DNA of 52,426 nucleotides from an uncultured Bacteroidota bacterium (GTDB taxonomy: Bacteria > Bacteroidota > Bacteroidia > Chitinophagales > Chitinophagaceae): assembly GCA_946479615.1 (NCBI GenBank), contig CAMLGR010000010.1:1-52426 (forward strand), read 5' to 3'. The translations under genes were made by a program, and so were the position numbers. Position 1 is the first letter of the stretch. Every line of letters starts with the position of its first letter. The notes below the pieces were generated by a model. That model did no database searches, was not told where the DNA came from, and saw only the letters and a list, made by a program, of their open reading frames with translations. Positions 1 to 52,426 of the stretch are shown in pieces.

Positions 1-288
1 AAAGGGTATGCTGTCAATACCGCTGAACGTGCCGAAGAAACCCACGCTTTATTAAAAAATAACAAGATCGACCTGGTGATCATGGATATGCTTTTATCCG
101 GCGTAAATGGCACTGATATTTGTACCGATATCAAGAAGAATGAGGCTACGCGGTCTGTTCCTGTTATGATGATCTCTGCCCACCCCAATGCGCGTGAGCT
201 CTGTCTCGAAGCCGGCGCCGATGATTTTATCTCGAAACCATTCGACATGCAGGAGATACTTTCGAAGATTGGGCAGTTGGTTAAATGA
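1..288 (+). CDS. Response regulator receiver domain, C-terminal part (5' truncated)
   Basis: The frame is open from the first base and ends with TGA at 286-288, so the gene starts outside the window. The 95 visible residues carry a CheY-like receiver: the LVIMDMLLSG strand with the phosphoacceptor Asp (IMD), the conserved Ser/Thr region at MMISAH, and the KPFD motif with the invariant Lys near the end. The protein stops about 15 residues after KPFD, so no output domain follows the receiver. It may be a single-domain regulator or the tail of a larger protein; the missing 5' part decides. The partner kinase is not visible. A long imperfect inverted repeat follows directly. Confidence 0.9.
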   Translation, partial: KGYAVNTAERAEETHALLKNNKIDLVIMDMLLSGVNGTDICTDIKKNEATRSVPVMMISAHPNARELCLEAGADDFISKPFDMQEILSKIGQLVK

Positions 289-423
289 GAAGGATTGGGA
301 AATTGGGAAATTTTTCAGTCATATTCTTTTTGCAAAATATAGTGCCTTACAATAGGTAAAATAATTTCAATCGTAAGTCAATTTCCAAATTTCCCAATTC
401 CAAAATTTCCAAATCTTCTCCTC
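288..423. repeat. Long imperfect inverted repeat between the receiver gene and the SDR gene
   Basis: The left arm begins at 288 (GAGAAGGATTGGGAAATTGG) and the right arm ends near 421 (reverse complement GAGAAGATTTGGAAATTTTG). Both arms are built of the repeated word TGGGAAATT. The right arm abuts the stop codon of the SDR gene (424-426). There is no clear U-tract, so it is not a textbook terminator, but it could separate the two convergent transcripts. Similar word-built inverted repeats recur in this window. Confidence 0.6.
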
Positions 424-1293
424 CTACCCATTCACAATCTCTCCTCCATTCGGATGTAAAAACTGACCGGTCATATAACTTGAATCATCGCAGGCGAGAA
501 ATAAATAACAAGGTGCTACTTCTACCGGTTCACCCGCTCTTTGCATCGGAGCATCGCTGCCATGTTTGGCTGTTTTTTTAGCAGGCATGGTAGCAGGAAT
601 TAATGGTGTCCAGATAGGGCCGGGCGCTACCCCGTTTACACGAATTCCTTTTTTTAAAAGATTTGCAGACAAACTCCTTGTAAAAGACACGATCGCTCCT
701 TTGGTGGCCGAATAATCCATTAAGGCCGCACTGCCCCGGTAAGCTGTAACAGATGAAGTATTAATAATACAGGCCCCTTCTTTTAAATGAGGCAGCGCTG
801 CTTTCGTTACCCAGAAAATGGAGAATATATTGGTCTCGAATGTTTTTAATAGTTCCCGGGTAGAAATATCCGTGAGCTCTTTATTCTCATAATGAAGGGC
901 GGCATTATTCACCAGTATATCGATCCTGCCATATTCAGCGATTACTTTTTTGACCACATCACTGCAATGCTTTTCTTTGGAGATATCGCCGGGCAGCAGC
1001 AGGCATTTTCCTTTATAGGATTCTTCAATAATCCGCCGGGTGTCTTTTGCATCCTTATGTTCGTTCAGGTAAGCAATAGCGATATCAGCACCTTCTTTGG
1101 CAAATAATATCGCAACAGCTTTCCCGATACCGCTGTCACCACCTGTAATAAAAGCGATCTTTCCTTTCAGCTTGCCGGTGCCGGGTTTTTGCGGATAATC
1201 AACCACGGGCTGCGGTTGCATTTTATACTCCTGGCCAGGTCTGCGCTGGTGTTGTGGTTTCCGAACCTGTCTTTTGGTTCCTCCTTTTTGCAT
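424..1293 (-). CDS. SDR family NAD(P)-dependent oxidoreductase
   Basis: A short-chain dehydrogenase of about 289 residues with a basic N-terminal extension (QVRKPQHQRRPGQEYKMQPQP) before the Rossmann fold. Visible motifs are the cofactor-binding TGGDSGIGKA, the structural NNAA, the catalytic Ser in NTSSVTAY, and the catalytic pair in YSATKG (YxxxK). The extension plus the GGDSGIG form matches the subgroup of stress-associated, glucose-1-dehydrogenase-like proteins (YhdF/YhxC/YghA type), whose substrate is often unknown. I chose the start at 1293 (MQKGGTKRQ) over an upstream ATG at 1386 because the extra 31 residues are hydrophobic and do not resemble the family, while 1293 has a typical A/T-rich start context. 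The family is certain; the substrate is not. Confidence 0.9.
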   Translation of the reverse strand: MQKGGTKRQVRKPQHQRRPGQEYKMQPQPVVDYPQKPGTGKLKGKIAFITGGDSGIGKAVAILFAKEGADIAIAYLNEHKDAKDTRRIIEESYKGKCLLLPGDISKEKHCSDVVKKVIAEYGRIDILVNNAALHYENKELTDISTRELLKTFETNIFSIFWVTKAALPHLKEGACIINTSSVTAYRGSAALMDYSATKGAIVSFTRSLSANLLKKGIRVNGVAPGPIWTPLIPATMPAKKTAKHGSDAPMQRAGEPVEVAPCYLFLACDDSSYMTGQFLHPNGGEIVNG

Positions 1294-1428
1294 AATTATA
1301 TTTTCCTGTAAGAGAGAAATATTCATACCATTTTGGAAGAAGAATATTGCCGCTATTGTGAAGTGTTTGCTGAAAAAAATCCCCATTTACCAGTAGAAAA
1401 GCCATAAATAAGCGCATTTTATTACGGC

Positions 1429-1647
1429 ATGGATTTTTCACAACACATTTCAATAAAAGAGCAAATAATTATGATCGAACAGGCACAGCAGGTTGATTTC
1501 GTTCCGAGGTTAACGTTTATAAAAGGAAGAAAGGGCAAAACGGCCACACCGGTTAACCGTAGTAAAAAGAAAAAGAAATTCGAAACCTGGTGCATGCCCC
1601 CGCAGACAACAGGATATATCAAATGCAGGGCACACGATTTTTTTTAA
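1429..1647 (+). CDS. Possible small basic protein (doubtful)
   Basis: An ATG-initiated frame of 72 codons fills the otherwise gene-less stretch between the SDR gene and the DUF1328 gene and ends 19 bases before the latter. It has a strongly basic middle (RSKKKKK) and two cysteines, but no domain I recognise. A second in-frame ATG ([10 protein letters not shown]) lies at 1471. It could be the first gene of a small two-gene unit with the DUF1328 gene, or chance. Without conservation data I keep it at low confidence. Confidence 0.3.
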
Positions 1648-1666
1648 CCTTCTAAAACTTAAAATT

Positions 1667-1837
1667 ATGTTACGCTGGACAGTCATTTTTTTAGTCGTAG
1701 CACTGGTCGCTGCCTTGTTTGGTTTCGGTGGTATTGCCGCCGGCGCAGCATCCATTGCTAAAGTATTATTTTTCATTTTCCTGGTTCTGTTTATCATATC
1801 GCTCATCATGGGGCGGTCAGCACGGAACTCAGTATAA
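1667..1837 (+). CDS. DUF1328 (YtjA-like) small membrane protein
   Basis: A 56-residue protein that starts [20 protein letters not shown] and ends GRSARNSV, with two hydrophobic helices separated by a small-residue GGIAAGAAS turn. This is the signature of the DUF1328/YtjA family of very short inner-membrane proteins, usually 50-60 residues. Their function is not established; in several bacteria they sit near stress genes, which agrees with the neighbours here. The start has an A-rich context (AAAATTATG). A clear rho-independent terminator follows 39 bases after the stop, so this is a well-delimited transcript end. Confidence 0.85.
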
Positions 1838-1875
1838 TAAACGAGGTATTCATTTCTCAAAAGAGGGGCAAATCA

Positions 1876-1911
1876 GAAACCGGCACATCTTGTTGCCGGT
1901 TTCGCTTTTTT
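1876..1911 (+). terminator. Rho-independent terminator of the DUF1328 transcript
   Basis: Perfect 10-bp stem GAAACCGGCA / TGCCGGTTTC with an 8-nt loop, followed by GCTTTTTT. It is placed 39 bases downstream of the DUF1328 stop codon. Confidence 0.85.
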
Positions 1912-1990
1912 GGTGAATAGTGAATGGTCAATGGTGAATAGAAACTACAAATAAATTCACTATTCACTATTGACCATTCACCACTCACTA
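1912..1990. repeat. Long inverted repeat made of GTGAATAGT/GGTCAAT words
   Basis: The left arm (about 1912-1941) and right arm (about 1955-1988) pair around the shared core TGAATGGTCAAT flanked by GTGAATAG units. The right arm runs into the stop codon of the topoisomerase gene (1988-1990). A related inverted repeat occurs at 52173-52241, next to the symporter stop codon, and a one-arm relative at about 42520-42546. Confidence 0.7.
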
Positions 1991-3055
1991 AATAGCTTTC
2001 TTTAAAATACACATCAATACATTCTCTCCTGTTGTAAAGGTTTTATCGCTTGTTTTACCGGTGAAATTGCCGATGCTTTTATTCTCTTGGCAAAGAGCGA
2101 TCAACTGCGGATGAACATAATATTTCTTACACACATTTCTTGTATTCCCCAGCTTATGACTAACCGTTTCCAGCATTTCCACCACATTGTTATTACGCTT
2201 TTCTTCGTCTTTGTTTTCTTTATCATAACACAATAGATACTCTACCGCCTGCACAGAACCTGCCCAGGTGCGAAAGTCTTTGGCGCTGAAATCTTTTCCC
2301 GATAATTCCTTGATATAATTATTGACCATGCCCGAATCGATACTCTTTTTTTCTCCATCCGCTTCATAGTACTGGAACAAAGTACGACCCGGTATGTCAC
2401 GACACTCCTTTACAATTTGAGCCAGCCGTTTGTCTTTTAGTTTAATATTATGATCTACTCCCTTTTTACCCGTAAAGGAAAATTGCATTTCATCTTTTCC
2501 TATCCTGACATGCCTGTCTTTTAATGTGGTCAACCCATAAGACCCATTCATTTTTTCATATCCATTGCTGCCAATTCTGATATATGTTTTATCCATAAGG
2601 TCAATAACTGTCGCCAATACTTTTTCCCTTGTCAATATTTTCCCTGAAATGTCCTTTTTTATTCTCTTCCTCAGCCGGGGCAACACTTTCCCGAATTCAA
2701 AAAGATGATGAAATTTTGTTTCATTCCGCAGCGCATTCCAGTCGGCATGGTAGCGGTATTGCTTCCGGTTTTTTAAATCCAGTCCCGTAGCCTGGATATG
2801 GCCATTGGCGCTTGCGCAAATCCATACTTCTTTCCAGGAAGGTGGGATCGCCAGTTTACGAATGCGTTCCAGTACCGCTTTATCCTTTACTTGCTTATTT
2901 CCGGAATAATAGGCATACGTTTTCCCTTTACTGATACGGGTAATACCCTTATCACTATCCCTGACATACCGGAGATCGGCAGCATGCGCCGCAGATACAG
3001 GATCACTGTTTAATTTCAGGGAAACCGGGTGCGAAAGCTTTCTGTCCTTCTTCAT
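1988..3055 (-). CDS. DNA topoisomerase IB (poxvirus/bacterial type)
   Basis: A 355-residue type IB topoisomerase, the usual size of the short bacterial and poxvirus enzymes. It relaxes supercoils by nicking one strand through a 3'-phosphotyrosine. Catalytic residues are recognisable by comparison with the vaccinia enzyme: R160 in YIRIGSNGY, K179 in TTLKDRH, R262 in FRTWAG, and the nucleophile Y313 in VCKKYYVHP. The vaccinia catalytic His is replaced by Asn (N304 in LGNTRNVCKKYY), which is the usual state in bacterial members, so the enzyme should be active. The N-terminal domain (about residues 25-105) includes the IPPSWKEVWI motif. No partner gene is evident. The C-terminal end overlaps an intergenic inverted repeat. 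Confidence 0.95.
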   Translation of the reverse strand: MKKDRKLSHPVSLKLNSDPVSAAHAADLRYVRDSDKGITRISKGKTYAYYSGNKQVKDKAVLERIRKLAIPPSWKEVWICASANGHIQATGLDLKNRKQYRYHADWNALRNETKFHHLFEFGKVLPRLRKRIKKDISGKILTREKVLATVIDLMDKTYIRIGSNGYEKMNGSYGLTTLKDRHVRIGKDEMQFSFTGKKGVDHNIKLKDKRLAQIVKECRDIPGRTLFQYYEADGEKKSIDSGMVNNYIKELSGKDFSAKDFRTWAGSVQAVEYLLCYDKENKDEEKRNNNVVEMLETVSHKLGNTRNVCKKYYVHPQLIALCQENKSIGNFTGKTSDKTFTTGENVLMCILKKAI

Positions 3056-3227
3056 AATGACTTGTAAGTGTTTCTACAGGTATGGCAAGATTACGACCTG
3101 TGTATAACAAGAAGAAAATTCTATGCCACTGTAGAAATTATTTCCCCGGATTTTCATTTTTCCGGGTATTCTCCGGTCTTAAAAAGAATGGTATCACATT
3201 TGACTTTTATAGACTAAAACAACAACT

Positions 3228-3725
3228 ATGACAACAGATATGAACCTGCAGTTTATCCGGACCAAAATCAACCAGCTCCGCACTGCTGTGATGTACAGCA
3301 TGAGTAATAGTATTTTAAAATTACCCAATGGAATTATCTCTGCAATCAAGGTAGATGATGAAGGACAGCTTTGGTTTATCAGCCGTGGACCTGTAGCAGA
3401 AGTAAAAGAATATGAACAGAGCTTTCCTGCCCGCCTGTGCTTTTATCGCAAAGGATATGATTTCCACGTAGAAGTAAGCGGTAAAGCAACCGTAGTCAAT
3501 AATCAATATTCAAATGGGGACACAGACGAAGCAGGTAGCGAGAAAGTATTGCTCATCAAAATGTCGATGATGAATATCGAATATACAGAACCACATACCC
3601 GCCGTCCGAAGAACAAAGTGGAATCATGGCTGGAAAATGGGTATAAATGGTTCCTGCGCACAGCTGCTATCCAGCACAATTCCGCGTCAGTACTGGCGAA
3701 GCTTCACCATACAAATTACAACTAA
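3228..3725 (+). CDS. Pyridoxamine 5'-phosphate oxidase-fold protein (general stress protein 26-like)
   Basis: A 165-residue protein with a flavin-reductase-like split barrel. The region from about residue 20 to 110 (MYSMSNSILKLPNGIISAIK, LWFISRGP, ARLCFYRKGYDFHVEVSGKA) follows the order of strands seen in general-stress PPOX proteins. Such proteins bind FMN, F420 or related ligands; few have a known reaction. The gene ends with TAA overlapping the ATG of the next gene by one base, so the two are almost certainly translationally coupled. A -7-like CACATTTG lies about 30 bases upstream of the start. Confidence 0.8.
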   Translation: MTTDMNLQFIRTKINQLRTAVMYSMSNSILKLPNGIISAIKVDDEGQLWFISRGPVAEVKEYEQSFPARLCFYRKGYDFHVEVSGKATVVNNQYSNGDTDEAGSEKVLLIKMSMMNIEYTEPHTRRPKNKVESWLENGYKWFLRTAAIQHNSASVLAKLHHTNYN

Positions 3726-4099
3726 TGAAAAAATCTTTACATATCATCCATGAAAAGATCGCAGGCATACAACTGGCGCTGTTGCGGTATGAGCAGGAAG
3801 ATCGTAAAATAACCCTGCATGGTTCCGTTGAAGTCATCAATAATGAATGCCTGAATTTCATCCTTGCTGATACAGCACCTATGGAAAACCTCCTGAACAA
3901 GGAAGTAACGCTGGTACAAAAGGATCATGATAATTATATTTATGTGGATGGTGAGATCACAAAGGTTTCGAAAAGAAACAAATCTATTATTTCAGTAAAA
4001 GTCAATAAAGCCTGCTGGTTTATCCGTAAACGCAAGGGCAGTGTTTCTTCTTTACAGGAAAAATGTATTTATCAGAATGTATTGAAAGTAGCTTCCTGA
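3725..4099 (+). CDS. Small protein coupled to the PPOX-fold gene, possibly a second split-barrel protein
   Basis: A 124-residue protein. The start at 3725 (MKKSLHIIHEK) is fixed by the TAATG overlap with the preceding stop codon; a longer frame opens at 3647 but lies inside the PPOX gene. The sequence alternates short beta strands (KITLHGSVEVIN, LNFILADT, NYIYVDGEITKVS, IISVKVNKACWFI) in a pattern like a half split barrel, so it may be a diverged paralogue or a partner of its neighbour. I do not recognise a named family. It ends two bases before the convergent FAD oxidoreductase gene. Confidence 0.75.
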   Translation: MKKSLHIIHEKIAGIQLALLRYEQEDRKITLHGSVEVINNECLNFILADTAPMENLLNKEVTLVQKDHDNYIYVDGEITKVSKRNKSIISVKVNKACWFIRKRKGSVSSLQEKCIYQNVLKVAS

Positions 4100-4101
4100 A
4101 C

Positions 4102-5301
4102 CTAGCGATTAAAAGAAAATATATCCGCTCCCTCATTCTTCTTTCCATTTATCATATCTCTGATGATCTGGCCGGCCAATGCACTAAATGTGATGCCATT
4201 GCCACCAAATCCCAATGCAAAATACGTATGTGGGCGTTGCCGGATACTCCCGATATATGGCAACCCATCTTTGGTTGAAGCAAAACTACCGGCCCATTTA
4301 AAATCTGTTTTGAAAGGAATGCCGGGAAATAATTTGCAAAACTGATTCTCCAGCGCTCTTGTTTTTGCCGCCAGCATTTTGTCGCGCCGGAACGGATCTG
4401 AATAAGGCACATCTTTTCCACCTATAATAATGCGATTGTCCTTCGTCGTTCTCAGGTAGAGATAAGGCGTTTTTGTTTCCCAGATCAACGCATTCTTATA
4501 CCAGAAGTCTTTCCGGGTAAAAGGCTCGCTGATAATAGCAAACGTGGATGCCAGTTGCTGCACTTTAAAAGGAATATATTTCTGCGATTCATACCCGCAG
4601 GCAATAACGAGCTTCCTGGCCCTGATGATTTTTCCCGTATCTGTTTTTAATTCCACACTCCTCTTATTGTAGCGGATCTTTTCAATAGCAGTATGATCAT
4701 ATATCTCATTAGTCTTACCCAAGCTGCTTAATATGGAATGAGTAAGCGCATAGGCATCTACCTCAGCACCATCCATAGATAAAAGTCCGGCTGATTTTTC
4801 AAAACCAAATTTAACCCTGATCTCTTCAGCTTCCAGCCAGCGGAGGGCTATCCCATATTTTTTCCTTACACAGAATTCTTCCTTAAGGAATTTTTCATGT
4901 TTATGGTAACTGGCGTATTGAAAGCTGGGTCGCCTGGCAAAAAGCCTATCGCTGCCTGTTTTCCGGGAAATCTCAGCTATATCATCAATGGCTTTCCGGC
5001 AAAGAAGGTAACTTTTTACTGCATGTTCCTCTCCTACCATATTGATCAGTTCATGAAGAGGCGTATCGATTTCATATTGCAACAGGCAGGTACTTGCCGC
5101 TGTACTCCCCATTCCGATATGCCGGCGATCCGTCACGACTACCCGGTAACCAGCTTTCGTAAGATACCAGGCCGTTAATGCACCACTGATACCGCCACCT
5201 ATGATGGCGATATCCGTAGTAATGTTTTTATCGAGAGATGGATAGTTTTTTAAAATTCCATGCCGTAAAAGCCAGTAAGGGTTTTCAGAACGAAGGTCCA
5301 T
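4102..5301 (-). CDS. FAD-dependent oxidoreductase, DAO family
   Basis: A flavoprotein of about 399 residues from the D-amino-acid oxidase/glycine oxidase superfamily. It has an N-terminal FAD-binding dinucleotide motif IAIIGGGISGALTAWYLTKAG, the RRHIGMGSTAAST stretch typical of DAO members, and a C-terminal FAD segment (DGLPYIGSIRQ, FALGFGGNGITFSALAG). A Rieske domain, present in related longer proteins, is absent. The substrate is probably an amine or amino acid but cannot be read from the sequence. I start at MDLRSENPYWL (5301); the ATG at 5334 adds only 11 residues. The gene is convergent with the small gene to its left, with a two-base gap and no terminator between them. Confidence 0.85.
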   Translation of the reverse strand: MDLRSENPYWLLRHGILKNYPSLDKNITTDIAIIGGGISGALTAWYLTKAGYRVVVTDRRHIGMGSTAASTCLLQYEIDTPLHELINMVGEEHAVKSYLLCRKAIDDIAEISRKTGSDRLFARRPSFQYASYHKHEKFLKEEFCVRKKYGIALRWLEAEEIRVKFGFEKSAGLLSMDGAEVDAYALTHSILSSLGKTNEIYDHTAIEKIRYNKRSVELKTDTGKIIRARKLVIACGYESQKYIPFKVQQLASTFAIISEPFTRKDFWYKNALIWETKTPYLYLRTTKDNRIIIGGKDVPYSDPFRRDKMLAAKTRALENQFCKLFPGIPFKTDFKWAGSFASTKDGLPYIGSIRQRPHTYFALGFGGNGITFSALAGQIIRDMINGKKNEGADIFSFNR

Positions 5302-5563
5302 ATGATATACTCTATCAAAAAAGTGAGCCAACAATTAAACCCACCGGGGAGGATGTTTTTTGTTTACCTTTCTCCTCACCGGCCGGATTCCTGTTGAAAC
5401 AAATCCTGCTGAATCAGTACACCAGGCGAGGGAAAACCCTGATAATCCAATGACTGTGTACGCCGGAAGGTCATTTTTTAGAAAAACTTTCCCCAGATTT
5501 CCCCTTTTGGCTTTTAAAATGCCGAATAAGACCGGTTGGCATTATTTTTTCCTATATACCTGT

Positions 5564-5746
5564 ATGAAAAGAGTGTGTTACATATGTTCCGTTTTGCTGG
5601 CGTTTGCATGGATACTGAGTGTATTTTTATTTCATATCGGTGCAGCGGCACATATTTTTATCTTGCTGGCTATCATCAGTCTTTTGCATGGAATAATTAC
5701 TATTTCCCAGAAGAAGTATATGCTGGAAGAAAAGAAAGTCGCCTGA
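5564..5746 (+). CDS. Lmo0937-like (DUF5670-type) small membrane protein
   Basis: A 60-residue protein with two hydrophobic segments (YICSVLLAFAWILSVFLFH and AAAHIFILLAIISLLHGII) and a charged tail. Size and layout match the lmo0937/DUF5670 family of tiny membrane proteins, which are common in Bacteroidota and have no known function. The frame can be extended upstream to 5360, but the extension has no membrane-protein character, so the ATG at 5564 is preferred. It precedes the tamB gene by 75 bases on the same strand. Confidence 0.7.
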   Translation: MKRVCYICSVLLAFAWILSVFLFHIGAAAHIFILLAIISLLHGIITISQKKYMLEEKKVA

Positions 5747-5821
5747 GAATGTTTAGCCCGGTTCTTAGGAACCGTCGATATATACCCCCGATTTTGTCAT
5801 TGACCAAGAGAAGAATACCAG

Positions 5822-8800
5822 ATGGCCCAACCAATTAAGAAGAAAAAAACCTGGAAACGGGTAGCGAGGATTGTTCTCAAAACAATCCTTTTCGCTTTTC
5901 TGCTATTCATACTCCTGGTGATACTGATTTTGACGCCCCCGGTCCAGAATTTTATCCGTAAAAAAGCGGTTACCTATCTTGAAAATAAACTGCATACGAA
6001 AGTCGAGATCGGGAGTATTTATATTGGTTTGCCAAAAAAAGTAGTGATTAAAGGCATTTATATTGAGGACCAACAAAGAGATACCCTCTTAGCCGGCGGC
6101 AGTGTAAAAGTAAATATCGCTTTATTAAAACTGATCTTCAAACAGAAGGTCGAGATCAATTCCATCGCACTGGAAGATATTACCGCCAGGATAAAAAGAC
6201 AATTACCCGATACAGTTTTCAATTTCCAGTTTATCATCGATGCATTTAATCCTCCTTCTGATAAACCAAAAGAGCCTTCCACGGACCCTGCTTCTTCCGA
6301 ACCATTGAAAATAGGTTCTATTACCCTGGATAAGGCAAGACTGGTATATAAAGATGTGATCACTGGTAATGATGTAGAAACATGGATCGATCATTTCGAT
6401 ACCCGTATCGATAAGTTTGACCCCAATAATATGCAGATCGATATTCCTTCTATCGACCTGCGCGGTGTTACAGCCAAAGTGTACCAGTCAAAACCCCTGC
6501 TGACAGATACCGGTTCTTCCCAACCCGCTACACCTACCGTTAATCCTCTGTTGTCTTTGGGAAGAATTGACCTGGAAAAAATAAACCTGGATTATCGGAA
6601 TGATGTTTCCGCCTTATATACTACTACCTCTATCGGTAGTTTGCATGCAGAACCGCAGAAAATAGATCTGAATGAACAGGTAATCAATTTCAATGAGATC
6701 ACGCTCAAAAACACCAACGCTGCTATCCGTCTTGGTAAAAAAGAAACCGCCCGCGAACTGGTGGAAACGGCCAAAGAAAAAACAGACAGCAGCCTTGAGA
6801 AAGGGTGGAGATTACAGATCGCTTCATTTGCTGCTGACAATAACACCCTGCAATTTGATAACGATAACCTGCCCCGTCAAAAAACAGGGCTGGATTATGC
6901 ACATATCCGGGCTACTCCATTTGTATTATATGCGAAAGATTTTTTGTTGAGTGATGACAGCATTGCAGGACAAATAGAAAAAGCATCTTTTAAAGAACAA
7001 AGTGGTTTTGAATTACAGAAACTGCAAACCAAATTCCTGTATGCGAATAACCAGGCATATTTACACGATCTTTCTTTAAAAACACCCGGCACTGAAATCA
7101 AACGTGATCTGTCTGTTCATTATACTTCTCTCGAAAAATTACAAACCGATATCAATGATCTGCAATTGGATCTCGATATAGCTGATAGTCGCATTTTAGT
7201 GAAAGATGTACTGACTTTTGTGCCTTCCCTGCGGGCACAACCAGCATTTGCCAATCCCGGCACTACCTGGTATATCAATAGCCGCGTACAGGGGCGAGTA
7301 TCTGATCTGGATATTCAAACTCTCCAGGTAATGGGATTGCAGGATACAAAGATCGATATCTCCGGCCGCGTTACCGGTTTGCCTGACATGAATAACTTTA
7401 CTGCTGATCTGAATATCAGGAATATCAGCAGTTCCCGCAGGGACATTAATTTATTTGTACCGGCTAATACATTACCTGAAAATATTACGCTGCCCGGCCG
7501 GTTGAGCATAAATGGCGTGGCACATGGCAATACCCGCTTATTGACTACCCGGTTAACTACCCGCACCGACCTGGGAGATGTTTTTATCAATGGAAAATTT
7601 GAACAACTTAATGATCCTGAAAAAGTAAAATATGCTGCTACTGTAGAAGCAAGAGCGATCGATTTCGGGACTATTCTCCAGGATAAAGAAAACCTCGGAC
7701 CTGTCACCGCCAATTTTACCGTGAATGGAACCGGGTTTGATCCTGTCAGTGCCGCGGCTGATATCAAGGGTACTGTACAATCCGCTGTCTTCCGTCAATA
7801 TGTATACCGGGATCTTACCCTGCAGGGTAATCTTGCCAACCAGCAGGTTCATTTCAATACGGGTATGAATGATCCGAATATTCATTTTGCAGTAGATGGC
7901 AGCGCTGATCTTTCCAAAGAATTTCCTTCTTTGAAATTATCGGCAATGATCGATAGTGTAAAGACATTACCACTTCATTTAACACCAGGTATTGTTATCT
8001 ATCATGGAAAGATCGAAGCAGATTTTGCGTCCACCAATCCTGATGATCTCGATGGAAAATTATTTATTACTGAATCGATATTGGTGCAGGACGATAAACG
8101 TCTTCAGCTGGATACGGTACAACTGGTTGCCGCTAAGAATGAAAAAGGAAATTATCTTGAACTGAACAGTGATATCGCCTATGCAAGGATCGAGGGCAAT
8201 TATAAACTGACGCAATTGGGCAGTATCATGGAACGTTCGATACAACCATACTTCGCTGTACAAAAAACCATCGCTCCTGTACCACAAGATCCCTATGATT
8301 TCACGGTGAATGCTTATATCACCAAAAGCCAGGCAATTCAGGCGTTTTTACCCGGCCTGGAAAGAATGGATTCAGTGAAATTACAAAGTCATTTTTCCGA
8401 CAACCAGGATTGGTACCTGGTGATGAATTCACCGGCTATCGATTATAATGGCACAAGGATACGCGGGTTATCATTTAAGATCGGTTCGCTTGATGATTCG
8501 ATACAATCGGATATCGTTGTCAAACAGATCAGCAGTGGTTCCATGGCGCTCTATAATACATCGATAAAAGCCGGCATGGCCAATAATGTTATTTATTTTA
8601 CCACGAATGTCAGGGACAGGGCCAACAAGAGCCGTTATAATTTTTCTGCCATCTTCAGTCAGCCACAACCCGGCCAGTATGGTTTCTCTTTTGTACCACA
8701 GGGATTATTACTCAATTATGATCAATGGAATATTGGCAGGGAAAATAAATTACTGATCAGCAGCACCGATATTATGGCGACTGATTTTGTATTAAGCAAA

Positions 8801-10939
8801 AATGGTCAGCAACTGAGCATAAACAGTCTTTCCCAAAATCCCAATGCCCCGTTGGAAGTAAAGTTTAATAACTTCAAATTATCGACGATTACTGCTTTTG
8901 TACAAAGCGATTCTTCCCTGGTCGATGGCAGCCTGAACGGCGCTATTACTTTCTCCGATATCATGAAAGACCCGGTATTCAAAGGTGAACTGAATATTAA
9001 TGATCTCAGTATAAAAAATGATACAGCCGGCAATGTAAAAATGATCATGACCAGCACTACACCTGGTGTATACGAAGCTGATGTGGTGCTTTCGGGAAGG
9101 GGTAATGATGTGAAACTGGCAGGAAAGTATTATGTAAAACCTGACAATAACAGCAATTTCGATCTCACGCTTAATATTGCAGAGTTGCCAATGGCAACGG
9201 CGCAGGCATTTTCTGCCGGCGCTATTAAGTATGCAAGAGGTAGTGTGAATGGTAAATTCAATGTAACCGGCACCCTGGATAAGCCTTCGGTACGCGGTGA
9301 CCTGAATTTTAATAAAACCGGGTTTAACATCAGCCAGTTCAATAATTATTTTGCTATCGACAAAGAAAAAATATCGATCAATGAAAAAGGCATCCGATTT
9401 GACCGTTTTCAAATAAAAGATTCAACGGGAAATACATTGACATTGGATGGCACGGCCAACACCTCCAATTTCATGAACTATGATTTTGACTTCACTATAC
9501 GTGCCAACAATTTCCAGGCGCTTAACAGTGCCAAAAAAGACAATAATCTCTTTTACGGACAATTGTTCTTTAATAGTAATCTTCGCGTTAAAGGAACAGA
9601 GCTGGCCCCTGTGATCGACGGATCATTGACGGTGAATGAAAAAACAAAAATGACGATCGTCTTACCACAACGTGAACCGGGGGTGGTAGATCGTGAAGGC
9701 ATTGTTGAGTTTATAGATAAAGATGCGCCGGTGAGTGATTCATTATTCCTGGCCGCTTATGATTCGCTCAATACATTTTCTTTAAAGGGACTTGATATCA
9801 CCGCTAATATCGAAGTAGACAAAAATGCACAGTTTAGCCTTGTCATCGACGAAGGTAATGGTGATTTCCTGAATGTACGTGGTGAAGCATCGCTGACCAC
9901 CGGTATCGACCCCAGTGGTAAATTGACACTGGCTGGTTCGTATGAACTGGAAGAGGGTTCTTATGAACTCACTTTCAATTTTATTAAAAGAAAATTCAAC
10001 ATCGACAAAGGAAGTAAGATCGTATGGCTGGGCGAACCTACCGATGCTGACGTTGATATTACGGCTATCTATGTTGCTAACACGGCGCCGCTTGACCTGG
10101 TAAAAAATGAACTGGGCGAAGATGTAGCGGTTACACAGCGTAATACTTATCTGCAGAAATTACCTTTTGAAGTACTGTTGAAGATGGAAGGCAAGCTGTT
10201 GAAACCCGATATCAGTTTTGATATCCGTCTTCCTGAAAATAAAAGCTATGGTGTAGGCAATGACATTCTTACCAATGTAAGGACCAAACTGGATCAGCTT
10301 CGCCAGGAAACAGGGGAAATGAATAAGCAGGTATTTGCCCTTTTATTATTGAACCGTTTTATTGGTGAAAACCCGTTCAACTCCAGTTCTGAAGGTATCA
10401 GCGCCAATACACTTGCCCGCCAGAGCGTAAGTAAATTACTGACTGAACAATTAAATAAACTGGCCGGCAACCTGATCGAAGGAGTGAATCTCAATTTTGA
10501 TGTGATCTCTTCCGAAGATTATACCACCGGCTCCAGGCAGGACCGTACGGATCTGAATGTAGGTTTATCCAAACAATTATTGAATGATCGCCTGACCGTA
10601 ACAGTTGGAAGTAATTTCGAACTGGAAGGTGCGCAGAATTCCGGCCAGCGTAGCAATAATATTGCGGGTGATGTAGCCTTGAATTACCGGTTGAGCAATG
10701 ACGGACGTTATATGCTAAGGGCTTATCGCAAGAATGAATATGAAGGTGTTATCGATGGATATATTATTGAAACAGGTGTGAGCTTTATTATTTCTATTGA
10801 TTATAATAAATTCAAACAGATATTCCAGAGCATAGCACAGCGGCGTAAGGAAAGAGAGAATCGCAGGAAACAGCGACAACAGGAAAAAGTGCAGGCCAAT
10901 GCCACTATGAAAGAAGAGCAACAGCAACAAAACCCATGA
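5822..10939 (+). CDS. tamB: TamB-like translocation and assembly module protein (AsmA/TamB family)
   Basis: A 1705-residue inner-membrane-anchored periplasmic protein. One transmembrane helix lies at about residues 17-39 after a lysine-rich start (IKKKKTWKR). More than a thousand residues of repetitive beta sequence follow, as in AsmA/VPS13-like bridges, and the conserved TamB C-terminal domain lies at about 1300-1660, with a charged Gln/Lys/Arg-rich tail. TamB proteins work with an Omp85 partner at the outer membrane and are linked to outer-membrane protein insertion and lipid transfer. The next gene is that partner: its ATG overlaps this stop codon (ATGATG around 10936), implying coupled translation and probably fixed stoichiometry. 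Length and context make the call secure. Confidence 0.92.
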   Translation: MAQPIKKKKTWKRVARIVLKTILFAFLLFILLVILILTPPVQNFIRKKAVTYLENKLHTKVEIGSIYIGLPKKVVIKGIYIEDQQRDTLLAGGSVKVNIALLKLIFKQKVEINSIALEDITARIKRQLPDTVFNFQFIIDAFNPPSDKPKEPSTDPASSEPLKIGSITLDKARLVYKDVITGNDVETWIDHFDTRIDKFDPNNMQIDIPSIDLRGVTAKVYQSKPLLTDTGSSQPATPTVNPLLSLGRIDLEKINLDYRNDVSALYTTTSIGSLHAEPQKIDLNEQVINFNEITLKNTNAAIRLGKKETARELVETAKEKTDSSLEKGWRLQIASFAADNNTLQFDNDNLPRQKTGLDYAHIRATPFVLYAKDFLLSDDSIAGQIEKASFKEQSGFELQKLQTKFLYANNQAYLHDLSLKTPGTEIKRDLSVHYTSLEKLQTDINDLQLDLDIADSRILVKDVLTFVPSLRAQPAFANPGTTWYINSRVQGRVSDLDIQTLQVMGLQDTKIDISGRVTGLPDMNNFTADLNIRNISSSRRDINLFVPANTLPENITLPGRLSINGVAHGNTRLLTTRLTTRTDLGDVFINGKFEQLNDPEKVKYAATVEARAIDFGTILQDKENLGPVTANFTVNGTGFDPVSAAADIKGTVQSAVFRQYVYRDLTLQGNLANQQVHFNTGMNDPNIHFAVDGSADLSKEFPSLKLSAMIDSVKTLPLHLTPGIVIYHGKIEADFASTNPDDLDGKLFITESILVQDDKRLQLDTVQLVAAKNEKGNYLELNSDIAYARIEGNYKLTQLGSIMERSIQPYFAVQKTIAPVPQDPYDFTVNAYITKSQAIQAFLPGLERMDSVKLQSHFSDNQDWYLVMNSPAIDYNGTRIRGLSFKIGSLDDSIQSDIVVKQISSGSMALYNTSIKAGMANNVIYFTTNVRDRANKSRYNFSAIFSQPQPGQYGFSFVPQGLLLNYDQWNIGRENKLLISSTDIMATDFVLSKNGQQLSINSLSQNPNAPLEVKFNNFKLSTITAFVQSDSSLVDGSLNGAITFSDIMKDPVFKGELNINDLSIKNDTAGNVKMIMTSTTPGVYEADVVLSGRGNDVKLAGKYYVKPDNNSNFDLTLNIAELPMATAQAFSAGAIKYARGSVNGKFNVTGTLDKPSVRGDLNFNKTGFNISQFNNYFAIDKEKISINEKGIRFDRFQIKDSTGNTLTLDGTANTSNFMNYDFDFTIRANNFQALNSAKKDNNLFYGQLFFNSNLRVKGTELAPVIDGSLTVNEKTKMTIVLPQREPGVVDREGIVEFIDKDAPVSDSLFLAAYDSLNTFSLKGLDITANIEVDKNAQFSLVIDEGNGDFLNVRGEASLTTGIDPSGKLTLAGSYELEEGSYELTFNFIKRKFNIDKGSKIVWLGEPTDADVDITAIYVANTAPLDLVKNELGEDVAVTQRNTYLQKLPFEVLLKMEGKLLKPDISFDIRLPENKSYGVGNDILTNVRTKLDQLRQETGEMNKQVFALLLLNRFIGENPFNSSSEGISANTLARQSVSKLLTEQLNKLAGNLIEGVNLNFDVISSEDYTTGSRQDRTDLNVGLSKQLLNDRLTVTVGSNFELEGAQNSGQRSNNIAGDVALNYRLSNDGRYMLRAYRKNEYEGVIDGYIIETGVSFIISIDYNKFKQIFQSIAQRRKERENRRKQRQQEKVQANATMKEEQQQQNP

Positions 10940-13245
10940 TGAGACGAGTAATCAACTATTGTTATATCATTGTTGCAGCAGGAATAATAGCTGCAACCGG
11001 TGTGTCCTGTAGTAATACACGTCACCTGCCTCCCGGCGATGCCTTGTATTTGGGCTCTACGATGAAACTCGATGGACCTGATCTCAGCAAGAGAAAAAAG
11101 AAATTCCTGAGAAGTGATCTCAATTCCCTGACCCGGCCAAGACCTAATAAAAAATTTCTTGGCATCCGTTTTAAGCTGGCGATGTATACCCTGGCCGGTC
11201 AGCCTAAAAAAAGAAATTCCATTGCGGGTTGGTTAAAATACAAGGTAGGAGAACCGCCTGTTTTATTAAGTGATGTAAAGCTCGATTATAATGAGAAAGT
11301 TTCGCGGAACACACTGGAGAACCGCGGGTATTTCCAGGCAGAAGCTACGGGTGACACCTCGGTAAAAAACCGCAAGGCAAGAGCTGTATATACCATACGA
11401 ACAGGACCGCAATATATTATTGATTCCGTCACGTTTGAAGGAGACAGCAATAATGTTTTACAAAAAACGATATTAAGCGCCGCCAGCCAAACGCTTTTGA
11501 AAAAGGGAGATGCTTTTGATTTGAGCAATGTCAGGACTGAGCGTGACCGGATAGATACCTATCTGAAAGAAAATGGCTTTTATTATTTCAATCCCGATTT
11601 TCTTATTATACAGATCGATAGTACAGTGGGCAATCACCAGGTAAATCTTTTTGTAAAGGTTAAGGCAGAAACACCTCCCAAAGCGAAAGAAGTATTTACG
11701 ATCAACGATGTATATATCATGCCGAATTATCGCCTTAATTCAAAATCGGCAGATACCACCTATGCAGATGCTGTTTTTTATAAAGGATATTATGTAGTCG
11801 ATAAAAGAAAAGTATACAAGCCTTTATTGTTTGAAGAATCGATGCAATTCAAACCGGGTGAAGTGTATAACCGTACCGATCATAATCTTACTATCAACAG
11901 GCTGGTCAGCCTGGGTGTATTCAAATTTGTAAAAAACAGGTTCCAGGAGCTACCGGGTGATTCAGCAAAATTGGATGCGTACTATTATCTTACCCCTTTG
12001 CCCAAAAAATCCATCCGTGCAGAAGTAAATGGTAATACCAAATCAAATAACCTGACAGGTTCCTCTCTTACCCTTGGATGGAGAAACAGGAATACGCTTC
12101 GCGGAGGAGAATTGTTTACGATCGATGCTACCGGCGGTTTTGAAGTTCAGTACAGTGGTGCATTGAAAGGATTTAATACATTCCGGGCAGGCATAGAAGC
12201 CGGGTTGACTTTCCCCCGTTTTCTCACCCCGCTTATTCATGTGAATCCACCAGGCGGCTTTGTACCCAAGACAAAATTTTTGCTGGGTTATGATATCCTT
12301 ACCAAGCAAAAGTTATATACCATGAATTCTTTCCGGTTAAATGCAGGTTATATCTGGAAGGAAAGCTTAAAGAAAGAGCACCAGTTCAATCCCGTTAGTA
12401 TTACGTATGTACAACCGATAACAATCTCCCAGCTATACCTCGATAGTATGATGTACAATCCTACCCTGCAAAAAGCAGTAGAGAAACAATTCATCCTGGG
12501 ATCGAGCTATAATTATAATTACAATAACCTTTTAGAAACATTCCGAAGTGGTTTTTATTTTAATGGTACGATAGACATTTCAGGAAATGTAGCAGGATTA
12601 TTAACAGGAGCCAATGCTAAAAATGGCAATGAGAAATATATTTTTGGTGCACAGTTCGCACAGTATGTAAAACTGGAATCGGATATCCGTTATTACGCAA
12701 GGATATCTCCTACTTCGGCGCTTGCTAATCGGATCATCATAGGTGTGGGACTTCCGTATGGCAACTCTTTATCCTTACCATTTATCAAGCAATTTTTCGT
12801 CGGTGGTAATAACAGTATCCGCGCGTTCCGCAGCCGTTCGCTGGGCCCCGGGACTTACCAGGCTCCTGAATCTTCAGAATTTTTGCCGGATCAGTCAGGC
12901 GATCTGAAACTGGAAATGAATACAGAGTTAAGAGCGAAATTATATGGTTTTATACATGGTGCCGTATTTATCGACGCAGGAAATATCTGGTTATTTAATA
13001 ATGATCCCGATAAACCCGGCGCCAAATTCACGGGTTCATTTCTCAATGAACTGGCGGTAGGTTCGGGCGTAGGATTGCGTTTTGATATATCGTTTTTGGT
13101 ATTACGTTTTGATGTGGCCTTCCCATTGCGAAAACCTTACCTGCCGGAAGGGGAACGCTGGGTGATCAAACAAATCAATTTTGGATCGCCGGAATGGAGA
13201 AGGAATAACCTGGTATATAACCTGGGGATTGGCTATCCATTTTAA
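10936..13245 (+). CDS. tamL: TamL: lipidated BamA/TamA-family outer-membrane protein
   Basis: A 769-residue Omp85-family protein. The N-terminus (VINYCYIIVAAGIIAATGVSC) is a lipoprotein signal with C25 as the lipidated residue, followed by SNTRHLPPGDALYLG, the form seen in Bacteroidota TamL. POTRA-like repeats occupy roughly 30-400, and the C-terminal half is a beta barrel containing the RAFRSRSLGPG lid-loop region and ending in a terminal Phe (GIGYPF), the usual signal for barrel assembly. It is predicted to insert in the outer membrane and act with TamB. The gene overlaps tamB by four bases; a second in-frame ATG at 10939 is equally possible. Confidence 0.92.
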   Translation: MMRRVINYCYIIVAAGIIAATGVSCSNTRHLPPGDALYLGSTMKLDGPDLSKRKKKFLRSDLNSLTRPRPNKKFLGIRFKLAMYTLAGQPKKRNSIAGWLKYKVGEPPVLLSDVKLDYNEKVSRNTLENRGYFQAEATGDTSVKNRKARAVYTIRTGPQYIIDSVTFEGDSNNVLQKTILSAASQTLLKKGDAFDLSNVRTERDRIDTYLKENGFYYFNPDFLIIQIDSTVGNHQVNLFVKVKAETPPKAKEVFTINDVYIMPNYRLNSKSADTTYADAVFYKGYYVVDKRKVYKPLLFEESMQFKPGEVYNRTDHNLTINRLVSLGVFKFVKNRFQELPGDSAKLDAYYYLTPLPKKSIRAEVNGNTKSNNLTGSSLTLGWRNRNTLRGGELFTIDATGGFEVQYSGALKGFNTFRAGIEAGLTFPRFLTPLIHVNPPGGFVPKTKFLLGYDILTKQKLYTMNSFRLNAGYIWKESLKKEHQFNPVSITYVQPITISQLYLDSMMYNPTLQKAVEKQFILGSSYNYNYNNLLETFRSGFYFNGTIDISGNVAGLLTGANAKNGNEKYIFGAQFAQYVKLESDIRYYARISPTSALANRIIIGVGLPYGNSLSLPFIKQFFVGGNNSIRAFRSRSLGPGTYQAPESSEFLPDQSGDLKLEMNTELRAKLYGFIHGAVFIDAGNIWLFNNDPDKPGAKFTGSFLNELAVGSGVGLRFDISFLVLRFDVAFPLRKPYLPEGERWVIKQINFGSPEWRRNNLVYNLGIGYPF

Positions 13246-13447
13246 TAGTTACAGTAATAATTCTGTTGCGGTTTCAAGCGGGAACACAACGAAGCGGCGG
13301 TCTTCCAATTATCGTTGCTCTGCACGGTCGCTGCGTGAAACTTTACCAGCAACCCGATTTATACATTCGGAAACAATACAGTAAATTACATCTCCACCAG
13401 CCATAGGCCAGATGAGAATTCATTAACCGAAAGATCAATAAAGCAAG

Positions 13448-14857
13448 ATGATTTCACTTTTATCGTTGAGGGGGAAAGTATGGGCTGGCTATATTCTCGC
13501 CTTTCTTTTATTACTAACCTCCTATATTCTGATCTTCTATACCATGAGAAGATCGGTCCAGGAAACCGATTCGGTGGCGCATACTTATATGGTGGTTAAT
13601 AAACTGGAATCCCTGCGTGGTGAAATTGTCGCAGCGGAAACCGGCGTACGCGGATATGTGATCTCGAAGGAATTGCGCTTCTTACAACCTTATAAAGATG
13701 CAGTCGAGAATATTCCTGTTATCTATACAGCGTTAAAAGCAGATACCAGGGATAATCCTGCACAGCAGCAAAATCTTGATACACTGATCCGGCTGCTGCA
13801 GGAACGGCTTAGTTATATGGCCAATGGTCTTAAAAATTTTGAGGCCAGCAATTTTACCATTACCGATCCCATGAAAATCTCAAGGGAGATAAGCCGGAAA
13901 GTAATGGACAGCATCCGCGTGTATGTGGAAAAATCAGAAAATGAAGAAGAGAGCCTGATGAAAATGAGAAAAGAAAAACTGTCCGGCTTTTTTAAAAGCA
14001 CCCAGATCATTGCCTTTATTTCACTCGCTATTGCATTTATTACTCTTGTTTATTCACTGATCATTTTTAATAAAGAAAACAAAGCCAAAGAAAAAGCGAT
14101 TGAAAAAGCAACGGGGTATAGTATCGAACTGGAAAATAATATACGCGAACTGAAAGAAGCCAACCAGCAGGTAGAAGAATTGAAGAGCATGGAAAAATTT
14201 ACTGCTACTGGTCGTATCGCCCGTACAATCGCACACGAGGTAAGAAACCCGTTAACGAATATCACGCTGGCTGCGGAACAATTGAACGAAATGAATGACG
14301 GGAACAAGGATTCCGAGCTTTTACTGGATATGATAACCCGGAACTCCGCACGTATCAACCAACTCGTATCTGACCTGCTGAATGCCACGCGGTTTGCGCA
14401 ACTGGATATACAGCAACGGCATATCAATGAACTATTGGAAGATACGTTGGAACTGGCAAAGGACCGGATCGAATTGAATCATATCCAGGTAAGAAAATAT
14501 TATTCACCTGATGATTGCCAGGTAACGGTGGATGCTGAAAAAGTGAAACTGGCTTTTCTCAATATCATCGTGAATGCTATTGAAGCGATGGAAAAAAATA
14601 CAGGCATCCTGGAGCTAAGGACACAACGGATGGGAACTAAATGCCTGATCGAGATCCGGGATAACGGGAAGGGTATGGACGAGGATGTATTGCAAAATTT
14701 ATTTGAGCCCTATTTTACAGGAAAACAAAAAGGGAATGGTCTCGGACTGACTAATACTCAAAACATTATATTTAATCATAAAGGGACTATAAAAGTTTTG
14801 AGCAAGCCCGGGCAGGGTTCTACTTTCGTCATTACATTTGGTATTTCAGGAAGCTGA
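13448..14857 (+). CDS. CHASE3-domain sensor histidine kinase
   Basis: A 469-residue membrane kinase. TM1 is at about 11-31, a CHASE3 extracytoplasmic domain lies at about 35-180 (SLRGEIVAAETGVRGYVIS is its hallmark), and TM2 is at about 186-207. A short coiled coil leads to the HisKA domain with phospho-acceptor H263 in IARTIAHEVRNPLTN, then a complete HATPase: N-box (NIIVNAIEAM), G1 (DNGKGMDE), F-box (LFEPYFTGK) and G2 (GNGLGLTNTQ). All catalytic motifs look intact. The likely partner is the NtrC-type activator 600 bases downstream; the small receiver protein in between could be an additional target. The ligand is unknown. Confidence 0.93.
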   Translation: MISLLSLRGKVWAGYILAFLLLLTSYILIFYTMRRSVQETDSVAHTYMVVNKLESLRGEIVAAETGVRGYVISKELRFLQPYKDAVENIPVIYTALKADTRDNPAQQQNLDTLIRLLQERLSYMANGLKNFEASNFTITDPMKISREISRKVMDSIRVYVEKSENEEESLMKMRKEKLSGFFKSTQIIAFISLAIAFITLVYSLIIFNKENKAKEKAIEKATGYSIELENNIRELKEANQQVEELKSMEKFTATGRIARTIAHEVRNPLTNITLAAEQLNEMNDGNKDSELLLDMITRNSARINQLVSDLLNATRFAQLDIQQRHINELLEDTLELAKDRIELNHIQVRKYYSPDDCQVTVDAEKVKLAFLNIIVNAIEAMEKNTGILELRTQRMGTKCLIEIRDNGKGMDEDVLQNLFEPYFTGKQKGNGLGLTNTQNIIFNHKGTIKVLSKPGQGSTFVITFGISGS

Positions 14858-14879
14858 TTTCCCCACTTTTTTGGGGAAA
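14858..14879. terminator. Hairpin between convergent kinase and receiver genes
   Basis: Stem TTTCCCCA / TGGGGAAA with a 6-base loop, located directly after the kinase stop codon and before the convergent receiver gene. No long U-tract follows on either strand, so its efficiency is uncertain. Confidence 0.5.
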
Positions 14880-14894
14880 TATTTCCCCGGCCGG

Positions 14895-15278
14895 TTATAA
14901 TTGGAGATGTTCCAGGGTCTTGAAAATGATTTCTTTTGTAAAGGGTTTCCCGATAAAAAAATCAACACCTTCCTGTTGTGCTTTTTCCCTGTCGGAAGTG
15001 GTATCATGAGCTGTGATCATCACGATGCGACTGGAAGGGCACATGAGTTTCAACCGGTTGATATTATTTACACCCAGCCCATCGGGCAGGTGATTATCCA
15101 AAAAAATAACGGTGTGTGAAGTATTGGTTTGCAATATGGCATCGGCCTCAGAGAGGCTGCCGGCAAAGGCTGTATTGAAATTGCGCTGTCTTAAAATGCT
15201 GCTTAACAGAAAGCAAATATCTGTTTCATCGTCTATTATAAGAGCAGTAGGCTTCTGAGGTGGAGTATTGGGCATCAA
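14895..15278 (-). CDS. Single-domain response regulator
   Basis: A 127-residue stand-alone receiver. The acidic pocket is in LIIDDETD, the phospho-acceptor is D61 in VIFLDNHLPDG, the Thr is in MITAHD, and the Lys is in FIGKPF. No output domain is present, so it must act through protein contact, as a phosphate sink or as a phosphorelay intermediate. It sits convergent to the CHASE3 kinase and divergent from the NtrC-type gene, in a compact three-gene signalling cluster. The start could also be the adjacent second Met. Confidence 0.9.
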   Translation of the reverse strand: MMPNTPPQKPTALIIDDETDICFLLSSILRQRNFNTAFAGSLSEADAILQTNTSHTVIFLDNHLPDGLGVNNINRLKLMCPSSRIVMITAHDTTSDREKAQQEGVDFFIGKPFTKEIIFKTLEHLQL

Positions 15279-15453
15279 TAAAGCGGGCTGTTAATTATGT
15301 CTAAATCACTCTTTGACGCGATATTAGCAACAATTTTACTGCCAAATGATAATTCGATCCATTATTCTATAGAATTCCGGCATGATTTTGCTAAATATGT
15401 ACCCGGACGGCTATTTAAATTGAGTTAATTTCAACCTAATCAACTCCCCTCTT

Positions 15454-16926
15454 ATGAACAAAAGTATCCTTATCATAGATGATGATATGGATCTGTGCAC
15501 CTTGCTTGGCAGGTTCCTGACAAGAAAAGGATTTGAAACAGATGCAGCTCATACCGGCGCAAAAGGGATTGCGAAATTCAACGAAAAAAAATACGATGCA
15601 GTTATCTGCGATTACAGGCTTGGCGATATGGATGGCAAGGATGTAATTGCGGCCCTGCGCAAACAGGATCCGAATGTGGGTCTCCTGGTAATCACCGGCT
15701 ATTCTGACATCAAGACAGCCGTAGAAGTGATCAAGCTGGGAGCATTCGATTATATCACCAAGCCATTGATCCCGGATGAGGTGGTAAGTATCCTCAATAA
15801 ATTATTACAGACACCTGCCAGTGAACTGGCAGATAGAAGAATAAGGCCCGTGGCAGAAGGCGGAGCTTCTTCCCGTGCCAGCAAAGGCGCGAATGAAAAC
15901 AGCGATTTCTACCAGGGTAAATCTCCTTCGTCAAGAGCACTTCATGAGCAGGTGAATATTGTGGCAGCCACCAATTACAGTATCATTTTATATGGCGAAA
16001 GTGGTTCGGGTAAGGAGATCATCGCCCGTACAATTCACCAGATGAGCAGCCGGAAGGATAAACCTTTCGTGGCCATGGATTGTGGTACGCTGTCAAAAGA
16101 GCTTGCCGGAAGTGAATTGTTTGGTCATGTGAAAGGAGCTTTTACCGGTGCGCTGCAGGATAAGGAAGGACATTTTGAATTAGCTGATGGCGGCACTCTT
16201 TTCCTTGATGAAGTAGGAAACCTGGGAATAGAAGTACAGGCTACGTTACTACGTGTGATACAGGAACGGAAATTCAAACGTGTTGGCGGCAATAAAGAAA
16301 AAGAAGTGGATGTACGGATCATTGTTGCATCGAATGAGAATCTGAGAGATGCTTACCGCAAAGGTAAATTCAGGGAGGATCTTTATCATCGTTTCAATGA
16401 ATTCTCGATCAACCTTCCACCATTGAGAAGTCGGAAGGAAGATATTCCTGCTTTCGCTAAATTCTTTTTGGAAAAATCGACAGCGGAATTAGGTAAGGAT
16501 GTTACCGAATTTGAAGATGATGTAATGGAAGCCTTCTTACAATACGAATGGCCGGGCAACCTGCGTGAGTTCAGGAACGTGATCAGAAGAGCAGTGTTGT
16601 TAACAGAACCCGGCAAGAAAATAGCGCTGAGTACGCTTCCCTGGGAGATCAACAACAAAACATCTTTTGCACCGCCTTCTTCTATGCAACAGGAGCCCGT
16701 GACGCAGCCAGAGCATACAGAAACCTTTGCTTTACCTGAACTGAAAGAAGGAGAACTGAGAACGAAAAACCAGTTGAAGGATGCTGCGGGCAAAGCAGAA
16801 TTCGAGACGATCATGTCAGTGCTGAAGATGGTCAATTTTAATAAAAAGAAAGCTGCCGAGTTATTAAAAATCGACAGGAAGACGTTGTATAATAAAATCA
16901 AGAATTATCAATCTTCTTCCAGCTGA
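15454..16926 (+). CDS. NtrC-family sigma54-dependent response regulator
   Basis: A 490-residue enhancer-binding protein with three domains. The receiver (about 1-120) has phospho-acceptor D53 and K103. The AAA+ domain (about 155-395) has Walker A GESGSGKE at 181-188, the sigma54-contacting GAFTGA at 228-233 and Walker B GGTLFLDEV near 246-254. A C-terminal Fis-type helix-turn-helix (NKKKAAELLKIDRKTLYNKI, about 462-481) completes it. It should activate sigma54-RNA polymerase when phosphorylated, probably by the CHASE3 kinase just upstream. I looked for -24/-12 elements near local genes and found none with the right spacing, so its targets are probably elsewhere. Confidence 0.95.
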   Translation: MNKSILIIDDDMDLCTLLGRFLTRKGFETDAAHTGAKGIAKFNEKKYDAVICDYRLGDMDGKDVIAALRKQDPNVGLLVITGYSDIKTAVEVIKLGAFDYITKPLIPDEVVSILNKLLQTPASELADRRIRPVAEGGASSRASKGANENSDFYQGKSPSSRALHEQVNIVAATNYSIILYGESGSGKEIIARTIHQMSSRKDKPFVAMDCGTLSKELAGSELFGHVKGAFTGALQDKEGHFELADGGTLFLDEVGNLGIEVQATLLRVIQERKFKRVGGNKEKEVDVRIIVASNENLRDAYRKGKFREDLYHRFNEFSINLPPLRSRKEDIPAFAKFFLEKSTAELGKDVTEFEDDVMEAFLQYEWPGNLREFRNVIRRAVLLTEPGKKIALSTLPWEINNKTSFAPPSSMQQEPVTQPEHTETFALPELKEGELRTKNQLKDAAGKAEFETIMSVLKMVNFNKKKAAELLKIDRKTLYNKIKNYQSSSS

Positions 16927-17321
16927 TCCCGGTAGCTGAATAATAATACCTGCCGATAAGCCTGTTTGCTCATCATTGGATGGTTCTTCCTGGTTCCATC
17001 CAATGATAACCCCAAACTGTCATTCTCAAACGGGTAATATTAATACACAGGCTTGTGCAAAGAATTCCACACAATCAGTAACAGAAAGCTGACAATACTA
17101 AAGAATCAGTAAGTCTTTCTTTCATATACAAAACATTTTTATTTAGCGAGCCGCCCCCTGTACCTCGGGATGCCACCGGTACTACCTGTTCAAACAGGCA
17201 CTGTTATATAACACTTGCTGTAATGATCGCTGATTAAGGAATTAATAAAAGAATGAGTTATCCCCATTTTATTCAATACTGGCACAATCTTCCATCTCTG
17301 ATACCTAAGAAAGCAGGAATT
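16927..17321. other. 395-base stretch without a clear gene
   Basis: It contains one hairpin just after the NtrC-type gene (16972-17007, stem ATCATTGGATGG with a 12-base loop) that could act as an RNA 3' end but lacks a U-tract. The rest shows no convincing frame, tRNA or riboswitch. A promoter for the small gene at 17322 must lie here, but I cannot place it. Confidence 0.5.
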
Positions 17322-17549
17322 ATGAAAATTATTCTCTTTTTAGCAGCAGTATATTCTCTTATCATAAATCAATGCCAGCAAAAATCAACTTCTGTTCGGA
17401 GGCCCGCTTCCTATGTATCCCCGGCCGTTTATACCGATAGTATGGCTGAAACTACAAGGGCCGGGCATAAAAAAGCGGCTACTGCAGGTAACCGCCTGGC
17501 CTCACCCCTTCAATACACGATGTTCAGCGCTGCTGTTTTTAAAGACTAG
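17322..17549 (+). CDS. Small hypothetical exported protein
   Basis: A 75-residue frame starting MKIILFLAAVYSLIINQCQQ in a good start context (GGAATTATG). The hydrophobic N-terminus looks like a signal peptide, and the Cys at 17 could be a non-standard lipidation site, although NQC is not a classical lipobox. The remainder is low in hydrophobicity with no recognised domain. An upstream in-frame ATG at 17253 would bury the signal peptide, so 17322 is preferred. Its stop codon is immediately adjacent to the stop codon of the convergent CsbD-like gene (17549/17550). Confidence 0.5.
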   Translation: MKIILFLAAVYSLIINQCQQKSTSVRRPASYVSPAVYTDSMAETTRAGHKKAATAGNRLASPLQYTMFSAAVFKD

Positions 17550-17765
17550 TCAGGACGCTTTTCCTTTATTCGCCGACACACTTTCAATCAGCCCTTTTAT
17601 TTCTGCGGGCTCTTTTTTCATTTTATCAGCCAGCCGCTGGATCAGCTCTTTTTCTTTTCCCGGGGAAAAAGCAAGGTCCTCATCGGTCAGGTTTACATTG
17701 ATCTCCTTTAATTTTTCTTTTACTTCTTCCCAGGGCGCCTGTAAGTTCAGTGAAGATTGTTCCAT
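17550..17765 (-). CDS. CsbD-like general stress protein
   Basis: A 71-residue soluble, charged, probably helical protein. The pattern WEEVKEKLKEINVNLTDEDL, then GKEKELIQRLADKM and KEPAEIKGLI, matches the CsbD/YjbJ layout (a WxxxKGKxK helix, a LTDDDL turn, a GKxxELxGxLQ helix). CsbD proteins are abundant stress-induced proteins of unknown biochemical role. I begin at MEQSSLN (17765), since the ATG at 17789 adds eight hydrophobic residues that do not fit. It follows a bidirectional terminator and is therefore transcribed separately from the cytochrome gene. Confidence 0.75.
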   Translation of the reverse strand: MEQSSLNLQAPWEEVKEKLKEINVNLTDEDLAFSPGKEKELIQRLADKMKKEPAEIKGLIESVSANKGKAS

Positions 17766-17819
17766 AATGATTTTTAGTATCAGAGACAATATTCAGGCCG
17801 GTTAACGGTGAAATAAGAA

Positions 17820-17859
17820 TCAACAAAAAGCCCCGTCGTATGACGGGGCTTTTTGTTGA
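17820..17859. terminator. Strong bidirectional terminator
   Basis: Perfect 18-bp inverted repeat (TCAACAAAAAGCCCCGTC with a GTAT loop), with a GC-rich core flanked by A/T runs giving a U-tract on either strand. It lies 17 bases past the cytochrome c stop codon and ends that minus-strand operon. Confidence 0.92.
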
Positions 17860-17876
17860 AAACATGATATCTGTTC

Positions 17877-18497
17877 TTATTTCTTTGTAATATACTTTCC
17901 CAGTTCAGTGGGTGGCACTGCACCCGGAACGACATTGCTGACGGGCTTGGTTGATTTAAGAAAAGCGAATATGGCTTTTACATCTTCATCTTTTATATTG
18001 ATAAAATTGCGCCACGGCATCGGGGGTAATAATTCACGACCTTCCGGCATTCCTTTGAATTTTCCTTTGGTCAGGGCTGTCTTGAACTGCTCTTCCGACC
18101 AATTGCCGATACCTGTTTCATCGGAAGTAAGGTTGGCGGAAAAAGAAATACCCCATGGTCCTACCATCGAAGTAGCTGTCATATTGAATAATGCATAATT
18201 TTTGGATGTTGGTCCGTCGAAATTAGCTACCGGTATATAAGAAGGATGGCCGGATAACATGCGATCCATGTCAGGAGCTGGTCCCTGCGGTGTCATCTTC
18301 AACGGCGTGTGACAGTCGTTACATCCCATGGTAGTTACGAGGTATTGTCCTCTTTTAACCAGGCTGTCGTTACTGATTGGCGCGTCTGCTACCGGTTGCG
18401 CTTCTGTGTTAGTGACTTTGACTTCGGGCTGGCTACAGGAGAATGTAAGTGTGATAGCCGCTATCGCTACCGTAGCGATGATGATCATTTTTTTCAT
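17877..18497 (-). CDS. Monohaem c-type cytochrome lipoprotein
   Basis: A 206-residue exported protein. The N-terminus MKKMIIIATVAIAAITLTFSC is a lipoprotein signal (C21), followed by a Glu/Ala-rich linker. A single covalent haem site CNDCH is at 59-63 within KRGQYLVTTMGCNDCHTPL, the form found in small cytochrome c subunits of dehydrogenases and reductases; a methionine-rich PPMPW near 160 could give the axial ligand. It should sit in the periplasm or outer membrane as an electron carrier. It is 40 bases downstream of the hemerythrin gene and ends at a strong terminator, so the two probably form an operon. Confidence 0.88.
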   Translation of the reverse strand: MKKMIIIATVAIAAITLTFSCSQPEVKVTNTEAQPVADAPISNDSLVKRGQYLVTTMGCNDCHTPLKMTPQGPAPDMDRMLSGHPSYIPVANFDGPTSKNYALFNMTATSMVGPWGISFSANLTSDETGIGNWSEEQFKTALTKGKFKGMPEGRELLPPMPWRNFINIKDEDVKAIFAFLKSTKPVSNVVPGAVPPTELGKYITKK

Positions 18498-18537
18498 AAT
18501 TATACTTTTATAGTTTCAGTTGTTAGAGATGAATAGA

Positions 18538-19218
18538 TCAGGCGACTGCTTTTTCAGTCATGATGTTTTCTTGAATCAATTTCCAGCGGGTCACAGGAAG
18601 TTCGTTTTCGGCGGTCGCGGTCAAAGCCTGTAGCACAAAAGGAGGTGCATTTTTTTGTACCTCTTTCAGCCAGGCGATGATTTCGTTGTTGCTCAAACCG
18701 CGCATCATCCATTTACCGGCAAACGCCATTGATTCCGGCGATTGCTTGGACAAAATAGTTTGCGTGAGTTGCTGCAATTCTTCATCACTATAATATCTCC
18801 ACAACAAGCGATTCAGCACTTTTTCTTCTTTCGCCATATGATTAAGGTTAAATATAAGAAATTCTGTATATGCAACATTAATAGCAACACCTGTTTGCCG
18901 GCGGGTTTCGCTGGCTTCGCTATGGAGGAATACAAAAACCAGTTCTTTCAGGCGTTGGGCGAGTTCATGATCTTTGTCATGTTCTTCTTCGAAAACATTT
19001 ACCACGGCGGGCTCATAAGGGGCCAGGGCGGGCAGTACGAGTGAATCTTCGGTATCGGCATGTTTATCAAAAACATCGATTACCTGTTCGATCCGGAGAA
19101 GTACATCTTTGACATCGTCCCGGCTCATAAAATCGGTTTGTTGCAGCAGCAGGGCGGTGTCGTAGAGAAGGGAACGGAGCGCCTTGTGGATCTGGTTAAA
19201 CATATTGTAACGGTTCAT
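18538..19218 (-). CDS. Hemerythrin-like di-iron protein
   Basis: A 226-residue protein whose first 140 residues form a hemerythrin four-helix bundle. All ligands expected for a di-iron site can be placed: H11, H53 and E57 (DKHADTED), H80 and H84 (EEEHDKDHE), H127 and E131 (NLNHMAKEE). Such proteins bind O2, NO or iron in the cytoplasm. The C-terminal 80 residues are helical and unassigned. It is the first gene of an apparent operon with the cytochrome c gene, which points to oxygen or redox handling. A paired-repeat operator (19297-19325) and a -7-like CATCTTTG (19255-19262) lie upstream. Confidence 0.88.
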   Translation of the reverse strand: MNRYNMFNQIHKALRSLLYDTALLLQQTDFMSRDDVKDVLLRIEQVIDVFDKHADTEDSLVLPALAPYEPAVVNVFEEEHDKDHELAQRLKELVFVFLHSEASETRRQTGVAINVAYTEFLIFNLNHMAKEEKVLNRLLWRYYSDEELQQLTQTILSKQSPESMAFAGKWMMRGLSNNEIIAWLKEVQKNAPPFVLQALTATAENELPVTRWKLIQENIMTEKAVA

Positions 19219-19254
19219 AGAAAGAGTTTAATGATTAATGGTTGATTGATGGAT

Positions 19255-19262
19255 CAAAGATG
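19255..19262 (-). promoter_or_regulatory. -7-like element of the hemerythrin operon
   Basis: CATCTTTG on the minus strand, one base from the Bacteroidota TAnnTTTG consensus, exactly 34 bp from the near half of the operator and 36 bases before the start codon. Confidence 0.5.
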
Positions 19263-19296
19263 TCGATTCCGGTGAGGGCATGGAAGGCAGGAGTGT

Positions 19297-19325
19297 ATGA
19301 ATTGAAGAGGGCAATGAATGAGTTG
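19297..19325 (-). promoter_or_regulatory. Paired-repeat operator, copy A (hemerythrin operon)
   Basis: Read on the minus strand: CAACTCAT, 13 bases, CAATTCAT. The half-sites are 21 bp apart, two helical turns. It lies 79 bases upstream of the hemerythrin start. It is one of six such elements in the window, and the layout resembles LytTR-family direct-repeat targets. Confidence 0.6.
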
Positions 19326-19422
19326 AGGGGAAAGTGTCCGGAGCTTTATTTTATTCTTCCGGGTGAACCGGTCCTGATTTTCGGGGAAAAAAGCAAGGAA
19401 CTCTTGTGTTTCAACAACTGGA

Positions 19423-19457
19423 CCCGAACCTATAAGGTTGAACCTTATAGGTTCGGG
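19423..19457. repeat. Perfect inverted repeat at the head of the REP-like module
   Basis: A 15-bp stem CCCGAACCTATAAGG / CCTTATAGGTTCGGG around TTGAA. The right half (CCTTATAGGTTCGG) recurs at about 19659-19674 in the second module copy. There is no U-tract. Confidence 0.75.
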
Positions 19458-19836
19458 CTCGCTGATTAATTTATCCGGGATTTTTAAGAAAAAGAACAAT
19501 CAATGCGTTGCTTAAACAAATAATTGCAGCAATCGATCCGGGATCTTGTATCTCGCAGGGGGCTCCGATGGAGCCGGGATCGTAGCCCTGGAACAAGTCT
19601 ATAAACAGGATGCTCCTGCGGAGCAAGATGAGCGGTAATGAAATTAAATGGTAAGGTTGAACCTTATAGGTTCGGTCTTCCTGATTAATTTATCGGGGAT
19701 TTTTCAGAAAAGAAACAATCAATACGTTCTTTAAACAAATAATTGCAGCAATCGATCCGGATCATTTATTTTACAGGGCTCCAATAAAGCCAGGATTATA
19801 TTTTAAGATGAGTTGCTATAAACAGGATGCTCCTGC
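19434..19836. repeat. Two diverged direct copies of a REP-like module
   Basis: Copy 1 (19434-19618) and copy 2 (19653-19836) share CCTTATAGGTTCGG, GATTAATTTATC, TAATTGCAGCAATCGATCC and CTATAAACAGGATGCTCCTG in the same order, with a 217-219 bp period. Copy 1 carries two perfect short hairpins, GGCTCCGATGGAGCC (19561-19575) and TGCTCCTGCGGAGCA (19611-19625). In copy 2 both have lost their right arms. The module sits directly upstream of a Y1 transposase gene. Confidence 0.75.
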
Positions 19837-20011
19837 AAAATATCTACTCTCCGCAATACCATTCATGTTTTTATCACCCTGCCTGGCTGTTGATATAATA
19901 CCATTCCTCTCGGAAAAATATCCTGAATTCCGAGGAAAATATCCTGTTCAAAAAACATCCCGTTTAAATCCAGATTTTATTTTTATCACATTAAAAAATT
20001 ATTGTGTAATC

Positions 20012-20473
20012 ATGGCCAACACATTTTCTCAAATCTATCTGCAATTTGTCTTTGCTGTAAAGGGAAGACAAAGCCTTGTCCCAAAAGAAAATAAAGAAGA
20101 TCTACATAAATACATAACCGGTCTTGCTCAAAATAGAAAAGCAAAAATGCTGGCCGTGCATTCCATGCCCGATCACACTCATCTCTTCGTTGGTTTTAAA
20201 CCAACCATCTTAATCTGTGATTTTATAAAGGAAATCAAGGTAGAAACCAACGAATTCATAAATGGCAAAAAATGGAAAAATGGCAAATTCAATTGGCAGG
20301 AAGGTTATGGTGTCTTCTCATATTCACAATCACATATTGACAGGGTGATCAGGTATATCAATAACCAGGAAAAGCATCACTATAAAAAAACATTCAAAGA
20401 AGAATATTACGACTTTCTGAAAAAATTCAATATACCATTTGAAGATCGATTTTTATTTGATTTTGTTGAATAA
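20012..20473 (+). CDS. IS200-like Y1 (HUH) transposase
   Basis: A 153-residue tyrosine transposase, full length for a single-domain IS200 TnpA. The HUH metal motif is HTH in SMPDHTHLFVGF, and the candidate nucleophile is the Tyr in DRVIRYINNQEKHH; the WQEGYGVFSYSQS stretch before it is typical of the Bacteroidota members. It should cut and join single-stranded DNA at hairpin-marked ends. The start is MANTFSQIYL at 20012; the frame extends upstream to 19808 only through repeat sequence. No TnpB follows. Repeated hairpin modules lie 5' and a 23-bp perfect hairpin 3', so it may be a REP-associated (RAYT-like) gene rather than a simple IS. Confidence 0.88.
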   Translation: MANTFSQIYLQFVFAVKGRQSLVPKENKEDLHKYITGLAQNRKAKMLAVHSMPDHTHLFVGFKPTILICDFIKEIKVETNEFINGKKWKNGKFNWQEGYGVFSYSQSHIDRVIRYINNQEKHHYKKTFKEEYYDFLKKFNIPFEDRFLFDFVE

Positions 20474-20480
20474 CCCTATC

Positions 20481-20530
20481 AATAATAATAAACGCAAAGA
20501 ATAGAGATATTCTTTGCGTTTATTATTATT
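20481..20530. terminator. Perfect 23-bp hairpin after the transposase
   Basis: The arms start AATAATAATAAACGCAAAG and close over a 4-base GAGA loop. The stem is perfect for 23 bp and A/T-rich at its base. It lies between the convergent transposase and glycosyltransferase genes, so it may be a bidirectional terminator or the right-end hairpin of the transposon. Confidence 0.7.
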
Positions 20531-20539
20531 GCATTTATT

Positions 20540-21898
20540 TCACAATACAGCCTTTTCCTTTTTTGTCACCGGCAACAGCTTCGCGATATGAAACGCCGAT
20601 AACTCATTTGGATCAAATAACCCCAATTCAGAAGACAACCTCTTTATATTTTTCTTGTACACCGGGTCGCTGATGATCTTATCAACTGCCTTGCTGATTT
20701 GTTGCGGTGTTGGCCTTTCTGTCTTTAAATTGATCCCTAATTTAAAATAGCCTATCCGGGCATTGATCTCATTTTTACCTTCATGTATCCCGGCAACCAC
20801 CTGCGGCAATTCATTTTCGATACCCAGCATTACTCCCCCATAACCTCCGTTCGTGATATATACATCTACATACGGCATCACATCGCCGAAAGGAATAAAA
20901 TCCTCTATGATCAGATTCTCCTGCGGAAACATCTTCCGTAATTCCTCCGTACCCGATCCGCCGGTTGTACACACCACCAGGTTATTGGTATTTTTATAGG
21001 CTTCCAATGCAGGTACTAATAATTTATTGATATCCTTCTCCACCGTTCCCTGTGTAACTAAAAACACCCGTTCAAATTCATTCAATCGTTTATCAAACCA
21101 GGGCGCCTTATTCCCCGGTGAAGAATAGGGAAGCAACGCTCCTATAAAATGTATATGACTGCTCATATCACTGCGCTGGTATTCAAAACCAGGAGAGCCG
21201 ATCTGTAACAATACATTGGATTTCCGCACCAGCATATTAAATACACTTTCTCCCTGGTGAGGGATTTTATATTCCGCAAATACTTTATACATGACCTGAT
21301 TAGGTTCCCTGAAAATAATAAGGTCAGAAATTTTTCGCAGCAATGCCTGTTTGATCTTTCCCAAAAAACTATGCGATGGTTCCATACCCAAGCCCACCGG
21401 CGGCAGGTCCTTGGATGTTTCTGTCAGCGGCAATACACCGATCGTTACCACCGGAATTTTCATCAATTCTTTTACAAAAGGAATACCTGTAAACGCACAA
21501 TCGGCTACCATTAGTTCAAACGGAAATTCGCGATACAAATCCTGGATATCTTCATAATATTCCGGAGAACGAAGAATAAATGCATGCACAATATCAAATT
21601 TTAATTTGCTGATCTGCGATTTCTTCTTCGCCCGGTCCGGGAACAACTCATCAAAATTATTGCTATCTACTTCCAGCGCCTTTTTGAACGGATACTGTTT
21701 GATCTGCAGTTTCTCCAGCTTCGCAGTATATGTCCTCGATGAATACCATCTTACATCGGCGCCTAATTCTTTTAAATAAACCGCCAATCCTGTAAGAGGA
21801 TTAAAATGACCATCGGCCGGGAAGTTGGCAAAAAGAATTTTCTTTCCTGCCAGTTGTTGTTTGACCTGATACATATCAGGTGATAATTTCTTTTCCAT
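20540..21898 (-). CDS. GT1-type glycosyltransferase (MGT/UGT-like)
   Basis: A glycosyltransferase of 452 residues with a GT-B fold. The N-terminal domain has LFANFPADGHFNPLTGLA, with H31 the expected catalytic base. The C-terminal donor-binding domain has the signature region FIPFGDVMPYVDVYITNGGYGGVM, in which the usual HGG is NGG. It would transfer a sugar from a nucleotide-sugar to a lipid or small-molecule acceptor in the cytoplasm; the acceptor cannot be deduced. The start at 21898 (MEKKLSPDM) is preferred to 21967 because a predicted -7 element (21954-21961) would place the longer start upstream of transcription. It has its own paired-repeat operator at 21996-22024. Confidence 0.88.
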   Translation of the reverse strand: MEKKLSPDMYQVKQQLAGKKILFANFPADGHFNPLTGLAVYLKELGADVRWYSSRTYTAKLEKLQIKQYPFKKALEVDSNNFDELFPDRAKKKSQISKLKFDIVHAFILRSPEYYEDIQDLYREFPFELMVADCAFTGIPFVKELMKIPVVTIGVLPLTETSKDLPPVGLGMEPSHSFLGKIKQALLRKISDLIIFREPNQVMYKVFAEYKIPHQGESVFNMLVRKSNVLLQIGSPGFEYQRSDMSSHIHFIGALLPYSSPGNKAPWFDKRLNEFERVFLVTQGTVEKDINKLLVPALEAYKNTNNLVVCTTGGSGTEELRKMFPQENLIIEDFIPFGDVMPYVDVYITNGGYGGVMLGIENELPQVVAGIHEGKNEINARIGYFKLGINLKTERPTPQQISKAVDKIISDPVYKKNIKRLSSELGLFDPNELSAFHIAKLLPVTKKEKAVL

Positions 21899-21995
21899 AT
21901 TTTTTATTTGATAGAATATTATAACCCGGTTGTTCTTTCCCGGTATCCTGTTACGAAATTTGATCATCCGGTTTTTTTTTCAAACCCCTACTGAA

Positions 21996-22024
21996 ATGAT
22001 ATGACACAAGCAGCGAATGAATTG
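21996..22024 (-). promoter_or_regulatory. Paired-repeat operator, copy F (glycosyltransferase)
   Basis: Minus strand: CAATTCAT, 13 bases, CATATCAT; 21-bp period. The near half matches the consensus less well (6 of 8). A -7-like AAATTTCG follows at 34 bp. It lies 98 bases upstream of the chosen glycosyltransferase start. Confidence 0.5.
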
Positions 22025-22165
22025 ATGATTGGGGGAACACGGCCGGCCGGCAAGCTGTTTTACCGACCCTTTTTTTTGCTCACGGTCACAGCCAGCCCTG
22101 TATCATCAAAAGCGGTGAGTATCATTAATAAGCAATGAAACCCTGCCGGCAACCGGTTTCGTTGT

Positions 22166-22194
22166 ATGAATTGAGGAAAACAATGAATGAATTG
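22166..22194 (-). promoter_or_regulatory. Paired-repeat operator, copy B
   Basis: Minus strand: CAATTCAT, 13 bases, CAATTCAT. The two half-sites are identical, making this the cleanest copy. It lies between the divergent glycosyltransferase and sensor genes. Relative to the sensor promoter it is inverted and 45 bp from TACATTTG. Confidence 0.6.
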
Positions 22195-22239
22195 TAAAAT
22201 ACCCTGTATGGTCATTTACCAAATACTGGCATCCTGTGT

Positions 22240-22247
22240 TACATTTG
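22240..22247 (+). promoter_or_regulatory. -7 element of the sensor gene
   Basis: TACATTTG matches the Bacteroidota TAnnTTTG consensus exactly. It ends seven bases before the start codon, so the sensor mRNA would be nearly leaderless. Confidence 0.5.
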
Positions 22248-22254
22248 ATACTTC

Positions 22255-25200
22255 ATGCATCGTCTCCGCTATTGCATATTATTATTGCTTTTATATCCCT
22301 GCCGGTCGATGGCCCAGCCATCGCCGCAATATATTTTTTCACATCTCGATACCCGCAGTGGCCTCCTGTCCGAAGAAATAACAAGCGTCTGCCAGGATAA
22401 GAAAGGATATATCTGGGTGGCCAGTATCAGTGGACTACAACGTTATGATGGCAATCGTTTTATCACTTTCCGGCACAACGACCATGATCCGAAAAGCATT
22501 GCCAATGATTTTGTACTAAGCATTTTCCAGGGAGACGATGAGAAATTATGGATCTTATTTGCCGAAAGTAAAATAGGTTATATCGATGAGCGGGATCTGA
22601 GTTTTCACGAAGTGCCATTCCGGCTCAATGTAAAGGACTGGCAATTCATCCAGATAGGAATACAGAAAGATCTATCCGGCAATATTATACTGGGCGCACG
22701 TGCACCCGGAGCTGTTTATGTATATGATAATAAAACGAATCAATTCACCAGGAAGAATGTTCCGTTACAGATCCCCATGAATTGGACCCCTATATCGATC
22801 ACCCAAGACAAAGAGGATCACAATTACTGGATCGCCTGCGATTCAGGCCTGGCAAAATACAACCCCACCACTAAAACACTTTCGTATCCAGGTCATAACG
22901 CAGACAAGGATGAGATCATAGAGGCATTCGCCGGTTACGGCAGCCTGGCGCACCCTTATCTCGATGGTTCAGGAAGATTCTGGATCGTATCCTGGCCACC
23001 CAAAGGACCCGGGCCTTTCCTGTTTACCTATGATACGAAAACCAAAAAAATCAAAGAATGGGAACGCGAACTTTTCCCCTTGCTCCAGTATAAATATCAC
23101 GAGATCCATTTTTTGAAGGAACAGGATGATGGCACCATCTGGCTAACAGGTATGAATATATTTGCCAGGCTCTCTAAAGGTTCCGATAAGTTTGAAGCAA
23201 TTCCCAATGTCAGCACCGATGAGTTCAGTATACGCTTTGACCTGGTCAGGAATATATTTGAAGACAAGGAAATGAATATCTGGGTCAGTACCGATAAAGG
23301 ATTGTATTGGTTCAATCCTTCCGCCCAGATGTTCCAGGTGATCAAAAACCGAAGGGCCGATCGCCCCGATACCGTCTATACTCCCGACGTAAGCGATATC
23401 CTTCAAACAAAAAGAGGCGAAATATTGATCAATACCTGGGGCAACGGCATGTTCAGTTATGACAACAATCTGAATCCTGTCAATATACCCTATGTCAATG
23501 ATGGAGTTAAAAAGGATGAAACACTTAACTGGTGTATACATCAGCGCCCCAATGGCGATATCTGGAGAGGCAGCCAGGATGGAACAATATTCCTGACAAA
23601 AGCAGGTTCAAACATTACCACTTCATTCCGCGATTCAATTTTTGAACAAAGTACTGTCCGACAGATCACAGAAGATAAAAAAGGGAACCTGTGGCTCGCC
23701 ACCAACAGGGGTTTAATAGTGAAATGGGATGCTGTCACTGCCAGGTTTACGGTACTGCACCGGTTAAACAGTACCATCTTCCGTCTATACACCGATAAAC
23801 GCGGTGATATCTGGGCCTGCACTGCCAATATCGGCGCTATTCATTTCAATCCTGTTACCGGCGCCATTATAGGAAGATATACAGCCGATGCGCCAACCGG
23901 AAAAAAGCTGATGACGTACAGGGCCGAAGATATTGCGCAATACAATGATAGCATCTATATGATCGCAAGCGCCGGCCTGAATATCCTGAATATCAAAACC
24001 GGGAATATCACATTCCTGACATCCGAAGGTGGATTGCCTTCCAATTCCGTTAATAATATTGTTATTGATAAAAAAGGATTTGCATGGATCACAACTACCA
24101 GCCGTCTTTGCCGCTATGGCCTGAAAGATTCCGCCATCAGTATTTTTAATGAAGAGGATGGTATACCAACCGGCAACTTTAATGTAGGCTCTTCCACCAC
24201 GCTGAATGATGGCCGTCTTGCTTTTGGCCGCGCTCATGATTTTATTGTTTTTGATCCCGACCCGGTCGAGACAGACAATATGCAGGCGCCGGGTGTGGAG
24301 ATCACCGGGTTTTCATTGATGAATACGCCACTGCCGCTGGATTCTTTACAAAGACAAAAAGTTATTCAACTACGGTACAATGAAAATTCCATAAGTATCG
24401 AATACTCCACGCTTACATATCACAACCACTTTTCTCTTACCTATATGATGGAGGGATTGGATAAGGAATGGATCACCGACAATGGTTCCCGCCAGGCGAT
24501 TTATAATTACCTGCCACCCGGCGATTATGTTTTTAAGGTCAAACAATCCAATAGTCCTGTCAATGCACCTGTGATCGCCACACTCAAAATATCGGTACGC
24601 GCTCCTTTCTGGAAATCCTGGTGGTTTTATTGCCTCCTGGCGCTGATAGCAGCCGGGCTTATTTACTGGGAAGATAAAGAACGGATCCGTCGCAAAGGCA
24701 CCGTTCAAAAGATGCGGAGTGATATTGCCGGCAATTTGCATGAAGAAGTCAATATCACGCTTAATAATATCAATGTATTAAGCGAGATTGCCCGTATCAA
24801 GGCAGACAAGGATATTGAGCAATCCAAAACTTATATTACCGAGATACATGAGAAGAGCCATGATATGATCATTGCTATGGACGATATGTTATGGAGCATC
24901 GATCCGAATAATGATAATATGAGTAAAACCATCGACCGGATCAAGGAATTTGCCGATGCGCTCCGTTCCCGGCATCATGTAGTGATCAATTTACAGGCCG
25001 ATGCAAAAGTAGCTTCGCTGAAAGCCGATATGAAAACGCGTCACGAAGTAATGATCATTTACAAGCTTGCGCTTCGGTTGCTGGTAGAAGAAATGATCTC
25101 GCCGCAAACCAGCATTCAACTCGATCTGCACCGCGCCCAGTTGCAATTTAATATATTCGCCCACTATAAAAAATTACCTGAAAATAATAACCGCGCGATC

Positions 25201-25305
25201 CAGATGATCGCAGAGATGAAAGAAAGAGCCACCTCCATCGGGGCTTTACTGGAAATTCAATCCGATGAAAAAGGAACGGCGGTGATCCTGGCGGTGAAAA
25301 CTTAA
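22255..25305 (+). CDS. Two-component propeller sensor with degenerate kinase end
   Basis: A 1016-residue membrane sensor. The signal peptide is RLRYCILLLLLYPCRSMAQ. About 650 residues of regulator-propeller repeats follow (units such as DKKGYIWVAS, DKKGNLWLAT, DKRGDIWACT), then a Y_Y_Y domain (about 690-775) and one TM helix (about 784-803, FWKSWWFYCLLALIAAGLIY). The cytoplasmic part has a HisKA_3-like helix with H829 in IAGNLHEEVNITLNN, but the ATPase region (about 920-1016) lacks a recognisable N-box and DxGxG motif; only the final MKERATSIGALLEIQS and GTAVIL remain. It probably cannot bind ATP by itself. The periplasmic ligand is unknown. Confidence 0.88.
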   Translation: MHRLRYCILLLLLYPCRSMAQPSPQYIFSHLDTRSGLLSEEITSVCQDKKGYIWVASISGLQRYDGNRFITFRHNDHDPKSIANDFVLSIFQGDDEKLWILFAESKIGYIDERDLSFHEVPFRLNVKDWQFIQIGIQKDLSGNIILGARAPGAVYVYDNKTNQFTRKNVPLQIPMNWTPISITQDKEDHNYWIACDSGLAKYNPTTKTLSYPGHNADKDEIIEAFAGYGSLAHPYLDGSGRFWIVSWPPKGPGPFLFTYDTKTKKIKEWERELFPLLQYKYHEIHFLKEQDDGTIWLTGMNIFARLSKGSDKFEAIPNVSTDEFSIRFDLVRNIFEDKEMNIWVSTDKGLYWFNPSAQMFQVIKNRRADRPDTVYTPDVSDILQTKRGEILINTWGNGMFSYDNNLNPVNIPYVNDGVKKDETLNWCIHQRPNGDIWRGSQDGTIFLTKAGSNITTSFRDSIFEQSTVRQITEDKKGNLWLATNRGLIVKWDAVTARFTVLHRLNSTIFRLYTDKRGDIWACTANIGAIHFNPVTGAIIGRYTADAPTGKKLMTYRAEDIAQYNDSIYMIASAGLNILNIKTGNITFLTSEGGLPSNSVNNIVIDKKGFAWITTTSRLCRYGLKDSAISIFNEEDGIPTGNFNVGSSTTLNDGRLAFGRAHDFIVFDPDPVETDNMQAPGVEITGFSLMNTPLPLDSLQRQKVIQLRYNENSISIEYSTLTYHNHFSLTYMMEGLDKEWITDNGSRQAIYNYLPPGDYVFKVKQSNSPVNAPVIATLKISVRAPFWKSWWFYCLLALIAAGLIYWEDKERIRRKGTVQKMRSDIAGNLHEEVNITLNNINVLSEIARIKADKDIEQSKTYITEIHEKSHDMIIAMDDMLWSIDPNNDNMSKTIDRIKEFADALRSRHHVVINLQADAKVASLKADMKTRHEVMIIYKLALRLLVEEMISPQTSIQLDLHRAQLQFNIFAHYKKLPENNNRAIQMIAEMKERATSIGALLEIQSDEKGTAVILAVKT

Positions 25306-25329
25306 CAAAGAATATCAAATGAAGAAGGA

Positions 25330-25430
25330 AATGTAAAACCGAAAAATATAAGATGTAGAATGTAAAAGGAGTGATCGATAATCGATCACTCCTTTTACAT
25401 TCTACATCTTTCGGTTCTATATTTTACATT
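25330..25430. repeat. Long palindrome between sensor and LytTR genes
   Basis: Two perfect 29-bp arms (25351-25379 and 25381-25409) around a single central A (GTGATCGAT-A-ATCGATCAC core). Imperfect extensions on both sides contain AAATGTAAAA and ACCGAAA words. The right extension touches the LytTR stop codon at 25430. It can form a very stable transcript hairpin on either strand and lies between convergent genes. Confidence 0.8.
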
Positions 25431-26218
25431 TATTTACCCATCCACTTCTTAAAATCCGTCACCTTCTCCCGGCTGACCAGCGCTTCTTTGTCCACCGTCG
25501 GCTTTAACTGCAGGATAAGACGATTGCCAAAGTAATCGTCGATCTTATCGATGCTGTTCACCGAAACATAAAATGAACGGCTGATACGGAAGTATTGAGC
25601 AGGATCGAGCATATCCTGTAATTCATCCATGGTATAATCAACTACGAATTTCCGATTATCATTTGTCTTAAAGAAGTTAAGGCGACCATCACTAAAGAAG
25701 TAAGCGATCTCGTCTATCTCCACACTCACCAGTTTCTGCGCATGTTTTACCAGGAAACGTTTCCGGTAATCTTTTGGTTGCAGCTTACGTTGCAATTCTT
25801 TTACCAGTGAATCGAGGTTCACATCTTTGTTCTCCCCGTTGGTATCACCGGCGCCATACGCTTGTTTTATTTTCTTGAACTTGGCCAAAGCTGCCTGTAA
25901 TTCCTCTTTCTGTACCGGTTTCAGCAGGTAATCGATACTATTGATCTTAAATGCTTTCAACGCATACTCATCGTAGGAAGTGGTAAAGATCACGGGGCTT
26001 TTTATTTCCACGAGATTAAATATCTCGAAGCTCTGCCCATCAGCCAGTTCAATATCCATCAGGATAAGATCGGGCTGTGGATTTTGCTGAATCCATTCTA
26101 CCGTGCTTTTGATACTATCTGTGATTCCGGTTATTTCGGCTTCACTATCAACAGAGGCCAGTGTTTTCTGTATTTTCTTTACAGCCAGATCCTCATCTTC
26201 TACGATTAGTATTTTCAT
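25430..26218 (-). CDS. LytTR-family response regulator
   Basis: A 262-residue regulator. The receiver (about 1-120) has the acidic EDED pocket, phospho-acceptor D55 in LILMDIEL, TTSYDEYA and the KPVQ lysine. A variable linker (about 120-150) leads to the LytTR DNA-binding domain (about 155-260) with KRFLVKHAQKLVSVEIDEI, YFFSDGRLNFFKT, and the hallmark FFRISRSFYVSVNSIDKI-like segment (here YFRISRSFYVSVNSIDKI). LytTR proteins bind two direct repeats about two helical turns apart. It is the last gene of a kinase-kinase-regulator operon, 59 bases after the second kinase, and is the natural candidate to bind the paired-repeat elements in this window. Confidence 0.95.
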   Translation of the reverse strand: MKILIVEDEDLAVKKIQKTLASVDSEAEITGITDSIKSTVEWIQQNPQPDLILMDIELADGQSFEIFNLVEIKSPVIFTTSYDEYALKAFKINSIDYLLKPVQKEELQAALAKFKKIKQAYGAGDTNGENKDVNLDSLVKELQRKLQPKDYRKRFLVKHAQKLVSVEIDEIAYFFSDGRLNFFKTNDNRKFVVDYTMDELQDMLDPAQYFRISRSFYVSVNSIDKIDDYFGNRLILQLKPTVDKEALVSREKVTDFKKWMGK

Positions 26219-26277
26219 CAGTTACTTTTTAGTTGTTTACCTTCAATAACACCGGGTTCGCCGGCATTCTCATGTGT

Positions 26278-27339
26278 TTATTTTTTAATAGTCTCTTCCT
26301 TGTTATCATTCCATACCAGGGGCAATACCACCATGAAATTATCTTTCCCTTCCACAATCTGGAAACCTTTCTGCTTCATCAGGCTATATTTCGCCTGGAT
26401 ATTCGTTAACCCGATCCTGGTAGAAGCTTTTACCAATTGCTTACGCTGGAGATTGTTATTAACGACCATTTTGTTTCCGGCCGCCGTGAATATTTCTATG
26501 ACCAGCGGTTGCAACCGGGAAACAATATTATGTTTTACTGCATTCTCTACCAGCAATTGCAAACTCAACGAAGGCAACAGGTATGGATAATAGCGTTTAT
26601 CGATATCCATATTCAGCTGCAATCCGCTTCCATATCTTGTCCGTAACAATTTATAATAGGATTGAATGAATTTTATCTCCTTTTCAACTGTACTTACCCC
26701 ATCCTCGTTACTCTTCAATAAATACCGGTATACATTGCTCAGTTCATCAAGAAATTTTTCCGCTTCCTTTTTATCTTCCTGTATCAATGATGATAAGGTA
26801 TTAAAACAATTAAATAAAAAATGCGGGTTGATCTGGCTCTTTAAGGTTTCAAATTCCTGCTCCATGTTCATCTGTTCCAGCAATTCCCGTTCACTCAGGC
26901 TTTCCTTGTATTTGTCCAGCAAGTATAATACTTCCCAAAGAGTTACAAAAAGAAAATTGACACAAAGACCAACAACATATCCCCACTTCAGGTCATCCAT
27001 TTTCAACTGATATCCGAATATATGAAACCAGTCATACACATAAAAGATAGCCAGTACCGACGGCGTCATCACAAGGATATTAGCGAGAAATTTATAAACG
27101 ATTCTTATAAAAGTATGTTTCAGTTCAGGGAATTTCCGGTGAATCAGGGCTTCATACTGTACATGGCTGAACCAGGACAGGATTCCGATGCAATAGAGTA
27201 ATGCAGAAGAAAAAACCAATATCCTCCATTCCTTTAGCGACCGATCGCCGTATATGATCTGGTTTAGCACCAATGCAATAATTGGCATCGACAAGACGAA
27301 ACTAAAAATCTGCACTTTATTCGGCTTCGCTATTCTCAT
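26278..27339 (-). CDS. LytS-type sensor histidine kinase (second of a pair)
   Basis: A 353-residue kinase with about four transmembrane segments in the first 140 residues. It has the His_kinase motif with H173 in KSQINPHFLFNCFNTLSS and an ATPase region retaining the N-box (LQLLVENAVKHN) and a GLTNIQAKY segment. The G1 box is reduced (VVNNNLQ), which is common in Bacteroidota LytS proteins, so activity is likely. No periplasmic domain is visible; sensing is probably in the membrane. The gene starts at ATGA overlapping the upstream kinase stop, meaning coupled translation and possibly heterodimer formation with its paralogue. Confidence 0.92.
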   Translation of the reverse strand: MRIAKPNKVQIFSFVLSMPIIALVLNQIIYGDRSLKEWRILVFSSALLYCIGILSWFSHVQYEALIHRKFPELKHTFIRIVYKFLANILVMTPSVLAIFYVYDWFHIFGYQLKMDDLKWGYVVGLCVNFLFVTLWEVLYLLDKYKESLSERELLEQMNMEQEFETLKSQINPHFLFNCFNTLSSLIQEDKKEAEKFLDELSNVYRYLLKSNEDGVSTVEKEIKFIQSYYKLLRTRYGSGLQLNMDIDKRYYPYLLPSLSLQLLVENAVKHNIVSRLQPLVIEIFTAAGNKMVVNNNLQRKQLVKASTRIGLTNIQAKYSLMKQKGFQIVEGKDNFMVVLPLVWNDNKEETIKK

Positions 27340-28388
27340 ACAACTGCCTCCTCTTTTTTAATCAATGGCAATAATACCATGCGGTGCGTAGCTGTTTCAT
27401 ATACTTCGACTTCAGGTTTGAACAATAATTTGTACTTGCTTACCAGGTTATCCAGCGCTTCTTCATAATCCATGATATCTTTTACCGGTTTAGGTTGCAG
27501 GGTATTTTTAATGACAAGCGCGCTTTTATTGTTAGTATAGATCTCGATGATCATCGGGTTGCTTTTACTGAAGGCATTCCGGTAAATGATATTATCCAAT
27601 ACTACCTGCAGGCTCAATGGAGGGATCATTTTTGTTTTATCGATATCATTCACCCTTATACTCACATCCAATGCCGTTCCAAACCGTGTTTTATTAAGAT
27701 AGAGATAGGATTGAATGAATTTCAGCTCTTCCTCCAGGCTTACCAGTTGTTCATCATCACCTTTCAGCAGGTAACGATACACGCGAGTTATCTCGTCGAG
27801 GAACAGTTCCGCTTCCTTTTCGTCTTCTTGTATCAATGAGGATAAGGTATTAAAACAGTTAAACAAAAAATGCGGGTTGATCTGTCTTTTCAAACCAAGC
27901 AAGCGGCTGCGGTGATAAGCACTTTGCAGGCGGCCCGTTTCCGTCACCGAGATCTTCCATTTTTCCCAACCTGCAGCTGCTTCGTTTAAGAAAGTAAGCA
28001 AGGTACTGGCGAGACAGGCAAAACCAGTCGTCCACCATTCCATAGATCTCCTGGCCTCACATTCTACCCAGTTGATATTTTCATAGACGAAATAAAGACC
28101 CTGCAACATCAGCAGGTTCATTACGTAAAACAAGGGCAGCATGACACCGATGCGTTTGAATAGCTGGCTGTCTTCCGGCAGGCGTCGTTTTATTATGGTT
28201 GCCACCACGCCAAAGATGGCATAGATAAAAGCAAAGTATAAAATGGATATCCCGAAACTTTGCAGAAAGATTTTCAAAGAACTGAAAATACAGCTACCAA
28301 ATATCAATAAGTTGATAAGGATGGTATAGGGTAACATGAACCATAAAAAGATCATCGGCTCTTTACTGCTGTATCTCTTAATTTGCAT
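27336..28388 (-). CDS. LytS-type sensor histidine kinase paralogue with eroded ATPase motifs
   Basis: A 350-residue paralogue of the next gene: both have the phospho-acceptor at residue 173 in QINPHFLFNCFNTLSSLIQED, followed by a near-identical stretch ending VYRYLLK. Here the N-box reads LQVVLDNIIYRNAFS in place of LQLLVENAVKHN, and the region that should carry the GL-type G2 box reads EALDNLVSKYKLL. ATP binding may be lost while the His is kept. About four N-terminal TM helices are present. It is the first gene of the operon; its promoter region carries paired-repeat copy C. Confidence 0.9.
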   Translation of the reverse strand: MQIKRYSSKEPMIFLWFMLPYTILINLLIFGSCIFSSLKIFLQSFGISILYFAFIYAIFGVVATIIKRRLPEDSQLFKRIGVMLPLFYVMNLLMLQGLYFVYENINWVECEARRSMEWWTTGFACLASTLLTFLNEAAAGWEKWKISVTETGRLQSAYHRSRLLGLKRQINPHFLFNCFNTLSSLIQEDEKEAELFLDEITRVYRYLLKGDDEQLVSLEEELKFIQSYLYLNKTRFGTALDVSIRVNDIDKTKMIPPLSLQVVLDNIIYRNAFSKSNPMIIEIYTNNKSALVIKNTLQPKPVKDIMDYEEALDNLVSKYKLLFKPEVEVYETATHRMVLLPLIKKEEAVV

Positions 28389-28453
28389 TACTACAAATTA
28401 ACACAATTTTAGAAGGCCGGCCGGCACCTGCGTACCATTTGCAATTTTTCCGG

Positions 28454-28482
28454 ATGAATTGAGGAAAACGATGTATGAAATG
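28454..28482 (-). promoter_or_regulatory. Paired-repeat operator, copy C (kinase-regulator operon)
   Basis: Minus strand: CATTTCAT, 13 bases, CAATTCAT; 21-bp period, 66 bases upstream of the first kinase start. No -7-like element is at 34 bp; the nearest is TAAAATTG at 42 bp (28404-28411). Its place upstream of the regulator's own operon suggests autoregulation. Confidence 0.55.
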
Positions 28483-28613
28483 CGCATATCTCTCTCACTA
28501 ACCTTTATTTTACACTGATTTCCAATCAATTAAGGCTCTATTTTTGTAACTGCTATTTATTGGATCTTAAACTGACATCAGACTGTTTTACTACAATTGA
28601 TCTGCATTACCTG

Positions 28614-28769
28614 TTATTTCTTTGCCGTATCCAAATGCGATGGTTGTTCAAACATCACTTCCCATTCATTGTAACAAGCGCCTTTCGATTTCTTATAATT
28701 CTTTGCACCCACATACACCGCAGATAAACCCAGCAGCACCAGCGCTATTACCTGTAACGTCTTTTTCAT
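28614..28769 (-). CDS. 51-residue hypothetical membrane or exported protein
   Basis: A short frame starting MKKTLQVIALVLLGLSAVYV: a basic start, then one hydrophobic helix, followed by a charged tail (KNYKKSKGACYNEWEV) with one Cys and the ending DTAKK. It begins 16 bases after the stop of the 281-residue membrane protein gene on the same strand, so the two are probably cotranscribed. The signal-anchor and A-rich start context support a real gene. I do not recognise a family; it may be a small partner of the upstream protein. Confidence 0.65.
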   Translation of the reverse strand: MKKTLQVIALVLLGLSAVYVGAKNYKKSKGACYNEWEVMFEQPSHLDTAKK

Positions 28770-28785
28770 ATCATTTTATTTCCGG

Positions 28786-29628
28786 TTATAATTCTTTCAG
28801 CCATTGCTTTGCAAATGCAGTAGTAACCGTACAGACTTCTTTACCTGCCCGAAAGATCATTTTCCAGTCATTATTCTTTGCTTCGTAGGCAGGGTTCACA
28901 AATTTCTTTTTACCATTCTTATCTACCAGTTCTGCCGTAAAATCTACAGTAGAAGCGATGGCCAAATATTTTTCCAGCCTTGTTTTTACCAGTTGGCTGT
29001 AATCTCCGGGATATTTATTTTCCCATTCGGTCATATCTTCTTTATAGCTTCTTTCATCACTTTCCTTTTTATATACTTCATCCTGGTAAAATAATTCGAT
29101 CATGGAACTGTTTGGATCCTGGTATTCTTTCAGGTTATTCTGGTGCATTTCCAATACTCCTGCCATGATCTTTTTCATATCCGCATTGCTCGTTTTGATA
29201 ACATCTTCTGTTTCTTTGATCGCCTTTTTTGTTTCGTCGATCTTTTCCTTCCGTATATCTTCTTTTGTTTTTACGCTAACTACAGGAGCAACGGGTTTTG
29301 AATTGATTCTTGCCTTTTCATATTCTGTTTTGAACGCATTGCTGCTCATATACTTTTTGGTATACTCCAGCAGGTCGGTTGCTACTGCGGCTCTGTCGCC
29401 TGCTGCAATATTCTTTGCATTACGGATACTGTAATAGTCAACATAGTTATTAAGAAAACTATTTTTGATCTTCTCCGTTCCCTGCAATTCGGATATACCC
29501 AGTTGTTTCCAGATATCGGCAGGCAAACGGCGGGAGACAGTAAAAGAAAAAAGCAATACGCTGATGATGGCCAGCAAGACTACATTGATACAAACCCGCA
29601 GCCAGGTTCTATGAGATCTCTTTTTCAT
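28786..29628 (-). CDS. Membrane-anchored hypothetical protein
   Basis: A protein of about 280 residues with a basic N-terminus and one transmembrane helix (about 10-29, VCINVVLLAIISVLLFSFTV). A periplasmic, mostly helical and highly charged region with a coiled-coil-like middle (KIDETKKAIKETEDVIK) follows, and a beta-like C-terminal third (VDFTAELVDKNGKKKFVNP, WKMIFRAGKE). No known domain is recognised. The start at 29628 (MKKRSHRTW) is preferred for its ATTATG context; 29640 adds four residues. A paired-repeat operator (29703-29731) with a -7-like CATCTTTA at 34 bp precedes it, placing it in the predicted LytTR regulon. Confidence 0.8.
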   Translation of the reverse strand: MKKRSHRTWLRVCINVVLLAIISVLLFSFTVSRRLPADIWKQLGISELQGTEKIKNSFLNNYVDYYSIRNAKNIAAGDRAAVATDLLEYTKKYMSSNAFKTEYEKARINSKPVAPVVSVKTKEDIRKEKIDETKKAIKETEDVIKTSNADMKKIMAGVLEMHQNNLKEYQDPNSSMIELFYQDEVYKKESDERSYKEDMTEWENKYPGDYSQLVKTRLEKYLAIASTVDFTAELVDKNGKKKFVNPAYEAKNNDWKMIFRAGKEVCTVTTAFAKQWLKEL

Positions 29629-29660
29629 AAATAAGGTCATGGTTAATGATTTTTAAAGTG

Positions 29661-29668
29661 TAAAGATG
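29661..29668 (-). promoter_or_regulatory. -7-like element of the membrane-protein operon
   Basis: CATCTTTA on the minus strand, exactly 34 bp from the near half of operator D. It has the same CATCTTT core as the hemerythrin promoter. Confidence 0.45.
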
Positions 29669-29702
29669 ACCCGGCGGAAAGCGGAAAGAAACACCAGTCT
29701 GC

Positions 29703-29731
29703 ATGAACTGGCGGAGAGGCTGTATGAATTG
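29703..29731 (-). promoter_or_regulatory. Paired-repeat operator, copy D (hypothetical membrane protein)
   Basis: Minus strand: CAATTCAT, 13 bases, CAGTTCAT; 21-bp period. It is 75 bases upstream of the chosen start codon. Confidence 0.6.
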
Positions 29732-29758
29732 CCGGAAAGGTTTTGGGTTATAGGTGAA

Positions 29759-29822
29759 AAATGATGAGTTATGAATGAAGAATTATTCCTCATTAATAAT
29801 TCTTCGCTCATCATTAAAAAGT
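29759..29822. repeat. Imperfect inverted repeat downstream of the M14 peptidase
   Basis: The left arm AATGATGAG...GAAGAATTATT pairs with AATAATTCTTCGCTCATCATT around a CCTCATT loop, with an 8-base bulge in the left arm. It lies just past the peptidase stop codon and probably marks its transcript end. Confidence 0.55.
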
Positions 29823-29837
29823 CTAACACCACACGCC

Positions 29838-30914
29838 TTACTCCTTTAAAAACACCTCCCTTATTGCTTTTGCATACAGATTCACCTGTTTCCGGCAGTA
29901 GTGTCGCGCGTAGGGGTCTGTATAATCGGAAGGTCGTTTGTATCCCGGAAATTCGATAGTTAATAGCCTGATTGCAGGGCGGCCATTCACGGGATCATCA
30001 ACGGCAGTAGACGCCCAGCTTCCCAATGAAACTCCATAGCCCCTGTTACCCGGCAACCTGGAACCGAGCAGGTTTCGTTTCTGCCATTTACCGGCTTCGG
30101 CAACAGGCGGATCGCAATAATATAAGGAAGTGGGCCTTTTATTCAATTGATTACCGGGTGTGCTTCCGCCATTCTTTTCAATATGCATCGCGATAGAAAT
30201 TGCCAAACAGCTATCGCTTGCATATTCCAGCGCCTCACCCTTCGCTGTCGTACGGGGATCAGCATAAATACCAGCAAGACCGGGCACCCTGATCGCATGA
30301 AGATTCACGATCCGTTGAGGTTTGAATTCCTGTATCATTTTCAGCAATAACTGGTTTTCTTTTTCAATGGCGCGACCTGCAAAATCAACCGGCTTATCAT
30401 CGTCGAAAGCAGTGCCCAATGCAGGCATCTGGCGGTTTGGATCAGCCGATTCCGTATGAGAATAACGGCCCACATTATTCGTGCTTCCTATCGAGGACGG
30501 ATTGGAAATTGCATGACCCGCATTGTCCGGGAATAAACAGGGAATAACAACAACAGAATAATCATTATCGCCTGTTGCCGCCAACTGGTCCAGCAATACA
30601 CGTGCTACTTCAATAGCTGATAATTCAGATCCATGCACACCTCCGATCACCATTGCTCTTCCCGTGCCGGCACCGGGAAAATAATAGGCCTCGATAGGAT
30701 GACCATTTTTGGAAAAACCTGCAATTCCTTTAATGGCCACCGGGCTTTTCATAGCAACGCTGACAGTAAAAGGGGACATCGTACGGATTGATTTCATCCC
30801 TTCTTCACGGGTAACAGGCGCAGGTTTACTATCAGCTGAAAATGATACTGCATAGGTTAACAACAGCAATACGATCCCCACCGGCATCGCCAGCTTTCTC
30901 CACATACTTTTCAT
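29838..30914 (-). CDS. M14-family zinc peptidase, exported
   Basis: A 358-residue protein with an N-terminal signal (about 8-26, LAMPVGIVLLLLTYAVSFSA). It has a carboxypeptidase-like M14 fold: zinc ligands H94 and E97 in GGVHGSELSA and H206 in VNLHAIR, the substrate-binding DPNRQMP (N160, R161), and the general-base Glu in LLTIEFPGYK. This set also fits murein-peptide amidases of the MpaA type and the succinylglutamate desuccinylase-like group; an exported member next to an OmpA-domain lipid or wall-binding protein favours a peptidoglycan-peptide substrate. It starts 12 bases after the OmpA gene stop, so they form an operon. Confidence 0.85.
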   Translation of the reverse strand: MKSMWRKLAMPVGIVLLLLTYAVSFSADSKPAPVTREEGMKSIRTMSPFTVSVAMKSPVAIKGIAGFSKNGHPIEAYYFPGAGTGRAMVIGGVHGSELSAIEVARVLLDQLAATGDNDYSVVVIPCLFPDNAGHAISNPSSIGSTNNVGRYSHTESADPNRQMPALGTAFDDDKPVDFAGRAIEKENQLLLKMIQEFKPQRIVNLHAIRVPGLAGIYADPRTTAKGEALEYASDSCLAISIAMHIEKNGGSTPGNQLNKRPTSLYYCDPPVAEAGKWQKRNLLGSRLPGNRGYGVSLGSWASTAVDDPVNGRPAIRLLTIEFPGYKRPSDYTDPYARHYCRKQVNLYAKAIREVFLKE

Positions 30915-30926
30915 ACGACACTATTC

Positions 30927-32216
30927 TTATTGTTTGATAAATTCTACTCTCCTGTTCTGGCTTTTTCCTTCTTTGGTCTTGTTATCTGCTACCGGCGCTG
31001 ATTCACCTTTTCCATCGGTTTCCATCTTTGCTTCATCAATACCGAATTCAGTAGCCAGTGCCGTTTTCACCGCAGCCGCTCTCTTTTTGGATAATTCCAG
31101 GTTGGCTGCATCCGTGCCATCGCTATCCGTATGCCCAACGATCTTCACTTTGATGCCTTCATTCTTTTTCAATACATCGGCAATCTCTTTCAACACACCA
31201 TAACTTTCCGGCTTGATAGCGGCTGAATTAACGCTGAATAAGATGCCCGTAGTAGAGAATGTCCCTTCTTCCACGAGTTTATGCCTGGCATCCGGTTTAC
31301 CTGTTGCAAGTTTGATATTACTTATATAGATGGCATATTGCGCATCGCTGTAATTCGTATTCCCGATCTCGAATAGCAATTGATTCATTACATAATTCAG
31401 GGGAATACCTTTCGGCACATCGAACAATTTTTCCTCGTTGATCCATAACCTGAAACGCTCCTTCTGCACCTGTATGGCAACATGTATAGGCTGGCCATAC
31501 CATTGTTCCAGCGCACTAAAAGGCTTGACCTCGCTATGGAAATAATCCTTGTCATCCAGCCAGGCATTTACTTTTACTTTGGAGGATTTGAATTCACCGG
31601 GATAGATGGTAGCAACAGTAGCGCTGTATTTCTTATAGCCTTTCAGAAAGCTGTTACCGGTCGTGTTCTCCTCTTTGGTTGAAAACAGGCCCACACGGAA
31701 CTCGGGATACATCCAGCCATTATTTTTTAATTGCATGATAACATCAAATTCGGCTGAATAACTATCGGTAAACCCTTTCTGATTGCTCGTGAGATATACA
31801 AACGGGCTATGAACGCGTAACCACTGACCGGGAAATTTATCCAGTGTCACCACTTCCCCTGTACCATTGGTATTCCAGCCTATGGGCAATTCCGCCAGTG
31901 ATTCCTGCTCGAAATTGTCGAAGTAGACAATTTTTTCGCCAGGCACGAAATCATACCGGGAAAAACTTTTTAAAGAAGATTCCTTTACGGTATCTGTTAC
32001 AGGCTCCTGCCCGGTTTCTGCTGTTTCTTTCTCTGGTTGTTCCTGGGTAGATTTCCCTTCTGCTTTATCGAGTGCCTTATCAATAGCGGCATCTGTTTTT
32101 TTATCGATGCGCTGGTTGGTTTTACTTTTCACTTTATTCATGATATTGCCAAACTGCGCGTGTGAAGATGAAGTGGCGGCAACAAGAATAAAAGCAATAA
32201 AAAATATTCTTTTCAT
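30927..32216 (-). CDS. OmpA-family peptidoglycan-binding protein
   Basis: A 429-residue exported protein. The signal peptide is RIFFIAFILVAATSSSHAQ. A Lys/Glu-rich region (about 30-85) is followed by a central beta domain that looks lectin/jellyroll-like (GEKIVYFDNFEQESLAELP, FDVIMQLKNNG). The C-terminal OmpA domain (about 320-429) has GHTDSDGTDAANLELSKKRA and the NRRVEF ending that binds the peptide of peptidoglycan. It should link the outer membrane or a surface ligand to the wall. The gene heads an operon with the M14 peptidase and carries operator copy E with a well-placed -7-like CAATTTTG. Confidence 0.9.
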   Translation of the reverse strand: MKRIFFIAFILVAATSSSHAQFGNIMNKVKSKTNQRIDKKTDAAIDKALDKAEGKSTQEQPEKETAETGQEPVTDTVKESSLKSFSRYDFVPGEKIVYFDNFEQESLAELPIGWNTNGTGEVVTLDKFPGQWLRVHSPFVYLTSNQKGFTDSYSAEFDVIMQLKNNGWMYPEFRVGLFSTKEENTTGNSFLKGYKKYSATVATIYPGEFKSSKVKVNAWLDDKDYFHSEVKPFSALEQWYGQPIHVAIQVQKERFRLWINEEKLFDVPKGIPLNYVMNQLLFEIGNTNYSDAQYAIYISNIKLATGKPDARHKLVEEGTFSTTGILFSVNSAAIKPESYGVLKEIADVLKKNEGIKVKIVGHTDSDGTDAANLELSKKRAAAVKTALATEFGIDEAKMETDGKGESAPVADNKTKEGKSQNRRVEFIKQ

Positions 32217-32260
32217 ACTATAAGGTTTAATGGTCGATGGCTTGATTTAGTGTGCGGGCA

Positions 32261-32268
32261 CAAAATTG
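32261..32268 (-). promoter_or_regulatory. -7-like element of the OmpA-peptidase operon
   Basis: CAATTTTG on the minus strand, one mismatch from TAnnTTTG, exactly 34 bp from the near half of operator E. Confidence 0.5.
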
Positions 32269-32302
32269 CTGTCGATAAATACTCTTATCAATTCCTCTAT
32301 GC

Positions 32303-32331
32303 ATGAAATGGAGTAAGCGCCGGATGAATTG
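32303..32331 (-). promoter_or_regulatory. Paired-repeat operator, copy E (OmpA-peptidase operon)
   Basis: Minus strand: CAATTCAT, 13 bases, CATTTCAT; 21-bp period. It is 87 bases upstream of the OmpA start codon. Confidence 0.6.
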
Positions 32332-32333
32332 TA

Positions 32334-32370
32334 CATAAAAAAACTCCCGTCAAAAAATGACAGGAGTTTT
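32334..32370 (-). terminator. Rho-independent terminator of the xylanase gene
   Basis: Stem AAAACTCCTGTCA / TGACGGGAGTTTT on the minus strand with a short loop and one mismatch, followed by a run of T. It is 22 bases after the GH10 stop codon. Confidence 0.85.
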
Positions 32371-32391
32371 CAGACAAAAAATAGACAGCAA

Positions 32392-33528
32392 TTAAAATTT
32401 AACCACTTCCCAGAAAGCGCGCTTTGGTTTCATCTCTTTATCAAATAATAATGGATAATCTTTTCTTCCGGGTACCGGGAAATTATCCAGCCAGGTATAG
32501 CGGTCAGAAACATTCCAGAAGGTAACACTGGTTAATGTCCCTTTATATTTTCTGAATAAACGGAATATCATTTTATATTCATCTACCTGCTTTTGTTCCA
32601 ATTCTGCTGTATACGCAGAATTCGCGTCTTCCGGCCTTCTTTCCCGGCGGCTATGTTCCTTTGGATACACAGACAGATCCAATTCTGTTATCTGTACCTG
32701 CACACCAAGTGTAGCAAACATGGCAATAGTAGAATCGAGCCGTTCTTCGGATGGTTCATAAATGGACCAATGCGCCTGCAATCCTACTCCATGAATAGGA
32801 ACGCCGGCATCTTTCAGGCTTTTCACCAGTTTATAAATCTTATCTCTTTTGGAAATATTGATCTCGTTATAATCATTATAAAAAAGCAGGGCATTGGGAT
32901 CAGCCGCATGTGCATATTCAAAGGCTTTGGCAATAAATTCTTCCCCGCAGATCTGGTACCATTGCGAATTACGCAGGTATTCATCTGGATTATCGGAGAT
33001 CGCTTCATTCACCACATCCCAGGCATAGATACTGCCTTTGTATCGCGAAACAACGGTAGTAATATGATCCTTTAACCGGTGCAGCAATACTTCCTTGCTT
33101 ACTGTTTTGGCTGTGCCATCAGAGGAATCGGTAAACATCCATCGGGGCGCCTGGTTATGCCAGCAAAGATTATGTCCGCGTACCCGTATATGATTCCGTT
33201 GCGCAAATGCAATGATCGAATCAGCATCTCTCCAGTTATATTGATTTTCCCGCGGATGTATTGGACCCATCTTCATAGCATTCTCCGGTGTAATGCTGTT
33301 GAATTGCCGCAGGATCAGGTTACTCTCATCTTCTCTTCTCAATCCCTGCGGAGAAACAGCTACTCCTACCGTGAAATAATTTTTATAGTAATCTTTTAGT
33401 CCTTTGGTGCTGTCTATGGTTTTATTGCCAGCAGTTCCGGTACTATTCTTAGAGCCTGAACAGCAAACCAGTATTAAAGATATTGTTGAAATAAAAAGCA
33501 CCCACAAGACCCGGTTAAACTTCTTCAT
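32392..33528 (-). CDS. GH10 endo-1,4-beta-xylanase, lipoprotein
   Basis: A 378-residue GH10 enzyme that cleaves the beta-1,4-xylan backbone. The start at 33528 (MKKFNRVLWVLF) gives a lipoprotein signal with the lipidated Cys at 22 or 23 (SLILVCCSGS), so the enzyme is probably cell-surface or periplasmic. The catalytic domain covers about 45-375: acid/base E175 in AWDVVNEAI, nucleophile E282 in QITELDLSVY, and the substrate-binding GHNLCWHNQAPRW. No carbohydrate-binding module is present. It stands apart from the main minus-strand cluster, with its own terminator, and the bicupin gene is divergent to it. Confidence 0.95.
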   Translation of the reverse strand: MKKFNRVLWVLFISTISLILVCCSGSKNSTGTAGNKTIDSTKGLKDYYKNYFTVGVAVSPQGLRREDESNLILRQFNSITPENAMKMGPIHPRENQYNWRDADSIIAFAQRNHIRVRGHNLCWHNQAPRWMFTDSSDGTAKTVSKEVLLHRLKDHITTVVSRYKGSIYAWDVVNEAISDNPDEYLRNSQWYQICGEEFIAKAFEYAHAADPNALLFYNDYNEINISKRDKIYKLVKSLKDAGVPIHGVGLQAHWSIYEPSEERLDSTIAMFATLGVQVQITELDLSVYPKEHSRRERRPEDANSAYTAELEQKQVDEYKMIFRLFRKYKGTLTSVTFWNVSDRYTWLDNFPVPGRKDYPLLFDKEMKPKRAFWEVVKF

Positions 33529-33664
33529 ATGCAAAATGAGTTTACTGATAATGATTAGCAATACTAAGTCATGCCGGAATAATTACCGACGGGGGATAAA
33601 AAAAACCCTATATTTTTTCCTGGAAAACAGAAAGTCTTTGCAGCAAATATTTTAGATTTATAGA

Positions 33665-34447
33665 ATGAAACACCTCCTTCTTTCAGCCGCTCTTTTAACA
33701 GCTACTATAGCGAAATCACAAACAACTGTTGTACATGACGCTCCTGTAGTATCGGATGTCTATGTATGGAATACCCTTCCGGTTGAAAAGAAAGCCACTT
33801 CCGAAAGAAGACAGATCCTGGAAGGCAGTGGCCCTGTTCTTTCTAATTTCGAGATTCATGCCACTACTATCGACCCCGGAACAGCTCCTCACGCACCTCA
33901 CCAGCATCCTGAAGAGGAGTTATTCATCATCAAGGAAGGAACGTTGACGGTTACCATTAATGGTAAGAGCCAGGTATTAGGCGCCGGCAGTATAGCGGTA
34001 GCTATGCCGGGTGAAATACACGGCGTTGTTAATTCCGGTAAAACAAAAGCGACTTATTATGTGATCAAATACAAATCCCGTGATAGTGTACAACCTGAAC
34101 GTGCGCGCGCTGCCGGTGGTTCTTTTATGATCAACTGGAACGATATTGCTTTCACTCCACATGATAAAGGCGGCATCCGCAAATTCATAATACGGCCCAC
34201 TGCCATGCTGAAACGCTTCGACATGCACGTCACTACCTTGAATGCCGGCATCAAAAGCCATGATCCGCACACACACAAAGCCGAAGAGATTGTATTAATG
34301 ATTGAAGGCCATGGTGAAATGCAGATCAATGACAGCCTTAAAAAAGTATCGGCCGGTGATCTGGTTTATCTTGGCTCCAATTCTTTACATGCTATTCGCA
34401 ACGACGGCGATAAGCCGTGTACGTATTATGCGTTTCAGTGGGATTAA
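33665..34447 (+). CDS. Exported bicupin protein
   Basis: A 260-residue protein with a signal peptide (HLLLSAALLTATIAKSQ) and two cupin barrels. Cupin 1 (about 60-135) has metal ligands in HAPHQHPEEELF and a second motif ending PGEIHGV. Cupin 2 (about 170-255) has HDPHTHKAEEI and NSLHAI. Each half keeps the His/His/Glu/His pattern, so both could bind metal. The two-domain form recalls ureidoglycine aminohydrolase, but that enzyme is not usually exported, so I leave the function open. It is the only plus-strand gene in the xylan region and is divergent to the xylanase; a sugar-related role is possible. Confidence 0.8.
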   Translation: MKHLLLSAALLTATIAKSQTTVVHDAPVVSDVYVWNTLPVEKKATSERRQILEGSGPVLSNFEIHATTIDPGTAPHAPHQHPEEELFIIKEGTLTVTINGKSQVLGAGSIAVAMPGEIHGVVNSGKTKATYYVIKYKSRDSVQPERARAAGGSFMINWNDIAFTPHDKGGIRKFIIRPTAMLKRFDMHVTTLNAGIKSHDPHTHKAEEIVLMIEGHGEMQINDSLKKVSAGDLVYLGSNSLHAIRNDGDKPCTYYAFQWD

Positions 34448-34460
34448 ATCAATTTAAAAA

Positions 34461-34531
34461 TTCGATGATTGGACGATTTGGTAATTACCCATTTTCAAAT
34501 CACCAAATTTCAAAATCGCATATTCATCGAA
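34461..34531. repeat. Inverted repeat between bicupin and FAH-family genes
   Basis: The outer arms TTCGATGA / TCATCGAA and inner arms GATTTGGTAATT / AAATCACCAAATTT pair imperfectly. The right arm includes the FAH-family stop codon (34524-34526). It separates convergent genes. Confidence 0.6.
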
Positions 34532-35357
34532 CCTGATTCACCAACACTCCTATGTTTTCTATTGAGATCCTGATCTCATCGCCGGAGCGCAAGGTAAATT
34601 CAGTGCCGGGTACAATGCCCGTACCTGTCATAATGAAGCATCCATGAGGAAAGCTGCATTCCCTGAATACAAATGAAGTCAGTTCTTCCGGTGTGCGTTT
34701 CATCTGGCTGATCGCAATTTCTCCCATAAATACTTTTTCACCGTTTCTCAGGATATCAAGACTGATCATCGTAGCAGGTGATAAGGGTTCATCCGTAACA
34801 TAAATACAAGGCCCTATGGCAGCACAGGCATCATAAGTTTTGGCCTGCGGGAGGTACAAAGGATTTTCTCCTTCGATACTGCGTGAACTCATATCATTAC
34901 CGATCGTATAGCCAACAATTTTCCCGTAAGATGTAACGACCAGGGTCAGTTCCGGTTCCGGCACATCCCAGGTGGAATCTTTCCGGATATTTACTTTATC
35001 ACCTGTACCCACCACACGGTGTGCTGTTGCTTTGAAAAAAACCTCGGGTCTTTTCGCTTCATATACACGTGCATAAAAATCACCGCCGCCTGCATCCTTT
35101 GATTCTTCCTGGCGGCCAAGTTTGCTGCGGAGATAGGTAACACCACAGGCCCACAATTCCTGGTTGCCCATAGGCTTTACAATCTCTGATGCAGGAATTT
35201 CACTGATTGATTTTACTTTATCAGAGTTGATAAGACCTTCCAGTTTACTTAATAAATTATCGTCATTGATAAGCTGATCCCAGTTCTCTATTGACGCTGA
35301 ATAATGCTTATCACCATTACTGATAAATATTCCTGTCTTTGATCTGTAAAGTTTCAT
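34524..35357 (-). CDS. Fumarylacetoacetate hydrolase-family protein, candidate 2-keto-3-deoxy-pentonate dehydratase
   Basis: A 277-residue FAH-superfamily enzyme. The metal-site residues are E134 and E136 in [10 protein letters not shown] and D155 in [20 protein letters not shown]. Members act on 2-keto-3-deoxy sugar acids and other beta-diketo or keto acids. The architecture and the neighbours (lipoprotein lactonase, IlvD/Edd dehydratase) fit a 2-keto-3-deoxy-D-xylonate/L-arabinonate dehydratase that yields 2-oxoglutarate semialdehyde, as in Weimberg-type pathways. Alternatives are a 2,4-diketo-3-deoxy-L-fuconate hydrolase or a 2-hydroxyhepta-2,4-dienedioate isomerase. It is the last gene of the minus-strand run. 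Confidence 0.8.
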
Positions 35358-35374
35358 TCTGTTTATTATTATTC

Positions 35375-35496
35375 CTATGTGTAACCTATGTTTCTATGTG
35401 CCTATGTGGTGAATCTACGCCAGTGAGATATAAAATTACAACACAATTGCGTAATCTTTTACCACATAGGCACATAGAAACATAGGTTACACATAG
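35375..35496. repeat. Perfect 36-bp inverted repeat with 50-base loop
   Basis: Arms at 35375-35410 and 35461-35496 are exact reverse complements, each built of four CTATGT(G/T) words. The right arm ends at the base before the SMP-30 stop codon (35497-35499). The same word forms a smaller hairpin at 40903-40933. Confidence 0.9.
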
Positions 35497-36519
35497 TTAG
35501 TCCCGCATTTTAATACGAAGTATATACATATCATTGGTTACATACAAAGTCTTCTGATCTGCTGATAAAGAACAATTGGAAGCAGGATTATCAGGAATTT
35601 TAAATTTACCCAATAATTTTCCTTCGCTGCTGATAAACCAGATACCACCCGGACCCGATGCAATGACAGTACCGTTCTTATCGATCTTAAAGCCATCAGG
35701 CAACCCTTTTAGAGATTTGTCGGAACCAGCCGATGTAAAAAATATTTTTCCGTTCTTCAATGAATCTGTATCATCCACATCATAGATATACCAGTTAGGC
35801 TTCGCAGGATCGGAATTAGCGATCAGCAATTTCTTTTCACCCGGAAATAAAGCGATACCATTGGGTCTTGTGATAGAATCGAGTAACAAGATCACTTTTC
35901 CGTCAGTTCTCACTTTATAAACGCCGTTGTATGAAGTTTCCTTCTTTGGATCATCTGCCTGCTTTTCCAATCCATAAGGAGGATCGGTAAAGAATAATTC
36001 ACCTTTGCTGTTATAGACTGCATCATTCGGGCTGCTGAAACGTTTGCCATCATATTTATCCGCGATCATAGTATAATCAGCTTTAGGTGCATCCAGCGGG
36101 CTGTTCATACGGCCCATTTGCCGGTCACCATCCTGGCAAAGAACAAGATTCCCATTATTATCGAGTAATAAACCATTCGACCCCATTTCGCCACCACGTT
36201 TTATAACGGTATCGGTATAGCCGGAAGGTTTGAGATAGATCTCTTTTCCTTTTTCTTCCGTCCATTTATATACCGTATTCTGAGGAACATCGGAGAATAA
36301 AAGCATATGATATTTTTCTACCCATAATGGGCCTTCACTCCAATCGAAACTATCGGCGATGATCTCTGCTTTGGCATTGGGAGAAATGATGACATCCAGG
36401 GCAGGATCGAGACGCTCGACCTCCCCGATCGTTTTAGTAGCAGCGGGTTGCTCTTGTTTTTGTTCGTTATTACAGGCGAATAGCATCCCGGAGAGTAGAA
36501 AGAGAAAGAGATATTTCAT
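35497..36519 (-). CDS. SMP-30/gluconolactonase-family lactonase, lipoprotein
   Basis: A 340-residue protein with lipoprotein signal MKYLFLFLLSGMLFAC (C16) and a Gln/Glu-rich spacer, then a six-bladed SMP-30 propeller. Typical elements are EGPLWVEKYHMLLFSDVP (metal-binding Glu), RFSSPNDAVYNSKGELFFTDPPYG, and TRPNGIALFPGEKKL. These enzymes hydrolyse aldonolactones using a divalent metal. The lipid anchor places it outside the cytoplasm. Between an IlvD/Edd dehydratase and an FAH-family gene it is best read as a pentono- or glucarolactone hydrolase for oxidative sugar use. Confidence 0.88.
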   Translation of the reverse strand: MKYLFLFLLSGMLFACNNEQKQEQPAATKTIGEVERLDPALDVIISPNAKAEIIADSFDWSEGPLWVEKYHMLLFSDVPQNTVYKWTEEKGKEIYLKPSGYTDTVIKRGGEMGSNGLLLDNNGNLVLCQDGDRQMGRMNSPLDAPKADYTMIADKYDGKRFSSPNDAVYNSKGELFFTDPPYGLEKQADDPKKETSYNGVYKVRTDGKVILLLDSITRPNGIALFPGEKKLLIANSDPAKPNWYIYDVDDTDSLKNGKIFFTSAGSDKSLKGLPDGFKIDKNGTVIASGPGGIWFISSEGKLLGKFKIPDNPASNCSLSADQKTLYVTNDMYILRIKMRD

Positions 36520-36559
36520 TTGGTTATCGTTTTCGTTTGTTATCGGCTTTATTCGTTTT

Positions 36560-36633
36560 ACGAAGCGTCCCTATGGGACGCATGGGAGATAAGTCCTTTT
36601 GCATTTACCGACGAAACGTCCCTACGGGACGTT
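36560..36633. repeat. Two tandem copies of an ACGTCCCTACGGGACGT-type hairpin unit
   Basis: GCGTCCCTATGGGACGC (36565-36581) and AACGTCCCTACGGGACGTT (36615-36633), each preceded by ACGAA, about 51 bp apart. Compensating changes keep both stems intact. They lie between the dehydratase and lactonase genes and look like a dispersed intergenic repeat. Confidence 0.7.
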
Positions 36634-36671
36634 AATTATTTCTCCGACACTTCCCATTGATCTTTACCATC

Positions 36672-38387
36672 TCAATGCAAATCTCTTGTCACATCAGATC
36701 CCGATCCTCCCTGCAACAGATCAAGATCAGCGCCCAGGTGCGCCTGTTGCACATGATCGATATAAAATTTCACGTATCCACGCGTGGCGGCTGGTTGCGG
36801 CGCTATCCATGCCTGTTTTCTTTTTTTCAACTCCTCTTCGCTGATATCGAGATGTAATAAACGTTTTTCTACATCAAGTTCGATCATATCCCCGTCTTGT
36901 ACCAACGCCAATGTGCCGCCCACTGCCGATTCCGGTGATACATGAAGAATAACCGTACCTGCTGCAGTGCCGCTCATTCTTCCATCCGATATACGGATCA
37001 TATCCTTTATGCCTTTTTTCAATAATTTTTCCGGCAGGTCTACATTACCTACTTCCGGCATACCGGGATAACCGACCGGTCCTACACCTTTCAATACGAT
37101 CACACAATTCTCATCGATATCCAGTGCCGGATCATCGATACGGCGATGATAATCTTCCATCGTTTCAAACACCACTGCACGGCCACGGTGCTTCATTAGC
37201 TTCTTGGAAGCAGCGGAAGGTTTGATGATAGCGCCCTGTTCGCAAAGATTTCCTTTTAATACCGCAATGCCCGATTCCGTCTGCAAAGGTTTTTCGATAC
37301 TCGAAATAACATCGGCATTATAACAAGCAGGATTAATATTATTCTCCCCGATCGTTTTTCCATTTACGGTGATCATTTCTGTATGCAGGTATTTTTTCAG
37401 TTCTTTTATAACTACCGGCAGACCTCCTGCATAATAAAAATCTTCCATCAGGTATTTGCCTGAAGGTTTAAGGTTCACCAATAATGGTATTTTACTACCG
37501 ATCTTATCAAAATCTTCCAGGTTCAATTCAACACCTATTCTGCCGGCAATCGCCAGGAGATGAATCAGGAAATTGGTAGAGCCGCCAATACCTGCATTGA
37601 CCACGATCGAATTTTCAAAAGCCTTCCGTGTAAGTATTTTAGAAAGTCTGAGATCTTCTTTTACCATTTCTACAATTCTTCTTCCCGATAATTGTGCCAT
37701 AACTTTTTTCCGCGCATCCACAGCAGGTATAGCCGCAGCGCCGGGAAGTGTAAGTCCCAATGATTCTACCATGCAGGCCATTGTGGAAGCAGTACCCATC
37801 GTCATACAATGACCCTGGCTACGGGCCACGCCCACTTCTACTTCATGTATATCTTCTTCAGTATAATTTTCGACCGATTGCTTTTCTTTCATCAACCAGT
37901 TAAAGGAACCGGAACCGATACATTCTCCGCGGAATCGTCCATTCAGCATGGGACCACCAGGTACAACGATAGTAGGAAGATCGACACTGCAAGCACCCAT
38001 AACTGTAGACGGTGTTGTTTTATCACAACCCGTCAGCAACACTACCCCATCGATAGGATTGGCGCGGATCGTTTCTTCCACATCCATACTTGCGAGGTTG
38101 CGGAACAACATCGTAGTAGGACGCATGATCGTTTCTCCCAATGAAGTAACGGGGAATTCCATAGGGAAACCGCCTGCTTCCAGTACACCACGTTTCACGA
38201 TCTCGGCAAAATCACGGAGATGACCATTGCAGGGAGTAAGATCTGACCAGGTATTACAAATACCAATAACAGGTCTGCCTTTAAAATAATCATCGGGGTA
38301 TCCCTGATTACGCAGCCACGAGCGGTGAACAAACCCCATTTTATCTGACTTCCCAAACCAATCGTAGCTTCTTAATTTCTTTTCCAT
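36672..38387 (-). CDS. IlvD/Edd-family dehydratase, likely pentonate dehydratase
   Basis: A 571-residue iron-sulfur dehydratase. Candidate cluster ligands are C53 in WSDLTPCNGHL, C121 in LLTGCDKTTPS and C194 in SQGHCMTMGTA; the 68/73 spacing is that of the sugar-acid members of the family, such as L-arabinonate and D-xylonate dehydratases. The C-terminal VGPVGYPGMPEVG and DGRMSGTA segments are typical of the whole family. It should convert an aldonate to a 2-keto-3-deoxy acid, which the FAH-family enzyme downstream could use. Branched-chain dihydroxy-acid dehydratase is less likely given the operon context. Confidence 0.88.
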   Translation of the reverse strand: MEKKLRSYDWFGKSDKMGFVHRSWLRNQGYPDDYFKGRPVIGICNTWSDLTPCNGHLRDFAEIVKRGVLEAGGFPMEFPVTSLGETIMRPTTMLFRNLASMDVEETIRANPIDGVVLLTGCDKTTPSTVMGACSVDLPTIVVPGGPMLNGRFRGECIGSGSFNWLMKEKQSVENYTEEDIHEVEVGVARSQGHCMTMGTASTMACMVESLGLTLPGAAAIPAVDARKKVMAQLSGRRIVEMVKEDLRLSKILTRKAFENSIVVNAGIGGSTNFLIHLLAIAGRIGVELNLEDFDKIGSKIPLLVNLKPSGKYLMEDFYYAGGLPVVIKELKKYLHTEMITVNGKTIGENNINPACYNADVISSIEKPLQTESGIAVLKGNLCEQGAIIKPSAASKKLMKHRGRAVVFETMEDYHRRIDDPALDIDENCVIVLKGVGPVGYPGMPEVGNVDLPEKLLKKGIKDMIRISDGRMSGTAAGTVILHVSPESAVGGTLALVQDGDMIELDVEKRLLHLDISEEELKKRKQAWIAPQPAATRGYVKFYIDHVQQAHLGADLDLLQGGSGSDVTRDLH

Positions 38388-38409
38388 ACAAAGCAGTCAG
38401 TTGACGTTG

Positions 38410-39492
38410 TTATTTTTTGGCAATGAACTGTGAGTTTGAGAACTGGTCGATCTGAAAACCACTTACTTTACCATTTTCTGTTTTGAAGTGCATGAACAGG
38501 TAGGAACTTGTTGAATAAAATTCTGTTTCTCCTGATGCATATAATAAATGTTTCTCCCTGCCGATATACATCACCAGTTGATTATTTTCATTTTTAATAG
38601 TAATAGCGGGACCATTAGCAACCTGGTAATCGCCTGCATACCGGTTTAATGTAGCTGCATCCAGTTTAAGAGAGGGTCGCTCGAATGCATACTGCAACCC
38701 ACGCGCATAGCCTTCTCCTTTGGTACCGGAATGCCCTGTGTTTTCCAATACTCTTGTTTTCATCTGGATATTCGTATACTTACGATCAGTTAAGTATTTT
38801 ACCAGTTTTTCGAAATTAGGCTCATTTACTTCCACACCACCCATACTCATATAAAGACGTGCAGGTGCTGTTACTTTTTGGGAATAATAGGCTTTCTCAT
38901 ATTCATAGATCGCTCCATTACCCCATTCGAAAGCCGGGCTGGAAGCTACATAACGCTGAAACAATCCCGGCTCCGTAAACAAAGCGAAGAGTGTAAACAA
39001 TCCGCCAAGTGAACAACCTACGAGCGTTCTGTCATTCCTATCAGCCCTGTAATTAGATTCTATGTAAGGAAAGAGTTCAGTTTTCATGAAAGAAAGAAAA
39101 GCAGCGGCGCCACCACTTTGCGGCATCCATTTTTCATTGGTAGGGGTATAATCCCTTCCACGAAGGCTATCGGGTTTCGGATTAACTCCACCCCAGGTGA
39201 CACCTACTATAATTAATTCAGGAATAAATCCATCATAATATTGCTCGCCATATAAACTCGTGAGCAAAGGAAAATCCCATTGGGAATCCATCAGGTACAC
39301 CACCGGATATTTTTTGGTACTGTTTGCATAACCGGATGGCACCTGTATATGCAATTGATATTCCTGGCCGTATACAATAGTAGAAGTGATCGTTCTCAAT
39401 TCCGAACCCGGTATTTCAACGCGTTTAACCTGTGCTTTTGTGATTATACATTGCAGGACAATTATTACCAACAGGATGGTTCGTTTTGTCAT
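38410..39492 (-). CDS. Exported alpha/beta-hydrolase esterase (CE1/IroE-like)
   Basis: A 360-residue protein with a signal peptide (RTILLVIIVLQCIITKAQ). The putative-esterase alpha/beta fold has nucleophile S161 in TLVGCSLGGLF and a later His in LENTGHSG; the DYTPTNEKW loop is typical of IroE/feruloyl-esterase-like enzymes. The last 85 residues form a separate small beta domain (LDAATLNRYAGDYQ...), as seen in some beta-lactamase-related and esterase proteins. In a xylan cluster it may remove acetyl or feruloyl groups. The start codon overlaps the preceding stop by one base (TAATG), so translation is coupled to the Gfo/Idh-like gene. Confidence 0.85.
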   Translation of the reverse strand: MTKRTILLVIIVLQCIITKAQVKRVEIPGSELRTITSTIVYGQEYQLHIQVPSGYANSTKKYPVVYLMDSQWDFPLLTSLYGEQYYDGFIPELIIVGVTWGGVNPKPDSLRGRDYTPTNEKWMPQSGGAAAFLSFMKTELFPYIESNYRADRNDRTLVGCSLGGLFTLFALFTEPGLFQRYVASSPAFEWGNGAIYEYEKAYYSQKVTAPARLYMSMGGVEVNEPNFEKLVKYLTDRKYTNIQMKTRVLENTGHSGTKGEGYARGLQYAFERPSLKLDAATLNRYAGDYQVANGPAITIKNENNQLVMYIGREKHLLYASGETEFYSTSSYLFMHFKTENGKVSGFQIDQFSNSQFIAKK

Positions 39493-40886
39493 TACTTATT
39501 TTTTAATGCGATTTCTAATGCTTTTGTAGTAGTATAATATTTAGCAATCATATTGGGTACTTCCCAGGCAGGTATATTGCCATTCTTAAGGTACTCCAGG
39601 AATTTTTCAGTCACACGGGCAAAGTGTGATTCATGTCCTTCCCTTAATTTTTCGGAAATTACAACTTGCCAACCATTCGCAGATTTACTCAATTTTACGC
39701 CGTTGTATTTTGTACCCAATGCCCCGATTTTAGCTGCTAAAACCCTTTCAAATGCAGTGTCTTTACCTATAGGCTCTATATACAAAGCCGGTATGTTTTT
39801 TTCAGCCGCTCCCTGGCGGATGACAAGGTTGGCTTTGGTGCCGCGGAGCAGGCTGTAATGGGTATCGCCGCTTCCGTTGGGCAATTGATAGGCCCAGATC
39901 ACAGATGTCTTTGCATGCACACCTTTCACTGTATAATTGATCTCGCCATTGCAGGATACTTTCAGGATGCTATCCGAAGAAATATAGGTTTTGAGGAAAT
40001 CCGGGAAGCTGTCCAGTTTGGTAATGGTCTTAAATTGAGAGAGGCGGATATCGGTTGTCCAGCGTTTAGCTGTATTCACGTTGATATCTTTGGTATAATC
40101 AAGCGTTTGTTCAGGAAAGCATTCCCATTGCACGAGGTCCACAATATGTGTCATCACATCCGTTATACCTTCCCCCTGTTTGGTAACATCCATGAACCAG
40201 GCCGGTCTTGTCACTACAGCACCGCTGACATACTTGTAAAAGTTATGGATGCTTTCCATAACAACAGCCGGCTTATCGGCTGTCCCCTTTTCCAGTTCGC
40301 CGAATACTTCGGGCATGGCAGCCAGTTCACGTTGTAATATAGTAGCGATCTCATAGCGCTCGGTCATGATATCATAAAGCAATAATTTATTCTTTACTGC
40401 TGTTTCGAATGCCTGTTTCAGTAATTGAAAATCATTACTGTTGATCACCATCGGCTTATCGGCAAAAACATTGAACCCATTCTGCAGTGATTGTAAAATG
40501 TATTCGGTCTTCTTTTCATTGTTGCCCGATAACACGACTACATTTCCTTTTTTCTCTGCAATCATTTTCTGAAAAAAATCATCGCCTTTATATACTTCTT
40601 CCTTCCAGCTGGTAGGGTTGTCCGTACGGGAGTTATAACTACTGATCCTGTCAAGATGCGCCTGCAGATCGCTGCCTTCGGGTGCATACACATGTACAAG
40701 GGAATCCACATCAGGATACATTGTTTTTTGCACCAGGGCCGCATGAAAATGGCCGGGATCGAGCGTGATCAGTTGTACTTTTTTATTGGTACTATCCGGT
40801 GTTGCCGTTGCGGTTTCATTGTTGTTACAGGAAGTCATGGCTACTATGACAGAAATAAGAAGAAGATGGTTGATTTTTTTTATCAT
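39492..40886 (-). CDS. Gfo/Idh-like lipoprotein with atypical cofactor motif
   Basis: A 464-residue protein with lipoprotein signal ending AMTSC (C20). The body is related to Gfo/Idh/MocA oxidoreductases with the Bacteroidota-type C-terminal domain: GFNVFADKPMVIN occupies the place of the usual EKP loop, and EGITDVMTHIVDLVQWE that of the catalytic-His helix. The dinucleotide-binding GxGxxG is absent; the first strand reads VQLITLDPGHFHAAL. An exported lipoprotein without that motif may not be an NAD(P) enzyme at all and could be a binding or scaffold relative. It is cotranscribed with a Tat-exported paralogue upstream and an esterase downstream. Confidence 0.8.
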   Translation of the reverse strand: MIKKINHLLLISVIVAMTSCNNNETATATPDSTNKKVQLITLDPGHFHAALVQKTMYPDVDSLVHVYAPEGSDLQAHLDRISSYNSRTDNPTSWKEEVYKGDDFFQKMIAEKKGNVVVLSGNNEKKTEYILQSLQNGFNVFADKPMVINSNDFQLLKQAFETAVKNKLLLYDIMTERYEIATILQRELAAMPEVFGELEKGTADKPAVVMESIHNFYKYVSGAVVTRPAWFMDVTKQGEGITDVMTHIVDLVQWECFPEQTLDYTKDINVNTAKRWTTDIRLSQFKTITKLDSFPDFLKTYISSDSILKVSCNGEINYTVKGVHAKTSVIWAYQLPNGSGDTHYSLLRGTKANLVIRQGAAEKNIPALYIEPIGKDTAFERVLAAKIGALGTKYNGVKLSKSANGWQVVISEKLREGHESHFARVTEKFLEYLKNGNIPAWEVPNMIAKYYTTTKALEIALKNK

Positions 40887-40902
40887 GATTATATATTAAA
40901 GA

Positions 40903-40933
40903 CCTATGTGAATGCTATGAGAATTCACATAGG
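40903..40933. repeat. Short inverted repeat with the CCTATGTGAA word
   Basis: Arms CCTATGTGAA (40903-40912) and TTCACATAGG (40924-40933) between the two Gfo/Idh-like genes. The word matches that of the 36-bp repeat at 35375-35496. Confidence 0.6.
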
Positions 40934-40961
40934 GAGCACTAAGATCGATAATTATACACTT

Positions 40962-42416
40962 TTAAAAATCATATTTTTTACGACGCGGGCGCGATAGCAT
41001 GGCATCCGCTTCCTTATCGTTTTTAAATTTCTCTGCCTTTGGATCCCAATACAATTTCCTGTTTGTCTTCATAGCGATCTGGTGAAGCAAACAGGCACTG
41101 CAGGAGCGGTGACCGATCTCGATCGGCGATGATGGCTCCTTGCGTGATTTGATACAATCCAGCCAGTTGGCATGTTGTTCAGAGCTTTCATACAAATGGA
41201 TCTCATTCGCTCCTATAACGGATTGCAATATCTTAGGGTTACTTGCATCGATTGGCTTTACTCCATCTTTATCCGCTACAGGATCGGTATCGGTTACACG
41301 ATAGTTACCGCGTGTTACCCAGATCCATCCTTCCGACCCGATAAATTTCACTCCATTCGGCAATTCATTCGAAACGATCATGTGAACACCATTTTCATAC
41401 ATTGCTTCTGTACGGAATATGCCATGCACATCCCAAAGACCTTTATAATCCGGATCGTCAGTAGGAAAAGCGGCTTTCCCCCATACTTCGACCGGCCCTG
41501 TCAATTCTGTTCCCATACCCCAATGCGCCGTATCGATATGGTGAGCGCCCCAGCCGGTGATCATACCGGCGCCAAACTGCTCGCAACGCAACCAACCCGG
41601 CCGGCTCATGATGCCCCTGCTGGAACTATCTTTTGAATGCACCCTGTCCTCTGTATAATAAACATCCGGAGTAGCACCCAGCCATGCATCATAATTAAGG
41701 TTAGATGGTATTTCCATCTTTTCCCTGCTACCACCACCAGGATCGCCTGGCAAACCGACTTCTACTGTCTGAAGTTTACCGATACGTCCATTACGTACCA
41801 GCTCACAGGCTTTTTTGAATTGTGGCCAGGGATCGATCGAACGTTGCTGGCTGCCCATTTGTAAAATGCGTCCGCTTTTCTTTACGGCATTGGCCAATAT
41901 TCTTCCTTCCTCCACTGTCAGCGAAGCTGGTTTTTGCAGGTACACATCTTTCCCTGCATTGACTGCATGTACACCCACGATCGCATGCTGGTGATCGGGC
42001 AGACTGATATGCACCGCATCGATATCCTTATTACCCAACAACTCTTTATAATCATAATATACTTTGATATCCCAATCGCCTTTCAACCCGCCATTTAATT
42101 GCGAAGCGCGGGTATAATTGGCACGAACGGCAGCAGGACCGGCATCGGCGCGGTTCTTATCCAGGTCGCAAACAGCCATGATACGCGCACCGGAATAACG
42201 GGCGATCGATGTCATATCATGAATGGTAGAGATACGACCACAACCGATAGAGGCAACATTGATCATATTGCTCGGCGCATTTTTCCCAAACACGCTGGCA
42301 GGAACAATTGAAGGAAATCCCATAATCAGCGATGTACCCAATGCAGTCTTTGCCGTATTACTGAGAAACTCCCGGCGGCTCACCGTGGATCTTTTATCAT
42401 CGTTTTTCTTTTTCAT
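40962..42416 (-). CDS. Tat-exported Gfo/Idh/MocA oxidoreductase
   Basis: A 484-residue protein. The N-terminus has a twin-arginine signal, SRREFLSNTAKTALGTSLIM, implying export in folded form with cofactor bound. A Rossmann segment follows (INVASIGCGRISTIHDM) with the GxG core, then VYLQKPASLTVEEG (the EKP-type loop, here QKP), and a C-terminal substrate domain with GAGMITGWGAHHIDTAHWG. It is related to periplasmic glucose-fructose oxidoreductase-like enzymes and to many uncharacterised sugar dehydrogenases. In this cluster it may oxidise a pentose, glucuronate or glycoside outside the cytoplasm, or act on xylan-derived oligosaccharides. Confidence 0.88.
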   Translation of the reverse strand: MKKKNDDKRSTVSRREFLSNTAKTALGTSLIMGFPSIVPASVFGKNAPSNMINVASIGCGRISTIHDMTSIARYSGARIMAVCDLDKNRADAGPAAVRANYTRASQLNGGLKGDWDIKVYYDYKELLGNKDIDAVHISLPDHQHAIVGVHAVNAGKDVYLQKPASLTVEEGRILANAVKKSGRILQMGSQQRSIDPWPQFKKACELVRNGRIGKLQTVEVGLPGDPGGGSREKMEIPSNLNYDAWLGATPDVYYTEDRVHSKDSSSRGIMSRPGWLRCEQFGAGMITGWGAHHIDTAHWGMGTELTGPVEVWGKAAFPTDDPDYKGLWDVHGIFRTEAMYENGVHMIVSNELPNGVKFIGSEGWIWVTRGNYRVTDTDPVADKDGVKPIDASNPKILQSVIGANEIHLYESSEQHANWLDCIKSRKEPSSPIEIGHRSCSACLLHQIAMKTNRKLYWDPKAEKFKNDKEADAMLSRPRRKKYDF

Positions 42417-42546
42417 ATGCTTTTAGTTTTATAGTGATTCTCTTTTATAAGATATAAATTATGAGTTATGAATTAAGAATTATAAATGGGGCGTGATATG
42501 ATAATCTTCTTTACGCAGGCTACATTCACTATTCACTACTCATCAT

Positions 42547-43794
42547 TCACTTTTTCACCACCACTTTCGCCGGATGCGCAAAATACTGCCAGGCGCTTTC
42601 TGCCTTGTTCTTATCAAATTTTCCATTGAATACGACCATACGGTATTTCAACACATAGGTTTTACCAGGTTCCAGTTGCCAATCGATATCTTTTGTCGGC
42701 GCGAAATTGGCAAACATATCTCCACGTCCATTGGTATTCAATGTCCAGATGCGCATGGGTTCAGGGTGATTGTAATTAGCCGGATAAGAAAGCATAACCG
42801 CACCGCCATAATCATTATTTTCCAGTGCGCCCTGCACAATGCACCAGCGCGCTTTTGAATTATCTGTATCCTTTCTTGTTTTTCCTTCGGAAGTAAGCAC
42901 TTCGCAATTATTATTATCCCAGAAACCGGTCGTACGCCAGCCAAAGCCGGCATAACGGTACGCCAGGATATGAAAAGGACTTTCTGTGGCACAGTTCAGT
43001 TTGGAAGTAATATCCATGATATAATAATCAGCACCCGGTTCGGGTTTGTATACCCTGACTGTCTGCAATTCATTCAACGCTACTTTTTCTGTACCATCCT
43101 TATGAAATACTACGTGTTCATGAAGAGCTTCGAATTCGGAAAATACAGGTCCGCTTGTTTGTGAAATGAATTTGGCAAACCGGACCGTTCCCTGGTGACC
43201 TTTGATGTTCCAGAAATCAACGGTATCTTTTTCAAACAATACATGCGTCCAGGGATTCCAGATACCATAGTGATGATAGTGATCCGGTGCCTGAATACGG
43301 GTAAGCTCCTGTCCGTGCGGCGTCCATAACGGATGAATAAAACCACTGCGGCGGTAATTGGTGTCGATACCAGCCGGTGGATACACTGTTTTATAATAAT
43401 AGTTCACCAGTTTTTCATTGCCATCATGAATGGTAACAGCGCCATCTTTCGCTGTAGCGGCTACATTGGCAAATGAAGAAGGTGTTCCTTTCTGTAGTTG
43501 AAAGGTTCTTTTCTTCTGTGTATTATTTTTGGTATTGACCACCCAGTTAATGGTACGTTCACCATCCTGCCTTACCTGGAAAGGAACAGTTTGTGTTTTA
43601 TTACCGGTTACTTCTACCAGTACCAGGGATGAATCGCCTAAAAAGGTGACATTATCCAAAGCAAAACTAACCGGCACTTCCAGTCCGTTAGTGGCAGCAG
43701 GAAGTTCCACTTCAAAATTCGCGATCTTCTGTGCCTGGCTTTTGTGGGTGAGCAACGCCAGGAGAGCAATTGTCAGGGGTTTGTATATTCTCAT
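42547..43794 (-). CDS. DUF6807 (PmoA-annotated) exported protein
   Basis: A 415-residue protein with a signal peptide (KPLTIALLALLTHKSQAQ). The conserved core RRSGFIHPLWTPHGQELTR followed by QAPDHYHHYGIWNPWTHV is characteristic of the DUF6807 group, often annotated as methane oxygenase PmoA, although no monooxygenase function is supported. The beta-rich sequence with clustered His suggests a carbohydrate-related enzyme or binding protein. These genes are frequent neighbours of Gfo/Idh genes in polysaccharide-use regions, as here, where it lies between GH115 and the Tat-exported oxidoreductase. Biochemical role unknown. Confidence 0.85.
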   Translation of the reverse strand: MRIYKPLTIALLALLTHKSQAQKIANFEVELPAATNGLEVPVSFALDNVTFLGDSSLVLVEVTGNKTQTVPFQVRQDGERTINWVVNTKNNTQKKRTFQLQKGTPSSFANVAATAKDGAVTIHDGNEKLVNYYYKTVYPPAGIDTNYRRSGFIHPLWTPHGQELTRIQAPDHYHHYGIWNPWTHVLFEKDTVDFWNIKGHQGTVRFAKFISQTSGPVFSEFEALHEHVVFHKDGTEKVALNELQTVRVYKPEPGADYYIMDITSKLNCATESPFHILAYRYAGFGWRTTGFWDNNNCEVLTSEGKTRKDTDNSKARWCIVQGALENNDYGGAVMLSYPANYNHPEPMRIWTLNTNGRGDMFANFAPTKDIDWQLEPGKTYVLKYRMVVFNGKFDKNKAESAWQYFAHPAKVVVKK

Positions 43795-43809
43795 AATTAT
43801 AACAGTGAT

Positions 43810-46383
43810 TTATTTATGTAATGTTTCATCAGGACCAAAATAACTTTTCGGTGCTGCGCCGTTATTAACGACTATTTTTTGCAGGACCACACCAGGGCTA
43901 ACCGCCCAGTATTTCAATATATGTTTTCCTTGTTTGCCATTCAACGTATGTGAGCTTGTTTTAATGATGATATTGGATGCTACCCAGCTTTCCCATATCC
44001 TGGTGTTGGCATCATCCTTATTGATACTGATGATCTGTGGTGTTTCATTATCAATAGAGATCGCGTACAATGATCCTTCATCATTATGAAAATTAAGAGT
44101 AGGTGAAAAATAAGCCTGCACCTTTACCGAATCCGTAGTAAAAAGATAAATTTCATATTCAAGATGAGGTGAATTGCCGCCGGGTTTGGCTACACTTGCT
44201 GATACCGGCATTGTTGTAATTGCAGACCCTGTTCTGCCATGATCCGGCAATACTTTCCAATTGATACCAGTACCGTTCACCAATCTTGTATAATGTATGG
44301 CGTCTATAGACACATATCCGCGGCCATCTTCATAAAATACATTACCTTTTACGCCCGCCGGAATGAGATCACTATTTTTAAGTGTACTTGCAGCAGGAGT
44401 AATGATATCTGCAAGTACGGAATCGGCCGGTACATATTTCACAGCCGGCATACGGTTACGCGGTGGTTGCTGCCAATAGGTATACCCGATATGCGTTTGA
44501 TCCATCATGTGATTCCATTTACCATTGTGCAGCGTATTGTATTCTACCGAAATAAGAGAATCCTTTGCGTAGAGCTCTTTTACTTTATCGGCATAGATAT
44601 TAGCCTGCGCGGATCGTTCTGCAGCTAATTTTTTATTCTTTGCCACATCATAATACATTTCATTCAGGTTGGCGCATGCTTTTACCGGGTGCAATACCAG
44701 TTGATAATAGGCATCCTTATATTCAGCTGGTATAGCGGCATTGATCTTTTCCGCTTTAACCAACAGGTCATTATATTCTTTCACCACTCTTTCCCATTCA
44801 CCGGTTTCGAGGTTATAACTGTTTGCATCCACCAGTTCGGGTTTACGACGGCCATTGTATTTCGCATATTTGGAAATGAGATCGGCAATTTCAACCGCAT
44901 ATTTGCTTCCGAATTGTGATGCGCTCCACTGTTCGGTATATTTTTTCAGATCATCTGCACCAATGCGGTCCGGGTTCCAGGCATAATCCAAAAAGAAAGA
45001 AATAGGAAATTCCATCGGTTTCAGGTCACCAACATTCACGATCCAGATATTTCTCACATTGTATTCATAGGCCAGGTGCATTTGCTCCCATACACGCGGA
45101 ATGGGATTTGTATTGACCCATTTATAATTACGTGGGCCGCCTACATAGTCAAAATGATAATAGATACCATACCCACCTTTACGCGGTTTATCGGTCAGGC
45201 GTGGCAGTTTGCGGATATTACCCCAGTTATCATCACATAATAATAAAGTAACATCATCCGGCACCCGCATTCCTTTATCATAATAATCCTGCACTTCTTT
45301 ATACAGCGCCCACAATTGAGGAGTAGCAGCCGCAGGCTTTCCTGTCACTTCTTCAATGATCTGCCGCTGATCTTTTACAATTCGTTCAAGTAATGCCGTA
45401 GCAGTTCCCTGTGTCATCGGCTTGTCGCCATCGCCACGCATACCAACGGTAACAATGCTTTCATGCGTACCCATATTCTGAATACCTTTTCTCCAGAAAT
45501 CTTTCAATACCACTTCGTTGCTGTCGTAATCCCATTTACCTGTGCCATACCTTTTCCACTCCTGTTGTGCTCTCAACATCGGTTCGTGGTGAGAAGTGCC
45601 CATGACAATGCCGTATTGATCGGCGAGCACCGGGTTTAATGTATCATCATCATTAAAAGCATTGCCCCACATAGCTGGCCAGAGATAATTCGATTTGAGA
45701 CGCAGGAGGAGTTCAAACATTTTCTCATACACCTGGTGATTGACACCACCGAATTTTTCTTTTGTCCACCCGGAAAATGCCGGCGCTTCATCATTGATAA
45801 AGATGCCACGATATTTTACTTTAGGTGCATCTGTTACATTGGTGTTCGGCTTTATGTATAAAGATGATTTCTTTTTAACCGGCACATCGGCCCACCAGTA
45901 CCAGGGAGAAACGCCAATTTGTTTCGACATTTCAAACACGGCATAAGCCACTCCACGTTTATCACTTCCTGTCATTACTACGGCATTGGCAATGCCTTTT
46001 GCAGGGTTGGATAATGTCGTTACCTGGTAGGCATCCCATTTACCTTTTAGTTTGCTTGTATTGATCCTGCCGGCACTGACCAGTTGTTTTACCAATGCTG
46101 ACTTATCCGGCGAACCTATGATAATAAGATTTTTTGCAGCAGAAGGAATGCTATTCGTTATTTCCGGTTTTTTGCCGGTTACTGCTTCGATATCCTGTTG
46201 TAATAAAGCAGCTGCCTTATTGACAAGGAAATAATCATTGGCATCTACATAAATAACAGCGGCCTGCATAGCATCAGCAACGATAATTCCGCCGGAAGGC
46301 TTTTGTTCTGTGATAAATGTTTGAGCAAAAAGGCGGGTTGTTCCCAGCAGGATAAAAGAAAAGAAGAGAAATTTTTTGTTCAT
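43810..46383 (-). CDS. GH115 alpha-glucuronidase
   Basis: An 857-residue exported enzyme (signal KKFLFFSFILLGTTRLFAQ). The family core is clear: YRGIFINDEAPAFSGWTKEK, RLKSNYLWPAMWGNAFNDDD, GTSHHEPMLRAQQEW, VTVGMRGDGDKPM, and LLLCDDNWGNIRKLP. A C-terminal beta domain occupies about 690-857. GH115 enzymes remove (4-O-methyl-)glucuronic acid from internal and terminal xylose residues of glucuronoxylan. Together with GH10, CE15 and UxuA in the same window this fixes glucuronoxylan as the probable target. It is 15 bases upstream of the DUF6807 gene in the same operon. Confidence 0.94.
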   Translation of the reverse strand: MNKKFLFFSFILLGTTRLFAQTFITEQKPSGGIIVADAMQAAVIYVDANDYFLVNKAAALLQQDIEAVTGKKPEITNSIPSAAKNLIIIGSPDKSALVKQLVSAGRINTSKLKGKWDAYQVTTLSNPAKGIANAVVMTGSDKRGVAYAVFEMSKQIGVSPWYWWADVPVKKKSSLYIKPNTNVTDAPKVKYRGIFINDEAPAFSGWTKEKFGGVNHQVYEKMFELLLRLKSNYLWPAMWGNAFNDDDTLNPVLADQYGIVMGTSHHEPMLRAQQEWKRYGTGKWDYDSNEVVLKDFWRKGIQNMGTHESIVTVGMRGDGDKPMTQGTATALLERIVKDQRQIIEEVTGKPAAATPQLWALYKEVQDYYDKGMRVPDDVTLLLCDDNWGNIRKLPRLTDKPRKGGYGIYYHFDYVGGPRNYKWVNTNPIPRVWEQMHLAYEYNVRNIWIVNVGDLKPMEFPISFFLDYAWNPDRIGADDLKKYTEQWSASQFGSKYAVEIADLISKYAKYNGRRKPELVDANSYNLETGEWERVVKEYNDLLVKAEKINAAIPAEYKDAYYQLVLHPVKACANLNEMYYDVAKNKKLAAERSAQANIYADKVKELYAKDSLISVEYNTLHNGKWNHMMDQTHIGYTYWQQPPRNRMPAVKYVPADSVLADIITPAASTLKNSDLIPAGVKGNVFYEDGRGYVSIDAIHYTRLVNGTGINWKVLPDHGRTGSAITTMPVSASVAKPGGNSPHLEYEIYLFTTDSVKVQAYFSPTLNFHNDEGSLYAISIDNETPQIISINKDDANTRIWESWVASNIIIKTSSHTLNGKQGKHILKYWAVSPGVVLQKIVVNNGAAPKSYFGPDETLHK

Positions 46384-46445
46384 AACAGACCGTTGAATAA
46401 TTATATTGTTACCTAATTATGCTTTATTGGTTGACCAGGATCTCC

Positions 46446-46537
46446 ACGGATACACGGATCTCCCCTGCGATGTAAAAATCCGTGTATCTGTAGCAAATAC
46501 TATTCTACATTCCTTTACCCACGGTTGAAACCGTGGG
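46446..46537. repeat. Two inverted repeats between GH3 and GH115 genes
   Basis: ACGGATACACGGAT (46446-46459) pairs with ATCCGTGTATCTGT (46478-46491), and CCCACGGTTGAAACCGTGGG forms a hairpin at 46518-46537. The 200-base gap holds no gene. These may be intergenic repeats or an attenuating structure inside the operon. Confidence 0.6.
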
Positions 46538-46583
46538 CCAGGTTGAATCGTGGCCCAAATCGAAATCATTTTAATTCACAGCT

Positions 46584-49247
46584 CTACAGAATATCAATCT
46601 GCGTTTTTAATATATTAGAACCTGTTTTTATTTTTTCATCCGGTTGCCCGCCTCCTACCGAGATCGCATAGCTCCCCGGCACCACCTTCCGCTGGTTATC
46701 GTCATTCACAAATGAAAAAGCATTGGCTCTTATCGTCAGTTCTACTTTTTTTGATTCACCCGCCTGCAGGTATATTCTTTTAAAGGCAGCCAGCGAACGG
46801 ATAGGAATGTGCCCGGGTACATTCTTTGCTGCTACATATAACTGTACTACTTCATCACCAGCTACTGCACCGGTATTTTTCACCGTCACCGCTACTTTTA
46901 CATCTTCACCAGCCTGGTAATGATTATTGATCAATAAATTATCGTACTGGAATTTCGTATAACTCAATCCATATCCAAAAGGATATAATACATCGCCTTT
47001 GAAAAAGCGATAGGTCTGTGTTGTTAAGTTATAATCACTGAATGAAGGCAGATCTTTTACCGAATGATAAAAAGTAACCGGCAGTTTTCCACCAGGGTTA
47101 TAATCACCAAATAATACATCGGCAATTGCCTGTCCTGCTGCCTGGCCGGGATACCATGCTTCAAGAATAGCGGGAATATGATCATTCTCCCAATTGATAG
47201 AAACAGCGCTGCCATTTAATAAAACCAATACAACTGGTTTACCGGTCGCCACGATATCCTTGATAAGTTGCTCCTGTATAACAGGCAGATCAAGTGTTGT
47301 CCTGTCACCTTTATTAAATCCATCGATATCGATGTCCATTTCTTCTCCTTCCAGCCTTGCCGTCAGCCCCATGCACAAAACCACTGCATCCGCCTGTTTG
47401 GCTGCTTCGATCGCCTGCTGACGCAATGCATCTTTTGAATCATGACGTGGTTTGGCCCAAACGAATTGCACCTGCGCATCTGCATACGATTCGCCGGCCT
47501 CAATTTTAATTTTGTATTTCTTTCCTGCTTCGAGTTGTACCGGAACCGATTTCCGCAATCTTGGATCACCAAATTCATCACGGAAATGATAGCTGGTATT
47601 GGCAACAATGCTATCACCCAGGTATAAATTGACCTTGCAGGTAGTAATGATCCCTAACTGGTACATCCCGGATTCAGTGGGCGTGATCTCTCCTGTCCAT
47701 CTTACTCCAAAATTATCATCATCCATATCTTTTCTCGGCGCTTTCTCATACCAGTTCGCATCGATATTGTTATCGACACCGGAAAACAATGCATTTCCTT
47801 TCAGTTCCCTGTTATTAAAATAATCAACTTTCACTCCCTGCTGATTACCGTCATGCGTCAATGCTTCTGAAGGAACCGTTTCAAAAGAAGGAATTCCTTC
47901 CGCCACTTCACATCCCTGTGCATAGATCACTTTACCAGCGCCAATCTTTTCTTTGATACCACGCAATGGTGTAACCGGATCAGAAGGAACGCCATTATAA
48001 TTACCAAGTAACATCAGCCATTGATCAGCATTAGGGCCAATCACGGCTACTTTACCAATATCTTTTTTTAAGGGTAATAATGATTGTTGTTGTCCGCTGA
48101 CAGGTTCATTTTTTAATAATACCATCGATTTGCGCGCCGCTTCGAGTGCCAGCGCTTTGTTTTCCTTGCTGTCGACAACGCTATAAGGGATCTGCGCATA
48201 CTTTACCATTTCCGGCGGATCGAACATACCTAACCTGAAACGCGCTGTAAATAATCGTTTTACTGCTATATCCAGTTCTGCTTCGGTAATGAGTTTTTTC
48301 TGCACTGCTTCTTTCAGATGTTCATAAGTAGTGGCACATTCCAGGTCGGTTCCGGCTTTTACGGCCATTGCTGCCGCTTCTTCCGGTGTTTTTACAATTT
48401 TATGATGCTGGTAAATATCTCCGATCGCACCGCAATCAGATACAATGTAGCCATCGAAGTTCCATTCCTTGCGAAGGATGTCATTTAATAAATGATTACT
48501 GCCACAGCAGGCTTCTCCATTCAAACGATTATAGGCACACATCACGGAATAGGCTTTCCCTTCTTTCACACCCATTTCAAATTGCGGTAAATAGGTTTCG
48601 CGGAAATCCTTTTCATCGATACGCGCATCGAATGAATGACGGTCAGGCTCGGGACCGCTGTGTACCGCAAAATGTTTTACCGTAGCAATGGTTTTAAAAT
48701 ATTTGGGATCATTGCCCTGCAATCCCTTGATAAACTGCACCGCCAATTTTCCGGTAAGAAATGGATCCTCACCATACGTTTCCTGTCCGCGCCCCCAGCG
48801 TGGATCACGGAAGATGTTGATATTGGGCGACCAGAAGGTAAGCCCCTGGTAGATCAATCGTTTATTCTTTCTTACAAAATCATGGTGCTTGGCCCTTCCT
48901 TCATCGGATATGGCAGAAGATACCGTAAACATCATATCCTCATCCCAGGTAGAAGCGAGACCGATCGCCTGCGGAAAAACAGTAGCAATACCGGCACGTG
49001 CCACACCATGAAGACATTCATTCCACCAGTTGTATTCAGGTATTCCCAATCGTTCGATAGCAGGAGCCGCATTCATCATTTGTCCGATCTTTTCTTCCAG
49101 CGTCATTCTTCCTACGAGATCATTTACTCTTTCTTCCACAGAAAGATCAGGATTGAGGAAAGGGAATTTGTATTCCTGTTTTGATTTGCAGGAACCAATC
49201 ATTACCAGGATAAAAACGGATAAAATGGATTTGGTTAAGAGGCGCAT
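46584..49247 (-). CDS. GH3 beta-glycosidase with PA14 domain, lipoprotein
   Basis: An 887-residue enzyme from the start at 49247 (MRLLTKSILSVF), which gives a lipoprotein signal ending VMIGSC. The GH3 N-terminal barrel (about 35-365) has WWNECLHGVAR, VKHFAVHSGPE and nucleophile D271 in YIVSDCGAIG. The C-terminal alpha/beta domain is split by a PA14 domain (about 475-610; VDYFNNRELKG, RWTGEITPTESGMYQL) and ends in a fibronectin-like domain. The WNECLHG form is usual in beta-xylosidases and alpha-L-arabinofuranosidases of GH3, so release of xylose from xylo-oligosaccharides is the best guess. The lipid anchor suggests a periplasmic or surface location. Confidence 0.92.
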   Translation of the reverse strand: MRLLTKSILSVFILVMIGSCKSKQEYKFPFLNPDLSVEERVNDLVGRMTLEEKIGQMMNAAPAIERLGIPEYNWWNECLHGVARAGIATVFPQAIGLASTWDEDMMFTVSSAISDEGRAKHHDFVRKNKRLIYQGLTFWSPNINIFRDPRWGRGQETYGEDPFLTGKLAVQFIKGLQGNDPKYFKTIATVKHFAVHSGPEPDRHSFDARIDEKDFRETYLPQFEMGVKEGKAYSVMCAYNRLNGEACCGSNHLLNDILRKEWNFDGYIVSDCGAIGDIYQHHKIVKTPEEAAAMAVKAGTDLECATTYEHLKEAVQKKLITEAELDIAVKRLFTARFRLGMFDPPEMVKYAQIPYSVVDSKENKALALEAARKSMVLLKNEPVSGQQQSLLPLKKDIGKVAVIGPNADQWLMLLGNYNGVPSDPVTPLRGIKEKIGAGKVIYAQGCEVAEGIPSFETVPSEALTHDGNQQGVKVDYFNNRELKGNALFSGVDNNIDANWYEKAPRKDMDDDNFGVRWTGEITPTESGMYQLGIITTCKVNLYLGDSIVANTSYHFRDEFGDPRLRKSVPVQLEAGKKYKIKIEAGESYADAQVQFVWAKPRHDSKDALRQQAIEAAKQADAVVLCMGLTARLEGEEMDIDIDGFNKGDRTTLDLPVIQEQLIKDIVATGKPVVLVLLNGSAVSINWENDHIPAILEAWYPGQAAGQAIADVLFGDYNPGGKLPVTFYHSVKDLPSFSDYNLTTQTYRFFKGDVLYPFGYGLSYTKFQYDNLLINNHYQAGEDVKVAVTVKNTGAVAGDEVVQLYVAAKNVPGHIPIRSLAAFKRIYLQAGESKKVELTIRANAFSFVNDDNQRKVVPGSYAISVGGGQPDEKIKTGSNILKTQIDIL

Positions 49248-49357
49248 TGTTTTTTCGTTAAGAGTTATTTTAATGTTTATCAACAATGTCTTCATTCGGG
49301 TTTCACACGGTGGATACAGGGAAACGGCAGCCGCTTTATGATCGCTGTATTACAGAA

Positions 49358-50737
49358 TTATTTATTGAAATAACGACCTGCGAAATTTATAAATGTCGGC
49401 CAGTTAGGTCCGGGGGTATGACCGGCTGTATGCTGCCGAAACCCAATCTCACCACCCGTTAATGTTGTTTCTACTTTGGGAAATTCAGTAACGCCTAAAT
49501 CGCCCTTTCCTAATAATTTATATACCGGTCCTGCTGCTACCGCTGCCATAAACATACCTCTTGCATCTACCCATCCATCTCCTTTTTCACCTGCACTGAT
49601 AAATACGGGTCGCGGTGCACACATTGCAATCAGTTCATGCGAATCGACCGGCAGATCGTTCCAGGTCAATGGACCAGCATATTTAATAAAGTTGCCCGCC
49701 ATCCAATGATATTCTCCCGATCCTGCTACATTTTCTACAATTTCACCGGCATTGCGGCGATGAAGTTTGGCGCCGCCTTCACCCGATGAACTGACAAAAG
49801 CTGTTGCCATCCGTGGTTCGTAAGCAAGTGTAACAATAGCTGCTTTGCCATAGCGTGAATGGCCTTCTATCGCTACACGTTTTGCATCGACTGATTTATC
49901 CGTTTCAAAATAATCCAATGCGCGGCTGGCGCCCCAGGCCCATGCACGAAGCGATCCCCAATCATCGGGCTTGCGGTATTGCCCTTTATTCATTAAACCA
50001 ATAATGCCTTGTGTAAGACCGGCGCCATTATCTGCCTGTATACTCGCCGGAACCAATACAGCATAGCCCCATCCCTGTGCAAGCACCTGTTGTTGCCAGG
50101 TAGGACCAACAGGCGCTGGTGGTGATGCAGTACGTGTTGAATCACGTGGTGGTGTGGGGAAACGAAATCCGGGAGGAAATACAAAACCAAATTCCATGAT
50201 CACTGGCACCGGGGCTTTTGCATCAGCCGGTACAGATAATGATAATTGTATATCGACAGTTATAGCCGGGTAAGAAGAATTATCGACGTGTCCTGTAAGC
50301 TTTTTGGTATGCACTTTTACATCACCATTCATTTCCATGGTATCGAGTGTTACGATCCATTTTACTTTAGGCGTATTCTTTGGAACACGGCCGTAGATTT
50401 CACGATCGAAATCTTCAACAATTTCGGGGCGGCGTTTATTCCACCATAATCCGGGAGTAGTTACCGGCTGGCCGTTTTTTAACAGGAGCGGATCAGGAAG
50501 ATGGGGATATGGGTTTGCTTTTGCTTCATCATAATTAGCAGCATTCGGCGCATCAGGGTCATTGCCATTCGCACCCGGCCTGATCGGAGAAGTGATATGC
50601 AGTTGACCGAGCATATTATTATAATCAGCTTCCGTGAGTTTGCGGATACTATCACGTGATTGCTGGGAACCGCCAAACTGGGCCTGTGTAGATAATACAG
50701 TGAAAAGAAGAAACAGGAAGAGACCCTCTTTTTTCAT
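49358..50737 (-). CDS. CE15 glucuronoyl esterase
   Basis: A 459-residue exported alpha/beta hydrolase (signal KEGLFLFLLFTVLSTQAQ). CE15 features are DDWGSLRAWAWGASRALDYFE, the nucleophile elbow VAIEGHSRYGKAA with S294, SSSGEGGAKLHRR, and the catalytic His436 in IGFRQHTAGHTPGPNW. CE15 enzymes hydrolyse the ester between 4-O-methylglucuronic acid of xylan and lignin alcohols. It is the first gene after a terminator and a LacI-type operator, thus the probable head of the CE15-GH3-GH115-and-onward transcription unit. Confidence 0.93.
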   Translation of the reverse strand: MKKEGLFLFLLFTVLSTQAQFGGSQQSRDSIRKLTEADYNNMLGQLHITSPIRPGANGNDPDAPNAANYDEAKANPYPHLPDPLLLKNGQPVTTPGLWWNKRRPEIVEDFDREIYGRVPKNTPKVKWIVTLDTMEMNGDVKVHTKKLTGHVDNSSYPAITVDIQLSLSVPADAKAPVPVIMEFGFVFPPGFRFPTPPRDSTRTASPPAPVGPTWQQQVLAQGWGYAVLVPASIQADNGAGLTQGIIGLMNKGQYRKPDDWGSLRAWAWGASRALDYFETDKSVDAKRVAIEGHSRYGKAAIVTLAYEPRMATAFVSSSGEGGAKLHRRNAGEIVENVAGSGEYHWMAGNFIKYAGPLTWNDLPVDSHELIAMCAPRPVFISAGEKGDGWVDARGMFMAAVAAGPVYKLLGKGDLGVTEFPKVETTLTGGEIGFRQHTAGHTPGPNWPTFINFAGRYFNK

Positions 50738-50756
50738 GACAAGCGTATTTAGGAAT

Positions 50757-50764
50757 TAAAATTA
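50757..50764 (-). promoter_or_regulatory. -7 element of the CE15 promoter
   Basis: TAATTTTA on the minus strand, one mismatch from TAnnTTTG, 19 bases from an ATTG (-33) element at 50784-50787 that lies inside the LacI-type operator. It lies about 20 bases upstream of the CE15 start codon. Confidence 0.5.
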
Positions 50765-50777
50765 AGGTATCCGAGCG

Positions 50778-50799
50778 TTAATGCAATCGGTTGCATTAA
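50778..50799. promoter_or_regulatory. LacI-family operator-like palindrome
   Basis: TTAATGCAATCGGTTGCATTAA is a 22-bp palindrome with a central CG and one mismatched pair, the typical form of LacI-family operators. It covers the predicted -33 element of the CE15 promoter, so repressor binding would block polymerase. No LacI-type gene is in the window and I found no second copy. Confidence 0.65.
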
Positions 50800-50850
50800 T
50801 TATAAGACGACATTTTATTTTAGTTCCTTCCAAAAATTCAGGCTTCCTGC

Positions 50851-50889
50851 AAAAAAAGAAAACTGGCCTGCCGAAAAGGCCAAGCCAGT
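50851..50889 (-). terminator. Rho-independent terminator of uxuA
   Basis: Minus-strand stem ACTGGC...GCCAGT with an inner GGCCT/AGGCC helix, followed by TTTTCTTTTTTT. It ends the uxuA transcript, so the CE15 gene needs its own promoter. Confidence 0.8.
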
Positions 50890-50974
50890 GGATGGTTGAT
50901 GATGGAGGCTTAGATAACTAATTGATAATAAAAATTTTATATGTATTTTATTGTTGCACGAATCCGCTGATAAT

Positions 50975-52132
50975 TTATAAAGTGCGGCTGATTCCGAATT
51001 CAAGTCCGCGCAATTCTGCCAATCCTCTTAATCTGCCGATAGCAGAATAACCAGGATATGTTTTTTTCTTCAGGTCATCCAGCATCTGGTGCCCATGATC
51101 GGGACGCATAGGAAGAGAAATTTTCCTGCGTTTCATGATCAGCAACGCTTCTCTTACAATCGCATACATATCCGCATCGCCGGCCAGGTGATCTGCTTCA
51201 TAAAAATTTCCTTCTGCATCTCTCTTGGTATTCCGTAAATGCAGGAAATGCACACGATGACCAAAACGCTGGATCATTTGTACAAGATCGTTATCTGCCC
51301 GCGCCCCAAAGGAGCCGGTGCAAAAACATAATCCATTCGCCGGCGAATCCACTGCAGCTATAAGATCGGCTGCATCCTGTTCGGTGCTTACAATCCGAGG
51401 AAGACCGAGTACCGGATAAGGCGGATCATCGGGATGTATCGCCATAACCACACCGGCTTTTTCAGCAACAGGAATGATTTCTTTCAAAAAATAAAAAAGA
51501 TGCTGCTTAAGTTTAGCTGCATCGATATTTTTATATGTTTCAAGCGCCGTGAGTATTTGCCCGGGCGTAAACGCATCATCACTACCCGGCAGACCCAGCA
51601 TGGTATTACGAAAAAGATTTTTCTTTTCTTCCTCACTCATACCCGCAAACTTGTCCGTAGCTTTTTGTATTTCAGCAGCCGTATAATCAGCAGCGGCGCC
51701 GGGGCGCTTTAATAAGAATAAATCAAAGGCAATAAAAGCAGAACGTTCAAAATAGAGAGCTTTACTTCCATCGGGCATGGTATACGTAACATCTGTGCGT
51801 AACCAATCGAGTATCGGCATGAAATTATACGTCACTACTTTCAAACCACAGGCCGCTACATTGCGCAGGCTTTCTTTATAATTTTCGATGTGCTGAAGAT
51901 AAGGTCCCGTTTGTTTTTTAATGTCTTCGCTGACAGGCAGGCTTTCAATAACAGTCCAGGTCATGCCGGCAGCTTCGATAAGGGCGACACGTTTTTTAAT
52001 TTCTTCCACGGTCCAGGTGTCACCTACCGGTATATGATGCAGGGCGGTGACCACTCCTTCACACCCGGCCTGGCGGATATCCGCCAGGCTAACAGGGTCG
52101 TTGGGGCCGAACCAGCGCATAGTTTGATGCAT
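50975..52132 (-). CDS. uxuA: Mannonate dehydratase
   Basis: A 385-residue UxuA. The start [18 protein letters not shown] is nearly the family consensus, as are [52 protein letters not shown] and [11 protein letters not shown]; these contain the His/Cys metal ligands. It dehydrates D-mannonate to 2-keto-3-deoxygluconate in D-glucuronate catabolism, which would follow release of glucuronic acid by GH115. I start at MHQTMRWFG (52132) by analogy with the family; 52138 adds two residues. UxuB, UxaC and KDG kinase are not in the window. It is terminated separately from the CE15 gene. Confidence 0.95.
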
Positions 52133-52172
52133 GAGCATATTCGAAATATTAAGTTGTTATCACTAAAAAGTA

Positions 52173-52241
52173 AATGGTGAATAGTAATAGTGAAAAGATC
52201 CGTTCACTATCGACCATTCACCATTGACTATTCACCATTCA
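52173..52241. repeat. Nested inverted repeat, GTGAATAG/CTATTCAC type
   Basis: Outer arms AATGGTGAATAG (52173-52184) and CTATTCACCATT (52228-52239), with a further TAGTGAA/TTCACTA pair inside. Same word family as the repeat at 1912-1990; it lies just after the symporter stop codon. Confidence 0.65.
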
Positions 52242-52254
52242 GTTTTGCTATTGT

Positions 52255-52426
52255 CTATCCCACCCCTAATGGCGAGAAGTATATAAATATTGATGCGATG
52301 ATTGCTACTACTATTACTGAAAGAATAACATCCCATTTGTTCCAGCTCGCACGACTGGCCGCCTTGTCTTCCGCTACAGTAGTAGCGAATGTCAGACCAT
52401 TGATCTGCTCCGGTGTCGGTTTATCA
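52255..52426 (-). CDS. Sodium:solute symporter, C-terminal fragment (5' part outside window)
   Basis: The minus-strand frame is open to the window edge and ends with TAG at 52255-52257. The 56 visible residues read LTFATTVAEDKAASRASWNKWD and then one last transmembrane helix, ILSVIVVAIIASIFIYF. This is the typical C-terminus of SSS-family Na+/sugar symporters in Bacteroidota. It lies upstream of uxuA on the same strand, so it could import glucuronate, xylose or oligosaccharides for the cluster; the substrate cannot be read from this fragment. Confidence 0.82.
   Translation of the reverse strand, partial: DKPTPEQINGLTFATTVAEDKAASRASWNKWDVILSVIVVAIIASIFIYFSPLGVG

Follow-up and report, generated by a model that had tools for sequence, protein, structure and literature searches.

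A predicted paired-repeat operator for a LytTR regulator of the Chitinophagaceae and its neighbouring envelope and redox operons

Described LytTR systems and the locus in the window

LytTR regulators are described as binding sites made up of repeats of 9-11 nt separated by spacers of 11-13 nt, and in E. coli YpdB, the regulator of the YpdA/YpdB pair, binds GGCATTTCAT, which is present as a direct repeat in the promoter of yhjX (PMC4847170). AgrA, a LytTR activator of Staphylococcus aureus, also uses two direct repeats upstream of promoters, with the proximal repeats centred near -60 (PMC4227749). BtsS/BtsR of E. coli likewise belongs to the LytS/LytTR family and has a conserved binding motif in its target promoters, the target described being a transporter gene (PMC5552118), unlike the system presented here.

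The window analysed is a stretch of 52,426 nucleotides from an uncultured bacterium of the Chitinophagaceae (Bacteroidota). The genes concerned, with window coordinates, are as follows.

17877..18497, minus strand: cytochrome c (PF00034), next same-strand gene after the hemerythrin gene, a probable operon judged by spacing
18538..19218, minus strand: hemerythrin-domain protein (PF01814), proposed target
20540..21967, minus strand: glycosyltransferase, proposed target; macrolide-glycosyltransferase-like, with a score far under the curated cut-off
22255..25305, plus strand: propeller (Reg_prop/Y_Y_Y) sensor of 1016 aa (Pfam), proposed target
25430..26218, minus strand: LytTR response regulator (receiver plus LytTR domain; Pfam PF00072, PF04397), proposed activator
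26278..27339, minus strand: LytS-type histidine kinase 2 (Pfam PF06580)
27336..28388, minus strand: LytS-type histidine kinase 1 (Pfam PF06580)
28786..29640, minus strand: 284-aa protein without family, proposed target
29838..30914, minus strand: M14/MpaA-like peptidase (weak matches), next same-strand gene after the OmpA gene, a probable operon judged by spacing
30927..32216, minus strand: OmpA-family protein (PF00691), proposed target

With PF06580 and a PHFLFN motif in both kinases beside the LytTR regulator, the lytTR locus encodes a LytS/LytTR two-component system, as does the YpdA/YpdB locus, with the differences that the window system has two LytS genes and a propeller sensor. The alignment of the kinases gives no clear sign of a degenerate ATPase in LytS 1. 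In a PDB sequence search with the regulator, every one of the 36 matches fell in the receiver domain or in the linker as far as residue 165, and none covered the LytTR domain. The Reg_prop/Y_Y_Y sensors of Bacteroidota are hybrid two-component systems and their relatives. The 1016-aa protein shares their propeller and Y_Y_Y architecture and differs in its weakly HisKA_3-like C-terminus (below cut-off) and in that its own gene is a proposed target; no receiver or DNA-binding domain was found in it in the Pfam scan. The 284-aa protein had no Pfam match at 1e-3.

Among these genes, which include one for a regulator with receiver and LytTR domains, lie six elements, each a pair of short repeats in direct orientation and spaced by about 21 bp, as in paired-repeat LytTR operators. 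Scores in bits are those of the 33-bp site model described below.

19297..19325, minus strand: predicted operator upstream of the hemerythrin/cytochrome c operon; one mismatch (CAACTCAT, first repeat); 27.0 bits
21996..22024, minus strand: predicted operator of the glycosyltransferase; one mismatch (CATATCAT, second repeat); 18.2 bits, lowest of the six
22166..22194, minus strand: predicted operator in the divergent glycosyltransferase/propeller region; exact; 40.5 bits, highest of the six
28454..28482, minus strand: predicted operator upstream of the lytS-lytS-lytTR operon; exact; 36.1 bits
29703..29731, minus strand: predicted operator upstream of the 284-aa protein; exact; 29.4 bits
32303..32331, minus strand: predicted operator upstream of the OmpA/M14-like operon; exact; 33.4 bits

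All six lie where a sequence-only reading of the window had placed them, on the minus strand and with a 21-bp period in each case. The pattern which that reading gave to all of them, CAnTTCAT-N13-CAnTTCAT, is exact in four (22166, 28454, 29703 and 32303), with one mismatch each in 19297 and 21996, and the four exact copies in the window compare with 0 in each of 100 dinucleotide shuffles. Two further one-mismatch matches in the window, at 5047 (+) and 9942 (-), are intragenic.

Two of the placements required qualification. The site at 22166 does stand 59 bp ahead of the propeller gene but is inverted relative to it, and lies 195 bp from the annotated glycosyltransferase start. The site at 21996 precedes the glycosyltransferase gene but only by 25 bp from the annotated start at 21967, and an in-frame ATG at 21898 looks the likelier start. 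At 28454 the proposed function is autoregulation of the lytS-lytS-lytTR operon.

The yhjX promoter of E. coli K-12 MG1655 contains CATTTCAT-N13-CATTTCAT, which fits the window pattern without a mismatch and lies 83 bp ahead of the start codon, and it resembles the window sites in having a C two bases after each half-site, the 21-bp period and the same orientation; the trained 33-bp model gives it 15.6 bits, below the 20-bit threshold. AgrA has a different half-site sequence and a quorum-sensing context, and the BtsR motif also differs. A single target gene is described for YpdB in E. coli (PMC4847170) as against several neighbouring operons proposed in the window. An orthologue of YpdB, the regulator of the pyruvate-responsive YpdA/YpdB system, was considered and rejected, the window LytTR protein being 30% identical to YpdB (annotated PyrR) and no transporter family being found among the targets scanned. 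By the features tested, the window would thus be classed as encoding a LytS/LytTR system with a YpdB-type operator and not a YpdB orthologue.

Recurrence of the sites around orthologous LytTR genes

For comparison the best 80 loci (L001-L080) in a contig scan with the LytTR protein were taken, chosen by LytTR alone; L155-L184 were left out of the analysis. In the window and L001-L037, perfect half-site pairs numbered 21 at period 21, five at period 20 and two at period 24, with none at the other periods from 8 to 39. The constant 21-bp period of the sequence-only reading therefore holds throughout the window but not in the relatives, where four of the five period-20 pairs start within about 120 bp upstream of lytTR (L001, L003, L006 and L007) and the fifth lies elsewhere in L007.

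The 19 exact sites of the window and L001-L020 served as seeds. At positions unused in their selection, a C stands two bases after the half-site in 15/19 for the first and 15/19 for the second, and an A follows the second half-site in 15/19 and the first in just 9/19. The untrained seed model found 45 matches in these 21 sequences (reversed model 0, permuted mean 0.3), and the 33-bp model trained on them found 73 at 18 bits or more in its own training sequences (reversed 0, permuted mean 0.85).

At 20 bits or more, L001-L020, with LytTR proteins 69-77% identical to that of the window, had 60 sites in 17 of 20 loci (15.46 per 100 kb), the exceptions being L004, L011 and L017. The 13 loci of intermediate LytTR identity had 10 sites in seven loci (3.71 per 100 kb), and the 47 loci with more distant LytTR genes had one site (0.11 per 100 kb), these last being largely from other genera such that regulator and taxon are partly confounded; five distant loci with Chitinophagaceae labels (L036, L056, L057, L058 and L071) had no site. 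The reversed model gave 0 sites at this threshold in L001-L080. Conservation in relatives that keep the LytTR gene, a check put forward with the original proposal, was thus borne out, with sites dense around close orthologues and almost absent around distant LytTR genes.

In an alignment of 29 LytTR sequences (L019 and L032 being among those left out), the proteins from loci with sites keep YFGNRL and mostly have FRISRS or FRISRA, a position that is NRQ-like in several site-less paralogues and HRS in E. coli YpdB. The DNA-contacting residues of AgrA sit in the corresponding FhRhHRS motif (PMC4227749). L023 keeps YFGNRL yet has no site, and the match between recognition residues and the presence of sites may be taken as a lead.

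The genes downstream of the sites also recur. In the window and L001-L024, 54 target genes (window members included) group into recurring clusters and four single genes, the clusters being lytS (14), propeller (six, excluding the window's own propeller with its inverted site), cytochrome-c type (six, with a Pfam match in 3/3 scanned members), lytTR itself (six), OmpA (five), glycosyltransferase (four), a 250-285-aa family (three), the window's 284-aa protein (two), hemerythrin (two) and an NmrA-like family (two); under crude ORF calling 17 sites had no same-strand target. Relatives of the glycosyltransferase in L001, L006 and L007 have a site 76-78 bp upstream, and sites accompany 284-aa-like proteins in L019, L146, L190, L197 and L198 and OmpA-like proteins in L001, L003, L006, L020 and L190. 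The same neighbourhood with sites was found again in L185-L199 (15 stretches from 14 genomes), with 47 sites or 16.81 per 100 kb, a density biased upward by the choice of loci as 11 of the genomes were picked for a known match near LytTR; L197-L199, picked by LytTR alone, had eight sites scoring at least 20 bits over 59.7 kb. L141-L154 were picked for their sites. Among them, L146 is a second syntenic locus within one genome, with sites before lytS, propeller and 284-aa protein genes, L144 has a site before a cytochrome-c-like gene away from the lytTR locus, and L154 has one before a gene adjoining cytochrome c, with a 26% LytTR match also near.

On the scale of whole genomes, the exact pattern had 32 matches in the genomes of 19 relatives (those of L004, L016 and L017 left out) compared with one for the reversed pattern, and 16 of the 32 fall inside lytTR loci when compared with the contig ranges of the LytTR scan. 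A longer pattern with up to two mismatches gave 124 matches against three reversed in 17 of the 19 genomes. In 147 genomes of the family, allowing one mismatch at period 21, there were 53 matches in 36 genomes against three reversed. A period-22 control in the same genomes gave three against one reversed. As 22 cannot be divided by three, this control does not fully cover the background from coding heptads at 21 bp, and weight was therefore placed on locality and on the -7 phasing described below.

Of the 147 genomes, 36 had a LytTR protein at E of at most 1e-70. Site and LytTR occurred together in 22, LytTR only in 14, site only in 14 and neither in 97 (Fisher p = 3e-8, uncorrected for genome size or relatedness, related species not being independent samples). 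For 19 of the 53 matches a LytTR match stands no more than 20 kb away, compared with roughly 0.15 expected if the total sequence is taken as about 640 Mb. The other 34 have no detected LytTR within that distance and, like the 14 site-only genomes, count against the proposed link; part of them probably reflect coding heptads (21 bp being seven codons) and others may be trans targets. To call the proposed regulon local, as the sequence-only reading did, is somewhat too strong: in relatives the sites are concentrated at the lytTR locus, but in some of them strong sites occur elsewhere too.

Spacing between the sites and the -7 box

The -7 consensus of Bacteroidota sigma-A promoters is given as TAnnTTTG (PMC9723704). 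Matches to it with at most one mismatch were counted at every offset downstream of sites of 20 bits or more, excluding sites that lack the full flank and counting overlapping sites in 21-bp register separately. At offsets 30-32 there were 26 matches at the 64 training sites, other offsets averaging 0.58 each, and three at 15 sites in L021-L080 (other offsets 0.18). The preference was found again in two held-out sets in whose choice the -7 box played no part, with seven at 17 sites in L141-L154 (other offsets 0.06) and 13 at 47 sites in L185-L199 (0.27). A second group at offsets 50-53 comprised 11 matches in the training set, seven in L021-L080, two in L141-L154 and eight in L185-L199. Roughly half of the sites have a box downstream, at about 31 nt or, in fewer cases, at about 51 nt; the other half or so have none at these distances. 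The boxes in the window are as follows.

19255..19262: CATCTTTG, one mismatch, offset 31 from the site at 19297
22240..22247, plus strand: TACATTTG, exact, 44 nt from the site at 22166 on its inverted side
28394..28401: TTAATTTG, one mismatch, offset 49 from the site at 28454, just off the second peak
29661..29668: CATCTTTA, two mismatches, offset 31 from the site at 29703
32261..32268: CAATTTTG, one mismatch, offset 31 from the site at 32303

The site at 21996, with 18.2 bits, falls outside the 20-bit phasing set. An exact box occurs at one of the six window sites, the inverted propeller site, on the forward side of which the best box has two mismatches. Thus a position upstream of the promoter core at a preferred spacing was found across relatives for about half of the sites, with window boxes that mostly carry one or two mismatches. 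The preferred spacing to the -7 box, held-out loci included, points to an activator.

At inverted sites, most of which stand before a propeller gene or one of similar size, exact boxes occur at 23, 34 or 43-44. Measured from the centre of the nearer half-site, exact boxes lie at about 38 and 58 for forward sites and about 28, 39 and 49 for inverted ones, about one helical turn apart. When the inverted sites were tested against the phase of the forward ones, 16 exact boxes at distances 15-75 gave p = 0.0005, a count that leaves out eight exact boxes beyond 75 and includes three from related promoters (L141, L142 and L149); with one mismatch allowed the phasing was weak (R = 0.26 at period 10.5, n = 61). 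This small and partly related sample suggests a regulator that may be bound in either orientation but is confined to one face of the DNA.

The proposed regulon and competing explanations

The six elements are very probably operators through which the LytTR regulator at 25430-26218 activates its own operon and the envelope and redox operons around it. Computation showed the sites themselves, that they recur at the same gene families, that they go with orthologous LytTR genes and keep a preferred spacing to the -7 box, and that the yhjX promoter matches them. The link between regulator and sites, which the sequence-only reading had drawn, is supported by site density around orthologues, the locality of 19 of 53 matches, the -7 phasing and the yhjX match.

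It is unlikely that the sites bind LytTR but serve mainly for repression, or else switch genes both on and off, as might be the case in the divergent propeller region, where the site is inverted in the window and in several relatives. LytTR proteins can repress, as AgrA does at bsaA (PMC4227749), but the forward sites lie upstream of the -7 box where one was found, not over it, and at the preferred spacings, which is the usual activator geometry, and exact boxes beside inverted sites also tend to lie on the same face of the helix, albeit in a small sample. Ownership of the sites by another regulator, either a paralogous LytTR or the sigma-54 regulator at 15454-16926, with the neighbouring lytTR a bystander, is improbable to a greater degree. 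In its favour are the strong sites at LytS-type genes in L145, L150 and L153, stretches of 14-16 kb in which tblastn (E up to 1e-6) showed no match to LytTR, and the genomes in which two or three LytTR proteins reach E 1e-70 or better. The sites nevertheless track the orthologue and in many relatives lie in front of lytTR or of the operon containing it, the 47 more distant LytTR loci have one site in total, and such spacing of paired repeats is described for LytTR regulators (PMC4847170).

That the repeats are chance, coding or structural features without a regulatory role is scarcely credible. The 21-bp period does equal seven codons and coding heptads give some background, but the sites are intergenic, exact copies number 0 in the shuffles, the sites recur at promoters of similar genes and keep their -7 phasing in held-out loci, and an Rfam search of 17800-33700 for RNA elements returned nothing at the gathering threshold.

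The mechanism proposed for the LytTR regulon extends to binding, to a role in activation and not in repression, to the specificity of the kinases and to the stimulus. Two LytTR domains would occupy the two direct repeats, two helical turns apart, adjoining a sigma-A-type promoter with its -7 box a preferred number of turns downstream, and would thereby turn on the operon that encodes the regulator together with the envelope and redox operons nearby. The signal would come from the LytS pair and possibly from the propeller protein as well. A broader reading, offered tentatively and open to considerable doubt, is that LytTR proteins share one recognition code and activation geometry across phyla (CAnTTCATnC two turns apart, in either orientation given the right helical face to the -7 box), and that in Bacteroidota a single LytTR hub switches on its own two kinases, the propeller sensor, envelope and redox genes and scattered orphan LytS genes. 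If so, several sensors would feed one regulator which in turn controls those sensors.

Bacteroidota encode many LytTR regulators. Among the literature matches listed for LytTR or LytS with Bacteroidota terms, no title or abstract defines a LytTR operator for the phylum; the YpdB-like LytTR operator is a kind of system already known, and among those matches its occurrence in Bacteroidota appears to be new. The outcome is a precise predicted operator with a recurring target set and a promoter geometry that predicts activation. The comparison suggests that the LytTR half-site is common to the window system and E. coli YpdB, which would help to predict other LytTR regulons.

Arrangement of half-sites

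The propeller sensor gene of L002, a locus of one of the closest relatives, is preceded by a triple overlapping site (13931-14005) in which four half-sites keep the 21-bp register, and overlaps of two sites were also found at L010, L012, L014, L020 and L024. At about 9884-9940 in L001, L003, L006 and L007, a short distance 5′ of lytTR, perfect half-site pairs occur with a period of 20 rather than 21, and because of these pairs the spacing of half-sites seems to tolerate a difference of one base.

The window also contains a lone transposase gene:

19808-20473, IS200-like Y1 transposase gene, in the region 19400-20473

Two mutually similar stretches, spotted by eye at about 19434 and 19652, lie next to this gene, and the gene with its adjoining stretches (19400-20473) resembles a REP-associated transposase with its repeats.

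The LytTR protein

Comparison of the FhRhHRS-type motif in LytTR alignments A1 and A3 revealed that most orthologues with sites carry S or A directly behind its last arginine, that the site-bearing L024 carries G there, and that Q is found in several paralogues that lack sites. E. coli YpdB has S at this position. The translated LytTR stretch of L019 (10001-10789) contains two stop codons, perhaps reflecting a frameshift, and despite these the locus is site-bearing.

Additional loci and LytS-type genes

Genome G010 carries a second complete, site-bearing copy of the locus (L146), with no site of at least 20 bits under the 33-bp model at its other copy, L011. In genome G004, LytS-type genes at L145, L150 and L153 have strong sites upstream, with no LytTR match in the fetched stretches (tblastn, E up to 1e-6). 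These may be orphan sensors that provide input to the same LytTR regulator.
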